A stretch of DNA of 38,681 nt from Zetaproteobacteria bacterium (GTDB taxonomy: Bacteria > Pseudomonadota > Zetaproteobacteria > Mariprofundales > Mariprofundaceae), in contig QIFG01000043.1 of assembly GCA_003228735.1 (NCBI GenBank), forward strand, positions 1 through 38,681, given 5' to 3'. This document shows, piece after piece, positions 1 to 38,681 of the stretch (position 1 is the first letter of the stretch; each line of letters opens with the position of its first letter). A program made the position numbers and the translations under genes. The notes under the pieces were generated by a model. It did not search any database. It worked only from the letters and a program-made list of their open reading frames with translations, and was not told the origin of the DNA.

Positions 1-87
1 GAGGAATATCTCAAGCTGAAAATCGTTGCGGCATTCCTTCCACAACTACCCGGAAATGCCAATATCAACCCACACGCTTCCGCGTAG
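1..87 (+). CDS. Possible 3' end of a gene, cut by the window edge
   Basis: A frame is open from base 1 to a TAG at 85-87 and encodes about 28 residues ending NINPHASA. It faces the degenerate end of the hicA-like frame on the other strand, so it could be the tail of an unrelated gene that was joined to a broken hicA. It is too short to assign to any family and may be chance. Confidence 0.2.
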   Translation, partial: EEYLKLKIVAAFLPQLPGNANINPHASA

Positions 88-209
88 ACCCCCTTTTCAT
101 TGCGGCGCTGCATGACCACATGGCTCCCACGCTGTCGTACCTTAATGAATCCCTGTACCGCCAGGGTGGCGCAAACCTGCTTGCCGGACAGCGGCCGGAG
201 TTTACCCAA
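1..209 (-). pseudogene. hicA: HicA-like mRNA interferase toxin, 5' half intact, 3' half unrecognisable
   Basis: HicA toxins are small double-stranded-RNA-binding-fold ribonucleases held in check by HicB. A frame beginning with TTG at 209 overlaps the hicB stop by 8 bases. It reads through the family signature: a start-proximal LRPLSGKQV block, then GFIKVRQRGSHVVM, which contains the G-S-H with the usual catalytic histidine. From about base 95 down to base 1 the translation no longer resembles the expected HicA C-terminus (the stretch carrying the GTL motif). That suggests truncation, recombination or a frameshift. The frame stays open to the window edge, so its true end cannot be seen. If the toxin is dead, HicB here is an orphan antitoxin. 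Confidence 0.45.
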
Positions 210-423
210 TAGCAACCTCTAATTGGGTTACATACACCTCGCCATGAAGCCGTGCTTGGACTTCTTCATCAGGGGCGCATTCGAAAAACAGTTCCAGCGC
301 TTCTTTCAGATTTTCACGCGCCTCTGCGACCGTTTCGCCCTGGCTGGCGATGTCCAGTTCCGGACACAGGGCAACATACATATCCCCTTCGCGTTCGATG
401 ACGGCTGTAAGCATCCGGTTCAT
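202..423 (-). CDS. hicB: HicB family antitoxin
   Basis: This 73-residue protein has the HicB N-terminal partial RNase H fold: a short beta strand (MLTAVIERE), then YVALCPELDIASQGET, then an amphipathic helix (VAEARENLKEALELFFE). It is the short HicB type and has no obvious C-terminal DNA-binding domain. The start at 423 is chosen because AGGAGG lies six bases upstream; a longer in-frame start at 465 has no such site. The gene precedes and overlaps the hicA-like frame, giving the reversed hicB-hicA order. In known systems HicB neutralises HicA and represses the operon. Family assignment is confident; function is less certain because the toxin partner looks damaged. Confidence 0.8.
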   Translation of the reverse strand: MNRMLTAVIEREGDMYVALCPELDIASQGETVAEARENLKEALELFFECAPDEEVQARLHGEVYVTQLEVAIG

Positions 424-492
424 ATTTTGCCTCCTGCGAAGCGTTCGCACCAAGCATACGCCCACATTATGCTGGATGTCGAACTGGCCGGG

Positions 493-885
493 CTATTCCG
501 TGAAGTCGTAGACGACGATTTTGCTGACCAGCGGTTTGAGGACGTTTTGCACGGTCTGTTTGTGGTCGGGGTGATCGAGATAAGTCTGCATGGCTTTCTG
601 GTCGGCGAAGGTGAGAAGGATGCCGACATCAAAGGAATCCACAATAGTCCGGTCGCTTGGAATCGAAGCCCCGGCCTTCACGCCGATTACGCCCGGAATG
701 GCCTTAAAGGTTTTCGATACCTCGATGATCTGCTGACGTCCCTCAGCATTGCCCGGCTCCTTCAGCCAGCAAAGCACCACATGGTAAACCCTAGCCTTGT
801 CGACAGCCTTTTCGATTGTGGTTGCGCATGAAGAGAATACCAGTAGAGCAAGTATCAGGAAGGTGCATACATGCCTGGCAGCCAT
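493..885 (-). CDS. Dabb (stress-responsive A/B barrel) domain lipoprotein
   Basis: This 130-residue protein has an N-terminal hydrophobic signal (residues 1-20) ending in FSSC, a usable though not ideal lipobox, so it is probably a periplasmic or outer-membrane lipoprotein. The rest matches the Dabb fold: YHVVLCWLKEPGN at the start, a middle strand GVKAG, DVGILLTFADQKAMQTYLDHPDHK, and a final strand KIVVYDF. Dabb proteins are dimeric ferredoxin-like barrels, mostly of unknown role. The gene stands alone between two toxin-antitoxin loci on the same strand, 15 bases downstream of higA. That gap is small enough for co-transcription with higBA. No function can be given beyond the fold. Confidence 0.75.
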   Translation of the reverse strand: MAARHVCTFLILALLVFSSCATTIEKAVDKARVYHVVLCWLKEPGNAEGRQQIIEVSKTFKAIPGVIGVKAGASIPSDRTIVDSFDVGILLTFADQKAMQTYLDHPDHKQTVQNVLKPLVSKIVVYDFTE

Positions 886-900
886 TTGCGAAACTCCTTG

Positions 901-1191
901 CTATGCCGCCATGACCAGGCATTCCACCTTCAGGCTCTTTGCCTTCTGTGTGGCTTTCCAGAGGTCGTACTGCATTTGCTGCTCCAGCCAGCTTTCGGGT
1001 GTGGTATCGAATGCGCGCGAAAGCCGGATCGCCATTTCCGGGCTAATGCCGGTATGGCCGTTAAGCAACTCAGACAGGGCCTTGCGTGTTACGCCCAGAG
1101 CCTTCGCAGCTACGGTTACGGAAAGCCCCAAAGGATCAAGGCAAAGCTCCCTGATGACTTCTCCGGGATGGGGTGGGTTATGCATCATCAT
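901..1191 (-). CDS. higA: HigA family antitoxin, XRE-type HTH
   Basis: This 96-residue protein begins with the typical HigA opening [13 protein letters not shown] helix-turn-helix follows ([23 protein letters not shown]), then the conserved [21 protein letters not shown]. The start at 1191 is supported by AAGGAG eight bases upstream, at 1200-1205 next to the higB stop at 1204. HigA binds and inhibits the HigB ribonuclease and represses the shared promoter. The order toxin-then-antitoxin with a short spacer is standard for this family. The palindromes in the higB promoter are plausible HigA operators (inference). Confidence 0.92.
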
Positions 1192-1203
1192 GACATCATC
1201 TCC

Positions 1204-1482
1204 TTAATGGTAGTCCAGATAGTCAACATCAATTACTTCACCATTCTCGATCTTGAAAATCAGCCGCCAGTTACCACTGACATTTACTGACCAGAATCCT
1301 GTTAAATCTCCACCAAGCGAATGCATCCTCAAGCCGGGGAGGTTCATATCCCTTGCCTCTTTGGCCGCATGCAGGCGGGTCAAAATAAGTTTCAGACGTT
1401 TGGCATGGCTTGCAACGATGCCTGCCTTGTTACTGGCCAGGAAAAACTTTTCCAATCCCTTGTGCCTGAAACTTATAATCAT
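1204..1482 (-). CDS. higB: HigB family ribosome-dependent mRNA interferase toxin
   Basis: A RelE/HigB-fold protein of 92 residues. Family features include the N-terminal MIISFRHKGLEKFF, the basic helix SHAKRLKLILTRLHAA, the loop MNLPGLRMHSLGGDLTGFWSV, and the C-terminal core NWRLIFKIENGEVIDVDYLDYH. HigB toxins cleave mRNA in the ribosomal A site. The start at 1482 is chosen over an in-frame codon at 1503 because the latter lies upstream of the predicted -10 box. No Shine-Dalgarno precedes the 1482 ATG and the predicted transcript would begin at or very near it, so translation may be leaderless. It is paired with higA on the same strand. Confidence 0.9.
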   Translation of the reverse strand: MIISFRHKGLEKFFLASNKAGIVASHAKRLKLILTRLHAAKEARDMNLPGLRMHSLGGDLTGFWSVNVSGNWRLIFKIENGEVIDVDYLDYH

Positions 1483-1488
1483 ACGACG

Positions 1489-1517
1489 AGTGTAACCTAT
1501 CACGTGACATGTGGCAA
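1489..1517 (-). promoter_or_regulatory. higBA promoter with palindromic operator candidates
   Basis: On the minus strand TTGCCA (1512-1517) and TACACT (1489-1494) are 17 bases apart, close to the sigma-70 consensus. The spacer contains the palindrome TCACGTGA (1500-1507), abutted by ACATGT (1507-1512). Both would occlude RNA polymerase if bound, as expected for HigA autoregulation (inference). Confidence 0.65.
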
Positions 1518-1556
1518 GCTATAAGGCTGAAGTTATCAGCAGAGCATCAGGTGTGC

Positions 1557-1979
1557 TTATTCCTTTTTGGCGACATGCTCGACAACCATCGGGTTCAGCA
1601 TCTCGATATTGGCCTGCGGCATGCGGTAGTCATCCAGTTGATCGGCGGGAACCCAGGTGTGCGGTTCCGGGCAGGAAAGCTCTGTCAGATCGTGGCAGTG
1701 GCTCGAAAACAGATGGAAATAGAGATCGGCCTTCGGATAGCTGTATTCACACTCGCCCAACAGCCGCCAGTCGTGACCGGGGGTGCCTGTTTCCTCGAAC
1801 AGTTCGCGCTGGGCGGCATCCAGCGGCGTCTCGTCGGACTCCACCTTGCCACCGGGAAAACTCCACAGGCCGCCCTGGGGCGCGCCGATGGGGCGTTTCA
1901 GCAACAGGATTTCATGATCTGCATTGAACACTGCGGCCAGCGCAATGTGCTGGATGGATTTATGTGCGGTACTCGGCAT
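1557..1979 (-). CDS. mutT: NUDIX hydrolase, MutT-type 8-oxo-dGTP diphosphatase
   Basis: This 140-residue protein carries a complete Nudix box: GGKVESDETPLDAAQREL followed by FEETG (the Gx5Ex7REUxEExGU pattern). It is preceded by ALAAVFNADHEILLLKRP and GLWSFPGG, which are typical of MutT. MutT hydrolyses oxidised dGTP and so prevents A:T to C:G transversions. The C-terminal HTWVPADQLDDYRMPQANIEML is also MutT-like. The start overlaps the 3' end of argJ by 20 bases, so it is the last gene of a secA-argJ-mutT run, an order common in Proteobacteria. Another nucleotide substrate cannot be excluded. Confidence 0.88.
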   Translation of the reverse strand: MPSTAHKSIQHIALAAVFNADHEILLLKRPIGAPQGGLWSFPGGKVESDETPLDAAQRELFEETGTPGHDWRLLGECEYSYPKADLYFHLFSSHCHDLTELSCPEPHTWVPADQLDDYRMPQANIEMLNPMVVEHVAKKE

Positions 1980-3177
1980 TGATGGTGATGTAGTCGTGGG
2001 TCAGATCGCCGGTCCAGATGGTGGAAGAACAATTGCCCATGCCGAGATCGACATGCAGCGTGAATTCAACCTTGGCGAACACGGTCATGCCGTCGGCATC
2101 TTCGTATCCGCTATGCAGGTTGCCATTTTCAAGGATCGTAACGTCGTTCGCCTTCAGGCCGACTGTGGCCGGATTGACTGCTACGCCACTGTTGCCGATG
2201 GCTGAGAGAATGCGTCCCCAGTTGGCGTCAGAGCCTGCAAAGGCGGTTTTGACGAGTGGCGAAATCGCAATGGCCCGGCCGACCGTGCGTGCATCTTCCT
2301 CGGAAACGGCGCCTGTCACCTCGATCGTGACGAACTTGGATACGCCTTCGCCGTCACGCACGATCATCTGGGCCAGATCAATACATAGAGCCGTCAGCTC
2401 CTGTTCAAATGCTACGGCCTGTTCGGCGTCAAGGCCCTCATGTCCGAGCCCAAGCCCGGAAGAAAGCAGGTAGAGGGTGTCGTTGGTCGAGGTGTCGCCA
2501 TCGACTGAGATACAGTTGAAGGAACAGTTGGCGGCGCGCTTCAGCATCGGTTGCAGGGTTTCCGCATGCAGCGGCGCATCTGTGGCGATAAAGGCCAGCA
2601 TCGTGGCCATATTCGGATGAATCATGCCGGAGCCTTTGCAGATGCCCGTGATCGTATATTCCCCCACCTTGCGGGAAGCGAACTTGGCGAAGGTGTCTGT
2701 GGTGCGGATGGCATTTGCCGCCTGCTCCCAGCCGTCCGGCGAGAGACTGGTGGCGGCATCACGCACGCCCTGGCGCACGCGTTCAATCGGGAACGGTGTG
2801 CCAATGACGCCGGTCGAGGCGGACAGCACGTGATTTGCCGAAACACCTGCCGCCTCGGCGGCGGCTTCAATCAACTCCTGCGCCCAGGTGCGCTCCATGC
2901 CACCAGCACCGGCATTGGCGTTGCCCGCATTGGCGATAATGGCGCGGATATTGGCTGCGCTGTTTATCAGCGTGTCCTCGCCCAGGTTTACACAGGCCGC
3001 GCGCATGCGGTTCTGCGTAAACACACCGGCTGCATGTGCTCCGGCCTCGCAGGTCAGCAGCATGATAGCGGTTCGTTTGCCCTTTTCTTCCGGCGATTTC
3101 ACACCGCACGATGCCGTACCGATCTTGAAACCCGGCACGGGCAGGGGTGCAGAAAGTTGCGGTGGATTTACCGCCAT
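1960..3177 (-). CDS. argJ: Bifunctional ornithine acetyltransferase / N-acetylglutamate synthase
   Basis: A 405-residue ArgJ, full length for the family. ArgJ moves the acetyl group from N-acetylornithine to glutamate in cyclic arginine biosynthesis; bifunctional forms also use acetyl-CoA. The self-cleavage site is present as KGSGMIHPNMATMLAFIATD, with the nucleophilic threonine near residue 192. The N-terminal oxyanion region (STGVIGTPFP) and the C-terminal THDYITINAEYRT are intact. The start at 3177 gives the usual N-terminus; a frame extension to 3207 runs into the repeat upstream and is rejected. It lies downstream of secA, separated by dispersed repeat copy 1, and overlaps mutT. Bifunctional versus monofunctional activity cannot be told from sequence. 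Confidence 0.95.
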   Translation of the reverse strand: MAVNPPQLSAPLPVPGFKIGTASCGVKSPEEKGKRTAIMLLTCEAGAHAAGVFTQNRMRAACVNLGEDTLINSAANIRAIIANAGNANAGAGGMERTWAQELIEAAAEAAGVSANHVLSASTGVIGTPFPIERVRQGVRDAATSLSPDGWEQAANAIRTTDTFAKFASRKVGEYTITGICKGSGMIHPNMATMLAFIATDAPLHAETLQPMLKRAANCSFNCISVDGDTSTNDTLYLLSSGLGLGHEGLDAEQAVAFEQELTALCIDLAQMIVRDGEGVSKFVTIEVTGAVSEEDARTVGRAIAISPLVKTAFAGSDANWGRILSAIGNSGVAVNPATVGLKANDVTILENGNLHSGYEDADGMTVFAKVEFTLHVDLGMGNCSSTIWTGDLTHDYITINAEYRT

Positions 3178-3184
3178 CAGGGAG

Positions 3185-3326
3185 TAACCACCAAGGCACC
3201 AAGGCACAAAGAAATAGAATGTGGCACTTGGTGTCTTGGCGCCTTTGATTCGGGGCGTCCATGCCCCTCACCCTTCGGGCGGCTTGCAGCCGTCCAAACG
3301 GCTTTCCCACCTTTTTGTGTGGTGAA
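3185..3326 (-). repeat. Dispersed repeat copy 1 with ACCACnAAGGCAC ends
   Basis: The left end (from 3185) reads TAACCACCAAGGCACCAAGG, a period-8 CACCAAGG motif. The right end (to 3326) carries its inverted form, TTTTTGTGTGGTG. A further inverted copy lies inside (CACTTGGTGTCTTGGCGCC, about 3224-3242). The core 3247-3303 is nearly the same as 6184-6239 of copy 2 and contains the hairpin GGGGC-GTCCAT-GCCCC. It fills the secA-argJ gap. The strand is arbitrary. Confidence 0.75.
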
Positions 3327-3334
3327 TATTAGCA

Positions 3335-5986
<2,652 letters not shown>

Positions 5987-6059
5987 GAAGGCTCGGGCTC
6001 CTATCGGATAAGGCGCGCACCATAGCATGCGCCCAAACCCGCACCAAGAGACAGGATTC

Positions 6060-6268
6060 TTACCACAAAGACACGAAGTAAGGAGGGCGGAAACAGGTTA
6101 ATTTGGAGGCGATTGGCAGAAGGTCATCGAATGAGTTACGGGTTATGTTGCAGATAGCAGATTTCCCCTTTGTGTCTTGGTGTGATTCGGGGCATTTATG
6201 CCCCTCACCCTTCGGGCGGCCTTTGGTCGTCCAAACGGCAGGACTGCCTTTTTGTCTTTGTGGTTAAT
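6060..6268 (-). repeat. Dispersed repeat copy 2 with ACCACAAAGACAC ends
   Basis: The left end is TTACCACAAAGACACGAAG (from 6060) and the right end is TTTTTGTCTTTGTGGTTAA (to 6268), which are inverted relative to each other. An internal inverted copy, CCTTTGTGTCTTGGTG, lies at about 6168-6183. The core 6184-6239 matches copy 1 and has the hairpin GGGGC-ATTTAT-GCCCC. It occupies most of the 304-base space between the aminotransferase gene and secA. I see no gene in that space. The strand is arbitrary. Confidence 0.75.
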
Positions 6269-6290
6269 CCTTCTCCTGTTTAATGCCACA

Positions 6291-7433
6291 TTATGATGCA
6301 AGGAATGACTTGATGCGGGCGATGCCCTCCCGGATGTTGACCAGGCTGTTGGCATAGGAGAAGCGCACATGCTGTGGGGCCAGATGTGTGCCGAAGTCTT
6401 CGCCCGGGGTGACAGCCACGCCCGCTTTCTCCAGCAAGTCCCAGCAGAAAGCCTTGGAATCATCCGTGATCTTTCCGACATTGGCGTAGATATAGAAGGC
6501 GCCCTGCGGTTCCACCACGATATCGAATCCCAGTTTCGGTAACTCAGCCAGCAGAAAACGCCGGCGCTCATCGTATTCGCTGCGCATTTTTTCAACTTCC
6601 GCATCCGTATCCAGAGCTGCAATGGCGGCATGCTGGGAGATGGTCGGAGCGGCGATGAAGATGTTCTGCATAACGCGGCGGCAGGGATTGATCAGTGCTT
6701 CGGGTACGATGGCCCAGCCGACGCGCCAGCCGGTCATGGCCCAGCGTTTGGAGAAGCCGTTGACGACGATGGCGTTGTCAGAGAACGATAAAGCCGTCGG
6801 TGCGGAGGAGCCATAGGTCAGGCCGTGGTATATCTCATCCGAGATCAACCAGCCGCCGCGCTCATGGCATTCGAAAGCTATAACCTTGAGTTCGGCCGGA
6901 TCAATCAGGGTGCCGGTGGGATTTCCCGGCGAGATGACGACTGCGGCACGCGTATCCTTCCGCCAGTGCGCTTGCAGGTGTTCCAGGGACAGGTGGTAGC
7001 GGGATTCGGGGCCGACCGGTACGTTGAGCGGAATGCCGCCGGCCAGCCGGATAAAGTTGCGCTGGCAGGGGTAGCCGGGATCGGGCAGCAGCACGGATTC
7101 ACCGGCTTCGAGCAACACGCTGTACAGCAGGCTGAAGGCGCCGGAGGCGCCCGGCGTGATCAGGATGCGCTCCGGCGCAATGGATACATCGTATTCACTT
7201 TGATACCAGCGGCTCAGGGTCTGTTGCAGCTCCGGCGCGCCGGTCGATGGCGTGTAGAAGGTGTCGCCGCTATCGAGCACTTCATGCGCTTTGACGATGA
7301 CCGGAGCCGGGGTGGAAAAATCAGGCTCGCCGATCTCCATGTGGATGATAGTTTGCCCCTTGGCTTCAAGCTCTTTGGCCCGTTCCAGAAGCTGCATGAC
7401 GCGGAAGGGTTCAATCTGATCAATACGGCGCAT
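6291..7433 (-). CDS. Class I/II PLP-dependent aminotransferase (AspAT/AlaAT-like)
   Basis: A 380-residue fold-type I aminotransferase. The substrate-binding GEPDF motif is in MEIGEPDFSTPAP. PLP-phosphate and ring contacts appear as TPGASGAFSLLYSVLL, SPGNPTGTL and SDEIYHGLTYG. The Schiff-base lysine is in GFSKRWAMTGWRVGW, and the C-terminal arginine region is HVRFSYANS. The family includes aspartate, alanine and aromatic aminotransferases, and sequence alone does not fix the substrate. Given the adjacent aroK/aroB, an aromatic substrate is possible but not shown. It reads towards secA with the repeat between them, and starts 97 bases from the end of aroB. Confidence 0.9.
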   Translation of the reverse strand: MRRIDQIEPFRVMQLLERAKELEAKGQTIIHMEIGEPDFSTPAPVIVKAHEVLDSGDTFYTPSTGAPELQQTLSRWYQSEYDVSIAPERILITPGASGAFSLLYSVLLEAGESVLLPDPGYPCQRNFIRLAGGIPLNVPVGPESRYHLSLEHLQAHWRKDTRAAVVISPGNPTGTLIDPAELKVIAFECHERGGWLISDEIYHGLTYGSSAPTALSFSDNAIVVNGFSKRWAMTGWRVGWAIVPEALINPCRRVMQNIFIAAPTISQHAAIAALDTDAEVEKMRSEYDERRRFLLAELPKLGFDIVVEPQGAFYIYANVGKITDDSKAFCWDLLEKAGVAVTPGEDFGTHLAPQHVRFSYANSLVNIREGIARIKSFLAS

Positions 7434-7530
7434 GGCCTGAGTCTAGCCTGCCGTTCAGCCCCTTACCTATAAAAAACTATGAGCAATTCAAAATATGACA
7501 AAGTGTCACGATTAAATGCCGGGGCTCCGC

Positions 7531-8637
7531 CTATTGATATGAGGCAATCAGGCTTCGGATATCCTCATCGCTGACATCCTCTGCAATAAAGGCATCGCCG
7601 ATACTTCGCAGAAGGATGTAGCGAATGCGGCTGCCGACATTCTTCTTGTCGTGGCCCATGGCATCCAGCCAGTCATCGGCAACAAAAGATGGAATCTCAA
7701 CCGGCAGGCCTGCTGCTTTATACAGCGCGCAAACCTTCTCCTCGGTTCCTGCCGACGCATGGCTCAGCCGCTCGGACAGTCTCGCTGCCATCAACGTGCC
7801 CAGGGCCACGGCCTCGCCATGCAGGTATTCCGTATATTTTGTCATGGATTCAATGGCATGGCCGAATGTATGACCGAGATTCAACAAAGCCCGCATGCCC
7901 TGCTCGGTTTCATCGGCCATGACAACCTCGGCCTTATGCCGGCACGAGGTCAGAATCACATGCGAAACCACATCGGGCGCCAGTGACAACAGTGCATCGA
8001 TGTTTGTTACGAGATAGGCAAAGAAACCAGCATCGCGGATCAGCCCGTACTTGATCAACTCGGCGATGCCTGCCCGCAGCTCACGCAGCGGCAGGGTGGC
8101 GAGCACGGCCGGATCAATCCATACAAGTTTTGGTTGATAGAAGGCGCCGATCATATTTTTGCCGTGCGGATGATTGATCGCAGTCTTGCCGCCAACGCTG
8201 GAATCGACCTGGGACAAAAGCGTCGTCGGCGCCTGCACGTATGGAATACCACGCCGGTAACAGGCTGCGGCAAAGCCGGTCATATCCCCGACCACGCCAC
8301 CGCCAAGCGCGATAACCGGCTCGTTTCTTGAAAGCCGGGCCGTCATCAACTGATCGAGTATCGCAGACAAGCTGACCATGGTCTTATGCTTCTCACCATC
8401 CGGCAGCACACATGTCTCTGCCTGCCAGCCAGAGCCTTCCAGGCTTTTCGTGACCTGATCCAGATACAGCGGCGCCACCACGTCATTACTGACGATGAAG
8501 CAACGGTTGATGCCGGGAAACAGCGAGGCCATCGCCGCACCAAGATTTTCCAGGCAACCCGGCTCGATGTGGATGTCATAAGAGCGCTCTCCCAGTTCCA
8601 CCCGGTAATCGTGTATGGCGGTTTCAGTTTTCGGCAT
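7531..8637 (-). CDS. aroB: 3-dehydroquinate synthase
   Basis: A 368-residue AroB, the second enzyme of the shikimate pathway, which converts DAHP to 3-dehydroquinate using NAD and a divalent metal. The NAD-binding stretch ALGGGVVGDMTGFAAACYRRG, the QVDSSVGGKTAINHPHGKN block and the metal-binding histidine motifs LGHTFGHAIE and YLHGEAVALG are all present. The ATG at 8637 lies only four bases beyond the inverted terminal repeat of a MITE-like element. The element therefore separates aroB from aroK and supplies its immediate upstream sequence. The usual aroK-aroB order is kept. Expression may depend on read-through of the element or on a promoter inside it (inference). Confidence 0.96.
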   Translation of the reverse strand: MPKTETAIHDYRVELGERSYDIHIEPGCLENLGAAMASLFPGINRCFIVSNDVVAPLYLDQVTKSLEGSGWQAETCVLPDGEKHKTMVSLSAILDQLMTARLSRNEPVIALGGGVVGDMTGFAAACYRRGIPYVQAPTTLLSQVDSSVGGKTAINHPHGKNMIGAFYQPKLVWIDPAVLATLPLRELRAGIAELIKYGLIRDAGFFAYLVTNIDALLSLAPDVVSHVILTSCRHKAEVVMADETEQGMRALLNLGHTFGHAIESMTKYTEYLHGEAVALGTLMAARLSERLSHASAGTEEKVCALYKAAGLPVEIPSFVADDWLDAMGHDKKNVGSRIRYILLRSIGDAFIAEDVSDEDIRSLIASYQ

Positions 8638-8641
8638 GATC

Positions 8642-8926
8642 TAGGGCCTGTTAACGCTAATTCTGGATGTAGCGATATAGCCATTTTTGTTGCTATGCAA
8701 GGCGTTTCGAGCGAAGTGTGCCCGAGGCACATCAGCAAGAAACAACGCAGCAGAGCTCAAAAACGGCCTATCCCAGAGGGCTGCGTCCCAAATGAGGCCA
8801 TTCAGCGTTACTCGTCGTTCGTTTGGAATTACCAAATGTCACTCCTCGCGCCTTGACTGGCCTCGTCTTTATTGGATGCATCCGGGGCAGCAGCGCTTCA
8901 ATCAGAATTAGCGTTAACAGGCCCTA
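8642..8926 (+). mobile_element. MITE-like element, 24-bp terminal inverted repeats, non-coding
   Basis: Bases 8642-8665 and 8903-8926 are perfect inverted repeats of 24 bases beginning TAGGGCCTGTTAACGC and ending in TAATTCTG. The element is 285 bases long and encodes no transposase. The TA at each outer edge fits a TA target duplication as made by IS630/Tc1-mariner transposases (inference). One end enters the aroK coding frame and the other abuts the aroB start codon. A diverged single end occurs at 31203-31225. The strand is arbitrary. Confidence 0.8.
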
Positions 8927-9431
8927 ATTCTGACAGAAAGGCCATGATGGTATCCACCGCTTCTTCAATCTGCGTTTCACCGGTGCACGCCTTCAGGTTT
9001 GCGCATTCTTCGTACAGCGGTGAACGCTTGCGGTGCAACTCGCGGGATTTCACCAAAGGATCCACACCCTTCAGTAAAGGACGGTTGGCATCGCCACGGA
9101 TGCGGTCAGCCAGTATCTCCGGACTTGCATCCAGCCATATCACCCGCCCGGCTTTTTTCATGCGTTCGCGATTCGGCGCACTCATCACAATGCCGCCACC
9201 GGTGCCAATCACCTGCGGCTTATGGTTTGCACAGGCTTCGGCCAGTTCCTCCCCTTCCAGAGCCCGGAAGACGCATTCGCCATCCTCGGCAAAGATATCC
9301 GGAATGCTCTTGCCAGCGCGCTGCACGATGACATCATCCAAATCTGCAAAGGGCACACGTAATCGGGCGGCCAGATGCCGCCCGATCGTGGATTTCCCCG
9401 AGCCCATGGGGCCAATCAGAATTACATGCAC
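8898..9431 (-). CDS. aroK: Shikimate kinase
   Basis: A 177-residue shikimate kinase, which phosphorylates shikimate at O3. The Walker A motif GPMGSGKST, the shikimate-binding aspartate in FADLDDVI, the GTGGGIV motif and the lid region around NRPLLKGVDPL are all present. The start is taken as GTG at 9431, just after the pilQ stop (9433-9435), giving the typical VHVILIGPMG opening; a frame extension to 9479 lies inside pilQ. The last nine residues (LGPVNANSD) and the stop are encoded by the terminal inverted repeat of the MITE-like element, so the native C-terminus has been replaced. The catalytic core is untouched and the enzyme is probably active. Confidence 0.94.
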   Translation of the reverse strand: MHVILIGPMGSGKSTIGRHLAARLRVPFADLDDVIVQRAGKSIPDIFAEDGECVFRALEGEELAEACANHKPQVIGTGGGIVMSAPNRERMKKAGRVIWLDASPEILADRIRGDANRPLLKGVDPLVKSRELHRKRSPLYEECANLKACTGETQIEEAVDTIMAFLSELGPVNANSD

Positions 9432-9432
9432 A

Positions 9433-11907
9433 TCAGCTGCTACTTGCCGAACCGGCAATCTTGCCCGGAGCCTGCTCAATGATCTTCGGCGTCAGAAAGA
9501 TCAAGAGCTCGGTACGGTTGTCTACCGTAAGTTTTGTCTTGAACAACCAGCCGAGCAGCGGAATGTCCATGAGAAACGGCACGCCTTGCTCCGTGACATT
9601 ATCCTCGCGTGTATATATGCCGCCGATAACAACAGTTTCCCCATTATTAAGCAAAATATTTGTTTTGATCTCGTTGGTAGAAATCCCCACCAAGCCAAGA
9701 ACCGTTGCCGCCTTATCCTTGGTTATAAGGATGTCCAGAATGATGTCCTTGTCCGCCGTAATCTGCGGCGTTACCCGGAGTTCCAGCACGGCATCCACCA
9801 GCTCCGTCGTGGCCGGTTCGGTCGTCGTTGCAGGTGTCACGATGGACACCTTTTCACCCGACTTGATATAGGCCTCCTGCATATTGGCCGTAATCAGCCG
9901 GGGACTGGAAACGATTTTGACATCGTTATCGGACTCGGCGGCGGAAAGCTCCAGATCCAGATTGACGGCGCCACTTAATGTGCCAAGCGCAACGCCAATC
10001 GCAGCCCCCGGAGACTCAGTAGCAATGGCTGCAGGAAGATCCACAATAAAGCCTTCTGTTGCTGTCCCCGCGACTCCGCTGGCCGACCCGACATTCACGC
10101 TTGATGGGAATCCATCGCTAAACGAGGGCTCATTAAACTGGCCGCCCCAGCGAATACCAAGATCGCGCGTAAAATTATCGGTAGCCTCGACAATGCGGGC
10201 CTCGATCAGCACCTGCTGAACCGGCTTGTCCAGCACCTCGACCAGCCGCTTGATATTGTTCACCGAGTTTTGCGTATCCACGACGATCAATGTATTGGTG
10301 CGGACATCGGCCTGAATGCTGCCGCGATCCGAAAGCAGCGTGGTGGTGTTTTCCGTTCCTGCGCCTGTTGACCCCGTCGATGTTGTCGTCGTGGCCGACG
10401 TTCCTGCCGCAGGCGTTGACTGCGAACCCTGAAGCATCTCCACCACATCGGTAGCAGTCGCAAAATTCAGCGTGATGTATTCGCTCACCAGCGGCGCCAG
10501 TTCTGCAATGCCCTTCTGCACCTCCAGCCGGGCCTGCTGTTCGGTACGCAGGACATCAAGCGGCACGATGCGCACCACATTGCCCATCTGCTCTTTGCCC
10601 AGGCCGCGCGCAGCAAGAATGAGTTCCAGGGCCTGGTCCCAGGGCACGTCCATAAGCCGCATGGTAAGCGTGCCTGTTACATCATCGGCCATGATGATGT
10701 TCATGCCGCTCATCTCCGCGATCATCTTCAGGGCGTTGCGGATATCAATGTCCTTGAAATCGAAGGTCACCGGTTCACCGGTATAGAGAAGCGCTTCTTT
10801 CTCTGCTCCGGCGGCAGCCTTCGCAAGCGTCACTGCATCCGGCTCCAGCGTTATGGTCAGCACATTTCCACGCTGGAAAGAAGAATAGCTGGCCTTCTCC
10901 CGCAGCCTGGCCACGATGCGAACCTTGTCTCCCGCATTGTAGGCATCCACCTGTGAGACAGCGCCCGGAAAATCGCTCACATCCAGTGAACGCTCCTGCC
11001 CCGGAGCAAGCCTCGCCCTGATGATATCAAGCACGACATTTCCGCCCTGCTCATGCAGATCGACAACCGCATCCGTTGCATCCATGCGAATCACCAGATG
11101 GGAAGTACGCCCATCCGGTTTAAACGCCACATCTTCCACCTTTAGCAAGCCAGCCTTGCGTTCCGCCCCGCTACTGCCGAAACGCACGACCAGCTGACCG
11201 CTGCCGGCATCAATCTGATGCGGCGCCGTAGCTCCCGGCTGCAGATTGACGACCAGGCGGGCGCGTCCTTCCGCCTGTCCGACATTGATGCTGCGGATGC
11301 GCTGCGAGGCAAAGCTGTAGAATTCCTTTGGCAGCCTGGAGACGCCTCCCCAGAAATCCAGAATCATGGTTTTCCCCTGATTGGTGACAAAGGCGTTGTG
11401 GTTTGCATCCATTTGCCTGCCACGCACCACCAGTTCCGTCACTCCCCCCTGATCCCTGACCTCAAGCTCGATCAGTTCGGCAGCGGCTGTCCGGGGTGCG
11501 CCAGCCAATCCGGCCGGAACCGCGGCAAAGCGGATTTGCAAGCCATCCGGCTGCTGTTCAATCTGATAGGTCAGGGAGCGATCCATGCCGATCTCCAGAC
11601 GTACGCCATCCGCTGATGCCACCGGGAAGACACTGGTAACGCCGCCCTGATCGTATTTCAGCGGGCTTACCGCCTGTTCGATGCCGGCCCCCGGGAAATT
11701 CAGCACCAGGCGCGCCGGTGCGCTCAGGTCATAGACCTGATAATCCATGATTTCATCCGTCTGAATGCTGACCACATCCCCATTTGCGGATTTCTCGACG
11801 GTAATGGACTGTATTTGGGCGGCCTGACTGCTGGCCGGCAACAGCAAAACAAACGCCATCCAGACAGATGCCAGCAAAACTGGACGCTGGGTTTTTATAT
11901 CAAACAT
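9433..11907 (-). CDS. pilQ: Type IV pilus secretin PilQ with three AMIN-like domains
   Basis: An 824-residue outer-membrane secretin through which the type IV pilus emerges. A signal peptide ends near SSQA (about residue 29). Three AMIN-like beta domains follow (roughly residues 30-125, 140-245 and 250-360); these bind peptidoglycan in PilQ proteins. The STN/N0 domain (TFDFKDIDIRNALKMIAEMSG), a secretin N1 domain with a Ser/Thr/Gly-rich loop at roughly residues 490-525, and the secretin core come next. The core is recognisable from VLIEARIVEATDNFTRDLGIRWGG through NNGETVVIGGIYTRE to the end. PilP normally tethers PilQ to the inner-membrane complex, but no pilP lies between pilO and pilQ. GGAGG precedes the start. 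Confidence 0.97.
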   Translation of the reverse strand: MFDIKTQRPVLLASVWMAFVLLLPASSQAAQIQSITVEKSANGDVVSIQTDEIMDYQVYDLSAPARLVLNFPGAGIEQAVSPLKYDQGGVTSVFPVASADGVRLEIGMDRSLTYQIEQQPDGLQIRFAAVPAGLAGAPRTAAAELIELEVRDQGGVTELVVRGRQMDANHNAFVTNQGKTMILDFWGGVSRLPKEFYSFASQRIRSINVGQAEGRARLVVNLQPGATAPHQIDAGSGQLVVRFGSSGAERKAGLLKVEDVAFKPDGRTSHLVIRMDATDAVVDLHEQGGNVVLDIIRARLAPGQERSLDVSDFPGAVSQVDAYNAGDKVRIVARLREKASYSSFQRGNVLTITLEPDAVTLAKAAAGAEKEALLYTGEPVTFDFKDIDIRNALKMIAEMSGMNIIMADDVTGTLTMRLMDVPWDQALELILAARGLGKEQMGNVVRIVPLDVLRTEQQARLEVQKGIAELAPLVSEYITLNFATATDVVEMLQGSQSTPAAGTSATTTTSTGSTGAGTENTTTLLSDRGSIQADVRTNTLIVVDTQNSVNNIKRLVEVLDKPVQQVLIEARIVEATDNFTRDLGIRWGGQFNEPSFSDGFPSSVNVGSASGVAGTATEGFIVDLPAAIATESPGAAIGVALGTLSGAVNLDLELSAAESDNDVKIVSSPRLITANMQEAYIKSGEKVSIVTPATTTEPATTELVDAVLELRVTPQITADKDIILDILITKDKAATVLGLVGISTNEIKTNILLNNGETVVIGGIYTREDNVTEQGVPFLMDIPLLGWLFKTKLTVDNRTELLIFLTPKIIEQAPGKIAGSASSS

Positions 11908-11956
11908 TGCTCAAACCTCCGGAACACCTTCGGGCTTAGTGTTCTGTCCCACAAAT

Positions 11957-12628
11957 TCATCGTCCCTTCCTGCCGCCTTTTTTATCATCTTTGCCAGCCT
12001 TGCCTGCCTCGGCAGACTCAACAAAGCGATAGGTGACTGCAAGACCTGAGATATCAAGCGGCAACTGCCCGGCAGGGGCTCTCCCCTCCGCCACTGCCTG
12101 ATTATCCAGATCAATCTTCAGGCTTTTCACATCGACAATCCTTGGCATTTCACCGACGCGATTCAGAAATGTCATCAACTGCCGGTAGGTTCCTGATATC
12201 TCCACCTCAACCGGCACCTCCGCATAAAACTGTTTGGGAACCTCACTGACAGGCCTGAACACCCTGAAGAAAAGGCCTGATTCCGTGCCCGCCCTGGAAA
12301 CGCCTTCCAGTAAATCGGGAATCTGGGATTTCTCGGGCAGCATCTTCAAGGCAACATTCAACTGCTTTTCCAGTTGCGCATATTCTTCCTGTTTGCGCGG
12401 CAGGTTGGTTGCCAGCCGGCGATTCTTTTCCAGCATATGGCGCCGATCATCAACATTGGTCTGCGCCTGCTCAATTTCCTCGTAAAGCGGCATCCAGTTC
12501 ATATACATGTACAGGCCGACGAGCAGCACAAAACCACCCGCCAACACCGCGACTTTCTGCCACAATGGAAAAGGCAGGATGGGACGAAGCACATCCAGTT
12601 GGGAAAGGTCGATGGATCCAAGGTTCAC
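11957..12628 (-). CDS. pilO: Type IV pilus alignment-complex protein PilO
   Basis: A 223-residue inner-membrane protein with one transmembrane helix (about residues 28-45), a coiled-coil stretch (EEIEQAQTNVDDRRHMLEKN and onwards) and a periplasmic ferredoxin-like domain. The pattern ALKMLPEKSQIPDLLEGVSRAGTESGLFF, then EVPVEVEISGTYRQLMTFLNRVGEMPRIV, is diagnostic of PilO. It forms a heterodimer with PilN in the platform that aligns the pilus machine. It overlaps pilN by 4 bases. The C-terminus ends in a Lys/Arg/Gly-rich tail with no sign of a PilP fusion. The next gene downstream, after 49 bases, is pilQ. Confidence 0.95.
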   Translation of the reverse strand: MNLGSIDLSQLDVLRPILPFPLWQKVAVLAGGFVLLVGLYMYMNWMPLYEEIEQAQTNVDDRRHMLEKNRRLATNLPRKQEEYAQLEKQLNVALKMLPEKSQIPDLLEGVSRAGTESGLFFRVFRPVSEVPKQFYAEVPVEVEISGTYRQLMTFLNRVGEMPRIVDVKSLKIDLDNQAVAEGRAPAGQLPLDISGLAVTYRFVESAEAGKAGKDDKKGGRKGR

Positions 12629-13209
12629 GCCTTGTTTTCCTCCTCAGCTCCGGGCTCTTGCTGTTCCGGCGGGTCAACCCGCTTCAGGTTAATGTTAAAT
12701 GTCCGGATTGGCACACCATCAATATCCTTACGCTCTATATCTACAAGCCGCACATCGTCAAATAACTCGGAACGTTCAAGTAAACGCAAAAACCTGGCCA
12801 CCGCCCTGTTGCTTTCAGCTATGCCAGATATGCTGAGATTTCCATTTTCATCCTTGATATCCGTCAGCCAGACATTTCCCGGAATATCCATGGAAAAGGA
12901 AACCAGGGTATTCAGCGAACGGAAACGGCCTTTCTGCAGATTTCCCACCACATCCAGCTTGTTCTCCACATCTGTGCGCAGCTTATCCAGATGTTCGATC
13001 TTTCCGAGCACTTCCCTCACTTTCCGGTTCTCTTCAATCAGCCTCGCTTCCTCATCCTGCAACCCGGAAAGCATGCTGCTGTAGATCACATGCAGGCCAA
13101 TGCTCAAGGCAACCGCCAGGCCAAGGACGGCAACAGCGGCCGCGATATGCTGAAGTATCTGCCGCTGCCGTTTGGCCTCGCGGTGGGGCAACAGATTGAT
13201 GCGGATCAT
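12625..13209 (-). CDS. pilN: Type IV pilus assembly protein PilN
   Basis: A 194-residue bitopic inner-membrane protein. The N-terminal MIRINLLPHREAKRQRQ is the cytoplasmic motif that docks into a groove of PilM. It is followed by a transmembrane helix (about residues 22-45), a coiled coil (LQDEEARLIEENRKVREVLG) and a small periplasmic domain with GNVWLTDIKDENGNLSISG. It overlaps pilM and pilO by 4 bases each, implying translational coupling. The motif and neighbours make the call secure. Confidence 0.96.
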   Translation of the reverse strand: MIRINLLPHREAKRQRQILQHIAAAVAVLGLAVALSIGLHVIYSSMLSGLQDEEARLIEENRKVREVLGKIEHLDKLRTDVENKLDVVGNLQKGRFRSLNTLVSFSMDIPGNVWLTDIKDENGNLSISGIAESNRAVARFLRLLERSELFDDVRLVDIERKDIDGVPIRTFNINLKRVDPPEQQEPGAEEENKA

Positions 13210-14273
13210 TTGTCAAAGCTCCGCAAAGCCAATCCCACAGGCACCATCATCATCGGGCCGATTTTCTCCAGATAGGCGGCATCAAATTTGCGGGTCGAAG
13301 ATTGAATGACGGAAAACGGGTTAAGCACTTCGGTCTCAATGCCAAGGCGCTCCTTCATTTCCTGGGCGATACCGGGAATCAGGGCGCAACCCCCGCTGAT
13401 AAACATCTTCTGTACAGGGAGGCCGGCATGGCTGGCCACATAAAAGTCCAGCGAACGCACCAGTTCGGAAGCCAGCCCCTCATAAAAACCCGTCAATGCC
13501 CCCGGGTCGATGGCGGAAAAATCCTTCAGCTTCATCTCTTCAGCGGCCTGGAAGCTGATGTTATGTGCGCTCTGAATCTCTTCCGTCAGATTCTGCCCGC
13601 CGAAAAACTGATCGCGCACAAAGGTTGAGCGGCCATTTCTCAGGATGTTGATGTTTACAAGGTTTGCGCCGATATTGACCAGTGCATGGATCGTCTCTTC
13701 CTGCTGATCTCCGCCATCCGGGGCTTGACCATGAAGAAGCTCAGCGGCGTTTTCCAGGCAGAAGACACAGCAGTCCACACACTTGACTTCCAGTCCGGCC
13801 TCTTTCAGGACGAGTTGATAATCCTCGATGACCTCCCGCTTGCAGGCAGCCAATACAACCTCCATCTGATCGGGGTTATTGGGCGCCTCACCCAGAATCT
13901 GGAAATCCAGAAAAACCTCATCAATGTCATATGGGATATACTCATCGGCCTCGAATGCGATCTGCGACTCAAGTTCAAACTCTGACATGGCCGGCATCAA
14001 TACAGTCTTGATGATCACAGCATTGCCGGATACCGAAAAAGCCACGTTGCGGACAGAAGGCCTGGCGGCAGCCAAGGCATCCTTGAGAGCCTGGGAAACA
14101 ACCATGGAATCAATAATGGTGTTTTCCACGATAGCATCACGGGAAATCTGAACCATTGCCATGGACTCCAGCTTCAGCCCGGAATGACCACGCGACAATT
14201 CCAGCAGTTTGATGCCGGTCGAACTGATATCGATACCCATCAGGCTTTCAGCCTTGTGAGAAAAAAGATCCAA
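13206..14273 (-). CDS. pilM: Type IV pilus actin-like ATPase PilM
   Basis: A FtsA/actin-fold cytoplasmic protein that binds nucleotide and the N-terminus of PilN. Signature segments are MGIDISSTGIKLLELSRG (phosphate 1 region), EYIPYDIDEVFLDFQILG, HALVNIGANLVNINI (phosphate 2) and MFISGGCALIPGIAQEM (adenosine region). I place the start at TTG 14273 because GAGGGG lies a few bases upstream and the product then begins MDLFSHKAESLMGID, like the usual short PilM N-terminus. An ATG at 14300 would add nine residues and has a poorer site. It is the first gene of pilMNOQ-aroK, with a candidate promoter at 14320-14347. Confidence 0.95.
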   Translation of the reverse strand: MDLFSHKAESLMGIDISSTGIKLLELSRGHSGLKLESMAMVQISRDAIVENTIIDSMVVSQALKDALAAARPSVRNVAFSVSGNAVIIKTVLMPAMSEFELESQIAFEADEYIPYDIDEVFLDFQILGEAPNNPDQMEVVLAACKREVIEDYQLVLKEAGLEVKCVDCCVFCLENAAELLHGQAPDGGDQQEETIHALVNIGANLVNINILRNGRSTFVRDQFFGGQNLTEEIQSAHNISFQAAEEMKLKDFSAIDPGALTGFYEGLASELVRSLDFYVASHAGLPVQKMFISGGCALIPGIAQEMKERLGIETEVLNPFSVIQSSTRKFDAAYLEKIGPMMMVPVGLALRSFDK

Positions 14274-14319
14274 TCCGCCCCCCTCGGTTACAGCAAGCAT
14301 GGCTTACACAGAGGGAAAT

Positions 14320-14347
14320 ATAGTATCAAGCTGATATGGGCATGCAA
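14320..14347 (-). promoter_or_regulatory. Candidate sigma-70 promoter for pilMNOQ
   Basis: On the minus strand TTGCAT (14342-14347) and TACTAT (14320-14325) are 16 bases apart, in the 105-base gap before pilM. The match is moderate, and no other pair in the gap is better. Confidence 0.4.
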
Positions 14348-14405
14348 CAAACCTGACGCCATATTCAACCATCTGGGGCAAAAGCCGGCCAAATGAAAGA
14401 GAGCT

Positions 14406-14918
14406 TCAGCGGCCCAGAATTTCCCGTAACGACTTCGGAGACTCGATTGCCGGGGGAGCACCTACCCAGACCCCGCTGCTGCCATCAGCGCATGTGCATG
14501 GCGTTCCGGTCTCAACCAGGGCATCCGATTCCGACTCGCCGGGGCAGGCCCCGCTGGTATCACCATGATCAAGGTGGGCGTCTTCGGCAGATGCGCTGAT
14601 ACTGATCGTATGCTGGGCTGGAGAGCCTGGCTTGTGGCAAAGCGTTACCTTGTCGCTGCTCGAATTACTGTTGGAGTTTGAATTGGAATTGGAGGACACG
14701 GTGCAGTCGCAATAGCCCTGAGGACTGGCTTGACTACTTGAATTACCATTGGAGTTGTCGTTGCCGTTTTCATCACTGTCAGCATAGGCTGAGGGAATGG
14801 CCGCCTCCAGAATAACGGACGTAACCATTGGCTGCGCATTCACCAGCACTGAGGCGAGAATCAACACAACAAACCCGAACACGGGCAGGCTTGATACCTT
14901 ATTCATCAGTTTACTCAT
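14406..14918 (-). CDS. Secreted Asn/Ser-rich six-cysteine protein, paralogue 1
   Basis: I do not recognise a named family. The 170-residue product has an N-terminal hydrophobic signal (about residues 8-28, possibly extending to PSAYA near 46). An acidic Asn/Ser-rich stretch follows, then GYCDCTV, a second Asn/Ser tract of about 15 residues (75-90), and a globular C-terminal module with VTLCHKPG, HLDHGDTSGACPGE and TGTPCTC. Six cysteines suggest three disulfides in the periplasm or outside the cell. By hand count about 70% of the last 79 residues match the paralogue at 19564-20082. AAGGAGC lies five bases upstream of the start. It sits just upstream of pilM on the same strand and diverges from the glycan cluster. 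A surface or pilus-associated glycoprotein is an inference. Confidence 0.8.
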   Translation of the reverse strand: MSKLMNKVSSLPVFGFVVLILASVLVNAQPMVTSVILEAAIPSAYADSDENGNDNSNGNSSSQASPQGYCDCTVSSNSNSNSNSNSSSDKVTLCHKPGSPAQHTISISASAEDAHLDHGDTSGACPGESESDALVETGTPCTCADGSSGVWVGAPPAIESPKSLREILGR

Positions 14919-14939
14919 ATCATGCTCCTTGGCGCAGCA

Positions 14940-14974
14940 ATTATAGTTTACATACCAGCCACATCATAAACTAT
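14940..14974 (-). promoter_or_regulatory. Promoter candidate within an inverted repeat upstream of paralogue 1
   Basis: A perfect minus-strand -10 box TATAAT (14940-14945) overlaps the left arm of the inverted repeat ATAGTTTA (14943-14950) / TAAACTAT (14967-14974). The -35 position has no good match (TTATGA at best). A near-perfect -10 inside a dyad with a weak -35 suggests control by an activator or repressor (inference). The dyad lies between divergent genes and might serve both. Confidence 0.4.
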
Positions 14975-15091
14975 GGCATCGTTCTCATGCGCGACTGTAA
15001 GCCATATCACATTGCTTTTGCATGCTTTTCCGGTAGAAAGCCTCTGCTTTGAAAGCATCCGTCACCTAGGGCCCATCAAAGAGGAGTGGCA

Positions 15092-15814
15092 ATGAAGGAT
15101 TATTCGGGCAAACGTATAACTGTTGTTTGCCCTGTTTATAACGAGGAGGACAACCTGCGCGAGCTGGCCATGCGCATACGCCGGACCCTGGATAGCCATT
15201 ATGGCAAGAATTCCTGGGAGCTGATTCTCGCTGACGATCACAGCACCGATGCAAGCTGGGCGGTGGCCCAATCGCTTGGGCAGGAAGATGCGCGTATCCA
15301 CCCTGTTCTCAATCCGGTTCGCTCAGGCCAAACCGGAGGCTTTGCAACCGGCTTCAGGCACGCAAGCGGAAAAATCGTAGTTACCATGGATGCCGACCTT
15401 CAGGTTCTGCCGGAAGACATCCCCCTGCTGGTGGATGAAATGGATAAGGGCTTCGATCTGGTAAACGCCGTCCGTGCCAAACGGCAGCACGACCCGGCAA
15501 TCAAACTCGCATCCCGCATCTACAATCTGCTGATGAAACTGTTTTTCGAATCGCCGGTCAGCGATGCGGCGAGCAACTTTACTGCCATCCATGCCGAATA
15601 TCTGCAAGAGTTGCCTCTGGTTGCCAACGATCACCGCTATCTGATACCTATCCTTCAGAATCGGGGATTGAAGCGGATCAGTGAAGTGGCTGTCCGCCAT
15701 AAGGAGCGCGCCCGCGGCAAATCAAAGTACAGCCTCATGAAGGCGGTCACAGGATTCCCTGAATTGCTGGCCGTTTACGTCAGAATAAGGAAAGGGGTCT
15801 ATCGATGTCCATAG
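15092..15814 (+). CDS. Family 2 glycosyltransferase, dolichyl/polyprenyl-phosphate sugar synthase-like
   Basis: A 240-residue GT-A fold enzyme. The N-terminal VVCPVYNEEDNLRELAMRI, LILADDHSTDASW and the metal-binding TMDADLQ (DxD) are textbook GT2. GYSKTS-like and RSGQTGGFATGF segments resemble DPM1 and ArnC enzymes, which load a sugar from a nucleotide onto polyprenyl phosphate. There is no C-terminal membrane helix, so it would be a peripheral enzyme like human DPM1. The start at 15092 has GAGGAG five bases upstream; GTG at 15086 is less likely. It is first in a four-gene plus-strand cluster and overlaps the next gene by 10 bases. The polyprenyl acceptor is inferred. Confidence 0.85.
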   Translation: MKDYSGKRITVVCPVYNEEDNLRELAMRIRRTLDSHYGKNSWELILADDHSTDASWAVAQSLGQEDARIHPVLNPVRSGQTGGFATGFRHASGKIVVTMDADLQVLPEDIPLLVDEMDKGFDLVNAVRAKRQHDPAIKLASRIYNLLMKLFFESPVSDAASNFTAIHAEYLQELPLVANDHRYLIPILQNRGLKRISEVAVRHKERARGKSKYSLMKAVTGFPELLAVYVRIRKGVYRCP

Positions 15815-16779
15815 TATTCATCACCGGTGGGGCCGGATTTATAGGGTCGGAGATATCGCGACAGTTGCTGGAGCGCGGCCATAAGGTAGTGCTGTTTGAC
15901 TGCTGGCCCGATTTATCCAATGAGGCCGACCTCATATCGGCCCGTTTTCATGAATACCGCATGGGCCGGATCAAAAACGGCATCACACTTATCAAAGGGG
16001 ATGTCCGGGATCGAAACCAGATTGAGGCATGTCTGTCGAAATACAGGCCGGACTACGCCATCCATCTTGCAGCCATTGCCGATGCCAAAAGAACCGCCAG
16101 CAATCCGGCCATGGCCGAACCGGTTAACCTTTTCGGCGTGCTCAATATGCTGCATGCATTGCGCAATTACCCGGTTCACCGTTTTGTGCTGGCGTCATCA
16201 AGCTTTGTATACGGGCACTTCAAATACCAGCCCGCCGATGAAAAGCACCCGCTGAACCCTCTGGATTCGTACGGATACAGCAAGCACAGCGCGGAAATCA
16301 TGACCCGCGCCTTCTGCGCCGAATATGAAATCGAGCATGTCATCGTGCGCCCTTCCGCCGTCTATGGCTTTGGCGACTCCAACCGGCGCGTATCGCGAAT
16401 CTTTATGGAGCATGCAATCAGCGGCAAACCTCTCATCATCAATCCCAGTGCCGGCAAACTTGATTTCACCTATATAGAGGATATCGCGCAGGGATTCGTG
16501 CTGTCCCTGTTTGCAGGGGAAGCCGCAGGCCATACATTCAACATTACCCGGGGAGAGGCGCGATCCCTGGATGAACTGGCCAACATCATCAAGCTCCGCT
16601 TCCCCGATACCGAAATCAAGGTGACAGAGGACAGCGAAAACGGCCGGCCGGTCAGGGGCACGCTGGATATCTCGGCTGCCCGGCGCATTCTGGGCTACAA
16701 TCCCCGTTATTCCCTGGAGGACGGGATTGAGAAATATGCCGAACAGATGAAATCCCATGCGGAATGGTTCAGGGCCTAA
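15805..16779 (+). CDS. NAD-dependent nucleotide-sugar epimerase/dehydratase (extended SDR)
   Basis: A 324-residue extended short-chain dehydrogenase. The Rossmann motif is FITGGAGFIGSEI at residues 4-16, the DVRDRNQIEACL and HLAAIADAKRT blocks follow, and the catalytic YGYSKHSAE supplies the Tyr-x-x-x-Lys pair. The C-terminal sugar-binding half (RPSAVYGFGDSNRRVSRIF, DFTYIEDIAQG) is like UDP-glucose 4-epimerases and dTDP-glucose 4,6-dehydratases. The exact substrate cannot be read from sequence. With the DegT aminotransferase behind it, production of a keto or epimerised sugar nucleotide for amination is the likely role. The stop TAA shares its last base with the start of the next gene. Confidence 0.88.
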   Translation: MSIVFITGGAGFIGSEISRQLLERGHKVVLFDCWPDLSNEADLISARFHEYRMGRIKNGITLIKGDVRDRNQIEACLSKYRPDYAIHLAAIADAKRTASNPAMAEPVNLFGVLNMLHALRNYPVHRFVLASSSFVYGHFKYQPADEKHPLNPLDSYGYSKHSAEIMTRAFCAEYEIEHVIVRPSAVYGFGDSNRRVSRIFMEHAISGKPLIINPSAGKLDFTYIEDIAQGFVLSLFAGEAAGHTFNITRGEARSLDELANIIKLRFPDTEIKVTEDSENGRPVRGTLDISAARRILGYNPRYSLEDGIEKYAEQMKSHAEWFRA

Positions 16780-17927
16780 TGACTGAACGTGAGGTGCCTC
16801 TCAGCCGGCCTTGCACCGGCGAAGATGAAATTGAGGCCGTCAGTCGCGTCATCCGCTCCGGCTGGCTGGCGCATGGCCCCGAGGTCAAGGCCTTTGAAAG
16901 CGCCTTCGCCGGCTATATCGGGGTAAGCCATGCCGTGGCGCTGAATTCCGCCACCTCGGCCCTGCACCTTGCCCTGATTGCCCACGGTGTCCGTGGCGAG
17001 GTTATTTTACCCTCATTTACCTTCGTGGCCTCCGCAAATGCAGTGGTAACGGCAGGGTGTACGCCTGTGTTCGCCGACATCGACCCGCTATCGCTTTGCA
17101 TCAGCCCTGCCGCCATAGAAGCGAATATCTCGGAGCAGACCATAGCCATCATGCCGGTGCACTTCGGAGGCCGCGCCTCAGACATGGCCCCGATCATGGA
17201 ATTGGCTGAAAAACACGGGCTTATGGTGCTGGAGGATTCGGCGGAGGCCATCGGCGCAACCTGTGATGGACACATGACCGGCTCTTTCGGGGCCGGATGC
17301 TTTTCCTTTTTCCCCACAAAAAATATGGCCTGCGGCGAAGGCGGCATGCTGACCACCGATGATCCCGAATTGGCCGAGCGGATTCGGGCGCTGCGTGGGC
17401 ACGGCATCGCATCCACCACCCATGAACGGCATGGCAGTCATAATCCATGGCGCCGGGAGGCGGTCATGCCGGGCTATAATTTCCGCATGCCGGATGTGCT
17501 CGCCGCCATCGGCAGGGTGCAACTCAAGAAACTCGATTTCATGAATGAACGGCGCTGTGAACATGCGGCATGGCTTGATATGCGGCTCAGGGAATACAAG
17601 GGGGTGCAGACCCCAACTCCCCCGGCAAACGGCAATCATGTCTATCAGATGTACACGGTGGTTCTTGATCCGAAGCTTTATGACAGGAATGCTGTCGTAA
17701 ACCGGATGCGGGAACAGGGAGTTGGCGCAAGCGTCCATTTCGATCCGCCTGTGCACCAGCAGGAATATTACAGGGAGAACTTTCCCCATTCAGCCCTTCC
17801 GGTCACCGAATCCGTTGCCGCATCCATCCTGACATTACCCCTGTTTCCCGACATGACGAAGGCCATGCTTGAAAGGGTGGCCGAGGCCTTTTCGGAGGCT
17901 CTTGCAGCAGGGCAACGGACGTCATGA
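16779..17927 (+). CDS. DegT/DnrJ/EryC1 family PLP sugar aminotransferase
   Basis: A 382-residue fold-type I aminotransferase of the sugar-nucleotide class. Recognisable parts are the opening PLSRPCTGEDEIEAVSRVI with RSGWLAHGPEV, the AVALNSATSALHLAL region, MPVHFGGRASDM, the PLP aspartate region LMVLEDSAEAIG and the Schiff-base lysine in SFFPTKNMACGEGGML. NFRMPDVLAAIGRVQLKKL follows. Such enzymes transaminate 3- or 4-keto sugar nucleotides (as ArnB, PglE and PseC do). ATG at 16779 overlaps the preceding stop as TAATG, which indicates translational coupling. Which carbon is aminated cannot be determined here. Confidence 0.9.
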   Translation: MTEREVPLSRPCTGEDEIEAVSRVIRSGWLAHGPEVKAFESAFAGYIGVSHAVALNSATSALHLALIAHGVRGEVILPSFTFVASANAVVTAGCTPVFADIDPLSLCISPAAIEANISEQTIAIMPVHFGGRASDMAPIMELAEKHGLMVLEDSAEAIGATCDGHMTGSFGAGCFSFFPTKNMACGEGGMLTTDDPELAERIRALRGHGIASTTHERHGSHNPWRREAVMPGYNFRMPDVLAAIGRVQLKKLDFMNERRCEHAAWLDMRLREYKGVQTPTPPANGNHVYQMYTVVLDPKLYDRNAVVNRMREQGVGASVHFDPPVHQQEYYRENFPHSALPVTESVAASILTLPLFPDMTKAMLERVAEAFSEALAAGQRTS

Positions 17928-19405
17928 ATACCTGCTGGAAGCGTATATCTGCCCTGCTGGACCATCCCGCCACCGGCTGGCTCATCGCAGCAATCATATC
18001 GCTGGCGTATTTCTTCCAGACCCAGTTCACCAATTCGAACATCCTCGAATACGATGCGCATTTGCATATCAGATATGCGCAGCAGATATGGGAAAGCGGC
18101 GAATTGCTGCCGCTGTCATGGCTTCCTTTTTCGATCCTGAACGATTACCCGGTCGATCACCATCTTCTGCAGCATATCCTGCTCATACCCTTCACCTTCG
18201 GCGATCTCGTTACCGGCAGTAAAATTTCGACTGTCCTGTTTGCCTCGTTGATGGCGCTGGCCTTTTATGGCGTCCTGCGTGACCAGAAAATTGCATATCC
18301 ATTATTCTGGTTCATCCTGCTGTTTGCCTCCTCCACCGGATTCGTATTTCGCATGAGCCTGGGCAGGGTGCAAAGTCTGTCGCTGCTCTTCTTGCTGATC
18401 GCCGTCATTCTCCTGTTGAGAAGAAAGCATCTCGGGTTGTTTGTGCTCAGTTTCCTGTATGTCTGGCTATACCTGTCCGCTGCCGTTTTCCTGCCGCTTC
18501 TGGCCGCCTGCTACGTTGCGGCTGTGTGGTTTACAGATCGTGAATTTGCCTGGAAGACTCTGCTTGCAGTCTTTGCAGGATATGCGGCAGGCGTCGTTTT
18601 CAATCCCTTTTTCCCGGCGGATATCGGCTTTCTTTTTTATGACATCCTGTTAAAGCTCAAGGATTTTGACGTCTCTGTAGGCGGCGAGTGGTATCCATAC
18701 AGCACCTGGCGCCTTATCACCGGATCGGCAGTAGCTCTGGCCTGTACGCTTGTGGGCCTGTTGATCCCCGCCCTGAGCGGCCGCCGCTGGACATCCCGGA
18801 CGCTGTTTGTGTGCCTGGTCAATCTCGTCTTTTTGCTGGCGACGATGAAGTCAAAGCGTTTTGTCGAGTACTGGCCGGCCTTTTCAGTACTGTTTTGCGC
18901 CTTCTCGGTCAGGGACAGTTGGCAGTGGGCAAAGCTCGCCAGCCGGCCCTATTTCAAGCTGATACTGGCAGGTCTCATAGCCTTCCCCCTGTACATCACC
19001 CATCAAGCCCTGGTGGATGACCTGAGGGGTTCGGATTTGACCTATCGCTATGAGGGCGGCGCATCGTGGATCGCGCAGAATACAGAACCCGGCGAAATGA
19101 TCTTTATCAGTGATTGGGACCTTTTCCCGATGCTTTTTTTCCATGCCCCGAAAAACAATTACGTGGCTGGCATGGATCCGGCCTACCTCGCCGAATATGA
19201 CCCGGATTTGTATGAACTGTGGGATGACATCACGGACGGCGATATCAAACGGCCGTCTCAGGATATTCTTAATCAATTCGGCAGCCGTATTGTTTTCGTC
19301 ACCCCCGGTGAGGATGACCTGATCGACAGGCTGAAGAATGATCCTTCAGCCAAACTGGAATATAAGGATTCAAACTGTTCGGTGTTTAGCCTGCTGCCAT
19401 CCTGA
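17924..19405 (+). CDS. Polytopic GT-C-like membrane glycosyltransferase, STT3-like in outline
   Basis: A 493-residue protein with about ten predicted transmembrane segments and a soluble C-terminal domain of about 130 residues. The first periplasmic loop, after helix 1, has the acidic motif EYDAHLHIRYAQQIWESGELLP followed by NDYPVDHHLLQH. It resembles the metal/carrier-binding loop of GT-C enzymes such as oligosaccharyltransferases. The C-terminal domain has ASWIAQNTEPGEMIFISDWD, which is placed like the region around WWDYG in STT3/AglB, with SDWD in its place. I infer a polyprenyl-linked sugar donor and a periplasmic acceptor. It overlaps the DegT gene by 4 bases and closes the cluster. It does not look like ArnT or a Wzy_C-type O-ligase. 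Another GT-C activity is quite possible. Confidence 0.7.
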   Translation: MNTCWKRISALLDHPATGWLIAAIISLAYFFQTQFTNSNILEYDAHLHIRYAQQIWESGELLPLSWLPFSILNDYPVDHHLLQHILLIPFTFGDLVTGSKISTVLFASLMALAFYGVLRDQKIAYPLFWFILLFASSTGFVFRMSLGRVQSLSLLFLLIAVILLLRRKHLGLFVLSFLYVWLYLSAAVFLPLLAACYVAAVWFTDREFAWKTLLAVFAGYAAGVVFNPFFPADIGFLFYDILLKLKDFDVSVGGEWYPYSTWRLITGSAVALACTLVGLLIPALSGRRWTSRTLFVCLVNLVFLLATMKSKRFVEYWPAFSVLFCAFSVRDSWQWAKLASRPYFKLILAGLIAFPLYITHQALVDDLRGSDLTYRYEGGASWIAQNTEPGEMIFISDWDLFPMLFFHAPKNNYVAGMDPAYLAEYDPDLYELWDDITDGDIKRPSQDILNQFGSRIVFVTPGEDDLIDRLKNDPSAKLEYKDSNCSVFSLLPS

Positions 19406-19509
19406 TCAGCAAGACATGGCAAACGGGAATGCTGTAACTGATTCCTGTCCGTCATCACAGAGACAGGCCCATTAGCAAAAACCAGCAAGAAGCCAGCACC
19501 TGCCCCCAT

Positions 19510-19540
19510 AAAAAAACGCCCCCTGCATAAGCAGGAGGCG
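19510..19540 (-). terminator. Rho-independent terminator of paralogue 2
   Basis: Read leftwards, a 10-base stem (19531-19540 with 19517-19526, one mismatch, loop of 4) is followed by seven T residues (19510-19516). It lies 24 bases after the stop of the Asn/Ser-rich gene. Read rightwards the hairpin lacks a T tract, so it should not stop the glycan cluster transcript efficiently. Confidence 0.85.
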
Positions 19541-19563
19541 CTGTTCAGGTCAGGATTCGGGCT

Positions 19564-20082
19564 TTACTGGCCCATGACCTCCCGAAGTGAGTCCGGAGAA
19601 CCAACCGTAGGAGGAGTGCCTACATAAGTGCCGGGGTCACCATTAGGACACGTGCATGGCGTTCCGGTATCGACCAGGGCATCCGCTTCCGTCTCGCCGG
19701 GGCACGCGCCACTGGTATCGCCATGGGCAAGATGGGCAGTCTCAGCAGACGAGTTGATGCTGATCGTATTCTCGGCTGTGGTGCCGGGCTTGTGACAAAG
19801 CGTTACATTGCCGCTGCTTGAATTGCTGTTCGAGCTATTACTGTTCGAGTTATTCGAGTTGCTTGAGTTACTGTTGCTGTTGCTGTTGCTGGCCGCATAT
19901 TCGGCCACCGAACAGTCGCAGTAACCCGTGCTGGTGGCGTAAGCCGTCCCGACAAATAAATCCAGCAGTGAGAATCCGGCGTCCTTGTCCGCAGCCATCG
20001 CCACCGATGGCATAAAGGCAACCATCAGATACCCGGATATAATCATAAAGGGAAGTGTGATTCCTGGTGTTTTCTGTGTCAT
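19564..20082 (-). CDS. Secreted Asn/Ser-rich six-cysteine protein, paralogue 2
   Basis: This 172-residue product is a paralogue of 14406-14918 with the same plan. It has a signal peptide (cleavage likely after PSVAMA, about residue 30), GYCDCSV, an almost pure Asn/Ser tract of about 28 residues (66-93), then VTLCHKPG, HLAHGDTSGACPGE and TGTPCTC, ending SPDSLREVMGQ. The six cysteines align with those of paralogue 1. The tract uses mixed codons (AAC/AAT, AGC/AGT/TCA/TCG), so selection has kept the residues rather than the DNA repeat. It includes several N-x-S/T sequons (NSS, NNS, NVT). It lies downstream of pilX, where pilY1/pilE often follow minor pilins, and has its own terminator. No named family is recognised. 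Confidence 0.82.
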   Translation of the reverse strand: MTQKTPGITLPFMIISGYLMVAFMPSVAMAADKDAGFSLLDLFVGTAYATSTGYCDCSVAEYAASNSNSNSNSSNSNNSNSNSSNSNSSSGNVTLCHKPGTTAENTISINSSAETAHLAHGDTSGACPGETEADALVDTGTPCTCPNGDPGTYVGTPPTVGSPDSLREVMGQ

Positions 20083-20122
20083 ATCAGTCTCCTGAACGTT
20101 TCTCGCTTGCCCGGTTTAACGC

Positions 20123-20139
20123 AAGTATAAACCATACTT
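20123..20139 (-). promoter_or_regulatory. Promoter candidate within an inverted repeat upstream of paralogue 2
   Basis: The minus-strand -10 box TATACT (20124-20129) lies in one arm of the inverted repeat AAGTAT (20123-20128) / ATACTT (20134-20139). No recognisable -35 box lies 15-18 bases upstream. The layout echoes the site upstream of paralogue 1, although the dyad sequences differ. Confidence 0.35.
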
Positions 20140-20189
20140 CATCAAATGCTACCCGATCAAAGACCCGCCACCGTGTTTTATGTCACGAA

Positions 20190-20972
20190 TTAATCAATAG
20201 TCCCGATCAGCGCCCGCAGGAACCGCATGGGCGTGCCATCCACATAGGCCACGGCATATGCGGCAATGCTATAGTTTTCAACCTGTTTCCTACCGACACT
20301 ATCTTCGATACAGGCCACCGGGGAGGCGGTCGAAGTGCACGTTCCCGCATCAGTATCAAGCTGCACATCGTCACCAATTATTGCGCTTTCCAGTATTGCA
20401 GAATCAGAAGCCACGGCCGTAAGCCAGACAACTGCCCCATTGGTTGGCACAGACGACGTACTGTAAGCCGGGCTGGGCAATGTGATGTTGCCAGACGTAT
20501 CAATATTCAACACCAGATGCGCCGGCATCTGGCCGCTCGAAATCATCGTGGATAAATCCGGATTCAGCGCTGTAGGATCGCTGGCATCAAAAACGAAACC
20601 ATTCCGGTCTGCGGTCGGGCGATTGTCAAAATAGGCCAGTTGCCCATCGCTCCCACCCAATGTCGTAGGGCCCGGCAAGGCCCGATTCATCCGGGCAACT
20701 GCCAACCAATCCCCATGATCAGCGGCATCACCGGGATCATTGGCAGGCAACTCGCCGTCCAGGTCAGCATCATTATCCAGCGCCCAGTCCACAAAATGGA
20801 TGGCCGATTCGGCATAATAGAATGCGCGGGTGGTTTTCTGGCCCTGGTTGCTGATCTGCTGATTGATGGCGCTGCGATACCACAGCCCGACGGACAGCAC
20901 GAGCAACAGGCTCATGATGACCAGGGAAGACAGCAGGATAAAGCCTTGCTCATGCTTTCGGCTGGTTTGCAT
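20190..20972 (-). CDS. pilX: Minor-pilin operon protein PilX-like
   Basis: A 260-residue protein with a short basic leader (MQTSRKHEQG), a prepilin-type hydrophobic helix FILLSSLVIMSLLLVLSVG, then SAINQQISNQGQKTTRAFYYAESAIHFVDWAL. This is the PilX N-terminal domain pattern, in which the FYYAESA segment is characteristic. PilX-type minor pilins help initiate pilus assembly. The start at 20972 is preferred because AAGGA lies upstream and the leader is then of normal length; ATG at 20993 would overlap pilW. It is the last minor-pilin gene. No pilY1 or pilE follows within the window. Confidence 0.85.
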   Translation of the reverse strand: MQTSRKHEQGFILLSSLVIMSLLLVLSVGLWYRSAINQQISNQGQKTTRAFYYAESAIHFVDWALDNDADLDGELPANDPGDAADHGDWLAVARMNRALPGPTTLGGSDGQLAYFDNRPTADRNGFVFDASDPTALNPDLSTMISSGQMPAHLVLNIDTSGNITLPSPAYSTSSVPTNGAVVWLTAVASDSAILESAIIGDDVQLDTDAGTCTSTASPVACIEDSVGRKQVENYSIAAYAVAYVDGTPMRFLRALIGTID

Positions 20973-20977
20973 ATCCG

Positions 20978-21535
20978 CTAGTTCCTTGGCCATATCTTGA
21001 AGGATAACTCAAGCGTCTGCGCATCGTGATTCTTATCCAGATAAGTAGATTTTAAGGTAATAGTATATACGCCACCAACAGGGCCTGAGCGCACCAACCC
21101 CGAAGTCGCATCCATATTCCGTATCAACTCCTGATTACCACCACCGGCAGTAGGTGAGTCCCAAGTGATTTTGCTAAGAGAAGGAGTGGCTGAAGGCGCA
21201 TATATGAAAAAACCATCTAAACCCTCCAGATCTGTGTATTTGATTTGATTGGCCGTGGATATATCGATGGAGCTGGCAACCCGCAGCTCGCCTTGCATGA
21301 TATGCGAGGCCAGATACAAATCTCCCATGCGCTCGGTAACGTCCGACTGCATGCTCTGCACGCTGCTCTGCATAATGAAATTGCTGTAAATACCCGCCAT
21401 CAGCACCAGCCCGATAACCATGGCGACCATGAGTTCGATCAGCGTGAACCCTCTCTGACCGGAGGTTGGTCCCGGCTGCGCCATTGAATGCCTCATGGCC
21501 GACAGGCACCACGGCTTATCATGCGCTAATCTCAT
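20978..21535 (-). CDS. pilW: Minor pilin PilW-like, prepilin-type N-terminus
   Basis: This protein has the type IV prepilin signal G|FTLIELMVAMVIGLVLMAGIYSNF (peptidase site after RG, with Glu at +5). QSMQSDVTERMGDLYLASHIMQGELRVASSI follows, as in PilW. The first possible ATG (21535) overlaps the pilV stop as ATGA, which suggests coupling but gives an unusually long leader of about 28 residues; internal ATGs at 21496 or 21484 give shorter leaders. At about 150 mature residues it is shorter than many PilW proteins. It belongs to the operon fimT-pilV-pilW-pilX. Confidence 0.85.
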   Translation of the reverse strand: MRLAHDKPWCLSAMRHSMAQPGPTSGQRGFTLIELMVAMVIGLVLMAGIYSNFIMQSSVQSMQSDVTERMGDLYLASHIMQGELRVASSIDISTANQIKYTDLEGLDGFFIYAPSATPSLSKITWDSPTAGGGNQELIRNMDATSGLVRSGPVGGVYTITLKSTYLDKNHDAQTLELSFKIWPRN

Positions 21536-22014
21536 TGCATCACCGTGACATGCGTCAGGTAGACGCTGTGTGTCCGCCCGTCACGCGTCCATGAAACGGT
21601 CACCTTCTTCTCGACGGGCGTGGTTGTGGCACCGTCAAGCATCGCAGATGTGGGAGTTCCTGTACCATTTCTCACACCGTTGGGCAGGTCCGCCACCATC
21701 CTTGTTACGGATGCAGTGAGCGCGTACGTGATATTGATATCACTCGCCGGATAGCTTCCTGTTTGAGTATTCGTTGAACTGCTGTTTGTTGGCGCTGCCG
21801 GGACTGAAAAACCAAATGTGGTGTCCAGATCACCCGTTGCCGACCATTCTTCCAGCATCTGCTCGGCAACATGGGTGGCTACAATGCGCGCCCGGGCCGT
21901 GGCGTCGGACCGCAGGACACCGATGGTAAAGCTGCCCAGGGCAAGAAGACCGGCTGAGATAACGACAAGCGTGACCATCGATTCGATGAGCGTAAAGCCG
22001 CCTTCCCGTCTCAT
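21532..22014 (-). CDS. pilV: Minor pilin PilV-like
   Basis: A 160-residue prepilin with leader MRREGG and the type III signal FTLIESMVTLVVISAGLLALGSFTIGVL. The pattern TARARIVATHVAEQMLEEW (family form: A-x-xLA-x-x-x-E) is typical of PilV. It starts three bases after the fimT stop and overlaps pilW. PilV is a minor pilin in the tip complex that primes pilus assembly. Confidence is high for prepilin class and operon position, and a little lower for the exact orthologue. Confidence 0.88.
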   Translation of the reverse strand: MRREGGFTLIESMVTLVVISAGLLALGSFTIGVLRSDATARARIVATHVAEQMLEEWSATGDLDTTFGFSVPAAPTNSSSTNTQTGSYPASDINITYALTASVTRMVADLPNGVRNGTGTPTSAMLDGATTTPVEKKVTVSWTRDGRTHSVYLTHVTVMQ

Positions 22015-22017
22015 AAG

Positions 22018-22551
22018 CTAAAATGTCCCGGTTGCAGAATGCTGCAGGTAGGCGCGACCGATCCTGTTGACGGTGATCTTCCACTGATGGCTTACCGTGC
22101 TTGATTCAAGGAAAATGCTGGTGCCCATCAATGAGCTGCCATCGATGTTCGCAATCTGGCCGTCACTCCTGAGTTTAATTCCGTCACTGATAGTGCTTGA
22201 ACCAAAATCGATCGTTTTGGAATACTGATCCAGGCTGACCTGACGCGCATGGGCGCCGCCGTCATCCAGTGTATAGCTGTCAGGATCGGTTGCGTCGATA
22301 GTGAAATCGATGCTGCGATTTTCGGCCATGGCATAGTGCCGGGCCTGCTTCAGATGCGCCAGCATCGTCTCGGAAGCGCTGCGCAGGGCAGTCCTTTCCC
22401 GCCAGTTCTGAAAGGCGGGCACGGCGATAGCGAACAGAATCGCCATAATCGTAATCGCGACCATGATCTCGATCAGGGTGAATCCCTTCTCCCGTGCTTG
22501 CGGCTGATTGGCGCAAACACGTAGTCTTGGCGATATGCGTCTACTTTCCAT
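22018..22551 (-). CDS. fimT: Minor pilin FimT/GspH-like
   Basis: A 177-residue prepilin with the methylation motif EKG|FTLIEIMVAITIMAILFAIAVPAF. The GspH/FimT head starts with RTALRSASETMLAHLKQARHYAMAENRSIDF. No start codon exists between the ATG at 22551 and the prepilin motif, so the gene must begin at or beyond 22551. The start codon therefore overlaps, on the opposite strand, the beginning of the PBP1A gene. Leader MESRRISPRLRVCANQPQAR is long for a prepilin. It is the first gene of the minor-pilin operon. Confidence 0.87.
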   Translation of the reverse strand: MESRRISPRLRVCANQPQAREKGFTLIEIMVAITIMAILFAIAVPAFQNWRERTALRSASETMLAHLKQARHYAMAENRSIDFTIDATDPDSYTLDDGGAHARQVSLDQYSKTIDFGSSTISDGIKLRSDGQIANIDGSSLMGTSIFLESSTVSHQWKITVNRIGRAYLQHSATGTF

Positions 22552-24889
22552 GATATTCAAGCTTGGCCTCGCATCCTTTATGTTTGCCGTGATTGTCATC
22601 ACAAGCGCCTATCTGTATTTCGCCAGCACACTGCCGGAACTTAACAATCTCACCGCCTATCAGCCACCATTGGTCAGCCGCGTTTTCAACACCAACGGCG
22701 AATTGCTGGCTGAGTATGCCGATGAACACCGTATCCTGACACCGCTTACCGACATGCCGGATCGTCTGAAGCATGCCTTTCTGGCCGCGGAAGACGAGCA
22801 TTTCTACCAGCATCCGGGCATCAATCCGCCCCGCATCCTGGCCGCCGCCATCGCCAACCTGAGGGCCGGGCGCACAGTGCAGGGCGGCAGCACCATCACG
22901 CAACAGGTGGCGAAAAACCTTTTGCTCACCTCTGAAAGAACCTACTCGCGGAAAATACGCGAGGTCATCCTTGCCTACCGTATCGAACAATCCCTCAGCA
23001 AGGACGATATCCTTTTTCTGTACCTGAACCATATGTATCTTGGCAGAGGCGCCTATGGCGTTGCCTCGGCAGCCTGGCGCTATTTTCATAAACGCCTGGA
23101 TGAACTGACACTGGCCGAGTGCGCCATGCTCGCAGGCCTGCCCAAGGCGCCGGGCAGATATGCGCCCCACCTGAATCCGGAGCTGGCCCTGTCGCGCCGC
23201 AATACGGTTCTGCACATGATGGAGCAGACCGGCCTTGCCGAAGACGCGGAGATAGAAGCGGCATTGCAGGAACCGCTTGAGATCGTGCCCCTGTCCGAAC
23301 CGAAACTGACCAATGCGTATGCCAATGCCGTCTACCAACAACTTTCGGACGCCTTCGGCGCAGAAACCCTGCGCCGTCAGGGCATGACCATTATCATTCC
23401 CTACGACGCCGCCATGGAAAAGGCTGCAATAAAGGCCGTGCGCAAGGGCGTGCTGGAAATCGAACAGCGCCAGTTCTATCGCGGGCCGGCGGCACACCAC
23501 GAGGTGGAATCATGGCCGGAAGTTCTGGCGGCCTGGGCGGAGACACGATCAGAAGAGCCCCCAGAGCCCGATGACATCTTCCCCGCTCTTGTCGAACAAG
23601 TGCAGCCGGATGGCAGCCTGCTGGCAAATGACGGCAAACGCGTCTGGCAACTCGCCAAGCCCCGCTGGCAATGGAAGAAACCGGAAAAAGATATGCCGCC
23701 GATACGGCGAAACTGGGTGATCGGTGATGAAATCCTGTTGCAGGGAACCAGTGACGGCAGTGTGCGTCTGACTCAGCAACCTTCGATCGAAGCCGCCCTT
23801 TATGCCATTGATCTGGAAAAAGGCACCGTACTGGCACGGGTAGGCGGCTTCGATTTCAGATTCGGCGACTTCGACCGCGTATCCCGCGCCAAGCGCCAGC
23901 CGGGTTCTGCTTTCAAACCCTTCCTGTACGCCACCGCCATGGATGATGGCTTCACGCCGGCCAGTATCGTGGTGGATTCTCCACTTGTATTCGACAACCG
24001 GAAAACCGACGAATTCTGGCGCCCCGAAAACTACAAGGGGAAATTCGCCGGAAACGTCACCCTGCGCAACGCCCTGGAGCATTCACGCAACCTGGCCTCC
24101 ATCAAGCTGCTGCAGGATATTGGCATTGGGCGTTTTTTGCGCGCCCTGGAGAGCTATCAGTTCAAGGAAGATTTTCCTTCCCAGCTTGGCCTGGCGCTTG
24201 GCTCCACCGAGGTGACACTGAAGGAGTTGGCCGAATCCTATGCCGTGCTGGCGGACTCCGGCCGCCGCTGGCGGCCAACCCTGATCCAGCAGGTGCAGGA
24301 CAGAACCGGCAAGAGCCTGCTCCGGGGCGTATCGGGCCACCGCTGTCAGGTATGCCATGCCGACCCTGTGCTGGCGGTCGGCAATAGCATGCGCCCGTTT
24401 GAGCAAACGGTTGATCCGGTCAGCAGCTTTCTTGCCACCAACATCATGCGCGGCGTGGTGGAGCGCGGGACGGGCAGGCGCGCCCTGGCGCTTCGCCGGC
24501 CAGTGGCCGGCAAGACCGGAACCACCAACGACCAGGTGGATGCATGGTTCACGGGCTATTCTCCCCAGATACTGACCGGCGTCTGGGTAGGACGTGATTC
24601 GCCAGTCAGCATGGGGCGAAGAGAGACAGGCAGCCGTGCGGCTTTGCCCATCTGGGTAGAGTTCATGCAGGACTTCCATAAGGGCAAGCCAAAACGGGAC
24701 TTCTCGCCTCCGGCGGGCATTGAATGGGTGGTCATTGACCGCGAGACGGGCAAACACCCGACTGCAGACACAAAAAAACCGTTTCTGGAAGCCTTCCGGG
24801 CTGGAACGGCGCCCGCCGACAATGGCGGCCAGATGACAGGGCCTGAACAGAAGCAGTCTAAAGACCAGTTCTTTGAATTGGGGCTGTAA
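22535..24889 (+). CDS. mrcA: Class A penicillin-binding protein 1A
   Basis: A bifunctional peptidoglycan glycosyltransferase/transpeptidase of about 784 residues with one N-terminal transmembrane helix. The GT51 domain has EDEHFYQHPG (catalytic Glu near 86), GGSTITQQVAKNLLL, RKIREVILAYRIE and LNHMYLGRGAYGVASAA. The transpeptidase domain has SAFKPF (active Ser near 458), SRN in EHSRNLASIKLL and KTGTTNDQ. A two-cysteine insert, RCQVCHADP, sits where PBP1A proteins often carry a CxxC pair. ATG 22535 is the likely start; 22508 (TTG) and 22550 (ATG) are alternatives, none with a good ribosome site. It is convergent with lpoA, the gene of its usual activator. Confidence 0.95.
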   Translation: MRLLSMIFKLGLASFMFAVIVITSAYLYFASTLPELNNLTAYQPPLVSRVFNTNGELLAEYADEHRILTPLTDMPDRLKHAFLAAEDEHFYQHPGINPPRILAAAIANLRAGRTVQGGSTITQQVAKNLLLTSERTYSRKIREVILAYRIEQSLSKDDILFLYLNHMYLGRGAYGVASAAWRYFHKRLDELTLAECAMLAGLPKAPGRYAPHLNPELALSRRNTVLHMMEQTGLAEDAEIEAALQEPLEIVPLSEPKLTNAYANAVYQQLSDAFGAETLRRQGMTIIIPYDAAMEKAAIKAVRKGVLEIEQRQFYRGPAAHHEVESWPEVLAAWAETRSEEPPEPDDIFPALVEQVQPDGSLLANDGKRVWQLAKPRWQWKKPEKDMPPIRRNWVIGDEILLQGTSDGSVRLTQQPSIEAALYAIDLEKGTVLARVGGFDFRFGDFDRVSRAKRQPGSAFKPFLYATAMDDGFTPASIVVDSPLVFDNRKTDEFWRPENYKGKFAGNVTLRNALEHSRNLASIKLLQDIGIGRFLRALESYQFKEDFPSQLGLALGSTEVTLKELAESYAVLADSGRRWRPTLIQQVQDRTGKSLLRGVSGHRCQVCHADPVLAVGNSMRPFEQTVDPVSSFLATNIMRGVVERGTGRRALALRRPVAGKTGTTNDQVDAWFTGYSPQILTGVWVGRDSPVSMGRRETGSRAALPIWVEFMQDFHKGKPKRDFSPPAGIEWVVIDRETGKHPTADTKKPFLEAFRAGTAPADNGGQMTGPEQKQSKDQFFELGL

Positions 24890-24984
24890 GGCAGGAACCG
24901 ATCCGGACAAAAACACAAATGGCCATGCGGCCGGATTATCCTCCTTCCCTAACCCGGCTTAGCCAGAGCCAAGCAGGAGAAGAT

Positions 24985-25294
24985 TGAACCACGAAGGCAC
25001 AAAGTTAGGGTGGTAGAAGATTTTACCGCAGAGTACGCACAAAACGCAGGGAAAGAGCAAAGACAAGATGTTCGATAGATAACGAATCCCCCCATCCTCT
25101 GTCTGCTTCCGACTGCCTGCTTGGCCAGATGGCCGGCAGTCATGCAGACAGAGAATCCTTCACCATGCATGCCATGGCAGGCGAAAAATAAAGTCATGCC
25201 TGTTTGTTCCTCCTCCATCAAGTGAGAGAAGAGGTTTGGGCACGGTTGTTCACACAAAATTTTTCTCTGTGCCTTCGTGCCTTTGTGGTGAAAT
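24985..25294 (+). repeat. Dispersed repeat copy 3 with ACCACGAAGGCAC ends
   Basis: The left end is TGAACCACGAAGGCACAAAG (from 24985). The right end is an inverted relative, read as GTGCCTTCGTGCCTTTGTGG (about 25270-25289, ending by 25294). Inside lies a second degenerate motif, ACCGCAGAGTACGCACAAAA. The hairpin core of copies 1 and 2 is absent. It occupies most of the 432 bases between the convergent 3' ends of the PBP1A and lpoA genes. No gene is seen there. The strand is arbitrary. Confidence 0.65.
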
Positions 25295-25321
25295 ATCCTG
25301 TGCGTTTTTATAGGTAAGAGG

Positions 25322-27250
25322 CTAACTGGCTGGCAGGACACGGCCGCGCCGTATCGTAAATACCTCGAAACGCTTTTGCCCGACACCCGTTTTATCGAAA
25401 TGTACATGGCCGGTCAGGCCCGGAAATCCTGCCTCGTCCATCAGCCCACGCCTCAGCTTGCTGCCCGAAAGGCCCATCCTGCTGGTCAGCATGGCGGCAA
25501 TAAGCGTCGAGTCATAGGCCAGCCCCATAAGCTTGCCCGGCTTTTCCTCTCCTCCCCACACTTCCCGGTAAGCCAGCAACAGACGGCGCAGTTCCGCCAT
25601 ATTGCCCGCCGGGAAGCTCACATCCGAAAAGCGTGCGCGGCTCAGATACCGGCCCTTGTCGTCCAGAAGCTTGCCATCCCGCCAGTGACTGCTGCCGTAC
25701 AGATTCACACCCGCTACATCCACATAGGCAAGCTGTCCGGCCACAAGGGCTACAAGCCTTCCGGGAAGCGCCAGATATACGCCATCGAAGCTTGCCGGCA
25801 TGCGAATCTCCATCTCCGGCTCTGCCAGATAGGCCTGATTTTCATCAAGCACGGCCAGCAGTTCCTCGTCGTCCGTGCGGGCTCGCATGTCGCGCAGTAT
25901 GTGGCGGAAATCGATCGTGTCCTCCGGCAACTGAATGGCCTCGACAACTTCACCCCCCAGCGACTCAAACCTCCGGGTGAAGGCGATCATCTCCTGCTGC
26001 GACAGGGATTTTGCCGAATAGATCAGCACCATGCGCCTGTCGCCCTGTTGCCAGGCGTCATCGGCCATGAAATGCGCCTGCGTCGGCAGCGACAGGGTAT
26101 GCACAAACATCGAGGCTGAGCCCTGCGCCAGCCTGGTATGGCTCGTAAGACTCAGCACAGGTACGGACGAGCTTAGATGTGGCAACAGTGCTTCAGCGCA
26201 TTCCGCCAGCAAAGGCCCGATAACCATCGCTACGCCATCCCCTGTCAGCCGCCGATAGGCGGACGCACAGGCGCTCGGATCACCACGCGTATCTTCGATG
26301 CGCAAGGAAACCCGTTGCCCTTCCTCCAGCAAGTCCATGGCCAGGCGAATGCCGCGCAGAGCCTGTTCGCCGAAATGCGCATATTCCCCGCTCAACGGCA
26401 GCAACACACCGATGGTGACCGGCTGCATGGTATCCAGAGACCAACGCCGGATGGATGCCAGCACTGCCGAGTTTGGATCATCTTCTTCCAGAAAACCTGT
26501 AATGGTCTGCAGTTCGCTGATTTGCCCGCGCAGTAAGCGGCCCCTGGCCGCATACAGATAAAAGGCATGCATGTCCTGCTGCAGCCAGCCTTCCTCCCTG
26601 AGGCGGGAGATCATGGCCAGCGAGGCGCGCGTGGCGGCTTTTCGCAACAAGCCGTCGCGCTGCTCCGGAAGTACACGCGCCGCCGTGAACAACCACTTGA
26701 TGGATTCCCAATAGGCGCTGCGGCGTGCGGCGGCCATACCCAGGCTTACAGACTCTTCGGCCACTTCACGGGTCAGGCGCGCATGGTTTAAGGCCCTGGT
26801 TGTATGGGCCAGCACCTTGGCGTCTTCCTGCCGCTCGGCCCACCAATGAGCCAGCCACAATTCCACGTAAGGCGCGAGCGCGTGTTCAGGGAAACGATCC
26901 AGGAGCCGGCCGGCTACCATCGTCGCTTTAGGATAACTGAACCGAAGAAGCAATTGAACGCGCCTGAAGGCCGCTTCTTCGGCCATCGGACTTGGCTCTT
27001 CCCGCTCTATGCGGGCCAGTTCGGCCAGCGCCTCATCCACGAACTCACCCTGCAGGGCACGGGACATCAGCGCCTGAATCTCCGTCAGCCCTTCTGCAGA
27101 TACAGCCTCCCGCTCCGATATATCAAAAGGTGACTTCCCCGCCGATACATGCACAGGCTCCTTGGGCGCGCAAGCGGTCAACCCCGCAAGCAGCAGGCAC
27201 AGGATTGCGATTGCAGCATGGCCCGACTCAGGATACCGTGTGATAAGCAT
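25322..27250 (-). CDS. lpoA: LpoA-like outer-membrane lipoprotein activator of PBP1A
   Basis: A 642-residue lipoprotein: signal and lipobox CLLLAGLTAC (Cys near 27), an N-terminal TPR-like helical domain (about 35-260), and a C-terminal periplasmic-binding-protein fold starting VTIGVLLPLSGEYAHFGEQALRGIRLAMD. This is the YraM/LpoA architecture; LpoA reaches through the periplasm to stimulate PBP1A transpeptidation. The start at 27250 gives a normal signal; its ATG overlaps, on the opposite strand, an ATG of the rsmI frame. The lpoA/rsmI-yraN divergent layout is the one seen in E. coli. Here lpoA also faces the PBP1A gene across a repeat, a direct link of the two partners. Confidence 0.88.
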   Translation of the reverse strand: MLITRYPESGHAAIAILCLLLAGLTACAPKEPVHVSAGKSPFDISEREAVSAEGLTEIQALMSRALQGEFVDEALAELARIEREEPSPMAEEAAFRRVQLLLRFSYPKATMVAGRLLDRFPEHALAPYVELWLAHWWAERQEDAKVLAHTTRALNHARLTREVAEESVSLGMAAARRSAYWESIKWLFTAARVLPEQRDGLLRKAATRASLAMISRLREEGWLQQDMHAFYLYAARGRLLRGQISELQTITGFLEEDDPNSAVLASIRRWSLDTMQPVTIGVLLPLSGEYAHFGEQALRGIRLAMDLLEEGQRVSLRIEDTRGDPSACASAYRRLTGDGVAMVIGPLLAECAEALLPHLSSSVPVLSLTSHTRLAQGSASMFVHTLSLPTQAHFMADDAWQQGDRRMVLIYSAKSLSQQEMIAFTRRFESLGGEVVEAIQLPEDTIDFRHILRDMRARTDDEELLAVLDENQAYLAEPEMEIRMPASFDGVYLALPGRLVALVAGQLAYVDVAGVNLYGSSHWRDGKLLDDKGRYLSRARFSDVSFPAGNMAELRRLLLAYREVWGGEEKPGKLMGLAYDSTLIAAMLTSRMGLSGSKLRRGLMDEAGFPGLTGHVHFDKTGVGQKRFEVFTIRRGRVLPAS

Positions 27251-27275
27251 GGGTTCGGAGGATAGACATAAGAAG

Positions 27276-28118
27276 ATGGCTGGCCAACTATTCATCGTTG
27301 CCACTCCTATCGGGAACCTGGGGGATATCACCTACCGGGCCGTGGAAACACTTAAACAGGCCGACCTGATCGCTGCGGAAGATACGCGCACCAGCCGCCG
27401 GTTGCTGGCGCACTACGGCATCAGCACACCGATGATGGCCTATCATGAACACAATGAGAAAAGCGCCAGTCAGAAGATTCTGGCCAGACTCAGGCAGGGA
27501 GATGATGTCGCCATGATCACCGATGCCGGCACGCCGCTGATCAGTGACCCGGGCTATTGCCTTGTCCGCCTGCTGCACAAAGAGGGCATTTCCGTGTCTC
27601 CCCTTCCCGGTCCCTGCAGTCCGGTCGCCGCACTTTCGGTATCGGGACTGCCTACGGACAGCTTCACCTTTCTCGGTTTCCTGCCACGTTCAGGCCAGTC
27701 CCGGCAGGATACGCTGGGGCGCATAGCGACCGCCTCAAACACCCAGGTATTGCTGGAATCAGCAAGGCGTCTGCAACGCACCCTGCGGGATATGGAAGAA
27801 GTTTGTGGCCCGGACAGAGAAATATGCGTGGCCCGGGAATTAACCAAGCTCTTTGAGGAAATCGTGCACGGAAGCCTTGCGCAGGTATGCAGTCACATGG
27901 ACACAGGGAAGTTGCGTGGCGAGATCGTATTAATGATATCTCCGGCCACAGCCCGGCAGGTAACGGATGCAGAAATCATCAAGTGCCTGCAACAGCCTGA
28001 TGCTGCCGGGTTGCCGCCCTCGGAAAGAGCCAAACAGGTAGCCCGCCAGCTTGGCGCCATTCGTGCACGGGTTTACGCCCTGCTGCTGGCCATGGATAAA
28101 AAAGATGAGCACGCATAA
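27276..28118 (+). CDS. rsmI: 16S rRNA (cytidine-1402-2'-O) methyltransferase
   Basis: A tetrapyrrole-methylase-fold SAM enzyme of about 280 residues that 2'-O-methylates C1402 of 16S rRNA. The family signature FIVATPIGNLGDITYRAVETL opens the protein. AAEDTRTSRRLLAHYGI, MITDAGTPLISDPGYCLVR, the PGPCSPVAALSVSGL loop and the C-terminal PPSERAKQVARQLG follow. Start options are 27276 (MAGQLF, GGAGGA 13 bases upstream) and 27249. The latter overlaps the lpoA start codon on the other strand. It is first in a long plus-strand operon and overlaps yraN. Confidence 0.95.
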   Translation: MAGQLFIVATPIGNLGDITYRAVETLKQADLIAAEDTRTSRRLLAHYGISTPMMAYHEHNEKSASQKILARLRQGDDVAMITDAGTPLISDPGYCLVRLLHKEGISVSPLPGPCSPVAALSVSGLPTDSFTFLGFLPRSGQSRQDTLGRIATASNTQVLLESARRLQRTLRDMEEVCGPDREICVARELTKLFEEIVHGSLAQVCSHMDTGKLRGEIVLMISPATARQVTDAEIIKCLQQPDAAGLPPSERAKQVARQLGAIRARVYALLLAMDKKDEHA

Positions 28119-28458
28119 GGGTAGATTGGCCGAAGACCGGGCCGCGCGTTACCTGAAACGAAAGGGGTACGACATCGTGGCCCGCAATGTACGCCTTGGC
28201 CGTGGCGAGATAGACATCGTGGCCCGCCAGCGGGATATCCTCACATTCGTCGAGGTCAAGAAACGCAACCGCCGCGAGGAAGGCCTGCTAGCCATGCATA
28301 CGGACAAATGCACGAGGCTTGTTTCCGCTGCCAGCGTCTATCTCGGCCGGCATCCCGAACTGGCGCGATTGCAAAGCCGCTTTGATTTAATCATCCTCAC
28401 ACCCGGACGGCTGAGAACACATATTGAACATATGCAGGATGTGATACAGATAACATGA
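28105..28458 (+). CDS. yraN: YraN/UPF0102 family endonuclease-fold protein
   Basis: A 117-residue protein with the YraN pattern KGRLAEDRAARYLKRKGYDIVARNVR, then GRGEIDIVARQRDILTFVEVKKR. The last part holds the D and ExK residues of a PD-(D/E)XK nuclease-like core. SAASVYLGRHPELARLQSRFDLI ends the conserved region. The family is widespread and its role is unsettled. ATG 28105 lies inside the end of rsmI (14-base overlap), and the stop overlaps the next gene. The position between rsmI and a SIS-domain gene is the same as in E. coli. Confidence 0.9.
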   Translation: MSTHKGRLAEDRAARYLKRKGYDIVARNVRLGRGEIDIVARQRDILTFVEVKKRNRREEGLLAMHTDKCTRLVSAASVYLGRHPELARLQSRFDLIILTPGRLRTHIEHMQDVIQIT

Positions 28459-29048
28459 CAAAGCCTGATCAGAACATACAACATGCCTTGCAGGAGGGCA
28501 TCCGGCTACGCCAGCACTGCTCTGAAGTGCTGACGGAGCCATTGCTGGCGGCGGCTGAACTCATGTGCGGCTGCCTGAAAAGCGACGGCAAGATACTGGC
28601 CTGCGGCAACGGGGGCTCCGCTGCCGATGCGCAGCACTTTGCCGGAGAACTGGTCAACCGCTTTGAAATGGACAGGCCGGGACTTGCGGCCCTGGCGCTG
28701 ACCAGTGACGCCTCGGTCACCACCAGTATTGCCAATGACATATCCTTTCAGGATGTGTTTGCACGCCAGGTGCAGGCGCTGGGGCGATCCGGCGACATCC
28801 TGCTTGCCATTTCAACAAGTGGCGCATCCCCCAATGTCCTGGCCGCCGTGGATGCGGCAGTGGCGGCAGGGGTGAAGGTGATCGCCCTGACAGGCCGCGA
28901 TGGCAGCGCCCTGGGACGGCATGCCGGAGTCAATGTTCATCTGAATATCCCGCATGATTCCACCCCCCGCATTCAGGAAATGCATATCACCTGCCTGCAC
29001 ATCCTCTGCGATCTCATTGATCAGAGCTTATTCGGAGAACGCCCATGA
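28455..29048 (+). CDS. gmhA: SIS-domain phosphosugar isomerase, GmhA/DiaA family
   Basis: A 197-residue SIS-domain protein: ACGNGGSAADAQHFAGELVNRF, TSDASVTTSIANDISFQDVFARQV, LLAISTSGASPNVLAA and the C-terminal TPRIQEMHITCLHILCDLID. GmhA converts sedoheptulose 7-phosphate to glycero-manno-heptose 7-phosphate, the first step to LPS heptose. The E. coli gene at this position is diaA, a paralogue acting at oriC. The nearby standalone heptose adenylyltransferase (30726-31205) and the FAGELVNRF and RIQE catalytic regions favour GmhA. DiaA function cannot be ruled out without a tree. It overlaps both neighbours by 4 bases. Confidence 0.85.
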   Translation: MTKPDQNIQHALQEGIRLRQHCSEVLTEPLLAAAELMCGCLKSDGKILACGNGGSAADAQHFAGELVNRFEMDRPGLAALALTSDASVTTSIANDISFQDVFARQVQALGRSGDILLAISTSGASPNVLAAVDAAVAAGVKVIALTGRDGSALGRHAGVNVHLNIPHDSTPRIQEMHITCLHILCDLIDQSLFGERP

Positions 29049-29998
29049 CAACCAAGCGATTATCCTTCAGTAAACTGAAAACCGTACCGCTATCCAGCCG
29101 TAAGGTAGACAGGGATGAAGCCGATTTCGGTTCTCCCTACCGCACCGGCGGGAGCTTTTCCGACTTCCTGTGCAGCCTGCCGAATCTTGGCGCGGCAGAA
29201 GATTTATTCTATCTGCGGGACGCCATTGTCAGCGCCGTCAAGCGCGGACGCAGCGTGGTGCTCGGCTGCAGCGGTCATGTCATGGATTCAGGCCTGAATC
29301 CCCTGCTGATTAACCTGCTTGAGAAGCGTGTCATCTCCGCCATAGCCATGACCGGAGCCGCCATGCTTCAGGATGTGGAAATCGCGCTTTCCGGCAACAC
29401 CGTTGGCTCCAGCGATCAGGACCTGAGCAATGGCCATTATTGCGTGACAGAGGAAACCGGGCGCCTGATTAACGAAGCCATCAATTTCGGCGTTACCGAA
29501 GGCACGGGCATCGGCAAGAGCATCGGCCAGAAGCTGGTGGATACGGAACCGGAACACCTGGATCATTCGGTGCTGGCCACCGCCTGCCGCTACGGCGTTC
29601 CCGTGACCGTACACCCGGCCATTGGCGCCGACACCTTCAACCTGCACCCTGCCGCCCATGGTGAATCCCTGGGGGCGGCCGGCATGCTCGATTTTCAATT
29701 GCTGGCCGGCATCATGGCTGAAGCAAGCGGCGGTGTGCTGATCAATGTTGCCTCCAGCGTGGTGCTGCCCCGCGTCTTCCTGCAAGCCGTGGATGCAGCC
29801 CGAAACCTGGGCAATAAGGTGGAAAAACTCACCTCCGTCGTCATCGACTCCAATGCCGACCCATCCGCTGTATCGGATATGGTCGGCCGCCTGTCACAAC
29901 CGGGTGGCCGTGGCATCACCCTGCAGGGGCCGGATGAAGTCCTGCTGCCACTGTTGTTTGCCGCCGTTCTGGAGGTGTTGGGGGACAGCATTGAATAA
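29045..29998 (+). CDS. Deoxyhypusine-synthase-like protein of unknown function
   Basis: A 317-residue Rossmann-type protein that I place, from memory of related sequences, in a bacterial group distantly like deoxyhypusine synthase and often near heptose genes. Visible segments are GSPYRTGGSFSDFLCSLPNL, GRSVVLGCSGHVMDSGLNPLLI, AIAMTGAAMLQDVEIALSG, VTVHPAIGADTFNLHPAAHG and GGVLINVASSVVLPRVFLQA. The WGK-type lysine motif of true deoxyhypusine synthases is not seen, and bacteria lack eIF5A. It is therefore unlikely to make deoxyhypusine. It sits between gmhA and dolP with overlaps on both sides, which ties it to envelope or LPS synthesis. Function is unknown. Confidence 0.75.
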   Translation: MTTKRLSFSKLKTVPLSSRKVDRDEADFGSPYRTGGSFSDFLCSLPNLGAAEDLFYLRDAIVSAVKRGRSVVLGCSGHVMDSGLNPLLINLLEKRVISAIAMTGAAMLQDVEIALSGNTVGSSDQDLSNGHYCVTEETGRLINEAINFGVTEGTGIGKSIGQKLVDTEPEHLDHSVLATACRYGVPVTVHPAIGADTFNLHPAAHGESLGAAGMLDFQLLAGIMAEASGGVLINVASSVVLPRVFLQAVDAARNLGNKVEKLTSVVIDSNADPSAVSDMVGRLSQPGGRGITLQGPDEVLLPLLFAAVLEVLGDSIE

Positions 29999-30128
29999 CA
30001 AGGCGTCACACGACAGGCACTGGAACAAGCGCCAGAAAAAAACCTTCGGGTCTGTTGCTCCAATTGCTCTCACCATAACCCTCGCATGCCTGGTGATTGC
30101 TTTTTTTGTCAGTAACCTTTTCAGTTGA
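29991..30128 (+). CDS. Small single-span membrane protein, 45 residues
   Basis: A TTG at 29991 overlaps the previous stop (TTGAATAA) and opens a 45-codon frame ending at TGA 30126-30128, seven bases before the dolP start. GGAGG and GGGGGA lie just upstream in the 3' end of the preceding gene. The product has a basic head (about residues 4-20, rich in Lys, Arg and His) and one hydrophobic segment, APIALTITLACLVIAFFVSN, which is a positive-inside single-span protein. Close coupling on both sides argues for a real gene, but no homologue is known to me. Confidence 0.5.
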   Translation: MNNKASHDRHWNKRQKKTFGSVAPIALTITLACLVIAFFVSNLFS

Positions 30129-30135
30129 GGCGCAC

Positions 30136-30729
30136 TTGAAGAAGATAACAGCCTTGTCCCGGTATTATACTCCAACAGCCCTGATCCTGGCAGGCATGCT
30201 GCTGAATGGCTGTGTTGCCACGGCCATCGTCGGCGGCACAGCCGCGGCGGGCAGCGCCGCCTTTGATGAACGCAGCGTCGGTGAGCACATGGACGACGTG
30301 GCCATCGCCGCCAAAATCAAAACCCGGATGATCGCCGAAAAGGACTTCCCGTCGCGCTGGATCAGCGTGGAGGTATTAAGGGGTGATGTCACCCTGACCG
30401 GATACCTGCCGCACCAGAATCAGATCGATCGGGCCATCATCATCTGCCGCTCCTTCAAGGGCGTTAAGACTGTGCACTCTCAGGTCAAACTGGGCAAACC
30501 GAGCACAAACAGCCTGATTTCCGACAGCTGGATCACCACCAGGGTCAAGTCCAGGCTGCTGGACGATCCCATAACCTCCGGCTTCTCCGTTCATGTTGAA
30601 ACAGTGGATGGCGTTGTTTACCTGCAAGGCTTCGTAAAAGATGACGAGCAGCGCTATCGCGCCAAGAATCTGGCCCTGTCCGTCAGCGGCGTAGCCGCTG
30701 TCGACAATCAGTTGCGCATCGAGCCTTGA
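30136..30729 (+). CDS. dolP: Dual BON-domain lipoprotein, DolP/YraP-like
   Basis: A 197-residue lipoprotein with signal and lipobox GMLLNGC (Cys near residue 26), followed by two BON domains. BON 1 includes DVAIAAKIKTRMIAEKD, ISVEVLRGDVTLTGYL and GVKTVHSQVKL; BON 2 includes SWITTRVKSRLLDDP, VHVETVDGVVYLQGFV and GVAAVDNQLRI. DolP sits in the outer membrane near the division site and supports envelope integrity and BAM. The start is TTG 30136, preceded by TTGAGG; longer in-frame options upstream lack a sensible signal peptide. Position downstream of yraN and a SIS gene matches E. coli. The stop overlaps the next start. Confidence 0.88.
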   Translation: MKKITALSRYYTPTALILAGMLLNGCVATAIVGGTAAAGSAAFDERSVGEHMDDVAIAAKIKTRMIAEKDFPSRWISVEVLRGDVTLTGYLPHQNQIDRAIIICRSFKGVKTVHSQVKLGKPSTNSLISDSWITTRVKSRLLDDPITSGFSVHVETVDGVVYLQGFVKDDEQRYRAKNLALSVSGVAAVDNQLRIEP

Positions 30730-31205
30730 CGGACATCTCCTCTTATTGCCCCTTGCCGGAGGCGCAAGAACAAATCAGGGCATGGCGCAAAAACGGCAGG
30801 CGTATCGTCTTCACCAACGGCTGTTTCGATATCCTGCATCCCGGCCATGTCAGTTACCTTTCGGCAGCAAAAAGACTTGGCGACATTCTTGTCATCGGCC
30901 TGAATGATGATGATTCTGTCAAGCGGCTGAAAGGTGCCGGACGCCCGCTGAACGAACTGGACAGCCGGGCCTGCATGCTGGCTGCACTCAAGCCTGTGGA
31001 TCTGGTCGTTCCCTTCCCGGAAGACACGCCGCTGGAACTCATCGAAGCACTGAAACCTGATGTGCTGGTCAAGGGCGGCGATTATGAACTGGACAACATT
31101 GTCGGCGCCAAAGAAGTCATGAGTTGGGGCGGACATGTCACCACAATCCCCTTTGTTGCAGGCCATTCGACCACCTCGCTGATCAACCGCATTCAACAGG
31201 ACTGA
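30726..31205 (+). CDS. hldE: D-glycero-beta-D-manno-heptose 1-phosphate adenylyltransferase, standalone
   Basis: A 159-residue nucleotidyltransferase with the signature IVFTNGCFDILHPGHVSYL (HxGH motif), VIGLNDDDSVKRLKG and LIEALKPDVLVKGGDY. It corresponds to the C-terminal domain of HldE (RfaE2 type); the kinase domain is not in this window. It activates heptose 1-phosphate as ADP-heptose for LPS inner core. TTG at 30726 overlaps the dolP stop. With the gmhA-like gene it supplies two of the steps to ADP-heptose. A decayed MITE-like terminal repeat follows its stop. Confidence 0.92.
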   Translation: MTDISSYCPLPEAQEQIRAWRKNGRRIVFTNGCFDILHPGHVSYLSAAKRLGDILVIGLNDDDSVKRLKGAGRPLNELDSRACMLAALKPVDLVVPFPEDTPLELIEALKPDVLVKGGDYELDNIVGAKEVMSWGGHVTTIPFVAGHSTTSLINRIQQD

Positions 31206-31225
31206 ATTAGTGTTGGCAGGCCCTA
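31203..31225 (+). repeat. Diverged solo terminal repeat of the MITE-like element
   Basis: TGAATTAGTGTTGGCAGGCC and the following bases match the right inverted repeat at 8904-8926 at 19 of 23 positions. It begins at the stop codon of the upstream gene and ends one base before the pdxB start codon. That is the same position relative to a start as the copy in front of aroB. No partner repeat is visible nearby. Confidence 0.5.
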
Positions 31226-31226
31226 G

Positions 31227-32408
31227 ATGACCGAGAAAAACGGCAGGCTGAATATCGTCGCCGATTCCCACATCTGGGGAGTGGAGTCCGCCTTTTCCTC
31301 CCTGCCCGGTCTGGATGTATCCCTGCACGTGCTGGAACACAGCCAAATCAACCACGAAGCATTGATGAATACCGATATCCTGCTGACACGATCATCGACC
31401 CGGGTGAACGCCGAATTGCTGGAAGGAACGCCTGTGCGCTTTGCCGCCACGGCGACCATCGGTGATGACCACTACGACAAGGCATGGCTGGATAAAAACA
31501 GTATCGCCCATGCCAATGCCGCAGGCTCATCCACCGCCTCCGTCCTCGAATACATGGTGGCGGCACTGCTCGAATTGCACAGGCATGATCTGATTTCGAT
31601 GCCGGAAACATGCATCGGCATCATCGGCGCCGGGCGAATTGGCGGCGGTTTCGAGAAGGTATGCCGGGAACTGGGAATGAACGTGCTTCTCAACGATCCG
31701 CCACGGGCGCGCCAGGAAGGCGCCAAGGGCTTCGTGGAACTGAACGGGATGCTGCAGACAGCCGATGTCATCAGCCTGCATACACCGCTGACCTTTGATG
31801 GCAGCGATCCGACTTTTCATTTGATTGACCAGACCGCACTCGAACATTTCAAGGGAAGAGGCGTCATCAATGCCGGGCGCGGCGGCGTTGTGGACAATGA
31901 AGCCCTGGCCAACTGGCTGGATGCGAATTCTGATCATTTCGCTGTACTCGACTGCTGGGAAAATGAGCCGGATATCTCGCGCCGCCTGCTGACACATCCG
32001 CGTGTGGTGCTGGCCACGCCGCATATCGCCGGCCACTCACTTGACGGTAAGGCGGCCAACACACAGTACGTGCACAATGCCCTGTGCCGCCACCTTGGCA
32101 TCGAGCCCGTCTGGGACATGGATGATCATCTGCCGAAAGCGAAAGACGGGGCGCTCCAAATCAGTGCAACAAATGATATCTGGAGCAATCTGCAAAGCGC
32201 CGTCGCGCAACTGTATGACATCGCAGAGGATGACCGGCAGTTCAAATCGTGCGGCAACTTGGGGAACGAGGCCCTGGCGCAGGCCTTCACTCGCCTGAGA
32301 AGGCATTATCCTGTGCGCCGCGCCTGGGACATTCACGCCATACATTTCTCCCCTGCCGAGCAGGAGACGGCCAGGCTGGCTAATGCCATCGGCCTGCGCC
32401 TAATATAG
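31227..32408 (+). CDS. pdxB: 4-phosphoerythronate dehydrogenase
   Basis: A 393-residue D-2-hydroxyacid dehydrogenase of the PdxB type, the second step of DXP-dependent vitamin B6 synthesis. Features: IVADSHIWGVESAF, LLTRSSTRVNAELL, FAATATIGDDHYDKAWL and the NAD-binding GIIGAGRIGGGFEKV. INAGRGGVVDNEAL carries the catalytic arginine region, and the catalytic histidine lies in TPHIAGHSLDGK. The C-terminal dimerisation domain from about residue 290 separates it from SerA-like enzymes. The ATG at 31227 directly follows the solo MITE-like repeat, so the ribosome site must come from that sequence. Confidence 0.9.
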   Translation: MTEKNGRLNIVADSHIWGVESAFSSLPGLDVSLHVLEHSQINHEALMNTDILLTRSSTRVNAELLEGTPVRFAATATIGDDHYDKAWLDKNSIAHANAAGSSTASVLEYMVAALLELHRHDLISMPETCIGIIGAGRIGGGFEKVCRELGMNVLLNDPPRARQEGAKGFVELNGMLQTADVISLHTPLTFDGSDPTFHLIDQTALEHFKGRGVINAGRGGVVDNEALANWLDANSDHFAVLDCWENEPDISRRLLTHPRVVLATPHIAGHSLDGKAANTQYVHNALCRHLGIEPVWDMDDHLPKAKDGALQISATNDIWSNLQSAVAQLYDIAEDDRQFKSCGNLGNEALAQAFTRLRRHYPVRRAWDIHAIHFSPAEQETARLANAIGLRLI

Positions 32409-32417
32409 AGTCAGGCG

Positions 32418-32969
32418 ATGGCAACGGATAATACGCAGCATCTGGTATGGATGGATCTGGAGATGACAGGGCTTGATCCTGAAACCGACACCATTCTTGA
32501 AATCGCCACCATCATCACCGACAAGGACCTGAACGTCATCGCCGAAGGTCCCAGCCTTGCCATCCATAACAGCCAGGCCGTGCTTGATGGCATGGATGAG
32601 TGGAACACCACGCACCATGGCGCCTCCGGCCTGAGTAAACGCGTGCTGAAATCAAAGGTCAGTCTGGCTGAGGCAGAAAAGCAGACGCTGGACTTCATCC
32701 GGAAATATGTGCCGGAGCGAAGCTCTCCGCTGTGCGGCAACTCCATCCATCAGGATCGGCGCTTTCTGGTGCGTTATATGCCACAAGTGGAAGCCTACGT
32801 GCACTACCGGAACATCGACGTCAGCACCATCAAGGAGTTGATCAAGCGCTGGTATCCGGGCTTTGAGCCTCCGGCAAAGAAGGCAGCGCATCTGGCGCTG
32901 GATGACATCCGCGAGTCCATTGAGGAACTGCGTTTCTACCGTAAGCGCATTTTCACATATAATCCCTGA
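32418..32969 (+). CDS. orn: Oligoribonuclease
   Basis: A 183-residue DEDDh exonuclease that degrades 2-5 nt RNAs and pGpG. Catalytic residues are visible: D13 and E15 in [10 protein letters not shown], the aspartate in [15 protein letters not shown], and histidine plus aspartate in [14 protein letters not shown]. The ISTIKEL-like [13 protein letters not shown] is typical. It lies 9 bases after pdxB and is the last well-known gene of the operon. Confidence 0.97.
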
Positions 32970-33027
32970 CGGCCGTATTGCTGCCTGAGCCTGCTATACT
33001 CGTCATAGATTCCGGCAAAAGGAGGCG

Positions 33028-33243
33028 ATGATGTTTCTAAAAGACACAAAGAGTGGTGGTCTTGTAGAGGTGCAGAATCTGCACGCGCTGTTCGATCCCA
33101 ATGAGGCACAGGTCGACGTCAGATTCCAGGCCGGTGAAGAGGTTGGGGATATTGTGAAGGCGGACAAGGCGGGTCTGGAATTTCCGTCCGCTGAAGCCCT
33201 CCCGAAATGCTGGCTGGACCCGCATTATCGTATCGATTTCTGA
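33028..33243 (+). CDS. Small conserved-looking hypothetical protein, 71 residues
   Basis: A 71-residue soluble acidic protein beginning MMFLKDTKSGGLVEVQNLHALFDPNEAQ and ending SAEALPKCWLDPHYRIDF. AGGAGG six bases before the ATG is a strong ribosome site, so it is very likely translated. I recall similar short proteins near the same housekeeping genes in other Proteobacteria but no function. It has no membrane segment or signal. A clear terminator follows. Confidence 0.75.
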   Translation: MMFLKDTKSGGLVEVQNLHALFDPNEAQVDVRFQAGEEVGDIVKADKAGLEFPSAEALPKCWLDPHYRIDF

Positions 33244-33262
33244 GTAAACAAACGCATTGGCC

Positions 33263-33299
33263 TGCCTTGCGGTCGCGCAAACGCACCGCAGGGCATTTT
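33263..33299 (+). terminator. Rho-independent terminator after the small hypothetical gene
   Basis: TGCCTTGCGGT (33263-33273) pairs with ACCGCAGGGCA (33285-33295), an 11-base stem with one G-T pair and an 11-base loop, followed by TTTT. It closes the rsmI-orn region operon or the small gene. Confidence 0.65.
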
Positions 33300-33338
33300 G
33301 CGTGCATTCGCATGCGCGGCTGAAGGTTCACATCGTGC

Positions 33339-33367
33339 TTGCATCCGGGGCGCTATGACAGTATAAA
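33339..33367 (+). promoter_or_regulatory. Promoter of tRNA-Phe
   Basis: TTGCAT (33339-33344) and TATAAA (33362-33367) are separated by exactly 17 bases. Transcription would begin about 12 bases before the tRNA. Confidence 0.7.
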
Positions 33368-33385
33368 CCGCGCTCCGTCAATTAT

Positions 33386-33461
<76 letters not shown>

Positions 33462-33470
33462 CTGATATCA

Positions 33471-33503
33471 AGGAGTCACGAGAGGTTGTGGCTCCTTTTT
33501 TTC
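33471..33503 (+). terminator. Rho-independent terminator of tRNA-Phe
   Basis: AGGAGTCAC (33471-33479) pairs with GTGGCTCCT (33488-33496), followed by a run of T residues interrupted once by C. It begins ten bases after the tRNA. Confidence 0.85.
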
Positions 33504-33546
33504 TTTTTCATGTATGCAGGCAAGGGCTGTGAAGCGGCAGATGCTT

Positions 33547-33789
33547 CTACATATCCGGGGAGTCCAGGGGGAAAATGGGGAATACCGGGTTAAATGTTGA
33601 GAAATAAAGGTTTAAGGGGACTATAAACGGGCTGAAAAAATTGGCCGGAAAAAAACAGAATCCCGAAAAAACACCAACTGCGACACATGGTTTTATAATT
33701 ATGTATTTATTTATGGCCTCTTCAGTTATTCCAGCGTTCTTTTCCCGAAGCAACTTCACTAATACGGGCAGCAGATTAGGGGCTTCCAT
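33547..33789 (-). CDS. Small hypothetical membrane protein, 80 residues
   Basis: The start at 33789 is preceded by AGGAGG at good spacing, so translation is likely. The N-terminal third (MEAPNLLPVLVKLLREKNAG) is a soluble amphipathic helix. It is followed by a hydrophobic segment (about residues 30-58) and a Phe/Pro-rich tail. No family is recognised. The tail composition and AT-rich codons differ from the neighbouring core genes, as for recently gained DNA. The far C-terminus might have been altered by a frameshift. It lies on the same strand as the PIN-domain gene, 159 bases away. Confidence 0.5.
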   Translation of the reverse strand: MEAPNLLPVLVKLLREKNAGITEEAINKYIIIKPCVAVGVFSGFCFFPANFFSPFIVPLNLYFSTFNPVFPIFPLDSPDM

Positions 33790-33948
33790 TTCAATTCCTC
33801 CTGATTCTACAAGTGGTGCCCACCGTCAAAGTTCAGCGGAGCGCCGGGTTGAGTACCGTAATCAATCTTTGCCTGTCCACTCTGGAAGAGCAACACCAAA
33901 TTTCCGGTTTACTCGTCGATTGAAATCGTCGCGTTCAGCAATCTTCGT

Positions 33949-34476
33949 TCAGATGAACACCACGGCCTCGGAATCGGAAAGAATCTTCACAACGTCCTTA
34001 AGCTTGTCGCGGTTTCCAAGGATCCCACCCGGTTGAATTTTTGAACATCCGTCGCGCGTTACTAAGATCGCCGCATAGTGCGCAGCTTCGTAGACGATCT
34101 TAACGTCATTACGTTCGTTGTCCGTCTTGGCACCTTCAGGGAATAGGGCGGCTTCGATCTTCCCGTAAACCGGATCGCTGGGATTTATGTTCTCGTCAGT
34201 TAAGGTGAAAATTTGGGACAGCGCTTTTTTTGTTCGCGCAAGGTCGCCACCAGCCTGTGCCTCCTTGAAACTTACCCCGGACATATTTACGAGTATCAGC
34301 TCCTCTTCCGCCCATCTTTCTATTTTGTTCATTGCTTCCAGATTGCCCCGGGCGTTGATCAAGTTCGTGTCTATGTGAAAGACAGGGGTGTAGAGCATTC
34401 GTCGCTGCATCTCAATGGTCATTGCATCACCCCAAGAAGCCCAACTAAGGAAATATGAGTAATTGGTATTCCACAT
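33949..34476 (-). CDS. PIN-like domain protein
   Basis: A 175-residue protein. From about residue 34 it has the PIN-nuclease pattern: FHIDTNLINARG (first Asp), a conserved Glu-containing stretch VNMSGVSFKEAQ, ERNDVKIVYEAAHYAAILVTRDG (central Asp and later Asp), and a final strand VKILSDSEAVVFI. PIN domains are metal-dependent ribonucleases, often VapC-type toxins. This one is longer than VapC (about 130 residues) and carries an N-terminal extension with NTNYSYFLSWASWGDAMT. No antitoxin gene is obvious beside it. AGGAGG precedes ATG 34476. It may act alone in RNA processing or defence; nothing in the sequence decides this. Confidence 0.65.
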   Translation of the reverse strand: MWNTNYSYFLSWASWGDAMTIEMQRRMLYTPVFHIDTNLINARGNLEAMNKIERWAEEELILVNMSGVSFKEAQAGGDLARTKKALSQIFTLTDENINPSDPVYGKIEAALFPEGAKTDNERNDVKIVYEAAHYAAILVTRDGCSKIQPGGILGNRDKLKDVVKILSDSEAVVFI

Positions 34477-34579
34477 ATTTCCCTCCTGTAGATGGATATC
34501 TATTCCACCAAATTGCATATTAAGCCGCAAAAGGATAACCGGGTCAGGCATGAGTTGCTGAGTTCTGATTGCTGCCAAA

Positions 34580-34898
34580 TCAACGGTTTAATTCTGCGCC
34601 GCATTTTGCGCACTTTTCAGGTGCTGAAAGGATTTTTTTGTGGGCAAGCATCCGCCCGCATGCCTCACAAAAGTAGAAACCTCTCAGGTTTGTAAAAATG
34701 ATCGCCGCAACGGCAGGCACAAGGGCGTAATAACCTCTGACGGGAAAGTTCAACAGCCAGACCAAGCAGCGCACACCCCAGGCCGATGATGGCTATCGGC
34801 CATATCCGTTTCTTGACCGCAATATCCATATTGATGGAAAAAATCGCCAACCGTACGCCGATGAACAGCACCCAGAAAAAGATAAACAGAAAAACCAT
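34580..34898 (-). pseudogene. Membrane protein with C-terminal zinc ribbon, interrupted by a frameshift
   Basis: Two overlapping frames look like halves of one protein. The first (from ATG 34898) encodes two transmembrane segments (VFLFIFFWVLFIGVRLAIF; WPIAIIGLGCALLGLAV). The second, ending at 34580, continues with a third segment (ALVPAVAAIIFTNL) and a zinc ribbon with two CxxC pairs (FYFCEACGRM; KCAKCGAELN). The switch lies near 34745-34755 and requires a one-base shift. The joined product is about 105 residues with a sensible layout. A sequencing error, a true pseudogene or two short genes are the options. It follows gltP on the same strand. Confidence 0.45.
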
Positions 34899-34907
34899 CG
34901 CCTGTGT

Positions 34908-36140
34908 TCAATCTCTACTCCCTTCGCTTCCTGCATTATTCCCGGTAAGCCTGCCGACCACGGCAGCGCCAACGGCATCGCCGTAGACATTGACCGTCGT
35001 ACGGCAGCGATCCAGAAACCAGTCGATGGCCAGAATCAGGCCGATGCCTTCCAGCGGCAGACCCACGGCCTCCAGCACAATCACCATCGTCACCAGCCCC
35101 GCTTCAGGAATACCGGCCGCACCGATGGCCGCCATGGTGGCTGTCACCAGCACAATCATCTGCTGGCCGAAGGTCAAATCAATGCCCATGGCCTGGGCGA
35201 TGAACAGCACCGCCACGGCCTCATACAATGCCGTGCCGTCCATATTGATGGTTGCACCCAGCGGCAGCACAAAACGGCGTGCAGGCTTGGGCACACCCGC
35301 CATCTTCACGCCTTCCATCGTCAACGGCAGCGTGGCGCTTGATGAGGCAGTCGAAAATGCAGTCATCAATGCCGTGGCCAGATGTCCGAGGTATTCGGCC
35401 ACCGAACGGCGCGCAATAAACAGCAGCACGGAGCACAGAAAAGCAGCATGGATCAGCAGGCCCGAAATCACTGCCAGCGCATATTTCGCCAGACCGGCAA
35501 GCTGTGCAAAGAAGGCGTCACCGCCACCGGCTTCGCCGAGCTTGCTGGCGATCAGGGCGAATACGCCGATGGGCGCAAACCACATAATCCATCCAACCAT
35601 CTTCATCATGGCCTCGTTCAGGCCTTCGAAAAAGCGCAATACTGTTTCGCCGCGTTCACCGAGCATGGACAGGGCGGCGGCAAAGGCGATGCAGAAAACG
35701 ATGATCGGCAACAGCTTCATTTCGGCTGCGGCGGCAATGATGTTCGGGTGTACGAGCGACAGGATCAGGTCGGTAATGCCGACATCCCCCAGCGCGCGTG
35801 AGGGCGCCTGCATATCACCGAGCGGCACACCGACACCGGGCCGCCACAGGTTCGCCATAAGCAGCCCGATGGAGACGGCAATAAAGGTTGTCGTTGCATA
35901 GTAAGCGACGCTGATGCCGCCCAGGCGCCCAAGCTTGCGCACATCGCCAAGCCCTGCCACGCCAGTGATCACGCTGGCCACCACCAGGGGAACGATCAGC
36001 ATCTTCAGTGCGGTCAGGAACAGATCGCCGAGCCATTTGACCGAAACCATGGCCTCGCCACCGACATAGCCTGCGCCAAAGCCGGCCACGACAGCCGCGA
36101 TCATCAGCCACAGCAGCAACCTCTCGCCAGCCCGGATCAT
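34908..36140 (-). CDS. Dicarboxylate/amino acid:cation symporter (DAACS family)
   Basis: A 410-residue sodium- or proton-coupled symporter with the glutamate-transporter fold. The conserved serine-rich hairpin TAFSTASSSATLPLTMEG, the NMDGTALYE motif, GIPEAG and the DWFLDRCRTTVNVYGDAVGAAVV helix are all present. These form the substrate and cation sites of GltP, DctA and SstT-type carriers. The helix 8 Arg/Asp pair (DRCRTTVN) suggests an acidic substrate such as glutamate, aspartate or a C4-dicarboxylate. The gene overlaps the nucleotidyltransferase gene upstream by 4 bases and ends the glnD operon. Confidence 0.92.
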   Translation of the reverse strand: MIRAGERLLLWLMIAAVVAGFGAGYVGGEAMVSVKWLGDLFLTALKMLIVPLVVASVITGVAGLGDVRKLGRLGGISVAYYATTTFIAVSIGLLMANLWRPGVGVPLGDMQAPSRALGDVGITDLILSLVHPNIIAAAAEMKLLPIIVFCIAFAAALSMLGERGETVLRFFEGLNEAMMKMVGWIMWFAPIGVFALIASKLGEAGGGDAFFAQLAGLAKYALAVISGLLIHAAFLCSVLLFIARRSVAEYLGHLATALMTAFSTASSSATLPLTMEGVKMAGVPKPARRFVLPLGATINMDGTALYEAVAVLFIAQAMGIDLTFGQQMIVLVTATMAAIGAAGIPEAGLVTMVIVLEAVGLPLEGIGLILAIDWFLDRCRTTVNVYGDAVGAAVVGRLTGNNAGSEGSRD

Positions 36141-36826
36141 CCGGCGCCCCCGATGAGTTTTCTTGCCCGTATCAAATCGCGCGGCCGGCCGATATCGAGC
36201 CAGCCCCCCCGGTGCACCACGCCAAACAATAGTTCCCTGTCTATCAGGCTTTGCAATACCGTCATCAGCGGAAAGATATCGCCCTGCGAATAAGACTCAA
36301 ATGCGAGAGCATCAAATACGGCCACGCCGGCATAAGTATAGCGGTGTTCCTTTTTGCGGGTACGCACAATCCTGTGGCCGGCAAGATCAAAGTCTCCCTG
36401 CGGGCGATGGGAGGGATTTTCCACCAGTGCCAGACAGCCGCCGCCAGAAGGACAGAAGGCGGCCAGGCGCGACAGATCGACATCAGCGAGCACATCCACG
36501 TTGTGTACGGCAAACAGGCCCGTACCCGGCAGCACCGGCAATGCCGTCGCCACGCCACCACCTGAATCCAGCAGTACATCCTCATGGCTGATATGGATAC
36601 GCAGGCCAAAGCGTGAGCCATCCCCCAGTGCCTGAATCAACTGATCGGCATGGTAATGCGCATTGACGGCCACATCGCGCACCCCCTGGGAAACCAACTG
36701 CCGCAGCACATGCGCAATCATCGGCTGATCCGCCACCTCGACCAGAGCCTTGGGACAATGACGCGTCAGCCACTTCAATCTTGTGCCGAGGCCTGCGGCC
36801 AGCACAACTGCCCGGTCAACCTGCAA
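36137..36826 (-). CDS. murU: MurU-type sugar-1-phosphate nucleotidyltransferase
   Basis: A 229-residue nucleotidyltransferase with AVVLAAGLGTRLKWLTRHCPKALVEVADQPMI (GxGxRxxPxxxxxPK-like signature), HISHEDVLLDSGGGV, AVHNVDVLADVDL (metal aspartate) and the C-terminal GGWLDIGRPRDLIRA. It resembles MurU, which activates N-acetylmuramate 1-phosphate in cell-wall recycling, and also mannose-1-phosphate guanylyltransferases. No amgK kinase gene is beside it, so the symbol is a best guess. The start is TTG 36826 and overlaps the membrane-protein gene upstream by 11 bases. Confidence 0.78.
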   Translation of the reverse strand: MQVDRAVVLAAGLGTRLKWLTRHCPKALVEVADQPMIAHVLRQLVSQGVRDVAVNAHYHADQLIQALGDGSRFGLRIHISHEDVLLDSGGGVATALPVLPGTGLFAVHNVDVLADVDLSRLAAFCPSGGGCLALVENPSHRPQGDFDLAGHRIVRTRKKEHRYTYAGVAVFDALAFESYSQGDIFPLMTVLQSLIDRELLFGVVHRGGWLDIGRPRDLIRARKLIGGAG

Positions 36827-37076
36827 GGCGATATGCCCTCCAAAGCCCCCAGGCGTTGATCAGAACCCAGAAAACTTCCAGCACGATCAGGCCAAGGTTG
36901 TGATAAATCAGCGCGACAACAAACAGCACAAGACCGCCGGCCAGGCTGATCGAGCAATACCAGGCCAGTTTTTCCGGCCGGGTTACCGTCAGCATATAGG
37001 CCCCCAGAATCAGAACCGAGCCGATCATGCCCAGCACCTGCTCGGGCGTGGAAAAGTCCCAGTGATAAGGGCTCAT
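36816..37076 (-). CDS. CBU_0592-like small three-helix membrane protein
   Basis: An 86-residue protein with three hydrophobic segments. The family pattern is visible: QVLGMIGSVLILGAYMLT, RPEKLAWYCSISLAGGLVL, LIYHNLGLIVLEVFWVLINAWGLWRAY. CBU_0592-like proteins are conserved integral membrane proteins of unknown role. The ATG overlaps the patatin stop as ATGA, and the stop overlaps the next gene. Confidence 0.8.
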   Translation of the reverse strand: MSPYHWDFSTPEQVLGMIGSVLILGAYMLTVTRPEKLAWYCSISLAGGLVLFVVALIYHNLGLIVLEVFWVLINAWGLWRAYRLAG

Positions 37077-37975
37077 GCTTTCAGCAACCGCTTCAGCTCC
37101 GGCAACACCTCAAGGGCCGCCTCCCGGCCTTTGGCGACCTCGCGCTCCGGCTCGGCAAAATCATGCCACTGGGTATATCCAACCAGTGGCTCAATCAACA
37201 CATCGGCATGGGCCTTCTCATGGCGCCTCAGATACAGGGATTTTATCCCGGCCGCCCAATCCAGCATGCCCATGACAGTGGCCGGGGGATGATCGGGGTC
37301 GGGCCGCGCACCGGTGTTCACGGCGACAACCAGTTGATCCTCACTCGCAATCATACGCGCCTCTGCAGCGGGCACTTCCGAGGCCAGGCCGCCATCCAGA
37401 TACATCTCTCCATCGATCTCCACCGGATTGAATACAGCCGGGATCGCCATACTCGCCGCCAGGGACCGGGACAAAGCCCCCCCTGAAAACATATGGCACT
37501 CCCCGCCAGGAAACCTGGTGGCTGTGACATGCAATGGAATCCGCATGTCCCTGAAACGACCCTCAGGGCACAGGGCCTCGACGATATCAATGAGTATCTG
37601 CACATCCAGAAAGGCGATGTCCGTCAGCCCCCTGGCATACAGGATGCTTTGCCTCGCCGCGGAACTCAGCCTGGACAGCCAGCTGTCGTCCTGGGCGTCA
37701 CTTTCCTCCAGTATGGGTAGATCCAGCCCCTGAAAGTCATCGGACCGTATATATTCCAGCACGCGTTTGCGTACAGCCACGGCATCCGGATTGAGCGCAT
37801 ACATAGCCCCGAATAGTGCGCCTATGCTTGTGCCGACAATGGCGTCGGGCTTCAGATCATGCTCTTCGAGCACCTCCAGCACGCCAAGATGGGCCAGCCC
37901 CCGCCCTCCGCCACCGGATAGCGCCAGCACAAAACCGTCCTTCTTGTGACCGAATTTATTATTGAGCCACCTCAT
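37073..37975 (-). CDS. Patatin-like phospholipase, RssA family
   Basis: A 300-residue patatin. The oxyanion loop is LALSGGGGRGLAHLGVLEVL, the nucleophilic serine is in GTSIGALFGAMYAL (GxSxG), and the second dyad residue is in MYLDGGLASEVP (DG motif). These form the Ser-Asp dyad of cytoplasmic phospholipase A-type enzymes such as RssA. The C-terminal half (IKSLYLRRHEKAHADVLIEPLV) fits the family. It overlaps glnD by 4 bases (ATGA). Confidence 0.92.
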   Translation of the reverse strand: MRWLNNKFGHKKDGFVLALSGGGGRGLAHLGVLEVLEEHDLKPDAIVGTSIGALFGAMYALNPDAVAVRKRVLEYIRSDDFQGLDLPILEESDAQDDSWLSRLSSAARQSILYARGLTDIAFLDVQILIDIVEALCPEGRFRDMRIPLHVTATRFPGGECHMFSGGALSRSLAASMAIPAVFNPVEIDGEMYLDGGLASEVPAAEARMIASEDQLVVAVNTGARPDPDHPPATVMGMLDWAAGIKSLYLRRHEKAHADVLIEPLVGYTQWHDFAEPEREVAKGREAALEVLPELKRLLKA

Positions 37976-38681
37976 GAGTCCTCCGGAAGTTCCGCCACCT
38001 GCTGCAACCTGTTAAAGACATCATCAACAGCTTTAGCATGCAGCGGATTCCCCTGCCTGTCTGCCAGAAAGAACACATCGACCACCTTTTCACCAAATGT
38101 TGATATCGAAGCGCCGCGTATGTCCACTCCGGCAGTGGCAATGGCATGGGACAATTCGGCCAGAAGCCCCGGTCGGTCGGCCGCAGACACCTGGATAGCC
38201 GTCTGCCGGCTGGAAGCAAAAGGCAGTTCGCGCACCACTACCGGCAGCCGCCGCATCAGTACATTCACCTTCATGACCTCAGTCGGCGGCTCAAAATGAG
38301 CGCCTTCCAACACCTTCTCAATGCGGGCCTTCAAGCGCTCGATATCGTTCTCAATCCGCATCGGCTTTCTGCCTGCATCCTGTACATGAAACACATCCAG
38401 CACCTGGCCTTCCCTGATATCAAAGGCATGGGCGGCAACGATTTCAATATGGACAGCCGCAATCGCTGAAGTCAGGCCAGCAAACAGGCCTTCGCGATTT
38501 TTTGCCAGCACCAGAATCTGCGTTTCGCCGCGCATATCATCCGTGCGGATATCAACGGCCTGGCCGCGCTTCCCTTTTCGCAGCAGCCGCACCACATGCT
38601 TGAGCTGTCTGGGGCGGAAATGCATGACAGGCCGCCAGGGTAAACGCTTCAGCAATCGCCCGGCAGCCCGACGCTCTTCGG
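37972..38681 (-). CDS. glnD: GlnD uridylyltransferase/uridylyl-removing enzyme, C-terminal part only
   Basis: The frame is open from the right window edge to a stop at 37972. It encodes the C-terminal 235 or so residues of GlnD, mainly its two ACT domains: TQILVLAKNREGLFAGLTSAIAAVHIEIVAAH and TAIQVSAADRPGLLAELSHAIATAGVDIRGA. GlnD senses glutamine through these domains and modifies PII proteins. The nucleotidyltransferase and HD domains lie outside the window. It is the first visible gene of the overlapped operon running to the symporter gene. Confidence 0.92.
   Translation of the reverse strand, partial: EERRAAGRLLKRLPWRPVMHFRPRQLKHVVRLLRKGKRGQAVDIRTDDMRGETQILVLAKNREGLFAGLTSAIAAVHIEIVAAHAFDIREGQVLDVFHVQDAGRKPMRIENDIERLKARIEKVLEGAHFEPPTEVMKVNVLMRRLPVVVRELPFASSRQTAIQVSAADRPGLLAELSHAIATAGVDIRGASISTFGEKVVDVFFLADRQGNPLHAKAVDDVFNRLQQVAELPEDS

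What the first reader, a model, noticed from the sequence alone, without database searches (positions are those of the whole stretch)
14406..20082. Glycan cluster bracketed by two paralogous Asn/Ser-rich secreted proteins between pilus operons
Two paralogues (14406-14918, 19564-20082) share a signal peptide, a low-complexity Asn/Ser tract and a six-cysteine C-terminal module with about 70% identity by hand count. They flank, in opposite orientation, four coupled genes for an SDR, a DegT aminotransferase, a GT2 transferase and a GT-C-like membrane protein. One paralogue adjoins pilM, the other adjoins pilX. The arrangement suggests a dedicated modification system for surface or pilus-associated proteins. 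I know of no described system with this layout. The four enzymes follow ArnA/B/C/T logic, so lipid A or LPS modification is the rival reading.
Basis: partly seen in the sequence, partly recalled or inferred. Interest (0 to 1): 0.8.

Follow-up and report, generated by a model that had tools for sequence, protein, structure and literature searches.

The report
Pilus-operon tail proteins with sugar cassette
Two related secreted proteins in a pilus gene cluster belong to an undescribed family, found only in one class of bacteria (probably the iron-oxidising Zetaproteobacteria), that sits where the usual pilus-tip protein gene should be, and a rare sugar-transferring enzyme found only next to such genes probably decorates them.

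Summary
In detail: two paralogues (69% identical over the last 80 residues) on the minus strand bracket a plus-strand GT2-SDR-DegT-GT-C operon between fimT-pilVWX and pilMNO-Q. One correction: the module has four cysteines; the other two are a YCDC motif before the Asn/Ser tract. The paralogues belong to an undescribed family, confined in my sample to the window's class (78 genomes, probably Zetaproteobacteria). Its hallmark is the extreme C-terminus S-x-R-E-[IV]-x-G-Q, not the CH..HLxHGD module, which is optional and also occurs in haloarchaea, Bacteroidota and Scalindua. The gene lies just after a short pilX in 21 of 21 genomes and is absent after long pilX (0 of 4). PilY1 was not detected in any of 78 class genomes, against 112 of 398 in a phylum sample. 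So pilus association is well supported and the paralogues do not depend on the sugar cluster. GT2-SDR-DegT looks private to this lineage. The GT-C family occurs in 6 of 398 genomes, all of this order, and adjoins a tail gene in 5 of 5 checkable cases. Most likely it glycosylates the tail proteins. N-linked transfer is suggested by weak oligosaccharyltransferase similarity and sequon enrichment, both unproven. ArnABCT/lipid A modification is less likely.

The parts
14406..14918 (-). Tail protein A (170 aa): N-terminal hydrophobic segment, YCDC, Asn/Ser tract, CH..HLxHGD module, CTCADG, tail SLREILGR
14703..14714 (-). YCDC motif of protein A
14655..14693 (-). Asn/Ser tract of protein A
14538..14648 (-). 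CH-x(n)-T-x(n)-HLxHGD-x2-G-x-C module of protein A (invariant C, H, T, H, H, G, D, G, C in 18 members)
14409..14432 (-). Conserved C-terminal tail SLREILGR
   Evidence: R and G fixed in 50 of 50 aligned tails (selected by that motif), E in 37, Q in 34, I/V in 46
15092..15814 (+). GT2 family glycosyltransferase (polyprenyl-phosphate-sugar-synthase-like)
15805..16779 (+). NAD-dependent epimerase/dehydratase (SDR); SSSFVYG...YGYSK active-site region
16764..17927 (+). DegT/DnrJ/EryC1 sugar aminotransferase; no ortholog above 44% identity in the class
17924..19405 (+). GT-C-like multi-TM transferase of an order-restricted family linked to tail genes (invariant D44, H48, R312, D397-W398-D399)
19515..19542 (-). 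Intrinsic terminator after protein B, between the convergent GT-C and tail B genes
19564..20082 (-). Tail protein B (172 aa), first gene after pilX; same layout as A, longer Asn/Ser tract, tail SLREVMGQ
19810..19890 (-). Asn/Ser tract of protein B, with four NxS sequons (residues 72, 77, 82, 87)
19696..19806 (-). CH..HLxHGD module of protein B
19567..19590 (-). C-terminal tail SLREVMGQ of protein B
20190..22602 (-). Minor pilin operon pilX (20190-20993), pilW (20978-21535), pilV (21532-22014), fimT (22018-22602); tail B follows pilX by 108 bp
9433..14300 (-). pilM (13206-14300), pilN, pilO and pilQ, downstream of tail A

Best explanation
The two paralogues are members of a class-restricted family of secreted type IVa pilus proteins ('REIxGQ-tail proteins'), encoded directly after pilX in the slot that pilY1 usually fills. 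Inferred working: after export by a signal peptide, the conserved C-terminal tail docks on the minor-pilin (PilX) complex, so that the protein is carried to the pilus tip or surface. The variable low-complexity linker then exposes the small CH..HGD module, which may bind metal. In this lineage the gene was duplicated and an operon was placed between the copies. GT2 makes a polyprenyl-phosphate sugar, SDR and DegT make an unusual (probably 4-amino) sugar nucleotide, and the GT-C transfers the sugar in the periplasm to the tail proteins, most likely on the Asn/Ser linker. Shown here: the family, its synteny, the conserved tail, the restriction to the class, no detected PilY1, and GT-C adjacency. 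Inferred: secretion, tip location, metal binding, and that the tail proteins are the glycan acceptor.
For: A tail gene lies just after a short pilX (231-396 aa) in 21 of 21 genomes, gap 40-935 bp, and after none of 4 long pilX genes (859-1028 aa). In 50 aligned tails, selected by the motif, E is conserved in 37, Q in 34, and S at -8 in 34. An independent DNA pattern for REIxGQ-stop gives 14 hits in 74 genomes, against 0 for its reversed control. In a phylum sample of 398, hits better than E=0.004 are all in this class. PilY1 (PF05567): 0 of 78 class genomes; 112 of 398 in the phylum sample. GT-C: 6 of 398, all in this order. It adjoins a tail gene in 5 of 5 checkable genomes across two families: 67-180 bp downstream in four, convergent at 159 bp in the window. 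The window GT-C is 30-34% identical to the others, which are 47-63% identical to each other, so a divergent lineage shows the same association. Genomes with GT-C have Asn-richer tail proteins (p=0.003) and more NxS/T than shuffles give (p=0.01) (post hoc, 5 against 26 genomes).
Against: No biochemical data exist. Structure models failed (pLDDT 42 and 49), so neither the tail's role nor the GT-C fold is shown. About 25 genomes with tail-family genes lack a detected GT-C gene, so glycosylation is at best an accessory. No flippase for a lipid-linked sugar was identified in the operon. One GT-C genome (G074) shows no sequon excess. Adjacency could be partly inherited from one ancestor. Genera with long pilX have neither a tail gene beside pilX nor detected PilY1, so a tail protein is not obligatory for these pili.
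Confidence: 0.5

Rival explanations
1. The four enzymes are an ArnABCT-like or Gtr-like system that modifies lipid A or O-antigen and was inserted by chance between the pilus genes; the paralogues have nothing to do with it.
For: GT2, SDR, DegT and GT-C match Arn/Gtr logic. The GT2-SDR-DegT set looks newly acquired: no ortholog of the DegT above 44% in the class.
Against: GT2 scores 134.6 bits for ArnC against a cut-off of 529; DegT scores 339 for ArnB against 631. The GT-C hits no PMT, PMT_2 or Arnt_C model. GT-C homologues adjoin tail genes in 5 of 5 checkable genomes, without the other three enzymes beside them as an operon in the checked loci.
Confidence: 0.2
2. The GT-C glycosylates the major or a minor pilin (TfpW-like) and the tail proteins are not its substrate.
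For: TfpW and TfpO are pilin glycosyltransferases of P. aeruginosa, and TfpW is a GT-C enzyme (PMC11841053). The GT-C lies in the pilus locus in most of the genomes checked.
Against: The gene adjoins the tail gene, not a major pilin gene. Asn-rich, sequon-rich tail proteins accompany the GT-C.
Confidence: 0.2
3. The tail proteins are T4P-exported soluble effectors (TcpF/CofJ-like) released into the medium, not a tip component or PilY1 substitute.
For: The gene is in the pilus operon, the linkers are low-complexity, some genomes carry several copies in tandem, and TcpF is exported through interaction with the minor pilin TcpB (PMC9565799).
Against: No sequence similarity to a known family was found. 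The conserved end is C-terminal and is kept in every copy, including the one in the fixed slot after pilX.
Confidence: 0.25

Closest known systems
PilY1 / minor-pilin priming and tip complex (M. xanthus, P. aeruginosa)
   Same: [quoted passage not shown] a conserved C-terminal part meets the minor pilins while the N-terminal part varies (PMC7541494).
   Different: About 110-340 aa instead of over 1000; no PilY1 domain; the conserved part is only about 8-30 C-terminal residues; PF05567 is not detected in the whole class.
TfpW/TfpO pilin glycosylation accessory genes (P. aeruginosa)
   Same: A glycosyltransferase gene in a pilus locus next to its presumed acceptor; TfpW is GT-C (PMC11841053).
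   Different: The neighbour here is a non-pilin tail protein; the GT-C has no detectable match to a described family; SDR and DegT suggest an amino sugar, not D-Araf.
STT3/PglB/AglB oligosaccharyltransferases
   Same: Best outside similarity: one member hits TIGR04154 archaeo_STT3 at E=0.038. Co-linear profile alignment over about 350 columns places DGYYH, a late-TM Arg and DWD on the DGYxY, Arg and WWD sites.
   Different: 493 aa, no large C-terminal domain, second acidic motif not kept; hhalign probability only 4-9%.
ArnABCT and Gtr/GT136 three-component systems
   Same: A polyprenyl-P-sugar synthase type GT2 with a GT-C (PMC11127046); DegT as in ArnB.
   Different: No flippase recognised, no equivalog-level match; locus and acceptor context are pilus, not LPS.

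Membership tests
PilY1 (PF05567) | C-terminal T4P_PilY1 beta-propeller domain | tested here: not met
   No Pfam hit in A or B; 0 of 78 class genomes against 112 of 398 in the phylum sample
PilY1 (PF05567) | Encoded in the minor pilin operon after pilX | tested here: met
   Tail gene first after short pilX in 21 of 21 genomes
PilY1 (PF05567) | Binds minor pilins, needed for pilus extension | not testable with these tools
   Needs an experiment
ArnABCT lipid A modification | Equivalog-level ArnC and ArnB | tested here: not met
   134.6 against 529 bits; 339 against 631 bits
ArnABCT lipid A modification | ArnT/PMT-type transferase (PMT, PMT_2, Arnt_C) | tested here: not met
   No hit for the window GT-C or its homologues
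Oligosaccharyltransferase (STT3/PglB) | STT3 profile match | tested here: inconclusive
   No PF02516 hit; TIGR04154 E=0.038 in 1 of 5 members; hhalign E 0.004-0.01, above all 60 block-shuffled nulls, probability 4-9%
Oligosaccharyltransferase (STT3/PglB) | WWDYG-type motif binding the +2 Ser/Thr of the sequon | tested here: inconclusive
   Invariant D397-W398-D399 aligns with WWD; function not testable
TfpW-type pilin glycosyltransferase | GT-C enzyme encoded next to its pilin acceptor | tested here: inconclusive
   Adjoins tail genes and minor pilins, not a major pilin gene
Gtr/GT136 three-component system | Dedicated flippase beside GT2 and GT-C | tested here: not met
   No such gene in 14406-20082; one elsewhere in the genome was not sought
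TcpF/CofJ T4P-secreted proteins | Export through minor-pilin binding | not testable with these tools
   No sequence similarity to any family at Pfam or NCBIfam level

The most novel reading that the evidence does not exclude
A whole bacterial class has lost PilY1 and uses instead a short secreted protein that docks on PilX through a conserved C-terminal REIxGQ tail; in some lineages a dedicated minimal oligosaccharyltransferase N-glycosylates its Asn/Ser linker, a one-enzyme, one-substrate pilus glycosylation system.
Probability: 0.15. Interest if true: 0.85.

Novelty: new variant of a known kind. Interest (0 to 1): 0.62.

Why it matters
PilY1 and the minor pilins are regarded as conserved parts of the type IVa pilus priming and tip complex. 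A class in which PilY1 is not detected and a small tail protein takes its operon slot would show that the tip component can be replaced, and the 8-residue tail gives a direct handle to test how. A GT-C family found only beside these genes would be a clean case of an enzyme dedicated to one substrate. If the class is Zetaproteobacteria, this also bears on how iron oxidisers attach to minerals.

Tried and rejected
AlphaFold2 of the paralogues (two-row alignment) and of the GT-C (single sequence): pLDDT 42 and 49, not used for fold search. GT-C profile against PDB sequences: nothing relevant. hhalign against PglB alone with a six-row GT-C alignment: uninformative; that alignment held a wrong G075 frame and was replaced. 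PADLOC and PHROGs were not searched. CH..HGD module as the defining feature: rejected, because many family members lack it and it occurs in haloarchaea, Rufibacter and Scalindua. Base composition does not mark the whole cluster as foreign: about 53% GC, with DegT near 60%. The sequon association was formed after seeing the data and rests on 5 genomes with tandem repeats, so it is suggestive only. The PglB query was first written from memory and then confirmed by the PDB record 3rce.

Full report
CHECK. The two ORFs, their coordinates and the enzyme operon are as described. The last 80 residues share 55 identities (69%), far above shuffles, and the genome has no third copy. The six cysteines are YCDC plus four in the C-terminal part, so the Asn/Ser tract lies between two cysteine-bearing parts. 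Both paralogues lie on the strand of the pilus genes; the enzymes run the other way. A terminator-like site separates the convergent GT-C and tail B genes (19515-19542).

WHAT THE PARALOGUES ARE. Profile search of 74 genomes of the same family found relatives in 20. Fetching pilM loci showed a recurrent order mrcA | fimT-pilV-pilW-pilX-[tail gene(s)]-...-pilM-pilN-pilO-pilQ. The relatives share an N-terminal hydrophobic signal-like segment, a linker of changing low-complexity composition (NS, KSDS, NDNE, KEHEE), usually a CxC-x-D/N-G-x-x-G motif, and the extreme C-terminus S-x-R-E-[IV]-x-G-Q. In 50 tails selected by the motif, E is present in 37, Q in 34 and S at -8 in 34. A separate DNA pattern for RE-I-x-G-Q-stop finds 14 sites in the family and none for its reversed control. 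Its invariant C, H, T, H, H, G, D, G, C suggest metal or disulphide chemistry; that is inference.

POSITION AND PARTNERS. In 21 genomes with a short pilX (231-396 aa) the tail gene follows it on the same strand, gap 40-935 bp. In 4 with a long pilX (859-1028 aa) there is none; a small gene with a CxxCH motif follows instead in at least three of them. The chance of such a split is 8e-5 if the genomes were independent, which they are not. PF05567 (PilY1) is found in 0 of 78 class genomes; the same search finds it in 112 of 398 genomes of the phylum, none of them in this class. In the same sample the tail profile scores better than E=0.004 only in the class. PilY1 and minor pilins form the priming and tip complex in M. 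xanthus, with the conserved PilY1 C-terminus facing the minor pilins (PMC7541494). By position and by C-terminal conservation, the tail protein is a candidate for the same place. This is inference.

THE ENZYMES. GT2, SDR and DegT have family hits but stay far below the Arn and Pse equivalog cut-offs. The SDR active-site region reads SSSFVYG...YGYSK rather than the TDE of 4,6-dehydratases or TSE of the ArnA decarboxylase (sequence; motif knowledge from memory), so the sugar cannot be named. No DegT ortholog above 44% occurs in the class. The GT-C occurs in 6 of 398 phylum genomes, all in this order. In G043, G054, G061 and G074 it follows a tail gene by 67-180 bp on the same strand; in the window it is convergent with tail B; in G075 the contig starts inside it. 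The window copy is 30-34% identical to the others, while those are 47-63% identical to one another across two families. The window PilM is 62-64% identical to those of G043 and G061, so the GT-C is more divergent than kinship predicts. It is either fast-evolving or a separate acquisition, and the second case would make the association independent.

IS THE GT-C AN OLIGOSACCHARYLTRANSFERASE? There is no relevant Pfam or PDB hit. One member hits archaeal STT3 at E=0.038. Bacterial STT3 proteins from the phylum align with the GT-C profile co-linearly over about 350 columns, including DGYYH, the Arg in RRF and DWD opposite WWD. The score exceeds 60 block-shuffled nulls and 12 other membrane-protein clusters, but the probability is only 4-9%. 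Tail proteins of GT-C genomes are richer in Asn (p=0.003) and have more NxS/T than shuffles (ratios 2.12, 2.09, 1.27, 1.25, 0.69, against 0-1.22; p=0.01). This is suggestive and post hoc.

TAXON. G043 and G045 are single contigs of 2,537,610 and 2,301,665 bases. The closed genomes of Mariprofundus aestuarium CP-5 and M. ferrinatatus CP-8 are 2.54 and 2.30 Mbp (PMC5513912). A search of open-access papers for Mariprofundus with minor pilins found none, and the Zetaproteobacteria pan-genome paper holds no pilus terms.

VERDICT. Pilus association is well supported; glycosylation of the tail proteins by the GT-C is the best reading but unproven; the lipid A reading is weaker. Finding: an undescribed, class-restricted pilus-locus family with an accessory sugar cassette.

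Noticed in passing
L039:9566-12903, L040:4171-7715, L043:2737-6092, L044:2757-5803: Genera without a tail gene have a PilX of 859-1028 aa followed by a 153-159 aa protein with a CxxCH motif; compare TfcP, a noncanonical cytochrome c encoded with PilY1.1 in M. xanthus (PMC8833165).
   Followed up: partly
class of G000 (78 genomes): PilY1 (PF05567) was not detected in any genome of the class although minor pilin operons are present.
   Followed up: yes
L034:6176-7387: A Scalindua prepilin-type protein (GFTLIE) ends in the same CHKPG..HGD module as the window paralogues.
   Followed up: partly
L054:10071-12878, L059:2670-5540, L062:2717-5524: A 935-956 aa membrane, spermidine-synthase-like and TPR protein recurs between the tail genes and pilM.
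   Followed up: partly
window 9433-12628: No pilP gene is seen between pilO and pilQ; relatives also go straight from pilO to pilQ.
   Followed up: no
G000:C4:25945-27093: A second pilM-like gene (46-47% identical, matched in two stretches) lies elsewhere in the genome.
   Followed up: no
window 24985-25300: A non-coding stretch carries distant inverted copies of ACCACGAAGGCACAAAG / CTTTGTGGT-like sequence, resembling a dispersed intergenic repeat.
   Followed up: no
L106:7998-10143, L107:6453-6923, L077: Some tail-family genes lie away from the pilus locus, beside fatty-acid oxidation or other genes.
   Followed up: no
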